In this document: positions 1 through 64,000 of the stretch, in pieces | Layout of the letters: each line of letters starts with the position of its first letter | Numbering within the stretch: the stretch's first letter is position 1 | Assembly (NCBI GenBank): GCA_009768925.2 | Contig: VHIT02000053.1 | Span: 124,001 to 188,000 of the forward strand | DNA length: 64,000 bases | Direction: 5' to 3' | DNA from: Cryptosporidium bovis | Taxonomy: Eukaryota > Apicomplexa > Conoidasida > Eucoccidiorida > Cryptosporidiidae | Made by a program: the position numbers and the translations under genes | The notes under the pieces: generated by a model | Database searches by the model: none | What the model was told of the DNA's origin: nothing | Seen by the model: the letters and a program-made list of their open reading frames with translations, nothing else

Positions 1-455
1 CTTTCTGATTCATTGTCAGTTATCTCATCATAATCCACCAGATCTATAATTAATTCCTCAATGGACCTCCCCATATCAAGATAATATTCAACCATAAACT
101 CAAACAATGCTGATTCTAGTGGAACTGAAGGCCACTCACTTTGCAATCCAACACCCAAATCCATTCTGTTCTTAACCGCATTCCTTCCTCTTGTTTCAGA
201 AATAGGACGTAATTTTGGCAATTTCATATAAGATTGATGATTACTCCTCCATTGCCCAATGTCCATTATTTTATTTATTATTGAGTTCTTTATTTTACCA
301 TTCTTGACTGAGATCACATTAATTAATTCACCCACGTTCAGGTATTTTTCTTTGATTATTCTATTTGAACCTAAAATCACGGACAACACTACTACTGAAG
401 TTGATAACAGTAATAGTAATACTTTCTTCTTTGATTTCACGCTATTTTGCTCCAT
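1..455 (-). CDS. 5' part of a signal-anchored protein of unknown function (partial)
   Basis: The frame is open on the minus strand from an ATG at 455 to the left edge, giving 151 codons with no stop, so the 3' end lies outside the window. The product starts with a short charged stretch (MEQNSVKSKKK), then a strongly hydrophobic segment at about residues 12-27 (VLLLLLSTSVVVLSVILG), which would act as a signal peptide or signal anchor. A basic region follows (about residues 35-95), then an acidic helical part containing the motif FEFMVEYYLDMG. I recognise no domain. The next gene to the right, CCT7, is on the same strand and ends 870 bases away, so this gene has its own promoter. It is probably one of the lineage-specific secreted or membrane proteins common in these parasites. 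Coding status is supported by the long open frame and N-terminal signal; function is unknown. Confidence 0.7.
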   Translation of the reverse strand, partial: MEQNSVKSKKKVLLLLLSTSVVVLSVILGSNRIIKEKYLNVGELINVISVKNGKIKNSIINKIMDIGQWRSNHQSYMKLPKLRPISETRGRNAVKNRMDLGVGLQSEWPSVPLESALFEFMVEYYLDMGRSIEELIIDLVDYDEITDNESE

Positions 456-1326
456 TCTTCAATTTCACCTTATTTTCTGTATCTAACTATTCAAATTTTT
501 GTTATTGTATTGTTATCTTTTTTTACCATAATTAAGCACAAAAATAAGCTTATTTTAATTTATTTTGCTTATTTTATATTGAACTGCTATTAACTCTAAA
601 CTTATAGATGTAATGTTTACTATGACTTATTTACTTTCTCTTAGTCCATAAAAAAGATAAAACTATTTTTTAATTCATCAAACTAACTCTAGAAAAAATA
701 ACTCCTTAACTTTACTTTCACTTTTACTCAACGGTAAAAAATAGATATAAATAACAAAACTCAATCAATTTTTACTTGTCAGGTAAATTATTCAATCATT
801 TTGTGGGGCCGGCACTTTTTACATTCTTTATTACATGCATTCTTAAATATACCGGTACTCATTCTTTACTACCCAAAAAATCAAAATACAGCTGCCGCCC
901 TTGTTAAGTTAATTGCATGCAACTAAAATCAGAAAAGAACGTCAGTTTAACAAACTAGTTAGATAAAGTAGTAATAATTAAACTAAATATATAAGATGCA
1001 GTTCATTCTCTCGAGAGTAATCATTGTTGGCTAGAGAACTTCTGTCGTTAATTAATGCAAAAAAGAAAGTGAAGAGCGAAGTAGTATCGGTCTGTACAAG
1101 CATAAGCAATCTAAAAGGGCAAAGAATAAAAAGCAGCAGTTTAAGAACATGATAAAAATGGCAAAGGTTCAAATATAAGTCGCGCGAAAGTTGGTAAAGG
1201 CAATAATTAATGTTATAAATTGGCGTGAACTCCAAGCGTGATTAAATAAGAGTAAAAATGGAGCGGGTAAACTAAGTTATATAGGAAAAAAAGTGGCTGT
1301 AAATTGATAAACACTTAGAAAAGAAG
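456..1326. other. Intergenic region, promoter of the left-edge gene
   Basis: I see no convincing gene in this AT-rich stretch. It holds a palindromic ApiAP2-like motif, TTGCATGCAA at 913-922, an ATGCAT at 835-840, a GCCGGC at 808-813 and a 10-base palindrome CTCTCGAGAG at 1008-1017. An 85-codon open frame on the minus strand (978-1235) has no recognisable features and is probably chance. Confidence 0.5.
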
Positions 1327-3000
1327 TTACCTTCCTCCCATCATATTTGGAGCACCCATTCCAGGTAAAGGACCATGCATGCGGTCCTCCTCACTAGACT
1401 TGTTCTTTATCGTTTCATCTATAGACAATATAGAGCATGCAGCCTCAGAAGCACTGGCAAATGCACTTAATTTGTTAACAGCAGGTTCCCAAATGAAGGA
1501 ATTAAGTGCATCACATATTCCGCCTGAATTGCAGTCCACTCCATAATTTTGACATCCTTCACCGTTTTGGGCGTGCTTTTGCCTCAATCCGTTGAGTATA
1601 TCAATGGAATCAAAGCCTGAATTGGCAGCAAGGGTCTTTGGAATAATTTCTAATGCCCTGGCAAATGAATTCATCACGAGCTGTTCTTTCCCCATAACGT
1701 TCCTTGCATAGTCTCTGATCGTCTTTGAAACAGCCATCTCAACTGCCCCTCCACCGGGAACAATGTAAGATGACTTCATTGCTCTTCTTACAATCATTAT
1801 TGCATCATTGAGGGATCTCTCCGCCTCGTCAATGAACTGTTGAGCACCACCTCTAATAATTATTGTAGAAGACTTGGTTTTTGGGCAGTCCTTGAAAATA
1901 TTATATCTTTCAGAACCAATCTGAACTTCCTCAAATTCTGAACATGTGCCGAAGACACCACTGTCTTTATTAAGTCCATATACAGTAGTTTGGACAATTG
2001 CACCAGTTGCAAGTCTTGTTCTCCTTAAATCTTGCTCATCAACTCTTCCTGCACAGAATATGTTCTTTTCAGCAAAATATTGTGTAGCAAGATCACCAAT
2101 AGCAAGGCGACTTAATACGACATTCACTCCGGAAGAAGCAATGAGATCTAGTTTTTCAAATATAATACTCCATTCTGCATCTACGATGCTTTGATAAGCC
2201 GACGGGTCTGACAATCTAACTTCAGCATTGTCCTTTTCTGCCCTTAGTTCGAGTTCGAGATTAAGCAATAGTATCTTTGGATTCTTAAATTTTTTTGGCT
2301 GTTGTTCAAACCCAGCATACGAAAACGTTTTTTTGAATGCAACACCCTTAACTAAAAAGCTGTCTAGTACGGAACCACCAGCAACTTTCTTAATACCTAT
2401 AAGATCTTTGTCCATTTCATCGTCTAAATAAGATGCTGCATCCACAACCATATTTCCAAAGTAATTCTTATTGTGTGCCAAGAGCTTTGAATTTAAACTT
2501 GTTTCTGCACATTTAACTAGCATTTCTCTTTTCTTTTCAGGACTTTTCTCGGATAAATTTATTTTCATACTGTTAACCTTGTCTATCGCTATTTGTGTAG
2601 CTCTTCTAAATCCAGATATAATCACCTGAGGTGACATCCCATCCTCTATAAAGCTTTTTGCTTCCTTTAAAAACTCTCCTGCTAATATAACTACACCTGT
2701 TGTACCGTCGCCTACCTCCTCATCTTGGGCTTTCGCTATTTCAACCAAAAGTTTGGCTGCTGGATGAACAACTCCAAGTAAGCTAAGCACTGTTGCACCG
2801 TCATTCGTTATTGTAACATCACCTGTATTGCCGTTCTGGATAAGTTTGTCCATTCCATATGGTCCAAGAGTAGTTTTAACTATATCTACAATTGCCTGGC
2901 ACGCTGTTATATTACTTAGTATTTGTCCCTTTCCCTGAGACGTATCGGAGCCTTCCTTAAGCAATATAATTGGTGCTCTCAACATTTGGGACATGTTCAC
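1327..3000 (-). CDS. CCT7: T-complex protein 1 subunit eta (chaperonin CCT7)
   Basis: This is one of the eight subunits of the cytosolic group II chaperonin TRiC/CCT, which folds actin, tubulin and other proteins in an ATP-driven double ring. At 557 residues it has the full family length. The N terminus [17 protein letters not shown] is the eta-specific start. Chaperonin signatures follow in order: [12 protein letters not shown], the nucleotide-binding [21 protein letters not shown], and the catalytic loop [15 protein letters not shown] with the Asp for ATP hydrolysis. The apical domain lies in the middle, and the equatorial GGGAVEM signature comes near residue 420. The C terminus ends in a Gly/Met-rich tail ([12 protein letters not shown]), as in other eta subunits. 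It lies head-to-head with CCT3, another subunit of the same ring, sharing a 1.1-kb intergenic region. No intron or truncation is seen. Subunit assignment rests on the N-terminal pattern and is confident. Confidence 0.97.
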
Positions 3001-3616
3001 TTAGCAAATAAATCAATGCTGTATGTTACCAGTTATGACAAATAATGATTTTTTAATACTCTTACCTCCTTTATCCGAAGCTGCTCAAATATTAAAGGTA
3101 AACCGAATAATGTGTATTTATGAACATAAAATGTACTTTATATGTACTTATTTATGTATACAAATAAATACACTCTTATTGATTTACTCTTAATTTTTTT
3201 CTCCCGTTTTACTTCAATTCAAACTAAGATCACCGCTACCTTTTTAATAATTCCTTCTTATCTTATTTCGTGGGGTATAGTTAATATTTAATTGTCTCTA
3301 AATATACCCGGTTATTACCCTTAACCTGTTATTATTACCTTAATGATTATTTTATGACTCCTGCTATTTATTTGGCACCTTAAACTACTTTTTATGTTCA
3401 TTAAAAGTCACTTTTTAGCTAAGAATAGGCGGGCTTAGTTTTTATGTAAATAAATGTCAGAAACAGCAATTAAGGATAAGGCTTGGCAACTCTTTCTGAA
3501 TGTTGATTGAGAAGTGAGAGATGGATGCGAAACCATTTGTGTGTCTTCAGAGATTACCAATTTTGGAGAAGTTATCGTATAAGAAACTCGGCTGTCTGCG
3601 AAAGAGTAGCTATATT

Positions 3617-3642
3617 TATACCATATTTGTCATTATGGTATA
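3617..3642. repeat. Inverted repeat, 9-base arms
   Basis: TATACCATA (3617-3625) and TATGGTATA (3634-3642) are exact reverse complements around an 8-base spacer. The repeat abuts the E2F-like site in the CCT7/CCT3 intergenic region and could be a dimeric protein-binding site. Function is not shown by sequence alone. Confidence 0.5.
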
Positions 3643-3651
3643 TTTGGCGCG
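3643..3651 (+). promoter_or_regulatory. E2F/DP1-like site TTTGGCGCG
   Basis: TTTGGCGCG matches the classical E2F consensus TTTSGCGC and resembles the GGCGC-core element known upstream of Cryptosporidium genes. It lies about 640 bases from the CCT7 start and 450 bases from the CCT3 start. It is a motif match only. Confidence 0.4.
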
Positions 3652-4101
3652 TCACTTGGTAAAAATATCCGGTACAAATAAGTAGCGATAATTTATTTTG
3701 TGGTTTGGGATAAAAGTTAAATTTAACCGGTAAAACTGAATAATTTAGGAGAAAAGTGTCTAAAAATCAACCGACAAAAGTAGCTATTGTAGGTTAAGGT
3801 GGGGAGAGAAATAATAAATATAAAACGTAGTTGGACTAGTTGGTATTGGTCTTTTATTTTCCCTTTTTAATTTAATTGATTGATTTGACAATATTGCTTC
3901 AATATAAGCCCGGTGATCACAAATAAGTGGGACGGGAGTTATAGTAAGACGGCAGTATCGGACTCAATTTAACTCGTTTTAAAAATACACAAAACTTATA
4001 TTAAATCAATATTGAGGGTGGAGTATTTAGTATATATATCAACTATTTAATATATAAGAATAAGAGACAAATAATCGGGTTCTTGAGTAATTTCCATAAA
4101 G

Positions 4102-5772
4102 ATGATGATTCCAAATCAGGTTTTGGTAGTGCAACAACCCTCACAAAGAGACCAGGGAAGAAAAGCCCAGTTGAGAAATATACAGGCAGGAAAAACAGTG
4201 GCTGACGTTGTGAGAACTACACTCGGTCCCAAAGCCATGTTAAAAATGTTGCTGGATCCGCTTGGAGGTATAGTGTTGACAAATGACGGGAACAGTATAT
4301 TGAGGGAAGTGGATGTTGCCCATCCTGGTGCTAAATCAATAATAGATTTATCAAGAACGATAGATGAAGAGGTTGGAGATGGTACAACGAGTGTAGTTGT
4401 TTTGGCAGGTGAATTTTTAGCAGCGGCGGAACCATTAATACAAAGAAATATTCATCCTACGATAATAGCAAAGGGATATCTAAAGGCATTGGAAGACTCG
4501 TTGAAGTATATGGATGATATGAGTGTTAAACTTGACTTGAACAGCAAAGAGTCTCTTGTTCAGGTAGTTGATTCTTGTTTAAAAACAAAATTTTCGGGAA
4601 GGTGGGGGAGTTTAATAAGTTCAATGGCATTGAAAGCTGCGGAATCTGTTACAGTAAATCACGCAGGATTTCCAAAGGAGATAGATATTAAAAGATACGT
4701 TAAGATTGAGAAGATACCTGGTGGTGAGATAGAAGATAGTTGCGTTTTAGATGGTGTTATCGTTAATAAAGACGTTGTTCATCCTAGAATGAAACGTTTG
4801 ATTATAAACCCAAAGGTGTTGCTTTTGGATTGTACACTGGAATACAAGAAGGGTGAGAGTCAAACCAACGTTGAGGTAACGAAAGAGGAGGATTGGGAGG
4901 CCCTACTTAAACAAGAGGAGGAAGAAGTTGAATCGATGTGCAAGGATATAATAGCAACAGGCTGCAATGTTGTGTTTACGGAAAAAGGTGTTTCAGATAT
5001 TGCTCAACACTTTTTAGTAAAAGCTGGTATATCCGTAATTAGAAGAATAAGGAAAAGCGATAACAATAGAATTGCAAGAGTTACAGGAGCAACCATTGCA
5101 AGCAGAACAGAGGAACTTTCTTCAAATGACGTGGGAACAGAGTGTGGAAGATTCGAAATTAAGAAAATAGGTGACGAATATTACTGCTTTTTAACAGAAT
5201 CAAAAACCCCGAAGGCCTGCTCGATTCTTTTAAGAGGTGGTTCTAAGGACGTACTTAACGAATTGGAAAGAAATCTGCACGATGCCTTGGCTGTTGCGAA
5301 AAACATTTTATTAGATCCAGCACTTCTCCCAGGCGGTGGTGGCACTGAGATGGCTATTTCTTGTTATTTAAACGAAAAATCGTATTCAATAGAGGACACC
5401 CAGGTATGGGCATATAAGGCATTTGCTCAGGCCTTGGAAGTCATTCCAAAAACTCTAGCTCAAAATTGTGGTGCTAACGTTATGAAAACGTTAACACTGC
5501 TTAGATCCAGATATCTTCTTTCATCTGATAAGGGTTCTAAGCCTGTATTTGGTATTAATGGTTGTTCTGGAGAAATATGTGACGTTACCCAACTAGGGAT
5601 TTGGGACACTCTTGCCGTAAAACAACAAGTTTATAAAACGGCTGTTGAAGCCACTCTTATGTTACTTAGAATAGATGACGTGCTTTGTTCGGTTTCTAAG
5701 AAAAAGTCTCCCGTTAAAAACGAGGTATCTCAACCAAATGTTGAGGCATTTGGGGACTCTAGGGACGGATAA
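4102..5772 (+). CDS. CCT3: T-complex protein 1 subunit gamma (chaperonin CCT3)
   Basis: This is a second subunit of the TRiC/CCT cytosolic chaperonin. At 556 residues it is full length. The start MMIPNQVLVVQQPSQRDQGRK is the gamma-type N terminus. It is followed by TTLGPKAMLKMLLDPLGGI, the nucleotide-binding TNDGNSILRE, AHPGAKSIIDLSRT and the ATPase loop [18 protein letters not shown]. The motif LDPLGGIVLTNDGN distinguishes gamma from the other seven subunits. The equatorial signature GGGGTEMAIS appears near residue 413. The tail after about residue 535 is short, charged and variable, as is usual. The gene is transcribed away from CCT7, which points to balanced expression of two partner subunits from one intergenic region. 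I see no intron and no missing catalytic residue. Confidence 0.97.
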   Translation: MMIPNQVLVVQQPSQRDQGRKAQLRNIQAGKTVADVVRTTLGPKAMLKMLLDPLGGIVLTNDGNSILREVDVAHPGAKSIIDLSRTIDEEVGDGTTSVVVLAGEFLAAAEPLIQRNIHPTIIAKGYLKALEDSLKYMDDMSVKLDLNSKESLVQVVDSCLKTKFSGRWGSLISSMALKAAESVTVNHAGFPKEIDIKRYVKIEKIPGGEIEDSCVLDGVIVNKDVVHPRMKRLIINPKVLLLDCTLEYKKGESQTNVEVTKEEDWEALLKQEEEEVESMCKDIIATGCNVVFTEKGVSDIAQHFLVKAGISVIRRIRKSDNNRIARVTGATIASRTEELSSNDVGTECGRFEIKKIGDEYYCFLTESKTPKACSILLRGGSKDVLNELERNLHDALAVAKNILLDPALLPGGGGTEMAISCYLNEKSYSIEDTQVWAYKAFAQALEVIPKTLAQNCGANVMKTLTLLRSRYLLSSDKGSKPVFGINGCSGEICDVTQLGIWDTLAVKQQVYKTAVEATLMLLRIDDVLCSVSKKKSPVKNEVSQPNVEAFGDSRDG

Positions 5773-6587
5773 CCACAGTTAGTATCGTTAGTACCTTGTA
5801 TTTGTCCTAAGCCGACAATACTGTAGCATTTAGTATAGAACAATAAACTATTAATAGAATCTGATATATCTCTATTTTTAGTTGATATTTGGAAGTTGAC
5901 TTCTGGTTGTTTCTTCTTTTAATCACCTTTGTCTCACCTAAAATTACTAAGTTAATTATAATGAAGGCTGAATCCAATTGTATTTTTGTCTACTTACCCA
6001 ATATTTCTATTTTCCTGCACTCAAACAAGGGCGAGAGTTGAGTTATTATTCCACAATTAACCGAGTATTTGTTGCACTAAAATGTAATATTCGCTTTCAA
6101 CTTTATAAAGATGACCATTTTTTTTGTAAACTTTTTGCATGTAAATCATAATCATTCTGTATAACAAGTGTTGGTTTACTAAAAATCTATTTAAAATGCT
6201 TACCGCTGAAACACGTTACCACATAAATATTTCACAAAAAAATAGACGGGAAACAAGTATAATAAGAAGGTGTGTATAAGTTAGCAATTAAGTATTGCCT
6301 ATAATACGAATCCTAGTGTCACAGACCGTTTACTTCCCATACTAGAGTTGTAAATAGGTAGTTTAAACTGCAGGATTATATTTGAGAGCTCTTCAAATAC
6401 AATAATTGCACACAAGTGAGTACAAAAGACAAATAACATTTGAGAGTTTTCTATACAAAATATAAAAAATATCGCATACAATTCTGTGATTTTTGTTGAC
6501 TCTTTTTTAAGGGACGGCCAAAATACTTGTGTATTTATGTGTTAATGAATGGTAGAAACTATACAGAATTAATGGATTCAATGACAA
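5773..6587. other. Intergenic region between CCT3 and the first ankyrin membrane gene
   Basis: This stretch is AT-rich with no convincing gene. It should hold the CCT3 3' UTR and the promoter of the next gene. A TGCATG lies at about 6137-6142 (in TTTGCATGTAAA). A 60-codon minus-strand frame (6299-6481) looks like chance. Confidence 0.5.
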
Positions 6588-9500
6588 GTGATGAATACAA
6601 TATTGCTTATAATTAAATGTACGTTTTTACTTGTTAACACAGTATTAAAGTTGGAAGTGGGTATAAAAATAGGTGTAGAATGTTCTGAGATCAGGGGTCC
6701 CGTAGTTAATAACAAGAATATACAAGTGAGCTACTACCTAAAAAAAGCAGGGCTTGATAAGGTAGACATTGATGAGCAGACAAGTGAGATAATATCTGCT
6801 CAAGATATAAGTGTATACCCAGAACTTATAAGTGGGTTGATTGAACTTCCAGAAACGTCGAAAAGTTTGTTGTTTTCAAATTCAATAAGCAACCAAGAGG
6901 ATTTTTTTGAAAATGTTATATATGTGGAAAAAGACGAAGGGCTTGATTATGATGAGTATCAAAGTGGGTTTGGTTTGAACATTGAGGAGGTAATGGTTTC
7001 AAAAGATGAGGTGATATTAAAGGATATGGAACACGATAATAATACAGATATAAAAATGTCTTTGGCCAATTCGAAAATTGAAAATAGTGTTTATCCGTTG
7101 TACTATAAAAGGTATATTCCAAAAATATCAATTGAGGAGTTGTTATCCTATTTTATTCATCCAACTCTGCTAATAGCAGATTTTTTGGATTCTGACATGG
7201 ATTCTGAATTAATAATGAGGATATTGGATTCAGTTTTTAAACCAAATCAAAGCGAACCGGAGAACAATAATAAAAACAATACTGGAGAGAATGTTAATCA
7301 CTATAATTTCAGTACAAACAAATTAAAAAGAAAATTCCTGGATAGGGATAACATATATTTAATAATAAAAAGCCTAATATTAAGAAAAAAGAATGGTTCT
7401 CTGCAAATCTTGAAAAAACTTATTCAATATGGTCTTGACATTAATATATTTAAAAAGTTTCCTGAATTGTTCACCCTTGCTGTTAGAAATTCGAATTATT
7501 CTTTTGTTGAGTTTATATTGGATAAAATTAAATACGAACAGGAAGGGGTTGAATCTCAAAAAGGTGATTCATTATCCCAATATTCGTCGTTACTCTCACA
7601 ACCTTCACCTTCATTGTCATCAAAATCCTCATTTTCATCCAAAAATGTTGAAATAAACTCTGAGAATGTGGGAGTTAAATTGGATGAGTGTGATATCGTA
7701 AACTTGGTTAATACAGTGGACAACTATAATCACACGTCTCTTTACTATGCAGTAGAGAACAACGATTTGGAAATGGCAAGTATGTTAATATCAAAAGGAG
7801 CCTGTGTGAACATGTGGGATCCGAGAACTGGTTCAAATGCATTAATGGTGGCAATGAGAAACCACAACGGAGCAATGGTTGGGTTGATAATGGACAATGG
7901 CGGAGATCCTCTTAGAATATCACCAATATCAGGAATGGACGTAATGGACATAGCAATAATGGATAATGACAGTAGAATGATAGAAAAGATAGTAAACCAC
8001 AAAAACTATGACATAAATACAGCGAATAATGACCTAAAAACGGTTATAATGGAGTATGCAGCATTTCAGGACAACAAGGATGTTGAATTTATAGACAAGA
8101 TATTGAAAAAGAACTTTAATAAGGAAACATTTGTAAAGCAATTGAATGATTATGAAAAGGAAGCTAAGCACATACTTGGTATAATAAAAGCGAGGTTATC
8201 TGATTCAATACTAAGTAGGCTTTTAAAAATAGAAAGTAAGAAAAAGATTGCCATTTTGTGCAGCATAGAGGACAGTGACGGAAGAGGTGCATTTTGGTGG
8301 TCTGCGTATTATGGTAATTTGAAGCAAATACAATACATACTAAACTTTTATAGCGAAGCTATTAGAAATAGATGGGTTGGATATAAGAGCTGTAATCCAC
8401 ATAAAGAGGATAAATATGGGATATATCCATTAAATTTGCTAGTTCGTAAAACATCGAAATTTCCTAAAAAGCTTGTAATAGATATACTTCAATTTAAAGA
8501 TCCAAAAACAAATTCTTCTTTAATGCTTCAAATACTTTCGAATTCAAAACAACCAATGAGAGCATTAAAGGACATATTTGACATATTAAGGGATAGATTC
8601 AATATATCGTATTCCTTTTTTAATATATGGTCGGACGATAAATTGATTATTGACCCAATATACTTTGCAATGTGTAAGCAACTTTCTCCTAATATTATTC
8701 ACTTTCTGCTAAAAATAGCCACAAAGTATGCCGATGAAATAGTTGGAACCACATCAATATGGAAATCTAAAGTTATCCACTCCGTTCATACATTTAAGAA
8801 TGTTAAGAATGTTGACATATCTTCTATTATTCAATTACAAGAGGGTAATTTTGTTCACCTTGAACATGAGATGGACAACATTCTTCATTCTCAATTGGAG
8901 ACGAATATTGCAATGGGAGTAAGAAGCAAAGCATTTATGTCAAAGTCAAAGAGTGCATTAAAAAACGAGAAATTGCCAATTTTAGACACAAAGTCATTTT
9001 TTTCAAATAATGAATCGGAACTCAAAAATATGTTCGACAATAAATGGAGAACAAACATCATTCATGCTCACCACGACTCTAATGACTCTAAAAGACCTTA
9101 CAGAGTTTCTCAAGACTCTATTCCGTTCCAAATAAATCCTCCAACATTAAAGTCTTTTTTTTTCACAAGAAGGTATACAAGTGTGGATAATAGTTCCGAG
9201 AACATTGCTAGAAGTATCATTGGTAGAGGTCCCTCTCACAAATTAATAGATAACATCAGAACTTTGGTTGAGAATGCCGTCGGGATTGGTGTTAAAACAT
9301 GCTCTTGTTATCATTCAGATATGGATCTTGCTTCTAGGTCTACTTACTTGAATTCAAAGCCTTTTTCATTGTCGGACTATTCCACTGTAGGAGCAAATTG
9401 TGTAGAAAGGAGATGTAGAAGAGATGAGGGTGGCGGAAGGGAAATGAGAAACAAAATAGATGGGGTCAATTGCATCGGAGATAATGACTGGTATTCCTTT

Positions 9501-12500
9501 AAACAAAATGCAGGCTACAGGAATAACAATAGTTGCCAAACACATCAACATGATACCGAGAAAAGGATCTCCAATTCCGTGTTTTCTGCGATTAAAGAAC
9601 ATTTGAACCTGTCAAAAAAGTTTTTCGGCGATGGAAAAAGTGATAATCAGTATGAAAGTGAATCAAATAACCCTTCTCTGGTATTGAACAACAAAAAGAA
9701 TATTTTTCACTATGGAGAAAAAAATTTTATATATCCATTTGGAGAAGCAAGTATCGATATTATTAGGCATATTGTTGATCTTAGACCGGAAACTATCGGC
9801 GAGGTCCTGAATAGAGTTGATTACGGCTCTTTTTCTGATTCTGATAAAATTCTTGCATTACTAGAAGCTTTACCTCGAGACTTTCCGCCATTCGATGCAC
9901 ATGCATTTTCCCCACTACAAATGGCGGCAAACTATTTATATAGGTATCAGCAAAATAGGGAAATATTAATAGTATTGGGTGCGCTGTTTTCTCAGAGATA
10001 CATAAGGTTATTCTCAAGAGACCAGATAACTGAGGCGTTGAACACGCTAGCACTGATTGAGTACTGGCCAAACGACATTATTGAGTTGTTTGGTGGAATT
10101 AGGTTCAAAAAGAACGGTTTGAATAGTGCAATTTACGGGTTTGCTTCCAACGAAAACGGTTTGAGAGAGAACGAATTTGGTCTATCTGATAGAAACAACT
10201 TTCAATATGAGAATGTTGGACGCGCTGATGCTACTTTCAATGATGAGAGTGAACACGAATATGGAGACAGGGGTAAATTTAGAAATAATCTTAAAAGGCG
10301 AGAGGACATCGGGGGAAGTGGGATGAGAAAGTCCGATAACGGCTTACTTGGTGAGGAGGATCAAACTTTATACGGGAAAGGAAGCTATCAGAATGGTGAA
10401 GGTTTTGACATAGGAGGTAAAATAAAGAACATATTAGGAAAAAACAAATTACGATCAGTAAAACTTGAGATATTAGACATAATTGACGATATATCTGGTT
10501 TACCTTGGGACAAAAGACTGACAGATTCTGATGTGGCGTTTTGCATACTTTGCATATTCACAGTTATACTTCTATTGTCAATATACTTCAATTCAAATAT
10601 AAATTACTATACTGTGTGCAATTCTATGAACAATAGAATACTTGACATCTCAAACAAATACAATTGCGAACTTCCATTATTGGAAATGGGAAGCAATTTT
10701 GTGATGGACTTTGGTATAGTCTATATGTTTAATGTGCCTTATGCCTCAAATGGAAGCACAAAGAATGCAATTTGGAATTCAATAAAAGCGTGTTTATTGG
10801 TAAACAAATTGTCAGACTTTCCAAGAAAAAAATATAAGGGCAGTAATGATTCACTTTACGAATCTTTTCAATTTTTAATCATAAGCTTTATACTGAAGTT
10901 CTCTGGTGCACTAAATGTAATTAAATTTATATCTGTAGTTTTGTTTTTTACCTTGGTATTTTTATGTGGAATGTACGAAGAAATGGCAATTTCCCTTGTA
11001 TTTACAGTTATTGCAATCGCCATATACTCAATACATGGAAGAAAACTTGATAGTAATATGTACTCCCAACTCAACTCCTGTTTTAAATATAGCAATAATC
11101 TGCTTATTCCAGAAATAATGATGCTTTACGAACAAACAAATATTCAGGTTATAAAGTATGCAAAAAGAGCAATAGCTCTTCATTTTAATCTTAAAAGGTC
11201 ATCTTTGGCTGCTAATTCTGGATTGGTTGATGATTCATCAAAATATATTAGTAAATTGGAGTTTATGAACCGACATTTCTGCGAAGAAAATACTTACACT
11301 GAGATTCCGGAAATTGGGTTTTTGGAAATAACAAAACAGAATCATAACAAAATTGAAAATGCAAACAAGTGTTATCGACTCTTGTTTATAATGCACTTGA
11401 TATGCATTGTACTTTCATTTTTTATTACTTTTAAACTTCCTTTAGAATGTATGAAGAACCAAACAAGTAATAAGATAAATCTTTCATATGATAATCTATC
11501 AGATTTTCAGAATATTTTATCGGCCATAAGTACCTGCAGAAAATTGTACCAGTTCCAGTACTCTCACCTTTATCAGTTAACTAGATTTTATCCTATGTTG
11601 GTATCTTATCTCAATTTTACTGCTTTTCTCTATTACTGGCAATTGTTTTCAATGATGGCGTCACCGATAATATCCCTCACTCTTTCTCTTTATCATTTTA
11701 AATCTTTGGCAAGTATTTTCAATTCTGCTCTTTCCACTCCAATTAATATTCTTCTTCCGAACGCAAGAGCGAGCAAAATGATTATTTCCCAGTCTTTTTC
11801 TAGCAAAGAACCAACATACGTTTGTTCAGCCACAACAGATATAAAATACAACCGTTCTTTATCTTTAAATATGGCAAATAAGAATGGGATAATAACAAGT
11901 GATGGAAAAAGAAATTCAGGTGCGTCATCTTTTGTCATTAATTCCATAAAACCAAGCGCAAGTTCTTGTATTATTGAAACAGAAGCTAACTTTGAGTTAG
12001 ATGGAATCAAAAGGGTTGTTGGAGGGCTGGATTCGTCCTCTTTTTCACTATTTAACAACCATTTTTCTCAAAATAATGATGCTTTTAGATCTTACTGCAG
12101 TCAAACTCAGATTGAGAAACAAGCGAGTAATCCAGAATTAAGGCTTAAAGGCCTATTAAATTCTGGTATTCACATTGAATCAAATAACATTGAACATGAC
12201 TATTCTGAATTCAATCGTACAACTTATAATGCCGATGATGAAAATTCTGAAGTTTCTTACTACAAAGTTCTTGAAGCACAAATATATCCATTCTTCATTT
12301 GGGCCGATTCAAGAAAAAACTCACATAAAATATGCAAATACTTTTGGAAACCCATTGATAACTTCAAAGACCACCTTGCCATTGCTATGGTAATGTTGAC
12401 CTTGTTCTTTTACTATGTTGAATCAACCTCAAGTTCCATTAAAGATATTAGAATATGGGAAGTTATTTCACCTATAATTCTGGTTCTTGGACTGTCTCTT

Positions 12501-12740
12501 TTATATATAATCTATCTTATGGTTGAAATTAATAGGGAGACTATTGAATTTTGGCAATGGGTTCCTGACGTTTATGATATTCTCCCTATTTGTTCAAATT
12601 TACTTAGTTCAGTTGAAAATACCATGAGGCTCCTTCCCACTTTAACTTCTCCATTCAGTATTCTGAATATGCGGGTAACATACCCATTTTTTTTCATTTC
12701 AATCATATTATATCTCATTTCAATCAACATCTACATCTAA
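6588..12740 (+). CDS. Giant ankyrin-repeat, multi-spanning membrane protein (paralogue 1)
   Basis: The product is 2050 residues long. It starts with a hydrophobic segment (residues about 3-21, LLIIKCTFLLVNTVLKL) that looks like a signal peptide. Residues about 250-500 hold degenerate ankyrin repeats, the clearest being HTSLYYAVENNDLEMASML and ALMVAMRNHNGAMVGLIM. A conserved block near residue 565 contains FWWSAYYG and then CNPHK, also present in the next gene. A long charged, low-complexity middle follows. The C-terminal third has about eight hydrophobic helices (near residues 1317, 1430, 1455, 1597, 1680, 1930, 1960 and 2034) with long loops between them. Ankyrin repeats ahead of a helix bundle resemble TRP-type channels in layout only; I see no pore or TRP-box motif. 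The predicted signal peptide would place the ankyrin domain outside the cytosol, which is unusual. It is probably a lineage-specific surface or endomembrane protein. Function is unknown. Confidence 0.85.
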   Translation: MMNTILLIIKCTFLLVNTVLKLEVGIKIGVECSEIRGPVVNNKNIQVSYYLKKAGLDKVDIDEQTSEIISAQDISVYPELISGLIELPETSKSLLFSNSISNQEDFFENVIYVEKDEGLDYDEYQSGFGLNIEEVMVSKDEVILKDMEHDNNTDIKMSLANSKIENSVYPLYYKRYIPKISIEELLSYFIHPTLLIADFLDSDMDSELIMRILDSVFKPNQSEPENNNKNNTGENVNHYNFSTNKLKRKFLDRDNIYLIIKSLILRKKNGSLQILKKLIQYGLDINIFKKFPELFTLAVRNSNYSFVEFILDKIKYEQEGVESQKGDSLSQYSSLLSQPSPSLSSKSSFSSKNVEINSENVGVKLDECDIVNLVNTVDNYNHTSLYYAVENNDLEMASMLISKGACVNMWDPRTGSNALMVAMRNHNGAMVGLIMDNGGDPLRISPISGMDVMDIAIMDNDSRMIEKIVNHKNYDINTANNDLKTVIMEYAAFQDNKDVEFIDKILKKNFNKETFVKQLNDYEKEAKHILGIIKARLSDSILSRLLKIESKKKIAILCSIEDSDGRGAFWWSAYYGNLKQIQYILNFYSEAIRNRWVGYKSCNPHKEDKYGIYPLNLLVRKTSKFPKKLVIDILQFKDPKTNSSLMLQILSNSKQPMRALKDIFDILRDRFNISYSFFNIWSDDKLIIDPIYFAMCKQLSPNIIHFLLKIATKYADEIVGTTSIWKSKVIHSVHTFKNVKNVDISSIIQLQEGNFVHLEHEMDNILHSQLETNIAMGVRSKAFMSKSKSALKNEKLPILDTKSFFSNNESELKNMFDNKWRTNIIHAHHDSNDSKRPYRVSQDSIPFQINPPTLKSFFFTRRYTSVDNSSENIARSIIGRGPSHKLIDNIRTLVENAVGIGVKTCSCYHSDMDLASRSTYLNSKPFSLSDYSTVGANCVERRCRRDEGGGREMRNKIDGVNCIGDNDWYSFKQNAGYRNNNSCQTHQHDTEKRISNSVFSAIKEHLNLSKKFFGDGKSDNQYESESNNPSLVLNNKKNIFHYGEKNFIYPFGEASIDIIRHIVDLRPETIGEVLNRVDYGSFSDSDKILALLEALPRDFPPFDAHAFSPLQMAANYLYRYQQNREILIVLGALFSQRYIRLFSRDQITEALNTLALIEYWPNDIIELFGGIRFKKNGLNSAIYGFASNENGLRENEFGLSDRNNFQYENVGRADATFNDESEHEYGDRGKFRNNLKRREDIGGSGMRKSDNGLLGEEDQTLYGKGSYQNGEGFDIGGKIKNILGKNKLRSVKLEILDIIDDISGLPWDKRLTDSDVAFCILCIFTVILLLSIYFNSNINYYTVCNSMNNRILDISNKYNCELPLLEMGSNFVMDFGIVYMFNVPYASNGSTKNAIWNSIKACLLVNKLSDFPRKKYKGSNDSLYESFQFLIISFILKFSGALNVIKFISVVLFFTLVFLCGMYEEMAISLVFTVIAIAIYSIHGRKLDSNMYSQLNSCFKYSNNLLIPEIMMLYEQTNIQVIKYAKRAIALHFNLKRSSLAANSGLVDDSSKYISKLEFMNRHFCEENTYTEIPEIGFLEITKQNHNKIENANKCYRLLFIMHLICIVLSFFITFKLPLECMKNQTSNKINLSYDNLSDFQNILSAISTCRKLYQFQYSHLYQLTRFYPMLVSYLNFTAFLYYWQLFSMMASPIISLTLSLYHFKSLASIFNSALSTPINILLPNARASKMIISQSFSSKEPTYVCSATTDIKYNRSLSLNMANKNGIITSDGKRNSGASSFVINSIKPSASSCIIETEANFELDGIKRVVGGLDSSSFSLFNNHFSQNNDAFRSYCSQTQIEKQASNPELRLKGLLNSGIHIESNNIEHDYSEFNRTTYNADDENSEVSYYKVLEAQIYPFFIWADSRKNSHKICKYFWKPIDNFKDHLAIAMVMLTLFFYYVESTSSSIKDIRIWEVISPIILVLGLSLLYIIYLMVEINRETIEFWQWVPDVYDILPICSNLLSSVENTMRLLPTLTSPFSILNMRVTYPFFFISIILYLISINIYI

Positions 12741-13322
12741 CTGGATCATTTTCTGGAACAAATGGTAAATTTATACACTGGTTCACAGTGAAGAATCAGA
12801 CATTCCACTTCTATCTATTGCTTTAAGTATCTGCATTAAATACATAGTTATCATTTTTATACATCTTGTCTTATTATCTTGCTATCCATTTCGCTCCTTG
12901 TTTTCATAACCCTCAATTTCTTGACATTGTATCGGTTAATTTTAAATATATGCATTTTTTCAATTATTAGTGTTTTAACATTAACGCACTTTCCCGCCGA
13001 GTGTGCCGGTACCCACTGAAAAAAGGTAGTAATAACAAATGAATTCATAGAATTAATTTAAATATTTCGCATGGGTAAAAAAAGATTAACAAAAACAGTT
13101 AGTTTCTAGTGTGGAGTACCGGAAAGAATAGAGTTTTATTTTCTCTTTCAGAAAAGGTGCACATTTAAAGAGCAATAAAGTGTGAGAAACGGCTCATAAT
13201 TTTTAAATGTATAGGTTCTGGGTAGAATACGCCGTTATATGTTGAATTAAACTTAATTACACAGTTAGCACTGTAAATGTTTTACAACAAAAGACGAATA
13301 GTGCTTTTCAAGGAGAAGTCAA
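12741..13322. other. Intergenic region between the two ankyrin membrane genes
   Basis: No gene is seen here. There is a GC-richer spot at about 12990-13018 (CCCGCCGAGTGTGCCGGTAC) and a TACCGG at about 13117. It presumably holds the promoter of paralogue 2. A short minus-strand frame at 12857-13048 is not supported by anything. Confidence 0.45.
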
Positions 13323-16300
13323 ATGTTGGTTTCAAAGCTTACACGAAAATGGCTTATTATAGTTTTTGTTATATTCTTTGTAATTTGCGAGAGCAATACA
13401 AAAGTGAACAGAAGATACGGATATAAAGTTGGAGAAACAGCATCGATTAATTCATCTCAAATTTATTCAGTAGTAAGGTCAAAATTTGACTCTAATTCGA
13501 ATCAATCAAAGGTGATACTTACTAGATACTTTGGAGACAGGCTATCGGCACCAGTTCAGCTTTTAGAGTCAATAGTTACGAGAGATGTGGGTCGTTTTGT
13601 GAATATATCAAATTTCTTGGCAAAAATAGGATATAAATTTGGAAAGAGCAAACACTCTGAAACTGCATTAACTGCCGCATGTAAAATATCTGGTGAGGTT
13701 GGTTATTTCTTCGTATCTCATCTTCTTTCACTTGGAGCCTTTGTGGATACGTACAACGAATACGGTTACACTCCTTTGTTAATAGCATGTAAATATCAGC
13801 ATAAAGAAGTGATTAGATTGTTGATTGAAAAAGGTAAATCAAGAATAGATAACCCCGATTCAGATGGAAGAACACCTTTATTTTACGCAATTACTCAATT
13901 GAACATTAATTTGGTTAATTATTTGCTGAATAAGGGTGCCAATCCAAATTATAGAGACGTATTAGGAAATACGCCATTGATACATGCTGTGATGGTTAAC
14001 TTTAAAGACGCAATTGGTTCATTATTATCACATGGAGCGTTTCCATGGCTGAGAAACTATTCAGGATTCGACCCTGTTACACTAACTGTATTAGAAAATA
14101 GAGTTGACTTGCTTCCAATACTAATTAGTTCAAAAACATACTTTACTGAGGAGTCTAACATAAGAGCAAACACTCCTGAATATCATCATTCTGCAGCAAG
14201 GAGACTGTTGATTGGTATAAAACGATATATAAGAGAGCCTATATTGCTTGAGTTGTTGGAAATTGAGATATTTCTGGAGAATATACTAATATGTTCGGCC
14301 TCTGATCAAGAGGGTTTGACTATATTGTGGTGGGCATCGAAACTCCACTATCCTAGATTTATATTTAGACTTTTGGAGTTTTACACAAAAGCAGTAAATC
14401 TTCCAGAAGGCCATACCTGTAATCCCCACAAAATAGGAAATAACCAGATTCTACCTCTGGAGTTATTGATAACGCATATATATAATTTGGAGCCTCCATT
14501 TGGCTTCTCATTTAGAAGGAGATTTATGGATTTGTTGTTCAAGGGAAAAAACAAAGAAGCATTGAATATTCCAAATATTGATCTAATGAACATATTTGTC
14601 TTGTTATTTATGTTAGATCCCCATAACAATAGAACTTTTTTGATTCAGTCTCTCTATTTGAACATAAGTTTAGAAAGTTTGACTAAAATAATGTTCGGTA
14701 TACCCATGATATATATAGACTCAAATTTTCAAAGTGTTGCTCAAATGACGATTCTTATTAAAAATAGTGATTTTATGAGAAGATTTTACAAAATGATGAG
14801 AAACATAATATACAGACTTTTCAAATATAATGGCTCACCTCTTGAAAAAAATAAAACAAAATTGAGATACGTAAGACATTCGGAGAATCTTTTGAATGAG
14901 GAATCTTTGGATGAAGAACTTGACCAAGATGTATTGATTTTTACATCAAAGATAATATGCATGATCTATAGGAAGAGCAATAGACTCAAGATTGATGACT
15001 TTAATTTTATATATCATAAAAAAATACTCAATCCGATAATTTACCCTTTGCTGGTTACAGGAGAATCAAAGTCACTTGAAGAGTCTAATTCACTAAGCAT
15101 TAGCATACTTAGGGGAAATGTATTAATAGCAACTTTTTTTACTGATTTGTTCAGTCAATGTATAGAACAAATGGCCCTTCCAAGCCTGTTCAAGTACAAA
15201 GCCCTGTGTATAATTGCTTATAATGGGGCGATAAAACTTGCTTTAAAACAATATCAACCTTTGGATACTTCATCATATTTTCAAAAGGTAGTGGTGATTT
15301 CGTTATTTACACTAATAAGAAGTCGTCCAAGGTCTTTTGGCGAGATTTTATTGGATATTGATTATTGTAATCAGTCAGATGAGTCAATTGGTGTCAAGTT
15401 TTTGCAGTATATTATGTCGGGTTTTATTCCCAAAATTATGTACGCCAATAACTATATTGGAACTTACAATCACGTTAATATAGACAACAACTATAGACAG
15501 GTTAGTAGGAGGAATCAGTTTATTGACTCAGATCTCACAATCGAGCATCTTGAGGAAAAAATTACGTCTGATTCGTCAAAATATGACTATTTGCCGTTTA
15601 AATCTCTTAAATATAAATACAATCTTAAGGAAGATAATGAAAGTGTAGTTAGTGACAACGGTGGCAGAAATACCGGTAATGATACTATAGTTTCAAGACA
15701 GAACATATCTCCTTTGGAACTTTCAACAAAAATGCTATTAAACACAACTTGCGAGATGATAACTTCTAGATTTCCAGAAATAATGATGTACTCTAGTCAG
15801 GAGTTTCCTGATTTACAGATAAATGGTTGGGTCAAACCGAGTCACATTTCAAGAACTTTGGATATAATATTAAGTTCTGAAGCTAGGTTCGAGCACCTTC
15901 CATCAATGTTCACATTGTTTGTTCTTAAACTTCTTGGATTTTCTCCAAAGTTGTCAACTTTTGTGCTTAGAAAGTCTCAACTAAGCGATGACACTAAACC
16001 GTTTTACTTTTATAATATAAAAAGAACCTACATAGCTGAGTCAATATTGAGTCATTCCTTATTTAGATCAAGTAAATACATTAACTTCAAGATTGTGGCG
16101 ATAGTTACAATTACACTTGTTATTGGTGTCTTAATAATAATATTAATATTAATAATAAGTGAGACCCCAAGTTCATATAGTAGGAGTTATAAAAGGATCA
16201 TGGATGAAATTATTGAATACAGTAATTCAAGTGAATCAACTTCTCACTCTGAACAACCTACTTCTGAATATCCCAGTGAAACTGTAACTATTTCTAGTCT

Positions 16301-18407
16301 TCAATACGATTCTGAGAAAATGAAACTTAGGATAGTGTCAGAGGCCAAAACACCAACACCTACTTATAGAAATATAAACCAAGACAAAATTGGAAGACCG
16401 AGACTATCTTATTTTTCGAGATTTTGGAAGTCAGTGCTTGGAGTTTACTATATGGTATTAATAAGACTTTCGACAATATTCTGCTTAGACAGGCAAATAT
16501 CACTTACTTTTATATTTACAAATAATCTTCCAACAAAATCGAGAAGTTTTATTAGATCAGCTATATTTGGGATTAGATGCACTTTTTTTGGAAATGATGC
16601 CTTTGAAGCAATTTATTCAAAGGTATGCAATTTTATTGGTTTGGAGTACATAACAAACACGAGAAAACATTCAAAGTATCTTTTCATATTTGGATCATTA
16701 AGAGTATTATTATTTTCTTTTTCAACATATTGGTTGATTTCCTGTGGTAACTATGACATTCTAATACTTGTTGTGTATTTGACAGTATTTTCGATACTCT
16801 CAAATGCTTCACTTTCTTTAGGTAGTATTTCAAGTCAAGATAGAGACAAATTGTTTCATTTATTTATACCATCCAGCATTGATCTTCTAGAGAAAGCAAG
16901 ATTTAAGTCTGCTTTGAACCAAATAAATCGATTGAATTTTAACAATGATTTTGAAATTGGTCAAATAATAGGTTTCAGCAACAGTGATAATTCTGAAGGA
17001 AGCCCATCGACAAACATTTCACCTGATATGAATGACGGAATCACAAATATTCTGGACAAATACGCAGATTCTCTTTTAACTCCAAATTCTCATTTGATTC
17101 CAAGCAATCTTGCTATTCACTCATCTGTCCACTCTTCTAGAACGCCTAATTCAAACAATAGAGATGCAGTACAGCTCCCAAATACCTCATTCAAAGACGG
17201 TTTTTGGGACTCTAAGCTTCCGTGTCACAAGAATTGGGCATACAGGGACGTCTTTCATGAATACTATTCTGTGTGGGCAAGTTCGCAGTTTAATGAATCG
17301 AAAAATCACTCAAACACCTCCTTAAATACAGACAGCGGAAACTCTCCTGGAAGCAATTGCATGACCTCCCAAAATCCTTTCGATGCAATAAATTCATATA
17401 TGATAATAAATGATGATGGGAATCACTCAAAAAGCAATAATAGCAACAGCTATAACTATAGATACTTTAATCACAATTCAAATGAAACTTTTAATAACAG
17501 TCCTAAAAGTCAATATAATAACCACTATAATTTTTTTTCGGGAGATTCAACTCCTGTATTAAATTCAGCTCAGCATTGCAATAATATGAATCTACAGAAC
17601 ATTTCAATAGAGCATCACATACTCTCAATATGTCAGTATGAATTCATAAAACCTAATGAATGCAGAATTTGGTACACAATTCAGTGGGTTATTTGCATTT
17701 TTAATGTTTCCTTATTTTATATTTTGTCTATGACTTGCAATAAAAGGAATTTGTACTATAACTTTCTTCAATATTCTGGAAAATGGAGAAATTTTACTCA
17801 GGGAACCTTCAAACCCATTTTCTTTGAGGTAGTAACTAACACTCATCTTGCTACGTTAATTTGGACCTTCTCCAATCCTATTGGATTCCTTTGGTTAATA
17901 TTAATACAAAGATTTAAATTGTTTTTATACATAACAAACAGTTTGATTAAGAGAAAGAAACAGAGAAAATTAGCAACTTCGAATATAAGTGAAATACTCG
18001 TTTTGAGAGAACTGACTTTTTTTATAACTATGTGGAACTACACAATATCAAGAAACAATAACTATCTCCAACTTACTCTTTACAATAAACATTTTAAATT
18101 CATTTACTTTATCTCAATGTTCTTCTTAATGCTTCATTTTTTGATTATAAAAGATCAGATCTCACTTATTCCAAGATCTCAGTTCTTTTCAACTCTCTTA
18201 TCATTAATCATATCATTTGGAATATTACTCATTATCATTCTGATATTCATAATTCTCACAAACTTAATTTCAAGAAGCATTTCCTCCTCCATAAACTCTA
18301 TTTTAAATACCTACTATCACAATAAACAATTTCACTTTTTCTTAAAAAGAGAAATTGCAATCCTCTCTTCAAAGAGACACGATTCTCTTTTACATTTAGA
18401 CTATTAG
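13323..18407 (+). CDS. Giant ankyrin-repeat, multi-spanning membrane protein (paralogue 2)
   Basis: The product is 1694 residues long and follows its paralogue on the same strand after 582 bases. It starts with a good signal peptide (WLIIVFVIFFVICES, residues about 10-24). Ankyrin repeats at about residues 115-275 are clearer than in paralogue 1: YGYTPLLIACKYQHKEVIRL, GRTPLFYAITQLNINLVNYL and GNTPLIHAVMVNFKDAIGSL. The shared block with paralogue 1 comes next (near residue 325, EGLTILWWASKLHYPRF, then TCNPHK), and further on IRSRPRSFGEILLDIDY matches VDLRPETIGEVLNRVDY of paralogue 1. Hydrophobic helices lie near residues 921-945, 1118-1165 (two), 1448, 1509, 1591 and 1622-1650. Serine/asparagine-rich linkers separate them. 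The same order of parts in both proteins supports a tandem duplication that has diverged strongly. Location is probably a membrane of the secretory pathway or surface; biochemical role unknown. Confidence 0.87.
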   Translation: MLVSKLTRKWLIIVFVIFFVICESNTKVNRRYGYKVGETASINSSQIYSVVRSKFDSNSNQSKVILTRYFGDRLSAPVQLLESIVTRDVGRFVNISNFLAKIGYKFGKSKHSETALTAACKISGEVGYFFVSHLLSLGAFVDTYNEYGYTPLLIACKYQHKEVIRLLIEKGKSRIDNPDSDGRTPLFYAITQLNINLVNYLLNKGANPNYRDVLGNTPLIHAVMVNFKDAIGSLLSHGAFPWLRNYSGFDPVTLTVLENRVDLLPILISSKTYFTEESNIRANTPEYHHSAARRLLIGIKRYIREPILLELLEIEIFLENILICSASDQEGLTILWWASKLHYPRFIFRLLEFYTKAVNLPEGHTCNPHKIGNNQILPLELLITHIYNLEPPFGFSFRRRFMDLLFKGKNKEALNIPNIDLMNIFVLLFMLDPHNNRTFLIQSLYLNISLESLTKIMFGIPMIYIDSNFQSVAQMTILIKNSDFMRRFYKMMRNIIYRLFKYNGSPLEKNKTKLRYVRHSENLLNEESLDEELDQDVLIFTSKIICMIYRKSNRLKIDDFNFIYHKKILNPIIYPLLVTGESKSLEESNSLSISILRGNVLIATFFTDLFSQCIEQMALPSLFKYKALCIIAYNGAIKLALKQYQPLDTSSYFQKVVVISLFTLIRSRPRSFGEILLDIDYCNQSDESIGVKFLQYIMSGFIPKIMYANNYIGTYNHVNIDNNYRQVSRRNQFIDSDLTIEHLEEKITSDSSKYDYLPFKSLKYKYNLKEDNESVVSDNGGRNTGNDTIVSRQNISPLELSTKMLLNTTCEMITSRFPEIMMYSSQEFPDLQINGWVKPSHISRTLDIILSSEARFEHLPSMFTLFVLKLLGFSPKLSTFVLRKSQLSDDTKPFYFYNIKRTYIAESILSHSLFRSSKYINFKIVAIVTITLVIGVLIIILILIISETPSSYSRSYKRIMDEIIEYSNSSESTSHSEQPTSEYPSETVTISSLQYDSEKMKLRIVSEAKTPTPTYRNINQDKIGRPRLSYFSRFWKSVLGVYYMVLIRLSTIFCLDRQISLTFIFTNNLPTKSRSFIRSAIFGIRCTFFGNDAFEAIYSKVCNFIGLEYITNTRKHSKYLFIFGSLRVLLFSFSTYWLISCGNYDILILVVYLTVFSILSNASLSLGSISSQDRDKLFHLFIPSSIDLLEKARFKSALNQINRLNFNNDFEIGQIIGFSNSDNSEGSPSTNISPDMNDGITNILDKYADSLLTPNSHLIPSNLAIHSSVHSSRTPNSNNRDAVQLPNTSFKDGFWDSKLPCHKNWAYRDVFHEYYSVWASSQFNESKNHSNTSLNTDSGNSPGSNCMTSQNPFDAINSYMIINDDGNHSKSNNSNSYNYRYFNHNSNETFNNSPKSQYNNHYNFFSGDSTPVLNSAQHCNNMNLQNISIEHHILSICQYEFIKPNECRIWYTIQWVICIFNVSLFYILSMTCNKRNLYYNFLQYSGKWRNFTQGTFKPIFFEVVTNTHLATLIWTFSNPIGFLWLILIQRFKLFLYITNSLIKRKKQRKLATSNISEILVLRELTFFITMWNYTISRNNNYLQLTLYNKHFKFIYFISMFFLMLHFLIIKDQISLIPRSQFFSTLLSLIISFGILLIIILIFIILTNLISRSISSSINSILNTYYHNKQFHFFLKREIAILSSKRHDSLLHLDY

Positions 18408-18899
18408 TTTTTCACAAAAAAAGAAGCAAATTACTGTTTAAGGTATCTATTTATAATTAATAAATTTAGTTTACAATACTTTATTTCGTAATTATACTAA
18501 CTACTCACTCATTTCTTTCAACTCAACTTCCCTTCTATCCTCAAAGATGGTAATAAGACTAATAAGAAGGTGGCATCGGCATCAGAGCCACTAGTATCTC
18601 TCTTGTTGCTTTGTTAGTTTTCTCAATCCGGACCCCACACTGCAAAGGACACAAGTCAATATACACGAAAAAAAGTCGAAACATTGGTATTTTCTCCCTC
18701 CTCCCCACACATATTATGAAGAGTGCAATTAGAAAGAAGGTATACTAAATTTTATTTCCCAACTAAAAATCATTAATACACCATCATACCCGGCCATAAC
18801 TCACATACAAAAAGTTATCAAAAACAAATCGACAATGTCAGAGTACTTTTATGGTGTCCGCTCCTTACTAGTGTTCTATATTAATAGATGACTTTGTGA

Positions 18900-18907
18900 G
18901 CGCCAAA
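18900..18907 (-). promoter_or_regulatory. E2F/DP1-like site GCGCCAAA
   Basis: GCGCCAAA is the exact reverse complement of TTTGGCGC, the E2F consensus. It lies about 630 bases upstream of the AP2 start and 50 bases before the TGCATG cluster. It is a motif match only. Confidence 0.4.
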
Positions 18908-18958
18908 TATGATGCACATTTTTGCCACTTTACAAAATTTGTATGCAGTTCAGCGGCT

Positions 18959-19002
18959 TGCATGTGCTCCCGCCAATGCATGTAAATTAAAAGTTTTGCA
19001 TG
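18959..19002. promoter_or_regulatory. Cluster of three TGCATG motifs (ApiAP2-type sites)
   Basis: TGCATG occurs at 18959-18964, 18977-18982 and 18997-19002, spaced 18 and 20 bases apart, about two helical turns. TGCAT(G) is a known binding core of an ApiAP2 factor class in Cryptosporidium and Plasmodium. TGCATG is self-complementary, so orientation cannot be read. The cluster sits upstream of a gene that itself encodes an AP2-like protein. Confidence 0.5.
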
Positions 19003-19256
19003 TGGTCAGTATATCGGTGGCATTGTTTTTTCTTTTAAATAAGAGAATTGTTGAGAATTTGAGGTAGAGGAAGATAGGGAGATAAACAGCCTTATGATTT
19101 CTCCTCCTTGAAATTGACAGTATATAAGGATATCAGTTTGAAGGAATAAATTGTTTTTATTAGATGTGTAAATGACTAGTTCAAAAGAGTTACAGAAAGA
19201 TTTTGTTTTGATGGTAAAATAACAAAAAGATACCTATTAAGTTTATTATTGTTGGG

Positions 19257-19280
19257 TCAAATAGAGTCAACTCTATTTGA
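19257..19280. repeat. Near-perfect palindrome with 11-base arms
   Basis: TCAAATAGAGT (19257-19267) and ACTCTATTTGA (19270-19280) are exact reverse complements separated by two bases. It lies about 260 bases before the AP2 start codon and could be either an operator-like dimer site or a hairpin in the 5' UTR. Confidence 0.55.
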
Positions 19281-19538
19281 TTTTTGTTTTCAACAACCAA
19301 GTAAAAAAGAAGTCACATTGGTTCCTTTCTCCAGGCTGCTTAATAAAGTGGTGGTAAGCTTGAGAGGACGGGAGTACTTGTAACCACTAATTTGTTGGTG
19401 AAAATACGCAGCTATTGAATTAACAAATGCTCCTTGTCCGACTTTATTTTCTTGATATATTATGGAAATAAAGCCCAATAACTAAAGGTGAAATATCACT
19501 TCATGTTCCAAATTATAATTTAATAGCAGTGATAAATA

Positions 19539-22295
19539 ATGACTAAACATAAGAATGTAAATGGAGATATGGGGTTACTTCTAAGTAATAACGATCTTTC
19601 ATTTGATGAAAAAAAACTCAAGTGTTTAAACGCTGAAAAGAATGATCTGTGTAAGATTGGAAGGGAATTTAGTGAGAAATTTTTCACAGTGAACAATGTA
19701 GAAGCTGAGAATACTGCTCTTATTAACAATATTTATCCTTACCGAAGTTCTGATTTTTTGCATTCACAGTGCCTATATTCAGCGACCGGCAACAATCAAA
19801 TAACTGATTACCTTGCACATGCAGTTCAAAAGAGGGAATTCGAAAATTCTTTAGAAATAAAGACTAATTCAGATGATATTAACGCTGAAAATGTTGATTT
19901 TTGTAAAAAGATGGCAAAAGGAATAGAAGAAAAGTTAGATATATCAAAATATAACTCTGTGATAAAGGAAGATAAAGTGAAAAGAAAAGTTATACTTGAA
20001 TGGTATAGAAACAACGAACTCTTTAGTAAGCAATGGAGTTGTAAAAAATTTGGCAAAGAAGGTGCAGCTAAAAGAGCAATTCAGTTTTTAGAGAAAATAC
20101 ACGGAATATCAGTGAAATGCTTTCCAGGTGGTTATTATTCAACACTGATTGAGATCGGATCTTTAAAAGACAAAAATCAGGATCCCAAAAAGCAACATGT
20201 TTTATTCCATACCAAGGAAAAGAGAAAATACAAAAAAAGATTGAAAACTGAAACAATGATATACGAAAATAGCAATGACAATAACAACACTAATACATAT
20301 GATGAACCTCACTTAAAAAACGAAAATTATTTGAATGAGGAGCATGCATTATTAATTCAAAGAATGATGTTGTTCTTTCTGTCAGTAGACATTGATAATG
20401 CACATAATAATTGTAATTTAATTAAAGAAAAATGTAAAGTTATTAAAAATGATGGAGGTCAACTTAGGAATAACTTACATTTAAACTGTAGAAAGTTATT
20501 CAGAAATGTATATCAAGAATTACTCAGTAGTCAGAATTTTTATTGCAATTATAAATATAACTATCAAACAACTGAATACCAAAATGACCCAACTCAAGTT
20601 AGATTAAGTTTATATAAAGATGATAATAATATTGATTACTTAAATAGTAATAATCAAACCAACTGTTATAGTTATTGTAATTCATTAGTTGGAATAAGAA
20701 ATGTTAAGGACATACTACAAAAAACAACCAGACGTGATATTCAAATAAATAACTCAATAGAAGATATTAAAAAAATAATAAGTACAAGTGAAAACAATTC
20801 AAATAACGATCCTGACAATACAATAGATCACTTTCTTTGGGAAGAATTGATTAAGAATGGGTCTAGAATAAACGACGATTTACAGTATTTATCTGAGGGT
20901 GGATTACCTGGAAATACTTCAGTATGTTTGTCTAAATATGGTGATGGTAATTTTCGCTTTAATAGGTGTGGTATCCTGTCATGTAGTAATGACGAACAAT
21001 TAGAGGATTTATTTAAACTTATAGACCATAATAGATCTTGTTTAAATTTGATTCACATTGAAATTGAAAGAAATGGAACTAAAATTATGCCACGTTTTGA
21101 AAAGAGAATTACAAGATTACAAGGAAAATTTAATGGTCACAATAATCATGTATATGATGAAAAAAACGCTATAAATTCAAATTGTGACAATTTAGTAGAT
21201 GATAATTTAGAGATGGAAAATGCTATTTATACATTACTAGATATGAGATATGGATTAAACAATTTAAGATCAAAAGATGTGTTGATAGACTTGATTGATA
21301 TTAATGAAAATATTAATTCTCAGGCAAATGAACTTTCAAGAGTCAATGTAGTACATACTAAGAAAAGGAAAATAAATTCAAATAATATACTAGACGAATC
21401 AGGAGGTAATATTTTAAAAGATAGAAAAAATAAGATAATAAAAAAAGATTCGGAAATTGAATCGAATTATGATGTTAGTGAATATAGTAAGAGTACACTA
21501 GAATGGTGGAAAAAACCACGTGGTTGGAAGGTTTCTTATTATAGAGGAAAACAAAAATATTCACAAATATTCAAAGTATCATTAAATTCAACAAGTTCAG
21601 AAAGAGAATCTCAATATAAGCTTGCATATGAATTCTTTTTATCAACAAAAAATAAAGAATTGCCTTATACTAACGAAAATACAAACACACAAAATGTAAC
21701 CACCAGTAATATAGATCAATTAAATGTTGGTCCTGACCGTATTTCTGATAACTCTATGGTAAAATTTAATACCAATAATAATAATAATAATACGGAAAAA
21801 AACTATTGCAATAATGGGTTACCATTCTTATTTAATTATATGAGTATTCCTCAATTCAATGGTAATGTCATCCCGCCATTTAATTATTGCATGTCTTTTT
21901 TAGGTTATTCACCACAACTTGGAATAGGAACACAGAGTTTTTGTAACCAATTAAATAACAATGAAAATACAAGTAATAATATTGTCAACATGATGGACTC
22001 ACAAAATACAAATATTTCCCTAATTCAACAAAATTCAGGTTCACTTTTGTACAATTCGACGGCATCAAATAATAAATCATCAACAACAGCACCACTATCA
22101 TTTAATCCACATTTATTTCAACCATTCTTCTCACCACTTTTTGCAAATATAAATTATCAGAATATGCTAATGAACAACATTAATTTGAACAGTTATCAAA
22201 ACGTGAATTTTGATGCAAACAATGGTGGTGCTTATCCAAGTAATGCAGGTGTTAATATAGATTTAAATTCAAATCTAGATATTGGACAAGTATAA
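19539..22295 (+). CDS. ApiAP2-family transcription factor with two AP2-like domains
   Basis: The product is 918 residues. ApiAP2 proteins are the main sequence-specific transcription factors of apicomplexans and act in the nucleus. A first AP2-like domain lies at about residues 147-190 (LEWYRNNELFSKQWSCKKFG, then EGAAKRAIQFLEKI). It shows the typical FS-x-KKFG turn and the A-x-x-AI-x-F helix but a weak first strand. A second lies at about residues 650-705 (LEWWKKPRGWKVSYYRGKQK, then SQIFKV and a helix YKLAYEFFLST), with the W-x-V/A-x-Y core. A helical block at about residues 265-330 could be an accessory domain. A basic stretch near residue 600 (TKKRKI, RKNKIIKK) is a likely nuclear signal. 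The C terminus is Asn/Ser/Pro-rich. The domain calls rest on pattern recognition; both domains are divergent. The promoter carries TGCATG motifs, which allows autoregulation (inference). Confidence 0.75.
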   Translation: MTKHKNVNGDMGLLLSNNDLSFDEKKLKCLNAEKNDLCKIGREFSEKFFTVNNVEAENTALINNIYPYRSSDFLHSQCLYSATGNNQITDYLAHAVQKREFENSLEIKTNSDDINAENVDFCKKMAKGIEEKLDISKYNSVIKEDKVKRKVILEWYRNNELFSKQWSCKKFGKEGAAKRAIQFLEKIHGISVKCFPGGYYSTLIEIGSLKDKNQDPKKQHVLFHTKEKRKYKKRLKTETMIYENSNDNNNTNTYDEPHLKNENYLNEEHALLIQRMMLFFLSVDIDNAHNNCNLIKEKCKVIKNDGGQLRNNLHLNCRKLFRNVYQELLSSQNFYCNYKYNYQTTEYQNDPTQVRLSLYKDDNNIDYLNSNNQTNCYSYCNSLVGIRNVKDILQKTTRRDIQINNSIEDIKKIISTSENNSNNDPDNTIDHFLWEELIKNGSRINDDLQYLSEGGLPGNTSVCLSKYGDGNFRFNRCGILSCSNDEQLEDLFKLIDHNRSCLNLIHIEIERNGTKIMPRFEKRITRLQGKFNGHNNHVYDEKNAINSNCDNLVDDNLEMENAIYTLLDMRYGLNNLRSKDVLIDLIDINENINSQANELSRVNVVHTKKRKINSNNILDESGGNILKDRKNKIIKKDSEIESNYDVSEYSKSTLEWWKKPRGWKVSYYRGKQKYSQIFKVSLNSTSSERESQYKLAYEFFLSTKNKELPYTNENTNTQNVTTSNIDQLNVGPDRISDNSMVKFNTNNNNNNTEKNYCNNGLPFLFNYMSIPQFNGNVIPPFNYCMSFLGYSPQLGIGTQSFCNQLNNNENTSNNIVNMMDSQNTNISLIQQNSGSLLYNSTASNNKSSTTAPLSFNPHLFQPFFSPLFANINYQNMLMNNINLNSYQNVNFDANNGGAYPSNAGVNIDLNSNLDIGQV

Positions 22296-22364
22296 AATTT
22301 TGTTTAAAATCTAATTAATTAAGAATCTTGAAAATAATCAGGAGATTGAATAACACAATAAATA

Positions 22365-23726
22365 CTATTTAAATAATCTTGATGTATGGTGTTTTTGAAG
22401 TAATTTATCATATTCAAGATACTCACTATCTGTCATAAGACTAATAATTTCATCATCAATTTCCGATATTTTAAATGTTTTATCTTTAATGGCGGAAATA
22501 GAGAATATTGGTTCAACTTTGTCATTGATTTGACAATTAGATGAATCTGAATTATTGGTTGGTGTTATTAAATCACTATTACTAGTACTATTAACTTTTA
22601 AAGTATTGTTATTTGTCTGTATGTTTATTTTAATACCAGTATCTTTGTTATTTATCGAAGCGTTTGAGAGTCTGATCCCAAATTTAACTTTTGATACACT
22701 GGGATTGGTTATGTTCATGTCTTTATTATTAGGTGAAGACACTATTCTTGGTGAATCTGTTTTTGACTGTTTAGATTCTGATACAAATATGTTCTGATTA
22801 TTTTCATTTTTATTCATGGTAATGTTGTTCAAAGAAGATGTAGAGTCATTAGTAATATTATCAGCTTTACTACCAACATTAATTTCCTCAGTTTTATTAT
22901 TTTTTAGTTTTTCAAGTTTGCTTTGGTATTGAGGAAAGACTGGAATATGCATGTTTTTAACAAAATCAAGTGAGTTGATTAATATTTTCAATTGTTTTCT
23001 GGCCCTTTCAGCTTTATCTTTAGCAGCATTTTTGAAAGCTGCTGAATCAACGGTAACTAGTTTAAAATTGCAATATCTGCAGAGGAAAAGTCCATCAGAC
23101 GGGTCAAGATCTAAAGACAATGCTTCTAAGGATGAATACTTTGCATTGCATCTTTTGCATAACAGTTCGTCTAAATTAACTGCATCCTTAATATCTTGTT
23201 CAAGTTTATGTGTAATTGCATTTAACTGCCACTCAACAACTGCTGGGAGATATGGATTAATACGATAATAAAATTGACACACTTTGCTATTTAACAATAA
23301 TTTTGAGTCAGTATTATAATTACTATTTTCTGGGGATAATGCATTTACTACAGTTGTTCCGTTTGAATTTTTATTAATACTAGGCGCAGAAGAAATAGTT
23401 ATTTTACTAGAATTATCAACATTAGAGTTTCCTTGTAAATTCTGAGATTCATTATTATTTTTTTGGTCCTTTATCACAATAAAATCATCTTCAAGTTGTC
23501 TAAGGGCCTCCCTAATTTGTCTATCAGACAAGTTGAGTTTGTTAGCCAAGTCTTTGTCAGTAAATGACTTTTGCTCTCTAATGAGACAATCACCAATGAC
23601 AATTGCAGGTGAATCATGAAATAGCCTTAGAAGAATCTGAACAAAAGTTCTGAATCTCTCAGGGTTATACGGAAATTGTTGAATATCTTCGCTATTTCTA
23701 TTTGAAAATGATTCCTGTATATTCAT
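22365..23726 (-). CDS. GTF2E1: Transcription initiation factor TFIIE, alpha subunit
   Basis: TFIIE-alpha is a general RNA polymerase II factor that recruits and stimulates TFIIH at the promoter. The product has 453 residues, similar to other eukaryotic alpha subunits. Residues about 20-100 form the extended winged helix (VQILLRLFHDSPAIVIGDCL, then DLANKLNLSDRQIREALRQL). Residues about 187-222 form the zinc ribbon, with two Cys pairs (CKRC and CRYC) 21 residues apart in LLCKRCNAKY and GLFLCRYCNFKL. The linker between them and most of the region after residue 260 is Asn/Ser-rich low complexity. The acidic C terminus (EISEIDDEIISLMTDSEYLE) resembles the acidic TFIIH-binding end of other alpha subunits. 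It is convergent with the AP2 gene, with only 69 bases between the two stops. Confidence 0.92.
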   Translation of the reverse strand: MNIQESFSNRNSEDIQQFPYNPERFRTFVQILLRLFHDSPAIVIGDCLIREQKSFTDKDLANKLNLSDRQIREALRQLEDDFIVIKDQKNNNESQNLQGNSNVDNSSKITISSAPSINKNSNGTTVVNALSPENSNYNTDSKLLLNSKVCQFYYRINPYLPAVVEWQLNAITHKLEQDIKDAVNLDELLCKRCNAKYSSLEALSLDLDPSDGLFLCRYCNFKLVTVDSAAFKNAAKDKAERARKQLKILINSLDFVKNMHIPVFPQYQSKLEKLKNNKTEEINVGSKADNITNDSTSSLNNITMNKNENNQNIFVSESKQSKTDSPRIVSSPNNKDMNITNPSVSKVKFGIRLSNASINNKDTGIKINIQTNNNTLKVNSTSNSDLITPTNNSDSSNCQINDKVEPIFSISAIKDKTFKISEIDDEIISLMTDSEYLEYDKLLQKHHTSRLFK

Positions 23727-23792
23727 GTATTTAATTCAATATTTAAATAGATATACAACACCTTGAAAACAGACAGGTTAAGGTAATATTAA

Positions 23793-23975
23793 ATGTCAAT
23801 ATACATCAATAAGTTATCTTTTTATTTATTTATTTTTTCTTTCCTTCTTATTCCTAGCTTCAACAATGTTATCTGTCATTACTTTTGGCTCCACAATGAT
23901 CAACGCAATTACATTGATGCACTAATTGAAACAAAAATAAAAGATAATAATAATAAAGACGATGATCAAGTATGA
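23793..23975 (+). CDS. Possible very small secreted protein
   Basis: A 60-codon frame opens at an ATG 67 bases from the divergent TFIIE-alpha start. Residues about 8-27 (SFYLFIFSFLLIPSFNNVIC) make a plausible signal peptide. The mature part would be about 33 residues, ending in an acidic/asparagine tail (KIKDNNNKDDDQV). No family is recognised. It may be a real small exported protein, or chance in AT-rich DNA where Phe/Ile-rich frames are common. The last codons could also run into an intron, but I find no consensus donor. Confidence 0.3.
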   Translation: MSIYINKLSFYLFIFSFLLIPSFNNVICHYFWLHNDQRNYIDALIETKIKDNNNKDDDQV

Positions 23976-24269
23976 AAATAGCCTTCCAATAGCAGTTACG
24001 ATTAAGTAAATCAAAAGGAAATATTATAAATGTAAAGAAAGCATGTAGTTTTTATTTGATGAGTAAATATTAATAACTTTAAATTTGCTCGTAATCAGTG
24101 TTTATTTAAGTGCCGTTTATAAACCCAAGAGTTAACGAACCTAGTCGCTAATCGTATATTAAAAACACATAAATAAAATCAAAGGAAACCTATTTCCTGC
24201 TTTATTCTAAAATATAACAATAGACTTTGAAAGATCAAACAAATATATTAAAAATTATTTCGATACCTT

Positions 24270-24279
24270 TGGGCGCCAA
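24270..24279. promoter_or_regulatory. GGCGCC-core E2F/DP1-like site
   Basis: TGGGCGCCAA contains the GGCGCC core with the flanking CAA half of the TGGCGCCA element known in Cryptosporidium promoters. It is placed between RRP8 (3' side) and TFIIE-alpha (540 bases upstream of its start). Target unclear. Confidence 0.35.
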
Positions 24280-24313
24280 CGGCCAGGCGGTAAATGTTAA
24301 CAAATTGTCATTT

Positions 24314-25444
24314 TTATCTCTTCTTGTACACACAAGGCTTGAGAAGAGTATGATCTATATTGGAGGCAATTAATATGGTCTCTGAGTGGTTATATTTTTG
24401 GTTATTTCTGAGGGAACTTTTGTAACTAGTTGATTTGAGTAATTTTAAGACATGTATCAATCTTAATTTGTATGAAAAGAAACGTTTAGTATTCAATTTA
24501 GCTGGAAATAAAGGAGCAGAAGACCTTCGAATATACTTAACAACTCTGTTGTTATTATCTTTGTTTTGGCCAGGTTTCTTGAGTTGCCTTGTCCCCGTAG
24601 TGCGTTGCTGATTATTTACATACTTCGAGTCGACAATGTTTTTAGTTTTGAAAGTGCAACGATCACCATTGGCATTTACCTTGGTGAAAATGAATTGAGT
24701 GAAATAGTTGGTAATATTAGTAGGACTTCCAATTAATTTAAGGTTAAATCTTTCAATATTTGAAATGAACATTGGGATACTATTTAATCTGGATGTAACT
24801 TCTGTGATTATAATTAAGCCTTGATATTTAACCACGCGATAAGCTTCTGCAATAAATAAAGGCCAATCAGTTCCCATTAAACTAAGACAAAATACAGCCA
24901 AGTCTAGTATATTATCGTCCAAAGGAACACTTTTTATGTTGCAAATAGTTATATTATTCTCGTACGCAAAGTCTTTTGAACAGTTTAAATCAAAAGAATA
25001 AATTTTGTATCCTTTTTTATTCCCAAATAATTGATTTATTTTAGCCATACCACAACCAAAATCACCTATTACTTTTATTTTATCATTTATACGTATATAT
25101 TCTATTATTTTATCCAGTGGGTCTAAAGGCCATAGCCTTTTTTGTGCATTATAACCAGAATGGTACTGCTCAAACATGTTATCGTCCTTTAAATATTCAT
25201 TAAATGCATCATCACTCTTGTTTGTGTAAAGATACTCATTTATTTTCCTAAAGCGACTCCCTTTTAGCCTCTGAGACACACCAGTTATTTTATTTTCCTC
25301 ATGATTGTTCTTCTCTCTACTTGCATTTTTTCTTAATTCGTTTGTTGTGCTTTCTTTGCATTCGTCACCTCTCTTCAAAATATCTCCCACATCAACTACA
25401 CTTGCTACTGCTCTCTTTCTTTTTTCACCTCCTATTCTTAACAT
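24314..25444 (-). CDS. RRP8: Ribosomal RNA-processing protein 8, rRNA adenine methyltransferase
   Basis: RRP8 is a nucleolar SAM-dependent enzyme that in yeast makes an N1-methyladenosine in 25S rRNA and supports pre-rRNA processing. The 376-residue product shows the Rrp8 core. Before the SAM fold come FEQYHSGYNAQKRLWPLDPL, with the W-P-x-x-P typical of the family. Motif I is VIGDFGCGMAKI at about residue 125, then YSFDL (acidic residue after strand 2), ITICNIKSVPLDDNILDLAV, FCLSLMGTDWPLFIAEAYRV (the characteristic SLMGT-W) and LIIITEVTSR. The first 65 residues are basic and charged. The region after about residue 250 is a basic extension (RRSSAPLFPAKLNTKRFFSY) not usual for the family. No break is seen. 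Confidence 0.92.
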   Translation of the reverse strand: MLRIGGEKRKRAVASVVDVGDILKRGDECKESTTNELRKNASREKNNHEENKITGVSQRLKGSRFRKINEYLYTNKSDDAFNEYLKDDNMFEQYHSGYNAQKRLWPLDPLDKIIEYIRINDKIKVIGDFGCGMAKINQLFGNKKGYKIYSFDLNCSKDFAYENNITICNIKSVPLDDNILDLAVFCLSLMGTDWPLFIAEAYRVVKYQGLIIITEVTSRLNSIPMFISNIERFNLKLIGSPTNITNYFTQFIFTKVNANGDRCTFKTKNIVDSKYVNNQQRTTGTRQLKKPGQNKDNNNRVVKYIRRSSAPLFPAKLNTKRFFSYKLRLIHVLKLLKSTSYKSSLRNNQKYNHSETILIASNIDHTLLKPCVYKKR

Positions 25445-25923
25445 CCCTATCTGTTGTGTCTATGTAACTAAGCAAATACCTGGTATTACACTAACACTAG
25501 TAATAAGCTACGGAATTTTGCCGTTGCTGCCGAAATAATTAAAGGGACTCAATGTATATATCTATATCTTTCATGTGAACCAAACAACATACAATCACAT
25601 ATCGCTTTGTTTTATTGTCTATTTCCTTCCATGTATCGTCCCCTTTACTTTTTTTACAAGTAAACCAATCTTTTTATTGCTGGTTTTGGGACCTGTTAAT
25701 TCTAATCTGCCTCCCCGCCTCATAACAACTGACACCAAATGTACGAGACTAATAGGCGGTCACAGAAGTTTATTGCATGTACAGGTGACTAATAATTTTA
25801 TTTCACATTAGAACATAGTATGAAGTGAGGAGTAAATAATTAAACAAAGTGAATTGGCCTGATCTTTATTTGTTTCATGAGAAGAACCGGATAACTGTAG
25901 TGAATAGTAGTTGTTTGAATGCA
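25445..25923. other. Intergenic region upstream of RRP8
   Basis: It holds the RRP8 promoter and the 3' end of the neighbouring minus-strand gene. No gene or strong motif is seen; open frames here start with non-ATG codons or look random. Confidence 0.4.
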
Positions 25924-27198
25924 TTACGTTATAACTGTTTCTATTCTCCTCTTTTTTATTGGGGTGTGAAAATCTGTATTGTTACTCCCAGTTGTACTAT
26001 TATCGTTGCAAGTGTCATTGTATGTGCACTTGTAGCTGTTGTAGTTACTTATTTCTATGTTATCAAACTTGAATTTTTCAACTGAAACATTCCGAGTATG
26101 AGATAAAAATTGATTGCTTCCTTTGAACAACCTAAATCCAATAAAATCCTTATAAGTAATATCAACTCCAAAAATACCTGGGTTAAACTTGATCATTCTA
26201 GTTAGTCTTGACTCTGTAATTTCCCAAAACCTTCTATAATTTGGTTTATTTGAAAATCTACTTAAACAAGGACATTTATTAGTGTTTGTAACATAGTAGC
26301 CACACTCGGACACGTTATCACTTTTATTAAAGTTATAGCTATTTAGTGAAACATAATCTGAATGATCATTAATGGTGTCAGAATATTTTTTGTTAATAGT
26401 ATTACTTTTATTGCTTCCTAAAATTGAATTTACCTCATTACTTAATTCAACATTTTTATTTTCCTCCCAGTGACTCGACATATTTATCTCTTTTATTAAT
26501 ATCTCATAAGCTGGAATAGGAAAAAATAATATATCATCTTCAGAAATGCATATAACTTTGTTTCCATTATTTTTGTTTCTACCTTTCCCATTCCACAATA
26601 ATGAGTGAATTAATATTCGGCTTAAAGATACTCTCATTAGTTTATCTGCTATGCCATATGGCATTTTTCTCTCACAAAAAATCGCCTTAATACACCTTTT
26701 GTTGCTGTTAGTTACCTCCACAATTGAACCTAGTATTGGTTTATATCTAATTACCTCCTTTCTTTTGTCTTTAATTTCATTTAAGTCTAAATTAATACTT
26801 GAATCCTTATCGTATCTACAATGACACATTGGTTTTACCAGCAAAAAAACAAAACCATTTGTATTTTTATCCCCTAATATATTTACCGTACTGTTTGAAA
26901 TTTCACTGTTTTTGTTGCAAGAATCATAACCCTTTTCTTCTGGAATATAATTTTTGTCGTTTATTTTTATATTGTAGACCTCATTTTCGTCCTTTTCAAA
27001 CACTATATCACCGCAACTTCCTTTTGTTTTGTGAGAATAACAAAAGTTGTTACCTATTTTATTCGTAATTCCTCTTTCCAAAGGTTCGTTTCTCTCCTCG
27101 AACGGCAAATTTAATATGAACGGTTTTAAACCAAGCTTTATAAATAACTCATCTCCGTTGTTCAGTATCTCCTTGTAACTATTGCTTAGCTTGTTCAT
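25924..27198 (-). CDS. Conserved-looking hypothetical protein, 424 residues
   Basis: I do not recognise this protein. It has 424 residues and no signal peptide or membrane segment. The N-terminal part (FIKLGLKPFILNLPFEERNE) and the middle block at about residues 125-240 (FVFLLVKPMCHCRYDKD; YKPILGSIVEVTN; KMPYGIADKLMRVSLSRILI; LFFPIPAYEILIKEI) look like a folded domain. An Asn/Ser-rich linker and a second ordered part follow (about residues 330-385: FWEITESRLTRMIKFNPGIF, GFRLFKGSNQFLSH). Cysteines in CHCRYD, CGYY and CPCLSRF are spaced irregularly, so no zinc motif can be claimed. The tail KKRRIE could be a nuclear signal. Coding status is solid from length and codon texture; function is unknown. 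Confidence 0.75.
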   Translation of the reverse strand: MNKLSNSYKEILNNGDELFIKLGLKPFILNLPFEERNEPLERGITNKIGNNFCYSHKTKGSCGDIVFEKDENEVYNIKINDKNYIPEEKGYDSCNKNSEISNSTVNILGDKNTNGFVFLLVKPMCHCRYDKDSSINLDLNEIKDKRKEVIRYKPILGSIVEVTNSNKRCIKAIFCERKMPYGIADKLMRVSLSRILIHSLLWNGKGRNKNNGNKVICISEDDILFFPIPAYEILIKEINMSSHWEENKNVELSNEVNSILGSNKSNTINKKYSDTINDHSDYVSLNSYNFNKSDNVSECGYYVTNTNKCPCLSRFSNKPNYRRFWEITESRLTRMIKFNPGIFGVDITYKDFIGFRLFKGSNQFLSHTRNVSVEKFKFDNIEISNYNSYKCTYNDTCNDNSTTGSNNTDFHTPIKKRRIETVIT

Positions 27199-27826
27199 AA
27201 CTTTCCCTATATCTATTATGTGAAATACTGACAGTTACACTATTTGAATACTTCACTTCCAAACCATTCCATCACACTATTCAATAAACACTATGTTTGT
27301 GTGTTTTCTTATTTTGTTTATTATTGTTAAAAATTAAAGTGCTATCAAGTCGGTTGCCCCTTTATCTCTCTACTTTTCTTTACCAGAGAGTTCGCTCATT
27401 CAATGAGTTACGTATTCACACAACATAACATTAACATCAACTTGGCTATGTTACTATAATGCGCACTCCTTACATCGAATATTTCACCTATATTCTACTA
27501 CAGATTTAATCGAGGCAAATAAATCAGTTAGTACCTATTCTTCCCGCCACATGGCGCTAATATGCCACTAATAAGTGATTACTGTGGCAAGAGTAAGAGT
27601 AGTAAAAGTGATATTTTTTGTTCCTTTTTATGGCGTTCAAATACTTTGAAACCTTTTTTAATGAAGTGTTAGCGTTTTTTATGGGTATAAATACTGAATA
27701 ACCGACTAATCTACAGTTAAATGGCTATATCGATGATTTTGTTACCTGCTAAAAAAGACTACCTTTCGTACCGAACTGAACTGAGTTTTTTTCTGCCCAC
27801 TCTTAACTATCCTTGACTTACTTAAA
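27199..27826. other. Divergent promoter region
   Basis: This gap separates the 424-residue gene (minus) from the small coiled-coil gene (plus). It has ATGGCGCTAA at about 27551 and ATGGCGTTCA at about 27631, both weak E2F-like half sites, and a TATA-like element GGTATAAATACT at about 27683-27694. No gene is seen. Confidence 0.4.
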
Positions 27827-28228
27827 ATGGAAAAATTGGCTCTAGAAGCAGATTCATGGATTAACAACCTTGAAAATGCGATAATATCATCAATAGAAAT
27901 GACCAAAAATAGACTGCACTCCAACTTTGAGAGAAATGTAAATGAGGCAGATGAAACAATAGATGAGTATGACAGTTTGTACAAGACCTTAAGCTCCTTA
28001 CACGACGACACAAACGATTACTACAATTATCTGATCGAGAACTCAGCAGCTACCGAACATAACAATGACAAAAGTGGCATGCTGGCAGTTTACAGTAGAG
28101 CAGTGAGAATAGAGAAAATAATTCAAAAAATAGTAAATTCAATGGAGTTCATAGACGGTTGTATATCTAATGAATTCAAGAATGAGAGTTACATTGAGAC
28201 ACTAAGCATAATTTGGAGGCATTCCTGA
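27827..28228 (+). CDS. Small helical (coiled-coil) protein of unknown function
   Basis: The product has 133 residues and is almost entirely predicted helix, with heptad-like patterns (WINNLENAIISSIEMTKNRL, then DETIDEYDSLYKTLSSLHDD and VRIEKIIQKIVNSMEFIDGC). There is no signal peptide or membrane segment. The size and helix pattern are those of small subunits of multi-protein assemblies (kinetochore, BLOC-like or exocyst-like), but nothing in the sequence fixes one. It starts at the only good ATG after a TATA-like element 130 bases upstream and is convergent with eIF3c, 264 bases between stops. Probably real, because the frame is clean and composition differs from chance AT-rich frames. Confidence 0.65.
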   Translation: MEKLALEADSWINNLENAIISSIEMTKNRLHSNFERNVNEADETIDEYDSLYKTLSSLHDDTNDYYNYLIENSAATEHNNDKSGMLAVYSRAVRIEKIIQKIVNSMEFIDGCISNEFKNESYIETLSIIWRHS

Positions 28229-28492
28229 TACCCGCTCCTTTACCTTCATTAAATTTAACTGTCATTCATACTGTTCTTTCTGATGTTTAATCTTTTTACA
28301 TGATATATATATAGAATAGATCTTTCGGCCCAGGGACATAAATGTACGCATGTACATGCACACAGGTGTTTATGTGTTTATAAACATATAGATAGATGCA
28401 ATATGTGACAAATAGCAGTGTGCAAACAGTTTCTTGGAGCAAAGGAACTCCATTAGTTTCATTATTCTAACCTTTTCCCCCGGACGTAACTT

Positions 28493-31400
28493 TTAAATTC
28501 GAATTGACTTGACTCCAGTAGAAGAGGATCCACTATTTTTGTGTTTTCCGTGCTGACCGGGATTCACTTTCTTTGAATAATAGTTAGAATAGGACTGTCC
28601 TCCAACTAGGGATCCGCCGCCAATATTGTTATTGGAATTGCTTCCTCCCAACATCATTCCGCCAACGGAGCCTGAACCAAGACTACCACCTCTTCCACCT
28701 GTCCCGTGTTTCCCTCCTCTTGCTTCTCTCGAATCTTCTCCCGCTCCGTCACCCAAACCTCTGCCATCAATTCCCTTTCCACTTCCTTCAACTCCACCCT
28801 TTCCTCCGCCTACCATTGCACCGCCATCAATTCCCCCCTTTCCACCTGCTCCGCTGCCACCTGCTCCGATTCCTTTGGACGATGTTACGGACTCGTTACA
28901 CTCAACTAATTGCAGAAGTTTGTCTGCAATAGCGAGTGAGTCACTTCGGACTTTGCTCGATTGTTTGTTATTAAGGAGAATATACTCTCCTGTTTGATCC
29001 CAAAGAGCACGCAGTTCGTTTCTGAGCATCATCTTAGAAATCAAAGAATTAATCTTCTCTTTCGGAAGCTGGAACATAGATATGAGATTTTCAATAGAAA
29101 ATGACGAGTAAAGATGGCCATATGTATACAAATACGTCCTCAAGGCTTCCTGTTTAATGTTGAATTCAAGTCTAGATTGGATCAAAGACGTCTCCTCTAG
29201 TGAATTGTCCCAAATTGATAATGAAAAAATATAGTCCCTACATTCCTTCCACTTTCCAAGTTGTAATGATCTCGTTGCTGCTATAATTGTGTCTCTTAAA
29301 CTTTCAGGAGGCCCAGTTATGGCCTGACGTTCATATTGCTCTAACAGTCTTCTGAATTGCTTCGAAATTGGTCTGAATTTTGTAGAAGGTGTCTCCTCAT
29401 TCTGCAAAGCTATTGATCTGTGATAAGCTATATATGGTACCTCAAGAAGCATAGAGCATATTAAATATATGCAATCAATAACTTCTAGTGAAAGATGCAT
29501 ATGATAAGGCAATAGACGTCTTTTTTCCGCCCTTTCTTGTTCAGGGGTGCGTTCCTGTGACTTTATATTGCTCATACCCTGAGCTAATAATTCTCTATTT
29601 CTATTTGGCATGCATATCTCACAAAGCAACTGCTGTGACTCTAATATCAATCCGAGTCTAAATGCTGAAAGGCCCAGTTGAACAAGAGATCTATTGTATA
29701 ATATCTGAATTCCAACATCGGATCCCAATGCCATGTCATATACCCCTATTGACTGGAAAAGATTCACTGCTTCATAATAGTTATCATGTAAAGCCATATT
29801 GTACACATGTTGTATAAGTACCTTGAGTTTATCTTTTTGATCTCCATGCTTGTAAACATTTTGTACTAAACGTGTTATCAATTCACTTGGTTTAATTCCA
29901 GGCACTGGCACATCTGGAATTTTATTAATATTTGTGTTTTTTTCACTATTATTACCTTTAATAATCGAATTGTTTTCCTTTCCCACTTCATCATTTTCAA
30001 TAGATGAATTAACCGTCTTCTCAAGTATTTGTTTTACAAATTCCCAAACTTTAAATGCCAATGAATCGTTCTTAAAGTGTAGCTGGTTTATCAAATGTAC
30101 TGAGAGTGTGGAAACCAAATCTAAATAACCCCTCTCCTCACATATTTTATAGCACCTCCAAAGTAATGCAAGTAAATGAAGAGACTGTACTAATCTGTCT
30201 TTGTATTCACTTGAATGAACATCTGTAAGTTGAAGGGCCTTTAGTGATTCACCGTCAAGTCTCTCTATAAATGACACCAGAAATGTCACAGTGCTTTTGT
30301 CCTGTTCTTTAGGGTCAATAATTTCGTCATCCCCAAAGGAATTTCCACTGTTTGCACCATATTCTTCTGAACTAGGAGCCGAATTTCCCCCCACTGATAC
30401 ACTAGACACAGTGTTATTAGATACTCTAGACGATAAATTGTTTTGTACTCCAGTATCTGTAACTACTTCAGAATTACTATTAACATTGTTTGTGTTATCA
30501 CCAGATATCTTTCTTTTTCTATCCTTTAAAGATATAAAGCTCTGAAATCCTGATATATATACTCTCTTTTCCTTATTATTATTTAGTAACACCAAGTCTA
30601 ACAGAATATTGATATTTTCACATATCTCAGACCAAATTCCAGAAGTTATACAGTGAAATGCCCCAGTTATTGTATCAAATTGAGCTGAAATTAAATGAGT
30701 AAGTACATCGGCATAAGCTTGAAGAGAAAGAGGCTTCGATATTTCAGCAGCTCTCTTTAGTAATCTTATTTGCTCCTGTCTATCTGTACCTTTTTTGCCT
30801 CTAGCTGCAACTATTTCTCCAACTTTTTCTACTATCATATCTACCGTAACTTCCCCTTCAAATGACAACAAATCGTTACTAGTGCCTGTTCCAGCACCTC
30901 CAGTAGTTGTCCCTGTACCACCCCCCTGTGTTGCTAATGCTCCAACACCTCCAGGTGTTGAGGAGTATACATCCTGTTGAGCATCTTTCCTCGTACTTTT
31001 TTGGCGTGTCTTCTTCCCTGCTCCACCATCCTTCTTTGTGCTCTTAACTCGCGTTCCCCATTTTGCCAGGGCAGATGCATGTCTGTCCTCATATTCTTCC
31101 TCATATGAAGACCAGTCAGAGGAAGATGAAGAGGAGGATGAAGAGGAGGATGAAGAGGAGGATGACCCGGAAATTCTCTCGTCGTCGCTGTCAGACAAAG
31201 ACGAAGTTGATTCAGACGACGATTCGGATGATGATTCAGAACTTGAATCAGAATCGTCAGAGTAAGAATAAGAATCGTCACTAAAACCACCATCTCGGTA
31301 AAGTTCTGGGTTTTCTCTACACTCGTCCATTTGCGTTCGGTATTCTTCGACAGACTTTCTAAATTTGGCCCTCAATGTGTTAAAACTCGTGGCTTTCGCC

Positions 31401-31846
31401 TTAGAAAGACGCTTAATGCCCTCCTTATCCTTAAATTTTTCATCTAGGAAAGACTCTAATTCAACAAGGGAAGAAATGAAAAAGTTAGGAATTCCGTGAT
31501 CCACAATTACATTTTGAGACTTGTGAATGCACTTGAGCAATTTTTCGTACTCTTCATTCAGTGAACTGAAATCCAAAACCTTAACGTGATTGTTAATTCT
31601 CCTTATAATGCATCTGAGTTCATCGTGAAATTTTTCTCTTGCTCCCCTAACCACTCTTCTGTCGTCCTCACTACTGTCTGAGTCAGAATCTATTGCCCAT
31701 CTTGAATTCGTGTTGTTCACCTCTCTTTGTCTACGGCGTGCAGTCTGAATCTGAGCCTCTACCTCTGATTCGGACGAACTTCCATCTTTGCTTGAACTGT
31801 CAACCGAAGAGGACTCAGATCCTTCCGCCCAAAACTTTCCCTGCAT
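28493..31846 (-). CDS. EIF3C: Eukaryotic translation initiation factor 3 subunit C
   Basis: eIF3c is a core scaffold subunit of eIF3, which binds the 40S subunit and contacts eIF1/eIF5. The product has 1117 residues. The acidic/serine-rich N terminus starts MQGKFWAEGSESSS and resembles the FFxxGSDSES start of the family, followed by the eIF3c N-terminal core at about residues 65-190 (KFHDELRCIIRRINNHVKVL, LKCIHKS, PNFFISSLVELESFLDEKFK). Residues about 200-250 are a Ser/Asp run. A conserved helical region spans about 330-830 (LLPYHMHLSLEVIDCIYLIC). The PCI winged helix is at about 890-960 (ALRTYLYTYGHLYSSFSIEN, MFQLPKEKINSLISKMML). After about residue 985 there is a Gly-rich tail (GGKGGVEGSGKG and similar) of about 100 residues, distinctive for this lineage. 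No intron is seen. Confidence 0.95.
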   Translation of the reverse strand: MQGKFWAEGSESSSVDSSSKDGSSSESEVEAQIQTARRRQREVNNTNSRWAIDSDSDSSEDDRRVVRGAREKFHDELRCIIRRINNHVKVLDFSSLNEEYEKLLKCIHKSQNVIVDHGIPNFFISSLVELESFLDEKFKDKEGIKRLSKAKATSFNTLRAKFRKSVEEYRTQMDECRENPELYRDGGFSDDSYSYSDDSDSSSESSSESSSESTSSLSDSDDERISGSSSSSSSSSSSSSSSSDWSSYEEEYEDRHASALAKWGTRVKSTKKDGGAGKKTRQKSTRKDAQQDVYSSTPGGVGALATQGGGTGTTTGGAGTGTSNDLLSFEGEVTVDMIVEKVGEIVAARGKKGTDRQEQIRLLKRAAEISKPLSLQAYADVLTHLISAQFDTITGAFHCITSGIWSEICENINILLDLVLLNNNKEKRVYISGFQSFISLKDRKRKISGDNTNNVNSNSEVVTDTGVQNNLSSRVSNNTVSSVSVGGNSAPSSEEYGANSGNSFGDDEIIDPKEQDKSTVTFLVSFIERLDGESLKALQLTDVHSSEYKDRLVQSLHLLALLWRCYKICEERGYLDLVSTLSVHLINQLHFKNDSLAFKVWEFVKQILEKTVNSSIENDEVGKENNSIIKGNNSEKNTNINKIPDVPVPGIKPSELITRLVQNVYKHGDQKDKLKVLIQHVYNMALHDNYYEAVNLFQSIGVYDMALGSDVGIQILYNRSLVQLGLSAFRLGLILESQQLLCEICMPNRNRELLAQGMSNIKSQERTPEQERAEKRRLLPYHMHLSLEVIDCIYLICSMLLEVPYIAYHRSIALQNEETPSTKFRPISKQFRRLLEQYERQAITGPPESLRDTIIAATRSLQLGKWKECRDYIFSLSIWDNSLEETSLIQSRLEFNIKQEALRTYLYTYGHLYSSFSIENLISMFQLPKEKINSLISKMMLRNELRALWDQTGEYILLNNKQSSKVRSDSLAIADKLLQLVECNESVTSSKGIGAGGSGAGGKGGIDGGAMVGGGKGGVEGSGKGIDGRGLGDGAGEDSREARGGKHGTGGRGGSLGSGSVGGMMLGGSNSNNNIGGGSLVGGQSYSNYYSKKVNPGQHGKHKNSGSSSTGVKSIRI
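31126..31161. repeat. 12-base minisatellite, three perfect units, inside eIF3c
   Basis: GATGAAGAGGAG is repeated three times exactly, plus a partial fourth copy. Read in the eIF3c frame on the minus strand, each unit encodes four serines, producing the long serine run. Copy number is likely to vary between strains (inference). Confidence 0.8.
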
Positions 31847-32214
31847 CCTAACTTTCTTTCGTATCTACTTAACCTTAAAATTCTGTATGTACAGAGTATA
31901 AATCCAATAAGATAGGAATAAATTACTCTCACTCGCACTTATTTACGTCAAAATTACAGTATCCAATTAATGACGAGGAAGAGCAGTAAAACTATACTCT
32001 TTACTTATTCCTAAACCCTATAAGCAATTGCTGACCTTCTTTCCCTCCTTTCAGTACTACTAGTCAAATAGACGTTGCCCTTTCTATTATGAATAAATTC
32101 GTTCTGTTATTCATATACTACCGTCTATTTCCTCCTTTTTTATTTTCCGTTTACCTTTCTTTACACAATTCAATACCCCTTTAATTGCTTTCTGTCTCTA
32201 AATTATAGGTACAT

Positions 32215-32228
32215 AGCGCCTTGGCGCG
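32215..32228. promoter_or_regulatory. Inverted pair of GGCGC (E2F-like) cores
   Basis: AGCGCCTTGGCGCG carries GCGCC and GGCGC facing each other with two bases between, so it is both a palindrome and a double E2F-like core. It is 13 bases before the ATG of a small candidate frame and 370 bases from the eIF3c start. Confidence 0.45.
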
Positions 32229-32241
32229 TGATTGAATTGTC

Positions 32242-32448
32242 ATGTCATCACGTATTTTTCCAACTTCATTTATCTCTATATTAAACTGTAAGGCAAATAA
32301 ACCTCAAACACAATATAGCTCGCTTAGTAGAGGAACTGCAGTGAAACCAAGAAATAATTCGTTTACTTTGCTCCATACAAAAATGTTGCAAAAAAAGTTA
32401 CCTTTAATGCAAACACTGTTTCCAATCAAAAAAGATTGTAACGATTAA
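32242..32448 (+). CDS. Possible small protein, 68 residues
   Basis: A clean ATG-to-TAA frame of 68 codons lies just downstream of the double E2F-like element. The product is hydrophilic and basic after residue 15 (KPQTQYSSLSRGTAVKPRNN, KMLQKKLPLMQTLFPIKKD), with no membrane segment. It matches no family I know. The balanced composition, unlike the Phe/Ile-rich chance frames in gaps nearby, and the close promoter motif argue for a real gene. Small size argues for caution. Confidence 0.35.
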   Translation: MSSRIFPTSFISILNCKANKPQTQYSSLSRGTAVKPRNNSFTLLHTKMLQKKLPLMQTLFPIKKDCND

Positions 32449-32825
32449 ACAATAAGAATGCTGCTACCGCCTATTGGCAAGCGGCTCTTTGTAATGGCTC
32501 CTCCCTTTACCCCACGTGCAAAAAGTAATGAAAACACTTTATCTTATTTAAGTCCCATTTAAAAGCCGTTCGTTTATCATCGTTGTAAAGTACTTTGTTT
32601 TTTACAATGATAAGGAGCATTCTACACATCAAAAATTGCCTCGAAGATAACATACATGTAAGTTTTAACAAGGAAATATTTTGGATGAGGTTTAAAATAG
32701 CCTAGAGTGATTAATACTACAGTTGATATTTACGAACTGATTCTTTGCTACCTCACCACTCTCAATTAATGACACCATCATCCTATAATTGTGCATTTTT
32801 TCTCCTTAACATAAACTAACTAAAA

Positions 32826-33102
32826 ATGAAGGATTTTTCTGGCCAAGATCTTGCCTATAAAATTCAAGAATATCTTGTTGTTCTCACAGGTATAATTGCA
32901 TTTATAGTTGGATTTTACTATCAAGAATTTTCCTATACCGTTATGATTATATTTATTGGCCTTATCGTAACTCTTATTGTAAGTTTGACACATAACCGCT
33001 TATTTTCATTTTTCTCTTCTTTCTACATCTCCTTTTTGCTTAAACTAGCAAGAACAAAGTTATTACCACAAAGTCAAAACCTTACGGCTAACTTTCACTT
33101 AA
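32826..33102 (+). CDS. SPCS1: Signal peptidase complex subunit 1 (SPC12), probably two exons
   Basis: SPC12/SPCS1 is a small ER membrane subunit of the signal peptidase complex. The start MKDFSGQDLAYKIQEYLVVL matches the family start DYKGQKLAEQ, and two membrane helices follow (VVLTGIIAFIVGF and VMIIFIGLIVTLI) around the short lumenal turn YYQEFSYT, as in known SPC12. Unspliced, the frame would run to 33113 and add an odd third hydrophobic stretch. I prefer an intron at 32979-33048 (70 nt): donor GTAAGT, pyrimidine-rich 3' part, acceptor TAG. Exon 2 (33049-33102) then gives QEQSYYHKVKTLRLTFT and a stop, a short polar cytosolic tail of the expected length, 68 residues in total. The family call is good; the splice model is an inference. 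Confidence 0.75.
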
Positions 33103-33144
33103 AGTCTCCCTGACATTCCTCATTTATAAAATCCCTCATTGTAT

Positions 33145-33171
33145 TGCATGTTGACATGCACTTGCATGCAT
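33145..33171. promoter_or_regulatory. TGCATG-type motif cluster
   Basis: TGCATG at 33145-33150, ACATGCAC nearby and TTGCATGCAT at 33163-33172 form a dense group about 30-55 bases ahead of the ATG at 33201. They match the ApiAP2 TGCAT core known in these parasites. Confidence 0.45.
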
Positions 33172-33200
33172 AATCCATCTCCTGGGGATTATAGTTCAAG

Positions 33201-33911
33201 ATGTATGCTCGCAAAAGAGTCACGGTTCTGGGATTCATAACAAATACGATTTTTCTAAGTTACCGAAGGTTGCGACCACTCAGAAACAAATATCAACTTT
33301 TACTCTTTAGAAGGCAAAGAGAAGAGGAAATAAGCAAAATACTTGCAATTTTAAAATAATTCCATTTGACTGTGTTTTTTTTTGTGAAAATCAGATTTGT
33401 GTGCCGTCCTGGCCGATTTTTTGCAGAAATAAAGTTGAATGGCTTCCAGCTCAAAACAGAGCTGAAAAAAAAGAGAAGAAAAGCGAGTGACTGCTGTTTC
33501 AAAGGTGATAATTTATGTCCGTACTCTAGCCCAAAGATGTTGGGTCAAAATAAATGTGATGAGAATGACTATAATATCAATAACGTCAAGAATCCAAGTT
33601 TTTGTAGTCGAGGTAATAATATAGAAAGAAACTGCATCAAAATTCAACAGGAATACATTCCACAAATACTAGAGGAAACTCTTTCTGTTTTAAAAAATTT
33701 GAATGAAATACTAGATAATTATTTAATACACACTCAAGACAATCAACACTCTAATGATGCAAATGCTACTTGTAATTGCAAGGAAAAGTTAATTCACTCG
33801 GATGAGGATAAAGTTGGCGGATTCAAACACCTGTGGCTTTTAGAAAGAGCACAAAGGCAATATCAAATTAAAAAATTTATGAATTTGTTAGATAAGTACA
33901 AGCATCTATAA
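33201..33911 (+). CDS. Hypothetical basic/helical protein, candidate two-exon model
   Basis: Two frames in the same phase are separated by one TAA (33357-33359). The first starts at ATG 33201, just after TGCATG-type motifs at 33145-33171. The second is open to 33911 but has no ATG until 33537. A 126-nt intron at 33269-33394 would join them: exon end AAG, donor GTTGCG (weak), a run of ten T and acceptor CAG. The spliced product would have 194 residues, with a basic first half (FVCRPGRFFAEIKLNGFQLK, KKKRRK) and a helical, coiled-coil-like end (YIPQILEETLSVLKNLNEIL, LLERAQRQYQIKKFMNLL). The alternatives are a 52-residue protein (33201-33359) plus a separate 124-residue protein from ATG 33537. 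I recognise no family. The coding character of 33395-33911 is better supported than the join. Confidence 0.45.
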
Positions 33912-34772
33912 TTTAAACATCAATGATATAGCATTTTACCGCTTATTCATGTAACTTTGATTTCAATTGCATGTTTCTTTATACTGGGTAAGCAAATTGC
34001 ATATTGTATATTCTTTCTTTGAATCTTCATATTCACTTCCGATACATATCCGTAGAACCATAATTAGTCATACTTACCGCAGTTACTCTCATTTCCTTTG
34101 GTGTAAAACTATCTTCAATGTAATCTCATCCGCTGATACAGGCGAAGCCAAATCATGCGACACTACAACCCAAACTTATAGCAATGTAACTTTTGTAATT
34201 CACTTGATCAACTTTTCCTACTGAACCTCCCTCTCATTTCATGTTTTCAAACCAATCATTTAGTTGAGCTAAAACACCAGTGATTAATGCAATCCAAAAT
34301 ACATTTACATGAAAGAAAGGGACTCGCTCGTGTGAAGACACCAAAAAAAACAAGAATGTTCTGGATAAGTATCAAATTAACACCACGACCCTTAATTCAA
34401 TCCATAAAGCAGCTATATAACAAAAACTGAACAAGAATCACTTGAGACTAAAAGTCAACTTTAACATTAGTCATGGTGCAAGTATATAAGAAAATTAAAG
34501 ACCAATGAAGTAATAGAAGCAATACTGCTGTATACGACGATTTCCTTGAATTACTTCCTAAATCACTTCTCAACCACAATCATCTCATGGATAACAGTGA
34601 AAGTTACTTTTATAAATAAACTTCTGTTAACAAACAATTCAAATAATCACTTTTACCTTTGTACTATTACTATCTCACTTTTAAAATTAAAACGAGCTAT
34701 GAAAAAATGACCGCTATATAGTGAATAAATGTTAAATATACTTTGAACTTCACTTTCTACTGCTCCGCGTTT
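33912..34772. other. Intergenic region (3' ends of two convergent genes)
   Basis: This stretch separates two convergent genes and is 860 bases long. I see no gene with an ATG start and coding texture; an 85-codon frame at 33967-34224 starts with TTG and has no features. No structured element was recognised. Confidence 0.4.
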
Positions 34773-36923
34773 TCACCTTCTAAGTCTCCTTTGAAATCTC
34801 CTGGGACTTGTTGTGTTTCCTGTTCCATTAGAATCAATATTCGCTCCATGCTCACTCAAGCCTTCATCAGAACACTTAGCACTTGAAAATGAACTGCAAC
34901 CAATAGGAACCTCAGTTGCCTCTTCTGTGTTATTTGCCGAACTCGTATAATCTGAAGGGTCTGTATTGCAACCAGCATTTCCACTGGCTGATAATAAATC
35001 ATCCTCAACTTCATCTGGTGACATTTGAATATTGGTTGTAGGTTGTGATACTAAATGCAAGTGGGATTCATTTCCACCTATTGAAGATAAACTACCAGCA
35101 ACAAGATCAGGCCCACATAAAATGGCAATTTCACCACTCTTATCATCGAAAGTCTTCTCGGCCTCGATTTTAACAAGGTCCTTACAATCGTCTGACCTAC
35201 ACGTGACAATCTTCTCAACACTAGATAACCCCTTGTCTAATTTTCCTGATGCTTCAGTTAGAACCTCCGATTCTGTTGAAGCACTAAGTTCTGAATCATA
35301 AATAGAAGTTTCTGTATCAAATGGATCACTAATAACACTACTTGAGTCACATTCACTATCATTAACCACAGATGTATGAGAGGCTGAACCATACGGATTG
35401 TCACATTCATCTCTATCTCCTCTTCTTCTGCCCTTACAACCTGTTTTGTTTGTATATCTTTGAGATCTCCTCTTCGAGGTCCTTCTGACTAACTTTGAAA
35501 CAACTGACCTCTTTGTATATCTCTTATTTCTCATTCTAACTAAAGTTTTTTTCTTAGAAGGAACGTTTTCTACTCTCTCAAACTCCAAGGAAGAATCATA
35601 GTCCGAAACGAAAGGTGAAGTAACCGAAATATGTTTTTCAGCAGAAAAATCTGGCTGCATATCTAGATCTGTTACTCCAGTGGAAGAACTACTTCCAGTG
35701 GCTCTTTTAACAAAATCCACACTTTTTCCTTCACTGGTATCCTCACAACTAATGGCCTTTCCATCCTCATCGAAACAGAAATCTTTATTGCTCTTCCTTA
35801 TGTTCTCAAAACAAAGTTTTAGATCCTTCTCAAGCCTTTCAATGTCCATTTGAATATCATTCATGCTCCATTCAATTATCAAAATTGATGTTTTTTTAAT
35901 CTCACAAGAATTGCAACCCCTAAAATCGTGATGAGTACATTCAGAGCTCTTAATCTTGTCAGAAAAAATTTTGCTTTCATCTTGCACTCTTCTAAAGAAA
36001 TTTATCTCCTCTCTTATTTCGTTGTAGGTCTTTAAATCACAATTTGCCCCAACGTCCAAATACGAAGGAGAAGGTTTAGGATGAGGGAAGCTTATATCAC
36101 CCGGAAGATCGGAGTCTAGTAGTAGTGACAAAGAGTCTCTAGATGAAATCAAACCTTCTCTAACATTGTGAAAAAGGCGAAGCTTGGACCTAATATTTCT
36201 CTCAAAATTTTTTCCTTTTCTATATATTAAGCCAATAATCAATAGGTAATTATAAGTCATTAAATAACGATACATCTCTATAGATCCTAATATCTTAAAT
36301 AGTGAATCTGATGACCCCAAATCAGTGTCTATGGCTTTCGATACTTTTCCTCCATAATTGTCTGTATCCCATAACCCTTTATCACCAAGTCCCAACATGT
36401 CCAAAAAAGAATGATCAATTTTTGACTGAGACGAAATATCTATACCATAGTTGAAAACTGGATCCCAAAACATTATAACCACTTCAAGCAATAATTCCAC
36501 AAGTTTCACTTGTTCTTTTATTAAATTTAATACTGCTTCAACTATACCACCATCTGTTTTCACTCTGGTGACTTTATTCATTAAAAGCGAAGAGTACTTG
36601 TTATTGTACTTACAATCCCTCTCGGACTTCATCCTCGTTTGAGAAATTAATTTATATAAGGACTTTTTCATCCTAGATACTTTCTTACTCTTCTCTAATA
36701 ATCCTTTTTTATATGTAGTCAACACACTCATACGATTTACATTCACCTCCGCAAGTGATATTGGGCATAACAGTACACTATTATTACCTAAAAACACACT
36801 GGTTTTACATAAATTGCGACCATTCTTTAAAAATTCCACATCTAAAACCAATATGATCAGCGTTGCCAAGAAATAGAACAGGGAAAAACGTTCCACCAAA
36901 GAGTATCGGCCCCATCTAAACAT
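34773..36923 (-). CDS. Large secreted low-complexity protein of unknown function
   Basis: The product has 716 residues. A hydrophobic stretch at residues about 14-30 (LFYFLATLIILVLDV) preceded by Arg/Glu is a likely signal peptide or signal anchor. Residues about 60-300 are basic and helical, with a hydrophobic amphipathic part (AVLNLIKEQVKLVELLLEVV) and SRDSLSLLLDSDLPGD. Residues about 300-390 are helical with four cysteines (SECTHHDFRGCNSCEIKKT). Then comes a strongly basic block near residue 470 (RMRNKRYTKRSVVSKLVRRT and RRSQRYTN), a long Ser/Asp/Glu-rich region, and a basic end (SPRRFQRRLRR). No known domain. The alternation of acidic and very basic blocks is reminiscent of exported or granule proteins of coccidia, which is only an analogy. 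Coding status is certain from length; role unknown. Confidence 0.8.
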   Translation of the reverse strand: MFRWGRYSLVERFSLFYFLATLIILVLDVEFLKNGRNLCKTSVFLGNNSVLLCPISLAEVNVNRMSVLTTYKKGLLEKSKKVSRMKKSLYKLISQTRMKSERDCKYNNKYSSLLMNKVTRVKTDGGIVEAVLNLIKEQVKLVELLLEVVIMFWDPVFNYGIDISSQSKIDHSFLDMLGLGDKGLWDTDNYGGKVSKAIDTDLGSSDSLFKILGSIEMYRYLMTYNYLLIIGLIYRKGKNFERNIRSKLRLFHNVREGLISSRDSLSLLLDSDLPGDISFPHPKPSPSYLDVGANCDLKTYNEIREEINFFRRVQDESKIFSDKIKSSECTHHDFRGCNSCEIKKTSILIIEWSMNDIQMDIERLEKDLKLCFENIRKSNKDFCFDEDGKAISCEDTSEGKSVDFVKRATGSSSSTGVTDLDMQPDFSAEKHISVTSPFVSDYDSSLEFERVENVPSKKKTLVRMRNKRYTKRSVVSKLVRRTSKRRSQRYTNKTGCKGRRRGDRDECDNPYGSASHTSVVNDSECDSSSVISDPFDTETSIYDSELSASTESEVLTEASGKLDKGLSSVEKIVTCRSDDCKDLVKIEAEKTFDDKSGEIAILCGPDLVAGSLSSIGGNESHLHLVSQPTTNIQMSPDEVEDDLLSASGNAGCNTDPSDYTSSANNTEEATEVPIGCSSFSSAKCSDEGLSEHGANIDSNGTGNTTSPRRFQRRLRR

Positions 36924-37619
36924 TTCGTGATTGCATCTTCAAACTTATAGTTAATCTGCTTTGTCTCAGTAGTTACATCACTAAGCAGAACCCTGTTACA
37001 TAAGACCGTTATTTCCCATACAATAAATATCGCAATAGTTTCCTCAACTATTTCTCCTGACGGAGTAATTCCATTCAACTATCTTCTCCGCCTTATCTGA
37101 AGAAAAAACAACTTATTTCTTTTTTTACCTTGATTTTGCGTTTTCACCACTTTTCCTATCTTTTTCCCCTATATCTTTTCTACCTTCAATCATATATATA
37201 GTCACCACTTTTTTACTATTCACATATTCCCGCTACGTCTCTCCTCACGACAAAAATAATAAATATATAATGGCTGGAGGACCAAGAGGAAGATACAATA
37301 AATAGTCGGAAAAAGTTGTTTTAATTAAGTAAAGGTGTTTGTGTCACTCACTATTCATTATTCGCTTGGATTTTTTCCTCGAACTTAAGTTGGTTCTTCT
37401 CCACTAAATTGTGAATATCCAACATTTCAAATATAGGTGGAGATAGAACAAGTACTAGCCTTATTTTTTCTTAACAATCACCACATTTTTCATGTAAGTG
37501 AGGGAATTACCTGTGAGTCTCTTCAGTTCTCGCCCTTATTTTTCATCTTCTAAACAGCTTATTATCTTTATTACCTACCCTATTTGTGGAGAGCTTCACT
37601 TTCAACAGAAGTGTTAATA

Positions 37620-37751
37620 GTTCAGTTTCCTGTGCATCCTTCTGTAGTGAGGCTTGGATGTCTACAGTATTATTGCCTTCCTAAGGTACTTGCTTGCGAA
37701 CCTGGTACACCAATAGATGAAAGATCATGGCGCCAACAGTAACAACTGAAC
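37620..37751 (+). ncRNA. GC-rich segment with closing stem: candidate structured RNA or exon
   Basis: GTTCAGTT (37620-37627) can pair with AACTGAAC (37744-37751), closing a 132-base segment of about 45% G+C in a region of about 30%. Inside, CTGTAG (37642-37647) can pair with CTACAG (37662-37667), and CATCC with GGATG nearby. It matches no RNA I can recognise (not U1-U6, SRP, 5S or a tRNA). The competing reading is protein: frame starting at 37554 is open to 37739 after an AACAG that would serve as a splice acceptor, and ends at a possible donor GTAACA. I cannot decide between them, and strand is uncertain. Confidence 0.3.
37728..37735. promoter_or_regulatory. Exact TGGCGCCA palindrome (E2F/DP1-type element)
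   Basis: TGGCGCCA is the exact palindromic element known upstream of Cryptosporidium genes and attributed to E2F/DP1. It lies 26 bases before the ATG at 37761 and about 350 bases before MTQ2, so it may drive either. Confidence 0.45.
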
Positions 37752-37760
37752 ATTCCGTTA

Positions 37761-37985
37761 ATGCACCTGAATATTGGCAAGGAATACAAGAAAGATTTTA
37801 GATCTTTGGTCGAAAAAACGAAACAAAAGTGAGCTTATAAGATTAATTGTTATTGTTATCAGCTTAGCACCTACACAATTTTGGGTTTGATTTATGGTCG
37901 TATCAAATATTTAGGTGGAGAATATAGACAAAATACTACAATCAAGGAATTGACAAGATTACATAAGGAAAAAATAACAGTTTAG
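37761..37985 (+). CDS. Possible tiny two-exon gene (61 residues)
   Basis: From ATG 37761 the frame codes for IGKEYKKDFRSLVEKTKQ, then meets a TGA and continues open to TAG at 37985. Removing 37829-37867 (39 nt, donor GTGAGC, acceptor TTAG) restores one frame: 68 + 118 bases, 61 residues, with a second half reading TILGLIYGRIKYLGGEYRQ and ending LTRLHKEKITV. Both halves have protein-like composition. Because 39 is a multiple of three, the same frame runs through the intron and only the TGA interrupts it. The intron would be shorter than the others here (61-70 nt). The product is basic with one weakly hydrophobic helix; no family recognised. Alternatives are a 5' exon further upstream, or no gene. 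Confidence 0.4.
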
Positions 37986-38085
37986 TTCGCTTTGGTAGAC
38001 TTCTCGCATCGTTTTGTATATTATCAGTACTACAACTGGCTCCTCATGTAAAAAATTAATACAAAGAAATATGATATGAAATAAA

Positions 38086-38844
38086 ATGACTGTGGATTTA
38101 AGCTTTACAAAAAAGAATGACTGGGAACATGTTTACGAGCCTTCAGAAGATACATTTTTTATGGAAGACACTTTTGAGTTGGACAAAAAGTGTATTATCG
38201 AATCTAATCCTAACTTAATTTGTGAAGTTGGGTGCGGAAGTGGATACCTAACTAGTTGTCTACTTTCCATATTAAAAAGCGAGAATAAAAAAATGCCTCT
38301 TCCATATATGATAGATGTAAACATAAAAGCCCTGGAACTTTCCGAAAGGCTATTAAAACGTAATCATCCAGAAGTTCCCGTTGAATTTATTAGAATGAAT
38401 TTGTTCTCGTCTTTAAAAAAGAATAAACCAAATGAATATCTTTTTAAGATAATCATATTTAATCCACCATATGTTCCAAGTGCCAATCATGACTTAATTA
38501 ATGCTAATATAAGTATGGGAATAGATTGTTCTTGGTCAGGAGGTACCAACGGACTCTTTTATATAAGTTATTTCATTTTCGGCGATTTGAGACTTATAAG
38601 CAAAAGCGATAAAATTGTTTCAAATAACACAATTTTCAAGTGTCATGTTCCTATCCCCTGTATTGTGGATGTTCTACTCCCGAAAGGTATATGCTATTTG
38701 CTTTTAGAAGAAAGGAACAAGCCGAGATATGTTCTAGAATCTATTCACAAAGATCAAAGATATTTGGATTGGGATGTCAACATTATATCCGAAAAAAAAA
38801 TCAGATTTGAGCATTTGTATATACTGAAATTCTCTAGAAGTTAA
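38086..38844 (+). CDS. MTQ2: eRF1 methyltransferase catalytic subunit MTQ2/HEMK2 (N6AMT1)
   Basis: MTQ2/HEMK2 is a SAM-dependent N5-glutamine methyltransferase; with the small zinc protein TRM112 it methylates the GGQ motif of release factor eRF1. The 252-residue product has the family start VYEPSEDTFFMEDTFELD, motif I EVGCGSGYLTSCLLSIL (about residues 46-62), the strand-2 acidic position YMIDVN, and the catalytic NPPYVPS (about residue 125), which binds the glutamine side chain. The family-specific SWSGGTNG and a late LLEERNKP also appear. Length agrees with other members (210-260) with one insert near residue 175. It is cytosolic and forms part of the translation termination machinery. No break is seen. 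Confidence 0.94.
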   Translation: MTVDLSFTKKNDWEHVYEPSEDTFFMEDTFELDKKCIIESNPNLICEVGCGSGYLTSCLLSILKSENKKMPLPYMIDVNIKALELSERLLKRNHPEVPVEFIRMNLFSSLKKNKPNEYLFKIIIFNPPYVPSANHDLINANISMGIDCSWSGGTNGLFYISYFIFGDLRLISKSDKIVSNNTIFKCHVPIPCIVDVLLPKGICYLLLEERNKPRYVLESIHKDQRYLDWDVNIISEKKIRFEHLYILKFSRS

Positions 38845-39026
38845 TTAACCACTACATTATAATTTCTTTACTCGTGAAATACACATAATGATTGTTTTTT
38901 ATTTCATTTACCAATAGCACTGAATTAACTTTAAAAACCCATATTCAAGGACAAAAATATAATTTCAATATTATTTAACTAACACCATAACAAAAATTCG
39001 TAAAAACTCAAGCTCAAAATTTGTAC

Positions 39027-40042
39027 CTAAATATTACGATTATTGCTATCTACCTTTTTTCTAAGTTCAAGTTCTTTTTCGTGCAATTTCCAGTCTGTTT
39101 TCTGTAAAAATGCTGTCTTTGAAATATAACCATATTTCCTTTGCTTTTCCAACTGGGATTCCAAACCTGAAATTTGTCTGAACTCGGACCAATCAGATTG
39201 CGATTTTTGAATTGAATTGATTCCAGCATATTTTGTTATTTTTGAAACAATTTCATCTAAAGCTGCCATTCCTCCTGTGTTTCCGCCGCCATTATCTAAG
39301 GAATTAAGGATTTTCCTTGGTTTTTTTGTAGCTGTCCCAGATGATGATCCGTCAATACCAACTCTTTCTCTCAATACAAATGTTTCACCTGCATATCTCA
39401 CTTTTTTATCAACATAACGAATACCTTTTTCATTCATACTACCTAATGCCTTCTCTACGAGCATCTTTGTATCATTTTCCATTTCATCGTTCATACTTCT
39501 ACTAATTCTCTTATATCTTGAAATATCAAACTCAACTGGATTCAGAAATACCTTTGATACCTTAATTTTTATTTTTGTTTATTATAATTAAAGATTAAAT
39601 AGTTGTAGCAATAAAACTTACGCCTAAGTTAACATAATGAAGTAAATCATTCAAATTAGCATTCTTTTTCTCTCCGTAATCAAAGCTCTTCTTTTGAAAT
39701 TCTAACATGTAGTCATTCTTATTTACTGTACACCTTCTAGCACTAAACTCCTTTCTTACTTCATCCAATAACTCACTGTAAATTTTATCCACTTTTCGGT
39801 CTATTATTGCTTCCTTAAAAGATAGTTTCTTTCTACAAGCTTTATTTTTTGCATCTGAAACTTCGTTTTGTTCATCGTCTGAAGAAGACCTAATCACAAG
39901 TTACAGTCATTACATAACTCCCGTGTAATTTTCGAAAAACAAATACAAATAAAACATACCCTTCTAGAGATACATCCGAGTTGTGGAAAGACTCGTCCTC
40001 CTCATCGTCTGATAAAAATACTGCGTTGTTTATAGTTGTCAT
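39027..40042 (-). CDS. SWC5: BCNT/CFDP1/SWC5-family chromatin protein, three exons
   Basis: The BCNT-C domain marks Swc5/CFDP1 proteins, subunits of the SWR1/SRCAP complex that deposits histone H2A.Z. I assemble three minus-strand exons: 40042-39960 (83 nt), 39889-39622 (268 nt) and 39560-39027 (534 nt). Introns are 39890-39959 (70 nt, GTATGT...TTAG) and 39561-39621 (61 nt, GTAAGT...TTAAG). The phases fit and the total is 885 nt, 294 residues. Exon 1 gives the acidic start (FLSDDEEDESFHNSD), typical of the family's histone-binding N terminus; exon 2 continues SSSDDEQNEV and a lysine-rich helical part. The end of exon 3 carries the BCNT-C domain (SKITKYAGINSIQKSQSDWS, then YGYISKTAFLQKTDWKLHEK). 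Domain identity and splice sites agree well, so the model is confident. Confidence 0.88.
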
Positions 40043-40431
40043 TTCACCCACACCAAGAAACTCCTTAAATGATGTTCCATCAGTTACCCAACAAAATCCC
40101 TTATTTTTTATATTACCACCTTTTCCCCTCGGTACAAAAAAAATAAAGCGAACAAATCCTTTTCAGACCTTTTGCCCGTAACGAATTAATTTCACTCACT
40201 TTTTTTTGTTCAAACTTGTTCCTGTTGCAAATTTTTCCCTCTGGAATTAAATCAAGCGGACCAAGGTAACAAATACTAATAAAAAATTGTGTTCGTTCCC
40301 GCCCAATTGTTATTACAATAAATAAATATCTAATGGGCCCGTGAATTTAGATTAGGAAAAAATAAGTTGAACTGTTGTTATTTGTATTAATAATCTAAAG
40401 AATTTCGTTAGAAGTAAGGACATAGTACAGG
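40043..40431. promoter_or_regulatory. Divergent promoter between BCNT and V-ATPase subunit e
   Basis: These 389 bases separate two outward-facing spliced genes. I see no other gene. A GGGCCC lies at about 40334-40339, and a long pyrimidine tract (CACTTTTTTTTGTTC) near 40198. It is a bidirectional promoter by position only. Confidence 0.45.
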
Positions 40432-40913
40432 ATGACTCCACCTTATGATAAAGCACTTTATGGTTCGATTATTTATGGTGTAATTGGAATTATCGCAGCC
40501 ATTTCTTCTACAATATATTTCGGAATTAAAGGAAGCAAGAATCTTTCCAAATCTGAAACTGCAAAGTAAGTTTACCTAAATTCAAGTTTTACAGTTGCGG
40601 TAAAATATGGAGTGTTTTGTTTCCTTACCCTTTCTTAAATTTCAATGATCACTTATTGAATTCAATCACCAAGTTTGACGAATTTCAACATTCTTTTTTT
40701 CATGAGAAACAAAATATTTAAACTCCATCTCCACATTTGCCCGATAAGTTATTCTTTACCTCAATACACTAACTACTTTTTTGTCCCATAAATAGAACAT
40801 CGCTTGTTGTAGTTGCAATGATGACATTCTGCCTATGGATTATGTGGTTCTGTGTTTATTTATCACAGATGTTTCCATTAATTAATCCAATTCACAAAGC
40901 TGAAGAGCACTAG
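40432..40913 (+). CDS. ATP6V0E: V-type H+-ATPase V0 subunit e (Vma9/ATP6V0E), two exons
   Basis: Subunit e is a tiny two-helix membrane protein of the V0 sector of the vacuolar proton pump. Exon 1 is 40432-40565 (MTPPYDKALYGSIIYGVIG, first helix GIIAAISSTIYFGIKG). Exon 2 is 40796-40913. The 230-nt intron has donor GTAAGT and acceptor ATAG preceded by a pyrimidine stretch. The joined frame gives 83 residues, close to the 70-81 usual in the family. Exon 2 holds the second helix and the family signature (VVVAMMTFCLWIMWFCVYLS, then QMFPLINP, like LAQLNPLFGP of animal subunit e). The gene is too short and split to stand out as an open frame. The intron is longer than the others here. Confidence 0.87.
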
Positions 40914-42151
40914 ACATTATAACTTATAGCACATATATACATATGTATTTTCTGAAAAAAAGTATATATAAGAGCAATAAATTTTTTTTCTGCACCTCTC
41001 TTTAAAATACAATAAAAAATTTGTATAACAATCCAAATATATTGTCAAACATAAGGACTAATCTAAATTAGGAACGAATAGTGAGCTTGTGATTTTATTC
41101 TTTAAATGAATATGGACTTCTGGATTTCATCTCACTGTTTCCGAAGTAGTTATTGTGGTGTTTGCAGTTTCCGATGATAAATGCTCGAAATTTTTATAAA
41201 TTAGCCGTCAATTTCAAGTTAATACTGTTTTATGACCCCCGTCTGCCTTTCTGCCAAGAATCTCGCTCAAAAACACAAATTAATATCAATACCACCTACA
41301 AAAGTCTTAACATTATACCTTGCAACCAATACGTCTTCTAATTATTCCTTTTTCTTCAAAGGTCAAACTTGTTACACTTATTTCTATTTATCATGTTTAC
41401 ACCAGTTTTATGTTTAAAAACCCATCTTCCTTTAATATTTAAACATACATATTATTTTCCGCTTGCTTTACATGAATTTTTCTTTTCTTTTGTTTATTTC
41501 ATCCACATGCATTTTTGTGCATGTACACCTATACCGGTGAAGCAATGTTTAAACATCATGCAAACAAGGAGGTTGGTTTGCAAGTCAAACTTGCTAATTC
41601 TACTATTTGATGGTCGTTGAATAAATAATGAGTGAATACATGATAACCAATGTTTATGTTCTAAAATGGCGTTTGAAGGATGATATTCAGAAAAGTCACT
41701 TGAAAAATCGGGAGTTGAATAAGCAGGGTACTAACTGTGGTATGGTTAAAAACGTATAAAATTTGAGTAAATTATCAGAATTAAGAAGTATTTCAGGAAC
41801 AAATATTGTAATTATGGAAATAAAGTCTTTAAATTACCAATAACTAAAAGTGACCATTTAAAAATGCGAGCAGGCGGTATGTGTGGTAGCATTAAATAAC
41901 TGAAGCCCCCCCACGTCTATGAATTAATAATTGGTATAACAAAATAACTAGTGCAATATATTTTTAATTTAACAAAATAATTAACAAAAATGCATTAATG
42001 CAATTTTTATTTTTTTCATATTAAAATAAATGTTAACATCGGGAAACTTCTCAGGGAAACCATATTTATTTTTTTGTTGTTTTTGTATAAGCTTCGAAAA
42101 GAAACTAAAAGCAGGGTTATATAAAAGTGTGAAATATTTTAATAAAAAAAA
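40914..42151. other. Intergenic region, 1.2 kb
   Basis: No gene can be supported. It has ATGCAT and TGCATG at about 41507-41524 and an ACCGGT at about 41533. Several short plus-strand frames (41153-41620) overlap one another; the best, from ATG 41174 to 41341 (55 residues), is polar and basic but has no features. The last 250 bases are very AT-rich. Confidence 0.4.
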
Positions 42152-45100
42152 ATGGGTAACGGGAATATAGAGGAAACAGTATGCAATTTAATGAAACAAT
42201 TAGAAATTGGAAATGTTTCAGCAATAGAATCAACATTAAAAGGTATAGATCCTGAACTTGTTAAACACTCAATAAATAGATTTATCGACGAGGGTAGAAA
42301 TGAATTTGGTAGAGGAAGGTATTTAGAGGCAATTAATTCATTTTCACAGGCAATATCTGGATATAAGTTGCAACTGAACAGCAAAAAGCAAGAACTACAA
42401 TATGAAAATAGTGAGAACAAGAAAAACGATAACATTAAGTTGGAACTTGCGAAACTACTTTCAAACAGATCTCAATGTTATATAAAACTGGGAGGTGAGG
42501 AGAATTATATTAAAGCATTTGATGATGCAAAAGAATGTATATTATTAGACCCAAATTGGTCAAAGGGATGGTACAGAGCTGGTAAAGCACTTTACAATCT
42601 AAAGATTTATGACAAAGCAATAATTGTATTTAAAGCCTCTTTAAAGAGGGAAAAAAAAGCATCAGAATCGATTAGTATCAATTCATCGATACAGGAAATT
42701 GAGAAACTTATTGAGATATGCGAAAAAAAAGCCGACCACGATGCAGCAATTAGAAGAGTTACGGTAGATTACTCCAGATTTGAAGAAGCCATTAAGAAGT
42801 TAGAAGATGAGGAATTGAGAGAAAATACTAATTTTAATTCTGATCCAAACAATGCGACGGATAACAATAACATTATTAATTTACCAAATAACTTCAACAC
42901 TTCCTTAGTTGGAAATAATAGTAGCAATCAAGGTGAAAGTTTTCAGCTTGAGCTTTCACCAGATTTAACAAAAGAGGAAATCGATAATATAAAAATGTCT
43001 TTTGGTGGATTATCTTTGAACGAAGAGAAAGATATGAAAAAGAAGGATTCATTAAAAAAATTAAACAAAATGGTTTTTAATACTAATTTAAAGAGCAAAT
43101 TAACAATAATTAATGGTGATTATGATGATACTATTAAGGGGGTTTCGAGGTTGGTTCAAATATCTTCAGAAATTCAATGGTTTAAACGCATAACTGAAAA
43201 TTTTGTAGACAAGTCAAGTATTTACATGTGGGATTGGATTAAGGCTATTGAAATCGAAATAGAAAAAATAAATATGCATAAATTAAGTAATAGTACAACA
43301 TTATTTATAGGTTCTGGTTCATTTTTATTCCCAATATATTTTTATAAAAATGTTAATAAAATTGATCACTTATTTACAATTACGCAAGCAAAATCAAATT
43401 CATCATGTATATTTAGATTGTATAATAACATCTCAACAGTAAACAAAGTAAATATACTAAATTTAAATCCGTTCTCTCATGACTTTATGATTAATATCGA
43501 GTCCAGTTCATCATCTGACAACTCATTAAATAGTGAAGAGGCATCAGAAATAAATAACATTAATAATGATGATAAAATAATCAAACTGATACATGGAAAT
43601 ATACAAAATTTACCACAAGAATTTTGGAAAAAAATAAATCCAAGTACAATAATAATTGATCCTATTGTATTTGAGCCAGGATTACTAGGTTATGGTCTTA
43701 TTTCAAATTTATTAAGTATTTATTGTGATAAAGATATAAAAAATAAGGTGTCAGTAAATCCAAGTAAAATTAAGGTTTATATTCAATTTGCGAATATAAA
43801 TATTCCCAGTATAAAAATAGAAGAATATAATAACAAACAGAAGAGCAGCAATAACAATATCAGTTATCCAGAACTAAACTTAGATAAGTTAAATCAAGGT
43901 CTTTGGTCTCCGTATTGGGAGCCATTAAACATAAGTAAAGCAAAATATCATATTAGTTTTATTTCTGACAAGGTAGAACTTGGTATATTTCCACTAGAGA
44001 AAATTATAAACGAGTGTAGTGTTGATTATTTTGAATTAAACCCAGAACTGAGCGAAAGTAACGATTTTTATTCAATAGATGAATTTACAACCACAAAAAA
44101 TGATGACATGAATGTTTATAAGGGTAAGATAGAGTATAATATTAAACCAAAGGAGTCAATAAATTCAATAGTACTGTCATACAAAGCAATCAAAGAAACA
44201 AGTGAACATGGAAGTAAAAAAGAAATAATACTAATTGATACCTCCTCTGAATTAAACAATTATGAAAATGAGTCTGTTATACCTCCTGGAATACAGTGGA
44301 TTGGTGGAATAATCACAAATAATAACAGCAATTCAGGGAAAATAAAGTTTGATTTTCAAATCGAAACCACAAGAATAGTAATAACTCCTGATATTGATCA
44401 AGTTAATTCTAATAGAGATTTGAATAGTCCAAACAATGAGAATAACATAAACGTCCAAACAATACCAAATAAATTCACATGTTCACTACCACGTAGTGTA
44501 GTTGAATATTTATGGGATATAAAATCAATAAATATGTGGTCAAAAGTATTAATAAATAAATACAAAATGTCAATTTGCACCAATACAAGTGGAAAAGTGT
44601 TCGAAGGTATAATAACATCAACTTCACCGGGATTTTTTATACCAATGACATTGTTATACATTAGTTCAAAATTGAATAGTTCAAGCAATAATAGTCTCTT
44701 TAATACATGGAAAAAATCGGACGTTCACTTTACTTGTATTGAAAACCTTCCAAACCTTCAAAAATTGTACACTAAAGTATTAAAGGATAATATGTTTATA
44801 TTACTTTCAGATACTGTAGAAAATGAGGTGCGTTCATTATACAATCATAATTTAAATGATTCAGTAAATAATAATAAATATAAAAACTGGAAACCAATAA
44901 GTAATATGAATATGAATGATGATGATGAATCTGTAAATAATATTGAAATGGAAAATGTTAAGTTTAAAAAGTGGGTATTAAGCGACTCTTCATCAAAGTA
45001 TATACTTAATAAAAAGCTAAATGAAAAATTAACATTTATAAATGGAGATGTAAGACAATTAATCCCACAAACATGTACAAGTATGACTAATATTTCTCAA

Positions 45101-46129
45101 AGTGGTATTCAGCATCATATAATTAATGAAAAGGCAAGAATATTTACGGGAATGAATTTTGACCATGATGGTTTGGGGGAAGGAATAATACCACTATGGG
45201 CAACTGCAATGCAAAATGGAATAGTGAGAAAATACAATAACAAAACACTAAATGAACCTATTCCAAAGAAAATATCTTTCTATGGATTTTTGTCTCAGAT
45301 AGGAAGTGAACCTAATCGAGAAATTGGTATTAATATATCATTTTGGGATACATACCGTTTTGAAGGTAATATGCAATGGGTCCCAATAAATGATACAAAA
45401 TCAACCCCAATAATTCAAAGAAGTGATATATTCCACATAATAACAATTGACTTTACCACAGAAGGATTTAAAAATTTAGTTGACTGGAAAAAAGAAATAT
45501 CTTTTAAAGTAATAAAAGAAGGCAGAGTTAATTCAATAATAATATTCTTTGATTTGTGGCTGGATGATTTCAATATTTTAACTACAATACCTCTAAGTGT
45601 TGTTGAAGATAATAATTGTTACATTCGACCAGATTTAAGCGTAAGTGAAAAGGAATTGATAAATAATGGATATTGCTTCCATAAAACTAGTTTCTGGAAG
45701 CCAACTTATCATATGTTACCACAACAAAATTCACAAGTTAATGATAAAATAGATTTAGAGTTCTCATTGGAAAGTAATTTCACAAAATTAAAATTTGCGA
45801 TTAATTCACAAAACTTCGATAATGAAAATCAGGATGATAACACTCCCTCAACAATAACTTCTGAAGATGTTGAGAACAGTTCTCTTGTGCTACCACCACT
45901 TGGTGATATAACTTATCTACAGTTGCGTGAAAGATACAATTCAATAGTGAAAGAAATAAGTCCGACATTATATTCGACCGATACACAAGTTTCTTTAGAA
46001 GCATTCAATACATCTTTAAATTTGGCACTAAATCCATCTTTTTATACGGGAAAAAATTCAATCATGAAGGATGATATGTTATTTGACATTGATTCATTAA
46101 TTTGGCTTTGTCAATCTTTCTTACTTTAA
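42152..46129 (+). CDS. TPR protein with tandem degenerate PRMT9-like modules
   Basis: The product has 1325 residues. Residues about 45-190 form tetratricopeptide repeats (FIDEGRNEFGRGRYLEAINS, ELAKLLSNRSQCYIKLGG, WSKGWYRAGKALYNLKIYDK). After an Asn-rich linker come two similar large parts. The first shows a SAM-fold-like start near residue 385 (LFIGSGSFLFPIYFY) and later IIIDPIVFEPGLLGYGLISN. The second, near residue 995, shows FDHDGLGEGIIPLWATAMQN, strikingly like the GEGI loop of PRMT9 (also built as TPRs plus two methyltransferase modules). The classical double-glutamate loop and the GxGxG SAM loop are not intact, so methyl transfer is doubtful. N-terminal MGNGN could be weakly myristoylated. 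The TPR call is firm; the PRMT9 link is an inference. Confidence 0.7.
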   Translation: MGNGNIEETVCNLMKQLEIGNVSAIESTLKGIDPELVKHSINRFIDEGRNEFGRGRYLEAINSFSQAISGYKLQLNSKKQELQYENSENKKNDNIKLELAKLLSNRSQCYIKLGGEENYIKAFDDAKECILLDPNWSKGWYRAGKALYNLKIYDKAIIVFKASLKREKKASESISINSSIQEIEKLIEICEKKADHDAAIRRVTVDYSRFEEAIKKLEDEELRENTNFNSDPNNATDNNNIINLPNNFNTSLVGNNSSNQGESFQLELSPDLTKEEIDNIKMSFGGLSLNEEKDMKKKDSLKKLNKMVFNTNLKSKLTIINGDYDDTIKGVSRLVQISSEIQWFKRITENFVDKSSIYMWDWIKAIEIEIEKINMHKLSNSTTLFIGSGSFLFPIYFYKNVNKIDHLFTITQAKSNSSCIFRLYNNISTVNKVNILNLNPFSHDFMINIESSSSSDNSLNSEEASEINNINNDDKIIKLIHGNIQNLPQEFWKKINPSTIIIDPIVFEPGLLGYGLISNLLSIYCDKDIKNKVSVNPSKIKVYIQFANINIPSIKIEEYNNKQKSSNNNISYPELNLDKLNQGLWSPYWEPLNISKAKYHISFISDKVELGIFPLEKIINECSVDYFELNPELSESNDFYSIDEFTTTKNDDMNVYKGKIEYNIKPKESINSIVLSYKAIKETSEHGSKKEIILIDTSSELNNYENESVIPPGIQWIGGIITNNNSNSGKIKFDFQIETTRIVITPDIDQVNSNRDLNSPNNENNINVQTIPNKFTCSLPRSVVEYLWDIKSINMWSKVLINKYKMSICTNTSGKVFEGIITSTSPGFFIPMTLLYISSKLNSSSNNSLFNTWKKSDVHFTCIENLPNLQKLYTKVLKDNMFILLSDTVENEVRSLYNHNLNDSVNNNKYKNWKPISNMNMNDDDESVNNIEMENVKFKKWVLSDSSSKYILNKKLNEKLTFINGDVRQLIPQTCTSMTNISQSGIQHHIINEKARIFTGMNFDHDGLGEGIIPLWATAMQNGIVRKYNNKTLNEPIPKKISFYGFLSQIGSEPNREIGINISFWDTYRFEGNMQWVPINDTKSTPIIQRSDIFHIITIDFTTEGFKNLVDWKKEISFKVIKEGRVNSIIIFFDLWLDDFNILTTIPLSVVEDNNCYIRPDLSVSEKELINNGYCFHKTSFWKPTYHMLPQQNSQVNDKIDLEFSLESNFTKLKFAINSQNFDNENQDDNTPSTITSEDVENSSLVLPPLGDITYLQLRERYNSIVKEISPTLYSTDTQVSLEAFNTSLNLALNPSFYTGKNSIMKDDMLFDIDSLIWLCQSFLL

Positions 46130-46937
46130 ATAATAGAAATATTTAATAGATTCAATCATAATAATTAAGTTTGTTTTATTAGTGATGCATTGTTTATATA
46201 TCAATACATATACCGGCTGCCCACATTATAATTAGCCACGTAATTGCATGTTTTTACATGCATGTACTTTTTTGCAAGGTGCACAGGTAATTGGAAAAAA
46301 AATGTTTCTTTCCTTTCTGACATTTGTTAAAGTATTTTATTTTACTTACTGATAGTTTTTAATTCCAAATATTTTGTTTTACTCAATATATAACAAGACT
46401 AATTAAACAACATCAACTAAGGAGTAATAAAAAAAAGTATTGAAGTAAACATACTTAAAACGTAGTTACAGAAGAAAATAGGGGAATAAGAAGAAGCATT
46501 AAGAGTTACAAAATTTTGCATTTAACATTATTGTATTGTCAACTTGTTTCTGAGATGATAATGATTTTTAGAAATGTTTGAGAAAAGGAGAACATATCTT
46601 TTTCTTTGTAAAACGAATATACGTAATGTGCGGTAAAGAGCGCGTGTAATTAATTTCCCACAAATAAATAAAAGGCATCCTCAGAGTTAAAGAGAAATAT
46701 ATGAAAAAAGCAAGTACAAGTACGGTAAACGGCTAAAAATAAAAATAAGAGTTAAATAATTGAATAATAATAAAAGGATTGTAGTTTTATGTGATATATT
46801 ATTAACAGGTGATAAAGTTTAGGTTGGAATAAAAAGGTGAAAGAAATAAGGTTTGATACTCTTTAGATTTTCGGACTATATACGTGATTTAAAGAGTAAT
46901 AGGAGAGGAAAGTTAATTTTAATGTAATAAAATAAAA
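46130..46937. other. Promoter region of the MPS1-like kinase gene
   Basis: No gene is seen. TTGCATGTTT and ACATGCATGT form a TGCATG-type cluster at about 46247-46265, roughly 680 bases upstream of the kinase start. The rest is AT-rich. Confidence 0.45.
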
Positions 46938-49900
46938 ATGGACTGGACAAATGTGATAGAGCGTGATTTACGTCGTCTTTCAGAATTATCAAAAGGTGAT
47001 ATAACAAGGATACTAGGATTCCTACACCACGATGCATGTGATGGCAAATTATATAGGTTTGTAAGGAGTTCATTTCCATTTAATTTATCATCAGGTCCTC
47101 CGAATTGGGGATTATGCAGACCAAGTGAAATACCATCAACAATATCACTGAGTTTGTCATATGTGTATAGAAATGCAGTAGAAGCAGCAAATTCTAAACA
47201 ACCAATGAAATGGACGGAAGAGCATGTTGAGTTGTATTTGGAAGCAACAGTAGTTAGTTGTTGGAGTTCCTTATCAGATAATGAGAATTCAGAGCTTGGT
47301 GATTTGGATATAGGTACTGATTTATTAAATGAGATATCACTACAACCAGTAGGTCAAAAAGACTCTAGAATATGGGGTTTATGGGCAGTATTAGATTTTT
47401 TAAATAATTCGAGAAAGCAGAGTGACACATACTCAAGTACGAATGTAACATATAATGCAGCAAGTGAGGCCTTAAAAAGGATAGAAAAAGGTAGATCATA
47501 TAACGCCGAACCAGATGCACTATTAACTGCAGTGGCTACTCAATTTACATCGATAATACAAAGAAATAAATTAGGTAATTGTGGTAATACAGGACTAGTA
47601 AAATCACCAAAAGAAAATATATTGGATAATATGACAACAATTCATAACCAGAATATGATGGTAAATAATAATATCAATGGTAGTAGTAATAGTAATAGTG
47701 GTAGTGTATCATCAGGAGTTGTGGAGATGACTTCTAATATAGATGAATCCCTTTCAACAGGAATATCCAAACCTGTAGAATCTCAAAGAGCTGCAATAAG
47801 ATATGTCCCATCTAAGAGATTTGGTGGTAGAGCACATGTATTTTCTTTAAGTTCTACAACATCAACAATGGCAACTACTCCAGCACCTAAAGTAAATGAC
47901 TCAACGCAATACGGATATTCGGGAAATCATAATGTATTGAATACAAGTATAAATTCGAATGATTTATACAATAGTACAAGTTGTGATCCAAAAACACCAA
48001 TACCAATAAGAAGACAAAAAATCGGTGAGACACACATAAAAAAATCTGAAAATGACTCTGCATTAAAAGAGGTACTATCAGATAACATTAGTAATATTAA
48101 ATCAAAAGCTTTGCAGGAAAATCAAAACACAGTTAATAAAAAGCAGAAAGATAAAAAAATAGGATTTAATATAGAAGATAATCAAAATAGTAATAATAAT
48201 AATAATAGCAACAACGGTAGTAGTAACAATAATAACGGGATTCATATTCATGAAGATATAAATGATTCAGCTACAACAATAGGTGTTGGTTTAAATAATG
48301 AGATGGATCACTCTCAATTGAATAGTGATAATCCACAAGTATGTAAATATTCATTAGAACCAGCAGTAAAATATCCAGGATACAAATTAGAAGTAAATGG
48401 AAAATACTATGAAATAATATCATCTATACAAAAAGGAGGCTCATCACAAGTTTATAAGGTTAAAGAATGTAATACAGGTGAATTATATGCATTAAAGTGT
48501 GTAAGAGTATTCACAAAGAATCACGATCACAGTATTATGTCAGGCAACACTGAAGATAAGGAAAATGACAATAATAGCATATCGATAAAAATATCAGGAA
48601 GAAAAAGTGTAAATAAATTAAAACAAAGAAGTGGTAATGAAATTGAAAATAACAATAGAAATTCAGTGAACAATAATGATTATAATGATGATTGTATGGA
48701 TGATGAAGATGAAGAAGATAATGAGGAACAGCAATTACTATTAATGTTTACAGAAGAAGTTAATTTATTAAAAAAATTAAGGGGTTGTTCACATGTAATA
48801 CAATTAATAGATTCTGAGATAGCCCTGAGTTGTGGTGCAATAGATATAATTATGGAATTAGGGGTGAAAGATTTGAACAGTATATTACAAGGAAGTACGC
48901 CATTATCAAGTATAAATGTTTTAAGATCAATATGGACAGAAATGGTATTAGCACTAAAAAATGTTCATGATTTGAGAATAGTACATGGTGATATAAAACC
49001 TGCGAACTTTGTTTTTGTTGAGAAGAATCATGGCAATAATAATAACAGTGGTAATTCAATATCAATAAAGGACAGATTTGACAATAGGGCAGTAAAAATA
49101 ATAGATTTTGGCATATCCAGACCGATAGCAGATGATACAACTCATATATTTAGAGATAAAGCGGTTGGTTCGTTGCCATTTATGGCACCTGAAACTGTAA
49201 AACCAGTAACTATACCAGAAAGTAAATTTGCTGTGGCAGCAGTGGCTTCAAAATTACGAATGCCACATCAGGTAATGTCTAGAACGGCAGATATATGGTC
49301 ATTAGGTGCGATATTATATAGAATAACATACAAAAGGCATTTATTTCAACCAATAACAAGTAAATCTAAGCAAGCAGGAGGAAGTAATAATAACAATTCG
49401 CTAAATTCTGGGAAAAAAATGGGGCAACAAAGTAGATCAAATTTAGCACCACATGAGATATTAATGTTTTTACAAAATGATCAAAGTAAGATATTATTCC
49501 CGAAGGAAATGGGAATAACATTTACAGAAAATACGGAAGATAATTCACTATGGTTTGATGCCTTAAGACATCTGTTAAAATGGACATTACAATGGGATCC
49601 ATTAAATAGACCTAATGTAAATCAGTTACTTGTTCATCCGTTTATAGATACTAACATAGTATCATCATATATAATGCAACAAAGTATACCAAGAAAAAGT
49701 ATACTAATGTCTTCTAGTATAAATAGCAATACAATATCTGATGATTATTTAATTACTAATATAAAATACAATTCGAAAACAGATGAAGAGAAAGCCGAGT
49801 TATTGGAAGAGTTATTTAAGTCATCAATACCTTTATCTGATTTGTATAATTCGAAACCAAAAAATATATATTTGTCATCAATGAGATGGAATATAGTTAC

Positions 49901-50096
49901 AAACGGCAATTATTTATTCCATAGTTTATATGAGTCGCTAAAAAATAATTTAATAATAGACGACAATAATAATGTTGATGAAAGTACGATAAATAACTTG
50001 GCAATTTCTCAATTTTTGTCACTAGTTAAAGAAGTATCAATACCATCGCCACCTTCTGTAAATACAATAAATGGCACAAAAAAAAGAATGTTGTGA
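46938..50096 (+). CDS. TTK: MPS1/TTK-family protein kinase
   Basis: MPS1/TTK kinases run the spindle checkpoint and spindle-pole or kinetochore assembly. The product has 1052 residues. The kinase domain starts near residue 485 (VNGKYYEIISSIQKGGSSQV): GGSSxVY is the family glycine loop. The catalytic Lys is in LYALKCVRVF. An acidic, Asn-rich insert of about 75 residues sits between Lys and the alpha-C helix (LLMFTEEVNLLKKL). MELGVKDLNSIL is the hinge. The catalytic loop reads IVHGDIKPANF (HGD, where TTK has HSD), then KIIDFGISRPIADDTTHIFR and GSLPFMAPETVKP, all as in TTK. Lys, Glu, Asp, Asn and DFG are present, so it should be active. The first 150 residues are an ordered unknown domain (DITRILGFLHHDACDGKLYR), perhaps replacing the TPR of animal TTK. 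Asn/Ser linkers fill the rest. Confidence 0.88.
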   Translation: MDWTNVIERDLRRLSELSKGDITRILGFLHHDACDGKLYRFVRSSFPFNLSSGPPNWGLCRPSEIPSTISLSLSYVYRNAVEAANSKQPMKWTEEHVELYLEATVVSCWSSLSDNENSELGDLDIGTDLLNEISLQPVGQKDSRIWGLWAVLDFLNNSRKQSDTYSSTNVTYNAASEALKRIEKGRSYNAEPDALLTAVATQFTSIIQRNKLGNCGNTGLVKSPKENILDNMTTIHNQNMMVNNNINGSSNSNSGSVSSGVVEMTSNIDESLSTGISKPVESQRAAIRYVPSKRFGGRAHVFSLSSTTSTMATTPAPKVNDSTQYGYSGNHNVLNTSINSNDLYNSTSCDPKTPIPIRRQKIGETHIKKSENDSALKEVLSDNISNIKSKALQENQNTVNKKQKDKKIGFNIEDNQNSNNNNNSNNGSSNNNNGIHIHEDINDSATTIGVGLNNEMDHSQLNSDNPQVCKYSLEPAVKYPGYKLEVNGKYYEIISSIQKGGSSQVYKVKECNTGELYALKCVRVFTKNHDHSIMSGNTEDKENDNNSISIKISGRKSVNKLKQRSGNEIENNNRNSVNNNDYNDDCMDDEDEEDNEEQQLLLMFTEEVNLLKKLRGCSHVIQLIDSEIALSCGAIDIIMELGVKDLNSILQGSTPLSSINVLRSIWTEMVLALKNVHDLRIVHGDIKPANFVFVEKNHGNNNNSGNSISIKDRFDNRAVKIIDFGISRPIADDTTHIFRDKAVGSLPFMAPETVKPVTIPESKFAVAAVASKLRMPHQVMSRTADIWSLGAILYRITYKRHLFQPITSKSKQAGGSNNNNSLNSGKKMGQQSRSNLAPHEILMFLQNDQSKILFPKEMGITFTENTEDNSLWFDALRHLLKWTLQWDPLNRPNVNQLLVHPFIDTNIVSSYIMQQSIPRKSILMSSSINSNTISDDYLITNIKYNSKTDEEKAELLEELFKSSIPLSDLYNSKPKNIYLSSMRWNIVTNGNYLFHSLYESLKNNLIIDDNNNVDESTINNLAISQFLSLVKEVSIPSPPSVNTINGTKKRML

Positions 50097-50220
50097 TTGA
50101 AGTGACTAAAATTTGCAAGAACAGAATCTTTTATATTAATTTTGTTAATATATAACAATTATTAAAAAAAATGAAATGTTTAATAAATAAATAATTGAAC
50201 AATTAGTGTTTGACATTAGC

Positions 50221-51186
50221 TTATAATAAAGGTTGCTTTGGCAAGCAAGGACCTAAATTATTGTATCTTTGGTGATAGCAATGATCGTTATAGTGGTTTT
50301 TATTGCTGTCATTATCATTTATACTAGAATTAATGTCAATTATATTTAAGTGAGATACAAGTTTTTCTTCTAAATCATCAGAATATTCGTCTTTTTCCCT
50401 TATCATATATCCTAATTTGCTACTATTTATCTGTTTTAGATATTCAATACTTTGTTCCTGTTCCTCAAGTTCTTTTATACCTTTGAGATCATCTATATTT
50501 CCTATATCATCATCACTATATATCTTAGAATCACTACTACTATTATAATGATAGTAGTCATTGTAATAGCTAATATTGGAAAGTGAATTATTGCCTATTA
50601 TTTCGTCTTGAGGATAATACAGTTCACCATTGTTATCGTATTCATAATTATTATTGTTATTGTCTTCACAGTGTTTGGAGTTGCAATCACTGGAAAATGC
50701 TGAATAGGATGAAAAGGTGGATGGTATTATGGGTATTTTTGGTATTATACTGTTATTATCAGTATAATTATTGATATCATTATTGATATTAATGTTATTA
50801 TATTTCTTCAGTAGTTCCAATTTAACATTTTCCAGATCATTTTTTAGATTAAATTTAGTAATAAATATTTCATATATTTTTTCTCTTTTGCTTTCATATT
50901 TAGTAACAATATCATTGATTATATTAATTTGATCGTTTGAGTAATTGTTATTACTGCATGTTATTGTTCCTAATTTTGAATAAAGACACGAAAGTACTAT
51001 GTCTATTTCCATTAATATCTCTTTACCTGTTTCGCATTCGCGTTCCACCTTTTTAATGCTTTCGTCAAGTCCGTCAATAGAAATGTCCAAGGTCGGTAAT
51101 CCCTGTTTGTTTAAATAGCTTTCCTCCTTTTCTCTTAGATTTTCATTATTCAGTATTTTAATTAGGTCATCATCTATATGTAACAT
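50221..51186 (-). CDS. Asn/Asp-rich protein with coiled-coil N terminus, unknown
   Basis: The product has 321 residues. The first 130 are helical (LDESIKKVERECETGKEILM, NDIVTKYESKREKIYEIFIT, KNDLENVKLELLKKY) with coiled-coil character; the rest is dominated by Asn, Asp, Ser and Tyr with an acidic island (YSDDDIGNIDDLKGIKELEE) and a second short helix (QSIEYLKQINSSKLGYMIRE). The end, QRYNNLGPCLPKQPLL, contains LGPCLP, a motif seen in some splicing-associated and ubiquitin-like-handling proteins, but I cannot assign it. No signal peptide or membrane segment. The gene is convergent with the MPS1-like kinase, 124 bases apart. Function unknown. Confidence 0.7.
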   Translation of the reverse strand: MLHIDDDLIKILNNENLREKEESYLNKQGLPTLDISIDGLDESIKKVERECETGKEILMEIDIVLSCLYSKLGTITCSNNNYSNDQINIINDIVTKYESKREKIYEIFITKFNLKNDLENVKLELLKKYNNININNDINNYTDNNSIIPKIPIIPSTFSSYSAFSSDCNSKHCEDNNNNNYEYDNNGELYYPQDEIIGNNSLSNISYYNDYYHYNSSSDSKIYSDDDIGNIDDLKGIKELEEQEQSIEYLKQINSSKLGYMIREKDEYSDDLEEKLVSHLNIIDINSSINDNDSNKNHYNDHCYHQRYNNLGPCLPKQPLL

Positions 51187-51882
51187 TTTTTTTATTTAAT
51201 ATAAATGTGGGTTGTATATACTTTATGGAAATGATCGAAAAATGACAATACAAGAATGTATTCAAATAAGTAATATTAGTGGAAATAAAAGTTTTTTCTT
51301 ATTAATATAAATTAATTGTACAATTAATATACCCCTTGTTTATTTTTTATTACAAAAGCAGAATTAAATAATAATAAAAAATTACATGCCACAAAACAGT
51401 ATAAAAACACTTTTTCAGATAATATATATATTTACCGTAAAAAAATGACTTAATAAATAATTCAGAGAAAAAACAAGTAATATTGAAATAAATATAAGAT
51501 CAATGTTTTGAAGTATGTGCATGCATGTACAATTTTTTTGTAGAATGTTGCATGCATGCATTCATTTACGTTACTATATTTAGATGATATGTTTAATTAA
51601 TACTCACCCCTACACAAAATAAGATTGTTAGAAAATAATTTAATTCTGCAGTAATGTTGCATCTCTTTTGTGTTAATTACGCGACAGTTGAGTTGAAATA
51701 GTTATTTTTTCTGTAATTGAAATGAAAAAAGGCTTGTAGGTGTATTTTGTGCTAGTCAATAGTATAAAGCAAAAAAGATAGGACAAAACAAATTGCAAAA
51801 AAAAAACATCAATTAATAAACATGAAGGAAAAACATCAACGTAAGCAAAACTCCATCCAACATGCTGCATTCATAATCAATA
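51187..51882. other. Intergenic region with TGCATGCA motifs
   Basis: No supported gene. GTGCATGCATGTAC at about 51519-51532 and TTGCATGCATGCATT at about 51548-51562 are overlapping TGCATG-type sites 30 bases apart. They lie about 330-360 bases upstream of the 321-residue gene start (51186), which they may control. A 65-codon minus-strand frame at 51673-51870 lacks features. Confidence 0.5.
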
Positions 51883-52692
51883 TCACAATACCTTCTTTGG
51901 AATTCGTTTTACAGTAACAGTATCAGAAAATTTAATCTTCCTTCCACTTTGAGTATCAAACCTCATAATAAGATGAAAAGTACTGTGACAGTATAATTTG
52001 TTTACCAAATTCAAAACTGAAAGAAAATTATTAAGTTTTGACGCTTGCCTGTAGACAAAACCCACGGAACCAGTAATTTTGTCGTATTCCTTTTTAGTAA
52101 TTTCAATAAAAGAGCCTACACAATCAATGAGTAGCCTGAGAAGTAGTTCATCAATTTCAGCCAAAGTTTGTGCAGCAATTGTCATTTTACTTTTTAATAT
52201 TTCATAATCTCTGTTTACAGTTTCTACCTTTTCCTTCGCTTTAAGTATTTTGACACATGCTTCTGTATGTTTTCTTTTTTTAGATTTACACCTTCTTACT
52301 AGATCTTCTAATTCAAGTACACATTCAACGCTTATTTCACTAGTGTAAAATTTATCAAGAACACTCAAAAACAAATCGAATAAGCTACTGAATTTTGCTT
52401 GAATTTCTTCCAATTCAATGCAATCTAGTTTCACTTTAAGAGAAGACGCCAATTTACTCTCTTTGAACAGTTCATCAGGATTGAGACCTGGAAAACCTTT
52501 AGATAGTAAACTTGAGGATGATCTTGTCTTTGTTAGTCTGCAGGGTCTTGTTTTTAAAAGTGATAATGGTATTGCTATACCATTGTCTTCAAAAGATAAA
52601 ACACTATAGGCATTCTTAAGTAGTGAATCTTTCACTGCAAATAATTGAATTGAATAAAAACAAAGTAAAACAAGCAAATTATTTTTCATCAT
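51883..52692 (-). CDS. Secreted helical protein of unknown function
   Basis: The product has 269 residues with a clear signal peptide (MMKNNLLVLLCFYSIQLFAV, cleavage probably near residue 19). A short Ser/Arg-rich linker with a basic stretch (KTRPCRLTKTRSSSSLLSKG) follows, then a long helical part with coiled-coil texture (LDCIELEEIQAKFSSLFDLF, ECVLELEDLVRRCKSKKRKH, KAKEKVETVNRDYEILKSKM, IAAQTLAEIDELLLRLLIDC). Seven cysteines are present after the signal. The RxRxx and RRCKSKKRK sites could be protease-processed. No membrane anchor or known domain. It looks like a lineage-specific exported protein. Confidence 0.75.
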   Translation of the reverse strand: MMKNNLLVLLCFYSIQLFAVKDSLLKNAYSVLSFEDNGIAIPLSLLKTRPCRLTKTRSSSSLLSKGFPGLNPDELFKESKLASSLKVKLDCIELEEIQAKFSSLFDLFLSVLDKFYTSEISVECVLELEDLVRRCKSKKRKHTEACVKILKAKEKVETVNRDYEILKSKMTIAAQTLAEIDELLLRLLIDCVGSFIEITKKEYDKITGSVGFVYRQASKLNNFLSVLNLVNKLYCHSTFHLIMRFDTQSGRKIKFSDTVTVKRIPKKVL

Positions 52693-54078
52693 TTTCGAAT
52701 ATTAATACTAATAGTAAATAAAATAACAAATATCACATTCAATAGCTACTAAATAAAATACTATTTTCCTTCATTATTTTTTTTTAAGTTGCCACTAAAA
52801 ATTTGTCCAACACCTGAAAAAAAGTAAAGCATTGTTAGAAGGCAAAGTTTCCCGGGTTATTTTTTATAAATTAATATAAAAAACACCCCTTACTACTAAC
52901 TATATTTTTGGTTTGTAAAGGATTTTTACCATTTTTTATATACCGTCCTTTTAATTTTATAATTATTTAATTTTCATTGTCATATCGTCTGTCTTTAAAA
53001 GGTAAATATTAATATGTTCAACAATTTATTTATTTGGTCAAATTTTTATCAATAATTTTAAAATTCTTGTTAGCCATTGCTATACCCGGGCAACTCCAGT
53101 AAGATGTGTAAACAGTAACACTTAAAGGTGTACATTATAGTCGAACCTCATAAAATGTATAACAGTAGTACAGAATAGAACGGAACGGATATGATAAACA
53201 AAAGAATGAGGAAATAAAGTAAAAAAATGGAGCATTTGTGTGAGAATAATGAGAAACAATACGCGTAAATAAAACAATCAGTTAACAAATAGAACTCAAG
53301 TTCGATACAAATAACACCATAACATCAATTTTGCATTATTAAGCAGCAAAAATAACCAATCCTGTCGCCTCTAATTGAAAAGGGAAAAAGTTGATATTAT
53401 ACGTTTAGATTTACATAAATTGTATGTATATGTATACTTTTATAAGTATTTGCCAAGAGAATAACTTATATACATGAATATTGTGTGTATTTATTTGTGT
53501 GAATTATTATATAGATATTAGCATGCATAAATATAAATAGTAGGAACAAAATAATACCGGGTGTAAAATAGGGTAAAAAAAGGCAAAATTTACCCTTGAC
53601 GTCTTGTTTTCTAAAAATATTTTCAAATGAAAAATTGACAGTGATACAAAACGTTTAGAAAAAATAAATAAATGCAAATATATGTATATATAAATTAAAT
53701 ATGTACGTAATATTTAAATTTATTATACGCATATAATTTACATACTATAAAATACATGTACTCATGTATAAATATTACATGCGAATATTATGTGATATAT
53801 ATATATATATATACAGGATATATTTATATTAATAAGAAATAAATAAAATTTTCACTAGATAGGTAAAAAGTAGACATTAACGACAGGAAAAGTTTCAATA
53901 AATTATTTACTAGAGATATCCGTTTCTTCAGTTTTTCAGATAATTACAAATTTCATTTTGTTGTGACTGTTTGCACAATTAATTGGATTTTTGTTTTACA
54001 AATATATAAATTAATTAATATTCGCTTGTTTAGTTAAGCATACTGTATTATTAACGTTCACTAATTAATATAGAGAAA
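52693..54078. other. Long AT-rich intergenic region
   Basis: Nearly 1.4 kb without a gene. It has a CCCGGG at about 52850 and 53092, a TACCGGG at about 53557, and a TA dinucleotide run at 53795-53815. The right half, just ahead of the Pro/Ala-repeat gene, is extremely AT-rich, consistent with a strong promoter or long 5' UTR (inference). Confidence 0.45.
53795..53815. repeat. TA dinucleotide run
   Basis: GATATATATATATATATATAC gives about nine TA units, a simple-sequence repeat about 265 bases ahead of the N-myristoylated protein's start. Confidence 0.7.
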
Positions 54079-54465
54079 ATGGGTTGCTCATCCTCCAAGC
54101 CAGATAACAAAGTTTCTGAAAACAAGAACGCATCTGATGCAAATAAACAAAGGGAATTAGCGGAGAAGAAAGCAATATTGGCAAAAGCAGCGAAGGGAGC
54201 TGGTGGTGGTATCAACAGCAAACCACAAAGCAAACCTGAGGAAATAAAAAAGCCAGCCGATATTCAAGCTCCCGCTGCACCTGCTCCAGCTGCTCCAGCT
54301 GCTCCTGCTGCTCCTGCTGCTCCTGCTGCTCCTGCTGCCCCAGCTGCTCCTGCTGCCCCAGCTGAACAAGGAAACAATGAACCAGCTGCTCCAGTTGAAC
54401 CAGTAAAAGAAAGCGAGTCGAACAATGGTGCTGATAATAATGAAAACAAACCAGCCGAGTCATAA
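54079..54465 (+). CDS. N-myristoylated/palmitoylated Pro-Ala-repeat protein
   Basis: The product has 128 residues and no signal peptide. It begins MGCSSSKPDNK: Gly2 with Ser6 fits the N-myristoylation consensus and Cys3 is a palmitoylation site, the dual-acyl pattern that fixes proteins to the plasma membrane or the inner membrane complex. A basic/helical part follows (NKQRELAEKKAILAKAAKGA), then about 30 residues of PAA repeats (residues about 64-96), then an acidic, polar tail. Gene structure is a single exon with a very AT-rich upstream region. The PAA stretch is encoded by a 9-base repeat. I know no named family with this layout; membrane attachment is a confident prediction, the role is not. 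Confidence 0.8.
   Translation: MGCSSSKPDNKVSENKNASDANKQRELAEKKAILAKAAKGAGGGINSKPQSKPEEIKKPADIQAPAAPAPAAPAAPAAPAAPAAPAAPAAPAAPAEQGNNEPAAPVEPVKESESNNGADNNENKPAES
54283..54363. repeat. 9-base coding repeat (GCTCCTGCT type)
   Basis: Tandem 9-base units, mostly GCTCCTGCT with T/C and A changes at third positions, encode the Ala-Pro-Ala run. Such tracts vary in copy number, so this is a likely length polymorphism. Confidence 0.75.
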
Positions 54466-56152
54466 AAACGATCGATTATGAAGTATGTTAGGTGTAATTA
54501 GAAGTATTCTTTTGACTGTTTGTTTCATCAAAATAAGTTTGCATACTTAGATGACAAAACGAAGCGCATTAATAGTGAAAATCTTTGTTTACATTACATA
54601 TATATAATGGGAACTAGTGTCATTCTTGAGGGAAAATGTATTGTTTATATTTGGCGAGTATAGATTGGTTCATTAAAAAGTGAATTAATTAAATACCACT
54701 TGTGCGATATATACATAGACACTCTTGAAATAGTATTGCATTTTATATCATTCAACATTAGATGTATATTAAGTACAATAACTACAACTGTTCAAGTCAG
54801 TTTGAAAACACCAAGCATACAACAAGACAAGAATTAAAAAAAGAGAATTGCAATAACATTCTAATTTGGTTGTGAAGTTGAAACGGAAAGACACTATTCA
54901 AACTAAATTCTTTGACTTACTTAAAAACAGTAAATGAAAATGTAATCAATACATGGCAAGGAGAAGGGGACGAAAAGTCGAGAACAATTGCTTTGAAACC
55001 AAATAACAATATATCCCCTTGTTCCACACCAATAACAAGTAACATTGTGAAATAACACTATATACATCAGTATGATATTTATTCAACATGGGTGATATAT
55101 TGTTACTAAAAGTTAAAAGAAATGAGTTTTTTTTCTGCTGCTAGATTGTTAATATTTCCTTTTCCAACTTTCACCTTTTTCTCTGTTTCACATTGTTTAC
55201 CTGTATATTCGTTAAGAGTTAAAAAAACACAGGACCCGATTCTTTGTGCAGCATTGCAAGTTTTCTATATCGCGAAGTTGCCGCGTAAACAGGTCATTGT
55301 ATACTCGTGATTAATACCTTTTCCGTACTATTGCAAATTTTGTATAGCATTCCGCAGATCACGTAACTAAGCTAAGATTTAGTTAGTATTAAGGTCTGAC
55401 TGTCCATGGACGAATCACGCTGGTTTTGAGATTTGCAATATACAAGGCTAGGTTATTATTTTGATTAAATATGGCGCTCTACAGAGTATCGGTATAAAAA
55501 TAATCATACCGCTTAAGTACCACTAATAATGATATATATGACTAAAAGTAAATAAAAGTGAAATAGGGTTCTTTTAAATTCAAGTGGAATTTTAAATCTA
55601 ACTGAAGCAAATTAGTTTACTAATTTGAACAAGAAGTGGATATATATAAATGTGTTTTGGAACCAAAAAGAAATTGATCTAGAATACCGAGATACAACTT
55701 ACTTAAAGGGTAAGTTCGGACTAAAATAAGACTGAAAACTGTAGTAAAAGGCATACAAATTTGGTTTTTCTAAATAGCAGTAATTTCTGGTATTGTCTTA
55801 GTTATATAAAATTCGTTTCCCATTTCTCCCCTCAAATCTTACTTTTTAAGGTTTAAGACGATAACTTGAAACAAAGTTATAAAATCGGGATACCAATATA
55901 CATACACTTGCTACAGTGCTTTTGTGTTTTTAATGAACACTAGACAAAAAAACAGCAAAGTAATCAGTTGAGATATTATTGACCATTGTTAGATAAAGAA
56001 TTTTACATGATCAATGTAATTAATGGCAATATATATTCTGTAAAGAAAAGGAGGAAACTTTATTAAACGGAGTTGAAGCCCTATAAACATATAAGATAGT
56101 ATATATGTATATGTATACGCGTGTATATGTATCTATATAAACGCATACTATA
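54466..56152. other. Long intergenic region, 1.7 kb
   Basis: No supported gene. A GC-richer spot at about 55350-55440 contains the palindrome GTCCATGGAC (55402-55411) and an ATGGCGCT at about 55471. A 62-codon frame from ATG 55122 to 55310 lacks family features and is not called. The last 60 bases before the next gene are TATA-rich. Confidence 0.4.
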
Positions 56153-59100
56153 ATGAGTTTCGGATTATTTGATACAAGAAAGATAACTTTATTACCTGTA
56201 ATACTTTGGCATTTAGTTTCACTATATGGAAAATGTGGTATAAATAGTTATATTGGTTTGAAAGAATTAAACTTTATATCCTTTATTGAACTAGGTTCAA
56301 TTATATCTGAAAATATAAATAATGAACCTTTACTATTTACAAATGAACAGGTATTGTCTGTGATGTCTAACTATCCAACTCAAACAAGATCAAAAAAATT
56401 TAAATTTGAAGGTAATTTAATTGATCCAGTATCCGGATCAGTTGAAAATAGACTAAGTTACCTTGAATTACTAAATTTTTCTAAAGAGAATGAGAGCAGC
56501 TTAGTAAGTCAAGTGCCAAAGGGAAAAGAACTCGCACAACTAATGCCAGTGGAATTGTTTTGTACACATCTAAGTCAACTAATAAAGTGTTTGATTAGGG
56601 AATTTGTGCCCAACTCTCGTTCTGATAATCGCTTATATTTTGTATCTCCTTCAAATCTAACTTGGCTAGTATACAAAGGATCTCATGGAAAGGTGGTTGT
56701 TGGTTACTTAACTAGTCCGTCTTCAGAGATAAGATACGATAATGAAAACATTGATGATGATGAATACCACTCGAATGTGAGCTCTGAAAGATACACTCCA
56801 TGTGAAAGAGATTTTCTTCACGTTAATTTAAGAGATGTTTTAAGAATTGACACAAGTTCAGAATTCTATAAACGCTTTAAGCCACAACATTCAGGAAATA
56901 TGTCAAATATAAGAATTTACTTCCATGGAAATAGTGTTTATTGTCCCGGGTGGTTGGAAGAGGGTACAACGGCTCAGGTAGTGGTTAAAGGCGAAGTTAG
57001 ACTAAACAGTAATAGAAACGATATGTTTTGGACAAAGGAAAGGGAATATACTTTTTTTCTCTCGTCCTCAGAAATTTGGAGGTCTAGAGATCATAGATAC
57101 TTAAATTTTATTCCAGGTATTTTTTCTATTTATCACATCACAAATAACGAAAATGGTAATATTAATAATAAAAATCTGAAAGGTAAATATGCATCAAATA
57201 TGGATATAAATAATTTGTCATCTAAACATTTGATTGAGGATATTAAAAATAAGGATGGCAATTTATCTGAATTTATGATTATGGAATACACTAAAGGGAT
57301 GAGATTTTTCGAGCTGATAAGACGCTTAAAATCTGTATCTGCAGTTTACTTTTACAACTCAACCAAAGATTGGCAAGGATGGTTCAAAAATGCTCTTTAT
57401 TTGTTTTATTTATCTCTTTATATTGTATCAACATTTTCAACCACGGGAAGATATTTATATTTGCATTGTGACTTTCATGGCAATAACATTATTGTTCATA
57501 ATGTCCCAAGCAATACCTTATCAAGGATACTATTTACTAACATGCAGAAAATAGTCAAAATCGAAAAGATTAAACTCATTGATTTAATGTTTATTTGGAC
57601 ACCAAAGGAAGTAGGTGATAGAAACAAATCAAATCCATGCACAGAAAATCATGAAGTGGCAATTTCTGATATTGAATGTTTAAACTCCCTTGTATTGGGA
57701 CGCTTATTTTTATGGGATAATTTTCCGTTTGACTCGACGCCAGAGAAAACTAATAGTTATTTGGAAATTTACAGAAAGTCAAAGGATTTTTTTGACTTTA
57801 TTTATAACATTCCAGAATGGAGACGCATTTCAAGTTATTTTGTTGGTGGAGGCCCAGAATGGTTTCAACAATGGAAGAGTATCGGAAAAAGCAACAAGAA
57901 AGCATCTATTAACACATTTAATGAACAATTTGAAGGCGTTATGGTCGTTTGTGATTATTTAAACAAATTTATGAGCTTAAATGGAATTTACCAAGAGCCG
58001 TGCTTTTCTTTTGAGTCTTATTTAAGAGGCTACAATCTTCTAAGTTACAGAATAATGCGTATTGGTAGTTGTATTAAGAGAAATATTGGTTTTTTCTTCA
58101 ACAACTTGTATAATTTTAAAAATGAAAGAGTTTCGAGTAAAGTCGAGGTTTCATATTGGGAACTTTCTAGGTTAACATTAATATTATATTGGAATATCTT
58201 GGCAACTAATATGAGGACCTGTCTTCCTCCTTCAAAAACAAAATATCGGGAAGACGATTATTTAGAAGATAGCAGCTATAAATTTGAGTTTTCTTCAAAA
58301 CTTAAAGGTGTTGATGTGAGACTAATTACTTTCTTGGAAAGAAATCATTGTGATATTATTTTTACATGTTTAAATGACGAGGACAATTCGTTTAAAGGAA
58401 AATACGAAAAACTCTACAAGGTTAACAAAGAAATTAATGGTTTTAAATTTACTGGAATTTATGGAACTTCCTCATTGAGAACAACATTTTCAACATTCAT
58501 TAATGATATTAAACAAAATAACAACTATAACAACTCCCTCAGACGTGGTTTAAGAAACTTAAGACTTGAAACTATTTTAACCTTAAATGGTAAAATTGGT
58601 TCTGCCATTAGTGACAAGTCTCCCACTCTTATTCAAACTCAAAAAGCATTTGAATATGAAGAATTTCTCTTAGATAGGTGGATTTACAATCTTTACCACC
58701 AATACTCATTTTCCCCCTCCTTTGTTCTTGCTGGAATAAGATATTCATTTAGATTCGAACCAACTCTCAGTGGTAAATCTGGGAAAATCATTGGCATATT
58801 GGAACAAATTAAAAGGGCTGCTCTTATGAATGGTTTTATCGATTACGTTGATGAAAATCCATCAAGTACAACTTTTGACAATGAAAAAGATATTTCAGAA
58901 GCTGAGCTTGTTTATTCTTGTAACATGTTTTACCTTACATACTATGAAATTGCCATTGAGTATTATTTTAAAAAAGATGAAAATTGTTTCAAGGTTCTTG
59001 AAAATATTGGTTCAAATGCAAATTATGCAAAGTTTAAGAAACATCAAGGATACCAAAAATATCACAAAGGAATAAGAGATATTTTTTTCACCGAAAATGG

Positions 59101-59254
59101 TGACCAAGAACTTATGATAATCGATAAAAGTAACATTTGTACTTATAATTACATTGATATTGATTCAAATAATACTCCAAATTCTGAATTTATTTTCCAA
59201 GGATTCTGTGAAATTCTATTAAAACCTTTAAAGAATATTAAAATGTTATTATAA
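56153..59254 (+). CDS. Secreted haspin-like protein kinase, paralogue A
   Basis: The product has 1033 residues with a likely signal peptide (ITLLPVILWHLVSLYGKCG, about residues 10-29). Kinase-like motifs occur in order: a glycine-type loop WLVYKGSHGKVVVGYL (about residue 171), a VVVK lysine (about 276), the hinge-like MIMEYTKGMRF, the catalytic loop YLHCDFHGNNIIV (about 437-449) with Asp and Asn, and KIKLIDLMFIW (about 473) in the DFG position. HxDxHxxN with IDLxF resembles haspin (HRDLHxGN and IIDYT) and phosphotransferases more than typical kinases. After it come charged, helical regions. It has a convergent partner, paralogue B, with the same motifs. Key residues are mostly kept, so activity is possible. 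The fold call is by motifs only; a signal peptide would make this an exported kinase. Confidence 0.72.
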   Translation: MSFGLFDTRKITLLPVILWHLVSLYGKCGINSYIGLKELNFISFIELGSIISENINNEPLLFTNEQVLSVMSNYPTQTRSKKFKFEGNLIDPVSGSVENRLSYLELLNFSKENESSLVSQVPKGKELAQLMPVELFCTHLSQLIKCLIREFVPNSRSDNRLYFVSPSNLTWLVYKGSHGKVVVGYLTSPSSEIRYDNENIDDDEYHSNVSSERYTPCERDFLHVNLRDVLRIDTSSEFYKRFKPQHSGNMSNIRIYFHGNSVYCPGWLEEGTTAQVVVKGEVRLNSNRNDMFWTKEREYTFFLSSSEIWRSRDHRYLNFIPGIFSIYHITNNENGNINNKNLKGKYASNMDINNLSSKHLIEDIKNKDGNLSEFMIMEYTKGMRFFELIRRLKSVSAVYFYNSTKDWQGWFKNALYLFYLSLYIVSTFSTTGRYLYLHCDFHGNNIIVHNVPSNTLSRILFTNMQKIVKIEKIKLIDLMFIWTPKEVGDRNKSNPCTENHEVAISDIECLNSLVLGRLFLWDNFPFDSTPEKTNSYLEIYRKSKDFFDFIYNIPEWRRISSYFVGGGPEWFQQWKSIGKSNKKASINTFNEQFEGVMVVCDYLNKFMSLNGIYQEPCFSFESYLRGYNLLSYRIMRIGSCIKRNIGFFFNNLYNFKNERVSSKVEVSYWELSRLTLILYWNILATNMRTCLPPSKTKYREDDYLEDSSYKFEFSSKLKGVDVRLITFLERNHCDIIFTCLNDEDNSFKGKYEKLYKVNKEINGFKFTGIYGTSSLRTTFSTFINDIKQNNNYNNSLRRGLRNLRLETILTLNGKIGSAISDKSPTLIQTQKAFEYEEFLLDRWIYNLYHQYSFSPSFVLAGIRYSFRFEPTLSGKSGKIIGILEQIKRAALMNGFIDYVDENPSSTTFDNEKDISEAELVYSCNMFYLTYYEIAIEYYFKKDENCFKVLENIGSNANYAKFKKHQGYQKYHKGIRDIFFTENGDQELMIIDKSNICTYNYIDIDSNNTPNSEFIFQGFCEILLKPLKNIKMLL

Positions 59255-59675
59255 CAAGAAATTTATTATTAGAGTTTTTTCCGATGTTAGAAAAGAATAT
59301 ATATTTTAAAATATTCTTCATTATTCATTTTATCGATTTTCATATCTTAGCCATCCAAATAATTAAGTCATTTATTTATCTCATTATCTTTCTAAATATT
59401 CCCTCTCTTCACTGTGTAAAGGACATGTCTATTTTCGAACATATAATTCAGCAATACTACCTTTGTGTCTAAAAAAAGCCCGATTTCGCTGTCATCTACC
59501 TCGTCAATCCAAGTGTCTCATCCGAGTTTTCGGCAACAACAAGAAAGTAGCATTATTTAAGATACATCGGAGAACAAGAAAAACAAATACAAAAAAGTAA
59601 CCATGAAATTCCGCTAGAGTGGATTAAAAATACATCTATTTGCATGCATGCATGCATGTATTAAAAATATACAAA
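59255..59675. other. Short region between convergent kinase-like genes
   Basis: It holds two 3' UTRs. A run of four overlapping TGCATG-type units, TTTGCATGCATGCATGCATG, lies at about 59639-59658 next to the stop of the minus-strand gene. A 62-codon frame at 59284-59472 has an ATG but no features. Confidence 0.45.
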
Positions 59676-62507
59676 CTAAAGTCTTAAGTAAACAAACTTC
59701 AATATATTTGAACAGATTTTGTTTTCAAGTTCAAATGAAACATCGCTTTTATAACCCATAATATTATATTTTCCAATGGCACTTGTGCAACCAGACAGGA
59801 AAAGTTTTTGATTTAAATAAAGATTTTCAAGGATTCCGGAAACGGAAACAACTCCCCTAAGAAATTCTTTTGAAGATTCACTATATCCACCAAATTCAGT
59901 ATTTCGAAGAGAAGGAAATTCTTCAATTAATGAATAAAATAACTTTGAATTTATTGTATCTATTCCAGTACTATCATTACTTTGGCTATTTTTTTTGTTA
60001 TAAATTGCGACTTCTTTTTCATATTGGTAAATGAGTAAGATAGAAAACGAAAAGTGAATTCCAGAAGTTGTACGATTAATAAGTTCTTTTGAGATTTTAA
60101 TAAAGTATTTATCATCATTCTCTGAATGAATAGTCCAATCCTGAATATACTTGGGAAATGACTTTGAAACCATAGAGTATTTGTTGAAACATGGTTCTTG
60201 AAAATGCAATGATGATCCATACAAATTTTCTTTGTTATTTTTGCATTTTTTAAAGTAGGAACACATTCCTTTACTTTCAGAAATTATCCAATTAGGTGGA
60301 AGACCTTCAAGTGAAACCAATTCCGATGCAAAATAATTAACAAGACTTTCGGTAGTAAGTTGAAAATAAGTTTTATTTTCTTTATTCACCAGCCGATATA
60401 ATTTAATTAAACAATTAGAAAACGAGAAAATTTCGTATGGGATATAGAATACATTTCTCATATAAATAAATAAAGATATTGGATTTTCAAAGTATGTTTC
60501 TATGTTGGAAAACGACTCATTAATGGAAATTTCTGGACTTCTCTGAGAAATGTCAGAGCGTATATAATCAAGAGTCTCCAGAAAATAAGAGCCAAAATTG
60601 ATTGTGGATTCATATTTCTCATCAAAATTAACTTGGTTATTTAACTCCCAATTTTCCCACCAAAACCCTGATTCGCCCTTAAACTTTGGTCTAAAGTTAT
60701 CAAAGGATTCGTTGCTCTCAATTCGTTTAATCAAAATACTTAAAGGATTTACTCTGGATGAAGAAATTGAGTGTTCGTCAAAGATTTTATCAATTCTAAA
60801 ACTAAGTTCGTAAGTAAATATCGTCCAATTGTCAAGATCTGGTATGGAAACATCGTTGTAAGTATAACAAAAATTACCTTCTCTCCTTGATTTTAAATTG
60901 TAACTGGTAACAAAGGTTAAATCTATTATTTTCATTTTTTCTACATCCGAATTAATTATTTCTTTGATGATCTTTTCCTTAATTATGGAATTTCGGTTTA
61001 GAATTTCAGTTTCTGCATCATCACTGGCATCAAAAACATCTATGGGGACTTCGTCATTAGAAGGAACGGAAAAGTTATTTTCACTGTTTTTTGATTGCCA
61101 ATTTCCAGAAAGAAAAATAACATTATTTGAGTGAAGGTCACAATGTTGGTAAATAAATTTTCCTGAAAATGTAAACAACACCATTGTTTGAAAGAACAAG
61201 TAAATCAATTTAATTATTGAAACGCTCCAAATATATTCATTAAGAATTGACGATTTTGTCCAATCAATAACATCTTTTCTAAGCAAATAATTTGATATAT
61301 CGGTTACACTTGGACCCAAAAATCTTTCCATAAGCAGAAAAGAGGACCAGTACTTACCTTGTATATTCCAGGGGTAGTTGGCCTCAAATACATTTGGATA
61401 AAACATTTGATTTTCAGGATAATTTTGGGAAAAATGTGAAGACTGGTTATTATGTTCATTAAATACTTTTCTATTGGATATCTTATTACTTCTAAATCTC
61501 TTCAATTTCTTATTGGATTTTTTAAGGGAAGAAATATAAACTTGTTTTGGGGTAAAGTTAAGATGAACATCATTCCCATTATTATAATTACCGTAAATCC
61601 AAGTCTCTTTTTCAAGCCATTTAAGATTGAAAATTTCCCTTTCCCATATTTCAAAGTATTCTTTGTTGAAGGAGGATCTAAAGACCTTTACACATACACC
61701 ATATTTTTTGTTTGTATTTAATTTTTTATATTCAATATTATTCCCAAATGAAGGTACAAAAGCGGAAAATTCTAAATCTGATGAAGACAATTTATATGTA
61801 CTAAGAAGAAATGAATTCATATTGCCGTTAAATTTTGGGAATAATTGCTTGTCCCCTCCAATGAGTTCACCACAAATAACATTACCATAAGCACCATTTT
61901 GCACGCTCCAAACAAAACCATCTTTTTGGTTTACCCATGGAAAACTATTCACTTTGAAATCAACCTCAGAATACGTATTATTTGAAACCGGATCTTTTTT
62001 GTGAAACAAAGAAAACGTCTTGACGTTTGGATCTTGAAAAATATCGCATAAAAGTATCGAGGAAAGATATGAACAAATTGTATAAAGTTGGATATAAGAA
62101 TCAAATTTATCTATTCTCTTTGGAAAAGTATTGAGGTTGTTGTAAAGTTTTAATTCATTTCTGAAAGTTTGCTTAATGAGCTCAAATCTTTCTTTTCCCA
62201 GTAATAATTTAATTAAAACATTATCTTCGACATCAACCAATTTACTAGAATCAATTGAGAAGCGGTTGTTTGAAGTGGAGTTATTTTCGTTTGTGACTTC
62301 AGCCACATTAACATGCTCATTCAAATTGTTATTCAAAGCTTCTGTTTTTTCTCCATTAATTAAAGATGTGTCATCGGCAATACAACCATAATCAGACGAA
62401 ATAAATAACACAAGTATCACGACAGTAAAATAAAATTTTTGAAATAAATTCGTTGTTTTGATCCTATACAGATCAAAATATTCACACTCAATATTGGTTG
62501 AAAACAT
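59676..62507 (-). CDS. Secreted haspin-like protein kinase, paralogue B
   Basis: The product has 943 residues. A hydrophobic segment at residues about 26-40 (FYFTVVILVLFISSDYGC) preceded by basic residues acts as signal peptide or anchor. Motifs match paralogue A: glycine-type loop SVQNGAYGNVICGEL (about residue 200), VCVK lysine (about 268) with a following IWEREIFNL helix (Glu), SFLLMERFLG hinge, catalytic loop IYQHCDLHSNNVIF (about 454) and MKIIDLTFVTSY (about 526). Then NFCYTYNDVSIPDLDNWTIF echoes the haspin FCDVSMDEDL region. Between the catalytic loop and IDLTF there is a roughly 70-residue insert, larger than in paralogue A. The gene is tail-to-tail with A. Lys, Glu, Asp, Asn and Asp are kept. 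Function and substrate are unknown. Confidence 0.72.
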   Translation of the reverse strand: MFSTNIECEYFDLYRIKTTNLFQKFYFTVVILVLFISSDYGCIADDTSLINGEKTEALNNNLNEHVNVAEVTNENNSTSNNRFSIDSSKLVDVEDNVLIKLLLGKERFELIKQTFRNELKLYNNLNTFPKRIDKFDSYIQLYTICSYLSSILLCDIFQDPNVKTFSLFHKKDPVSNNTYSEVDFKVNSFPWVNQKDGFVWSVQNGAYGNVICGELIGGDKQLFPKFNGNMNSFLLSTYKLSSSDLEFSAFVPSFGNNIEYKKLNTNKKYGVCVKVFRSSFNKEYFEIWEREIFNLKWLEKETWIYGNYNNGNDVHLNFTPKQVYISSLKKSNKKLKRFRSNKISNRKVFNEHNNQSSHFSQNYPENQMFYPNVFEANYPWNIQGKYWSSFLLMERFLGPSVTDISNYLLRKDVIDWTKSSILNEYIWSVSIIKLIYLFFQTMVLFTFSGKFIYQHCDLHSNNVIFLSGNWQSKNSENNFSVPSNDEVPIDVFDASDDAETEILNRNSIIKEKIIKEIINSDVEKMKIIDLTFVTSYNLKSRREGNFCYTYNDVSIPDLDNWTIFTYELSFRIDKIFDEHSISSSRVNPLSILIKRIESNESFDNFRPKFKGESGFWWENWELNNQVNFDEKYESTINFGSYFLETLDYIRSDISQRSPEISINESFSNIETYFENPISLFIYMRNVFYIPYEIFSFSNCLIKLYRLVNKENKTYFQLTTESLVNYFASELVSLEGLPPNWIISESKGMCSYFKKCKNNKENLYGSSLHFQEPCFNKYSMVSKSFPKYIQDWTIHSENDDKYFIKISKELINRTTSGIHFSFSILLIYQYEKEVAIYNKKNSQSNDSTGIDTINSKLFYSLIEEFPSLRNTEFGGYSESSKEFLRGVVSVSGILENLYLNQKLFLSGCTSAIGKYNIMGYKSDVSFELENKICSNILKFVYLRL

Positions 62508-62728
62508 TAAAATAAAAATTGCATATTCATTTAGTTGCTACTCGCTGGTTAATATCTTGCGTCTACCATAATTCTGGAGTCCAGAAATGAACAAACATTC
62601 GGAAAAGATTTGTGGTATTACTATCAAATTCCCAGAAACCACAATTATTTTGGAGAAAAACAAATCTGTGGAAGAATAAATTGTAATCCTGACAAATACT
62701 AGTATCGAATTGCAAATATATATACTCG

Positions 62729-62770
62729 TTAATAACTACCGCCTAATTATTTTGTGGCGGTAGTTATTAA
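62729..62770. repeat. Perfect inverted repeat, 15-base arms, 12-base loop
   Basis: TTAATAACTACCGCC (62729-62743) and GGCGGTAGTTATTAA (62756-62770) are exact reverse complements with loop TAATTATTTTGT. This is the longest perfect hairpin I found in the window. It lies about 220 bases from the kinase gene's start and 760 bases from the right-edge gene. It could be a dimer binding site, a hairpin in a transcript, or a scar of a small element. Confidence 0.8.
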
Positions 62771-63254
62771 GTAATGCAAATAAACTTAAAGAAGAAAAAA
62801 ATAACATAAACAATTGAGGATAAGAGTAAGAATATACACAACATTTACTTGTTCATGACTTTAAAGGTAGCTGAAACTGCATGTTATTTATTTCACATAG
62901 TGTATGAGTTTGCACAACCGATTTCGAGCGGGTGTGCTGGTGTAGTGGAAAATGCAGTCACCTTTCCCATGGGCATAAGTTAGAATTGAAGATGAATGGT
63001 ACACAAAAATTCATTCATTAGTGAATATTGTGCCTTTATATTAGTTTTATTCTTTTTTACTTTGAATTCAACAGAAAAAAGGTGATTAGAAGAAAGATGC
63101 GGGTATTTTTTGGACAGTGTATAAAAGAGCTCCTATGGATCTATAAATTGGACATGGAAAAAAGGGAACAAATGGGATAAGGAATTAATAAAAATAAGAG
63201 AAATAGATGTAATTTTTTTTTTAATAAAATACATAATTAATAGTTGAAACTCGA

Positions 63255-63349
63255 GTGTATATATACATATGTATAAATACATGTATATGTACATGTATAT
63301 ATATACATATATGTATATGTGTATACATATATGTACATGTAGATATGTG
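63255..63349. repeat. Alternating purine/pyrimidine TA/CA-rich repeat
   Basis: Imperfect units of TATACATATGTA and ACATGTATAT run for about 95 bases, giving almost strictly alternating purines and pyrimidines. On the minus strand they produce a long but meaningless Ile/Tyr-rich open frame. It may be a microsatellite useful for typing. Confidence 0.7.
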
Positions 63350-63527
63350 AATAAAAGGGAAAAAATAAGGTACATCTAACTCAGTGGTATTTTATTATTC
63401 AAATGGACATCTGAGAGGCACTCAATAGGGAGTTACGAAGTTGTTCGAGACAAAGAGTGATCAATAAAATCTGGAAATCGTGAGAACAAAGGAGAGAAAT
63501 AGCATTTAAGTGTGATATCATTAAAAA

Positions 63528-64000
63528 ATGTCGAGATTTTGCTTATTAATTTTCATTATACTGTATCAATTAATGATTTTGGAATGGGGGGTAGACGGAT
63601 TAAAGGTGAAAACTAATATAAATGACAGAGGTAGACCTACACAGAGAGGAAGAGCGAATCAAAGACCCGGTAACCAGAGATCTTTGAGTCCAAGATCTGT
63701 TGAAAGAAACAGAAAAAAAAGGTCAGGTGTAAAAACATATCAAAATTATGGTTTAAGTTCTTCTATTTTGGATGGGACAGATAGTTCGTTTATTGAAGGT
63801 GATGAAACAGTAGGTGAAATGATTAATAATCAAAATTTAATTACTGTGGCTCCAGTTAAACCAAAATTGAAGCCAATACATGGAAAATTACAGGAGGAAT
63901 CAATAAGAGAAAGAACACAGGTTTTGCAAAAGGTGATAACAAGTACTGGTAAGATATCGCAGAAAATAAGATCCATATCGCCTAGAAGAATAAGCGTGGT
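63528..64000 (+). CDS. 5' part of a secreted basic protein (partial)
   Basis: The frame opens at ATG 63528 and stays open to the right edge (157 codons), so the 3' end lies outside. Residues 1-23 make a signal peptide (FCLLIFIILYQLMILEWG). The mature start is very basic, with Arg/Gly/Gln-rich motifs (RGRPTQRGRANQRPGNQRSL, then ERNRKKRSGVKTY); RKKR is a furin-like processing site candidate. A mixed acidic part follows (SFIEGDETVGEMINNQNLIT), then another basic helical part (KPIHGKLQEESIRERTQVLQ). No family is recognised. Probably a lineage-specific exported protein. Confidence 0.8.
   Translation, partial: MSRFCLLIFIILYQLMILEWGVDGLKVKTNINDRGRPTQRGRANQRPGNQRSLSPRSVERNRKKRSGVKTYQNYGLSSSILDGTDSSFIEGDETVGEMINNQNLITVAPVKPKLKPIHGKLQEESIRERTQVLQKVITSTGKISQKIRSISPRRISV

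What the first reader, a model, noticed from the sequence alone, without database searches (positions are those of the whole stretch)
6588..18407. Tandem pair of signal-peptide ankyrin proteins with channel-like membrane regions
Two adjacent genes (2050 and 1694 residues) share one plan: signal peptide, ankyrin repeats, a block with WW(S/A) and CNPHK, a later RPxx(I/F)GE motif, then about eight membrane helices. Ankyrins before a helix bundle are typical of TRP-type channels, but a cleaved signal peptide would put the ankyrins in the lumen or outside, which is odd. Sequence divergence between the copies is large, so the family is old. I know of no named family with this layout; this is my best candidate for an undescribed system in the window.
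Basis: partly seen in the sequence, partly recalled or inferred. Interest (0 to 1): 0.75.

Follow-up and report, generated by a model that had tools for sequence, protein, structure and literature searches.

The report
Outward-facing ankyrin membrane protein family
Two neighbouring genes of a Cryptosporidium gut parasite belong to a protein family of at least four members, so far seen only in this genus, that appears to carry a long ankyrin-repeat arm outside the cytosol in front of about eight membrane helices of unknown fold, the reverse of how ankyrin-bearing channels are normally built.

Summary
Confirmed and widened. The two genes (2,049 and 1,694 aa, single open frames) have orthologues across Cryptosporidium and belong to a family of at least four paralogues in this genome. 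All four share a hydrophobic N-terminus, ankyrin repeats, a strictly conserved cysteine pair bracketing the WW/CNPHK stretch, and one membrane layout: TM1, a tight TM2-TM3 hairpin (centres 24-27 residues apart), TM4-TM7 and, except in B, TM8 at the C-terminus. WW/CNPHK is probably the diverged end of the ankyrin stack rather than a separate domain. Signal-peptide-like N-termini (26 of 27), K/R bias (26 of 26), the cysteine pair and sequon placement favour ankyrins in the lumen or outside; each sign is indirect. Membrane-part homology between paralogues is weak: three of twelve profile comparisons stand out, but the set as a whole does not (p 0.19). No TRP, insect-receptor or other channel family was detected, and AlphaFold did not resolve the bundle (pLDDT 34). 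'Odd topology, no named family' holds; 'TRP-type channel' is not supported. Most likely these are multi-pass receptors, channels or transporters with an extracytosolic ankyrin arm; location and function are inference. Genome projects already label them by feature; five aimed literature searches listed no paper on the family.

The parts
6591..12740 (+). Gene A, 2,049 aa, single open frame
   Evidence: orthologues P0009-P0017
6591..6656 (+). A: N-terminal hydrophobic stretch, signal-peptide-like
   Evidence: comparable stretch in 10 of 10 A sequences (the window's own copy has a lysine within it)
7710..7910 (+). A: best Pfam ankyrin stretch, residues 374-440
   Evidence: Ank_2 E 3.1e-14
8220..8447 (+). 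A: WW/CNPHK block, residues 544-619, with invariant Cys557 and Cys601 (the only invariant ectodomain Cys of A)
9732..10070 (+). A: RPETIGE helical module, residues 1048-1160
   Evidence: A-D middle part E 5e-6; pLDDT 50-65 over most of it
10530..10592 (+). A: TM1
10905..11042 (+). A: TM2-TM3 tight hairpin, centres 25 residues apart
11379..11702 (+). A: TM4 and TM5
12369..12533 (+). A: TM6 and TM7
12693..12737 (+). A: TM8 at the extreme C-terminus
13323..18407 (+). Gene B, 1,694 aa, single open frame
   Evidence: orthologues P0003-P0008
13323..13394 (+). B: N-terminal hydrophobic stretch, signal-peptide-like
   Evidence: 6 of 7 B sequences (P0008's model starts later)
13545..14537 (+). B: ankyrin-fold region, residues 75-405 (first to last residue aligned in the best structural match)
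14253..14471 (+). B: WW/CNPHK block, residues 311-383, with invariant Cys324 and Cys366
15312..15431 (+). B: RPRSFGE stretch, residues 664-703
16098..16160 (+). B: TM1
16680..16817 (+). B: TM2-TM3 tight hairpin, centres 25 residues apart
17367..17396 (+). B: SQNPF(D/E)A(I/M)NS motif in the predicted cytosolic loop 3, residues 1349-1358
   Evidence: 7 of 7 B sequences
17673..17909 (+). B: TM4 and TM5
18090..18260 (+). B: TM6 and TM7; no TM8 follows

Best explanation
A and B are two of at least four paralogues of a multi-pass membrane protein family so far seen only in Cryptosporidium. Each is inserted through an N-terminal signal peptide, so that a long ankyrin solenoid, probably locked near its end by a disulphide between two invariant cysteines, sits in the lumen or outside. 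A seven- or eight-helix bundle follows, whose long disordered loops face the cytosol. Most likely it works as a receptor, channel or transporter at a host-facing or vacuolar membrane: the outer ankyrin arm binds a partner, and the bundle passes a signal or solute. In B the invariant NPF motif in a cytosolic loop would hook the protein to EH-domain endocytic adaptors. Shown: the family of at least four, the ankyrin fold of most of B's N-terminal 300 residues (by prediction), the conserved Cys pair and the shared helix layout. Inferred from several indirect signs: the topology and the disulphide. Pure inference: location, ligand, transport or signalling role, NPF function.
For: Family: (full-length profile E 5.5e-14 to 3.2e-24 for all six paralogue pairs). 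Layout: TM2-TM3 spacing 25, 25, 27, 24 and the same order of loops; of 10 inter-helix loops longer than 66 aa, 9 lie on the side opposite the ankyrins (exception: D loop 6, 204 aa). Topology: K+R within 15 residues of the helices higher on the side opposite the ankyrins in 26 of 26 sequences examined, 4 of 4 paralogues; N-terminal hydrophobic stretch in 26 of 27. Cysteines: two of the 17 fully invariant columns (27 of 27 sequences) are Cys, 42-44 residues apart, although Cys is 1.2% of that region. Sequons conserved in at least 80% of rows, ectodomains of A, B and C: 9 against 2 reversed controls; after TM1 4 against 4 (D not counted). Cryptosporidium has the N-glycosylation machinery (PMC9713705, passages seen). 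Ectodomain fold. NPF.
Against: No SignalP-type predictor was available; the window's own A has a lysine inside its hydrophobic stretch. Sequon counts are small, and A's N380 falls at an ankyrin consensus position. Sequences within a paralogue are not independent, so the K/R result rests on four lineages, D being a single sequence. B and C have 8 and 6 invariant ectodomain cysteines, not only the pair. As a set, equivalent membrane segments do not score above non-equivalent ones (Mann-Whitney p 0.19). The helix count rests on a hydropathy cut-off; D has a further peak of 1.63 at 2358 that was left out. B lacks TM8. Nothing here shows location or function.
Confidence: 0.5

Rival explanations
1. 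The ankyrins are cytosolic: the hydrophobic N-terminus is a reversed anchor or misread, and the protein is a TRP-like channel with extra helices.
For: Ankyrins ahead of a helix bundle are typical of TRPA1 and NOMPC (recalled), which appear among the ankyrin sequence matches. A 2011 survey listed an 8-helix C. parvum protein, XP_627518, as TrpC/TrpP/TrpV-like (PMC3194816, Table 2 passage seen); I could not tell whether it belongs to this family.
Against: No Ion_trans or TRP Pfam match in 27 of 27 family proteins at E<=10 (the program drops most matches above about 0.1); membrane parts of A, B and C have no credible sequence match to a solved structure at E<=10; K/R bias, the invariant Cys pair and sequons point the other way.
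Confidence: 0.1
2. An intracellular-membrane protein (ER, inner membrane complex, feeder organelle) whose ankyrins are lumenal scaffolds, with no host contact.
For: Same topology evidence; nothing here distinguishes the surface from inner membranes.
Against: None direct; the NPF motif in B hints at endocytic membranes but is only a short motif.
Confidence: 0.25
3. The ectodomains are one family but the membrane parts were acquired separately; the shared layout is coincidence.
For: Membrane-only profiles are mostly at noise; equivalent against non-equivalent segments p 0.19, and one non-equivalent pair scores as high as 24.3; merged profiles B+C against A 10 of 40 and A+B against D 17 of 40 shuffles as good.
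Against: Tight TM2-TM3 hairpin in 4 of 4; A-B TM1-3 0 of 200 shuffles reach the score, B-C TM4-8 2 of 200, C-D TM4-8 1 of 200 (these are the three strongest of twelve pairs, chosen after seeing the scores); merged C+D against B and B+C against D 0 of 40 each.
Confidence: 0.12

Closest known systems
Ankyrin-bearing TRP channels (TRPA1, NOMPC)
   Same: Long ankyrin stack before a helix bundle; sequence hits to their ankyrins
   Different: There the ankyrins are cytosolic and followed by a six-helix voltage-sensor/pore domain (recalled); here a signal-peptide-like start, 7-8 helices, no Ion_trans match
KIDINS220 (membrane ankyrin scaffold; solved with XPR1, 9jxq)
   Different: Cytosolic ankyrins and a different membrane part (recalled); no membrane similarity seen
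Alpha-latrotoxins
   Same: A precedent for ankyrin repeats working outside the cytosol of the producing cell (recalled); ankyrin-level sequence hits
   Different: Secreted toxins, no comparable eight-helix membrane part (recalled); no claim of kinship beyond the ankyrin fold
Insect odorant/gustatory receptor superfamily and GRLs (7TMIC)
   Same: TM2-TM8 here would be a seven-helix unit, N-terminus in, C-terminus out, longer inner than outer loops, last helix at the C-terminus; six GRLs are reported from the chromerid alga Vitrella (PMC7746228, passages seen)
   Different: No 7tm_6, 7tm_7 or DUF3537 match at E<=10, no conserved TM7 motif (motif recalled, checked by eye), extra TM1 and outer ankyrins, B lacks the last helix; fold not resolved
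Database names such as 'Ank repeat protein with possible signal peptide' and 'ankyrin repeat with over 9 transmembrane domains at C-terminus'
   Same: These are the orthologues themselves, in C. parvum and chipmunk genotype I
   Different: Labels by feature only; no family, cysteine pair or topology described in the names seen

Membership tests
Ankyrin-repeat proteins | Ankyrin repeat sequence and fold | tested here: met
   Pfam Ank_2 in A, B, C and D; predicted fold of B from residue 75 on; tight matches (rmsd under 3) end near B 320, longer ones reaching about 405 are looser
TRP channels | Six-helix Ion_trans/TRP channel domain | tested here: not met
   No such Pfam match at E<=10 in 27 of 27; 7-8 helices
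TRP channels | Cytosolic ankyrins | tested here: inconclusive
   Indirect signs all point the other way: K/R bias 26 of 26, N-terminal hydrophobic stretch 26 of 27, Cys pair 27 of 27
TRP channels | Channel fold | tested here: inconclusive
   A membrane model pLDDT 34.3, pTM 0.24, not searched because meaningless
7TMIC/GRL | Seven helices, N-in and C-out, long inner loops | tested here: inconclusive
   TM2-TM8 of A and C fit; D has an outer loop of 204 aa, B lacks TM8
7TMIC/GRL | Sequence match to 7tm_6, 7tm_7 or DUF3537 | tested here: not met
   None at E<=10 in 27 of 27
7TMIC/GRL | 7TMIC fold | tested here: inconclusive
   Model of A too poor
Secretory-pathway membrane proteins | Cleavable N-terminal signal peptide | tested here: inconclusive
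   Signal-peptide-like stretch in 26 of 27; no cleavage predictor or experiment
EH-domain ligands | Cytosolic NPF motif bound by an EH domain | tested here: inconclusive
   Invariant NPF in B only, 7 of 7; binding not testable here

The most novel reading that the evidence does not exclude
TM2-TM8 is a highly diverged member of the insect-chemoreceptor-like (7TMIC/GRL) channel superfamily, fused through TM1 to an outer, disulphide-locked ankyrin arm: a family of ligand-gated channels in which ankyrin repeats, normally cytosolic, act as the extracellular sensor of an intestinal parasite.
Probability: 0.05. Interest if true: 0.88.

Novelty: new variant of a known kind. Interest (0 to 1): 0.5.

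Why it matters
If the topology is right, this is a rare case of ankyrin repeats built into the outer half of a multi-pass membrane protein. The proteins are large (1,331-2,500 aa in this genome) and have orthologues across Cryptosporidium; no relative outside the genus was found at the search's limited sensitivity. The genus lives at an unusual host interface, so a genus-specific membrane family is a natural candidate for work there. The invariant cysteine pair and the shared layout give simple handles to test orientation and membership.

Tried and rejected
Membrane fold: AlphaFold of A residues 1040-2049 with 10 sequences gave pLDDT 34, pTM 0.24; not searched. The second and last job went to B residues 60-960, because that alignment was deeper; B's membrane bundle was not folded. 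Member C, the most compact, was not folded: its translation comes from a source the structure tool does not list, and its full-length orthologues exceed 1,200 aa.

CNPHK as a genome-wide tag: 3 DNA matches (reversed-pattern control 1); two are A and B, and at the third, on contig C21, no plus-strand frame of 150 aa or more covers the match, so it is not taken as a member. The C8 ankyrin hit and the C43:128916 hit are ankyrin proteins without the family plan, by reading. The remaining ankyrin hits were not read; loci L019 and L020 were fetched and not examined. So four is a lower bound.

WW/CNPHK and RPxxxGE pieces against Pfam: ankyrin only weakly, in a middle piece of C (E 0.018) and the WW piece of D (E 0.065); none in the A and B pieces, nor in the CNPH piece of C. 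Structural matches with rmsd under 3 stop just before the WW block.

Membrane-only searches of the own genome (A, B, C) found only themselves. PDB sequence searches of the same parts: C 0, B 1 (an antibody chain, E 0.69), A 0.

Relatives outside the genus: three protein searches gave 24 rows besides the query; 22 are named Cryptosporidium and 2 (P0005, P0011) carry no name (E<=1). They need shared 5-residue words and were length-limited, and only the candidates sharing most words were scored, so distant apicomplexan relatives are not excluded. D's orthologues were not searched (cap reached).

Tail motif shared by A and C around P-I/P-C-S: seen by eye, not supported by shuffles (15 of 30 as good). 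Merged profiles against A for TM4-8: B+C 10 of 40, B+C+D 3 of 40 and out of register.

Papers: eight searches, five aimed at this family or at ankyrin/ion-channel proteins of Cryptosporidium and three on other points. No listed title or abstract start describes this family. Only passages were seen, of PMC7746228, PMC9998090, PMC3194816, PMC9799330, PMC3681921, PMC9713705 and PMC4501334. Lists were cut (for example 25 of 29), and the library lacks most subscription journals.

Rows dropped: P0008 (C. canis, C-terminus not alignable and model starting late) from the membrane comparisons and loop counts (in part, 87) and from the cysteine and sequon counts; P0028 (also truncated) from all alignments; P0001, P0011, P0014, P0018, P0019 and P0028 not in the alignment.

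Full report
What is there. The window belongs to a 9.06 Mb, 43-contig genome that I take for Cryptosporidium, close to C. xiaoi (gene A's orthologue there is 94% identical over the region searched). Gene A (6591-12740, 2,049 aa) and gene B (13323-18407, 1,694 aa) are uninterrupted frames in the same direction. Orthologues are named in public records, for example 'Ank repeat protein with possible signal peptide' in C. parvum. Hits for A and B share a contig length in four other sources (149,716; 34,366; 18,575; 714,223), and in C. ryanae the locus tags are consecutive, so the side-by-side order is probably old.

A family of at least four. Searching the own genome found two more full members: C (C43, 1,331 aa, P0018) and D (C13, 2,500 aa, P0019). 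One of C's orthologues is named 'ankyrin repeat with over 9 transmembrane domains at C-terminus'. Full-length profile comparisons of all six pairs give E between 5.5e-14 and 3.2e-24, driven by the ankyrin and CNPH part. In a tree of that part (27 sequences) B falls with C and A with D (86/99); branches are long, D's above all, so this is weak.

The membrane half. Hydropathy (averaged over orthologues for A, B and C; a single sequence for D), taking peaks of 1.74 or more, gives the same order in all four: TM1, a loop, a TM2-TM3 hairpin with centres 25, 25, 27 and 24 residues apart, a long loop, TM4, TM5, a loop, TM6, a short loop (204 aa in D), TM7, about 50-65 aa, and TM8 at the C-terminus; B ends 48 residues after TM7 without TM8. 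Weaker peaks were left out, the highest being 1.63 in D. Sequence similarity here is at the edge. Most pairs are noise. Three stand out: A-B in TM1-3 (0 of 200 shuffles as good), B-C in TM4-8 (2 of 200) and C-D in TM4-8 (1 of 200), in register and chaining all four. These are the best three of twelve, and as a set the equivalent segments do not beat the non-equivalent ones (p 0.19). Merged profiles agree in part: C+D against B and B+C against D 0 of 40, A+B against C 1 of 40, but B+C+D against A 3 of 40, B+C against A 10 of 40 and A+B against D 17 of 40. I take homology as likely, not proven.

Topology. (i) A hydrophobic N-terminal stretch (best 12-residue mean 1.8-3.8) in 26 of 27 sequences (P0008's model starts late; the window's own A has a lysine within it). 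(ii) More K+R near the helices on the side opposite the ankyrins in 26 of 26 sequences and 4 of 4 paralogues, with 9 of the 10 longest inter-helix loops on that side. (iii) The invariant cysteine pair. (iv) Conserved sequons 9 against 2 reversed controls in the ectodomains, 4 against 4 elsewhere; Cryptosporidium makes N-glycans (PMC9713705, passages). Each is weak; together they favour outer or lumenal ankyrins.

Function. Committed reading: a receptor, channel or transporter of a host-facing or vacuolar membrane whose outer ankyrin arm binds a partner. B's invariant SQNPF(D/E)A(I/M)NS in a predicted cytosolic loop (7 of 7) resembles EH-domain ligands (recalled) and suggests endocytic traffic. 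None of this is shown.

Known families. TRP: no domain match, apparently the wrong side, wrong helix number. Insect-receptor-like 7TMIC: the TM2-TM8 layout fits A and C well, and a chromerid, a relative of the apicomplexans, has such proteins (PMC7746228, passages), but there is no sequence match and no resolved fold; kept only as the bold reading. The attempt to fold A's membrane part failed.

Verdict. A real family with orthologues across the genus and an unusual apparent orientation; I found it in no listed paper; mechanism open.

Noticed in passing
window 56153-59254 (+) and 59676-62507 (-): Two facing large genes (1,033 and 943 aa, hydrophobic N-termini by eye) are diverged relatives (blastp E 6e-8) sharing an HCD(F/L)HxNN(I/V)I stretch and a later IDL like a kinase catalytic loop, yet have no Pfam match at E<=0.01: possible secreted atypical kinases.
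   Followed up: partly
window 1327-2994 (-) and 4102-5772 (+): Two different TCP-1/cpn60 chaperonin subunits sit head to head beside the pair.
   Followed up: no
window 19539-22295 (+): A 918-aa protein, Asn-rich by eye, with a sub-threshold AP2 DNA-binding match (E 0.0011) is the next long frame after gene B.
   Followed up: no
window 17367-17396 (+): SQNPF(D/E)A(I/M)NS in B is conserved in 7 of 7 sequences inside a changeable loop.
   Followed up: partly
window 13323-18407 (gene B): No B orthologue from C. muris or C. serpentis appeared, while A has hits in both and C in C. muris; loss or low search sensitivity.
   Followed up: no
L018:2352-7037 (-): A 1,561-aa protein which by eye combines a SET/MYND-like region with ankyrins; not a family member.
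   Followed up: no
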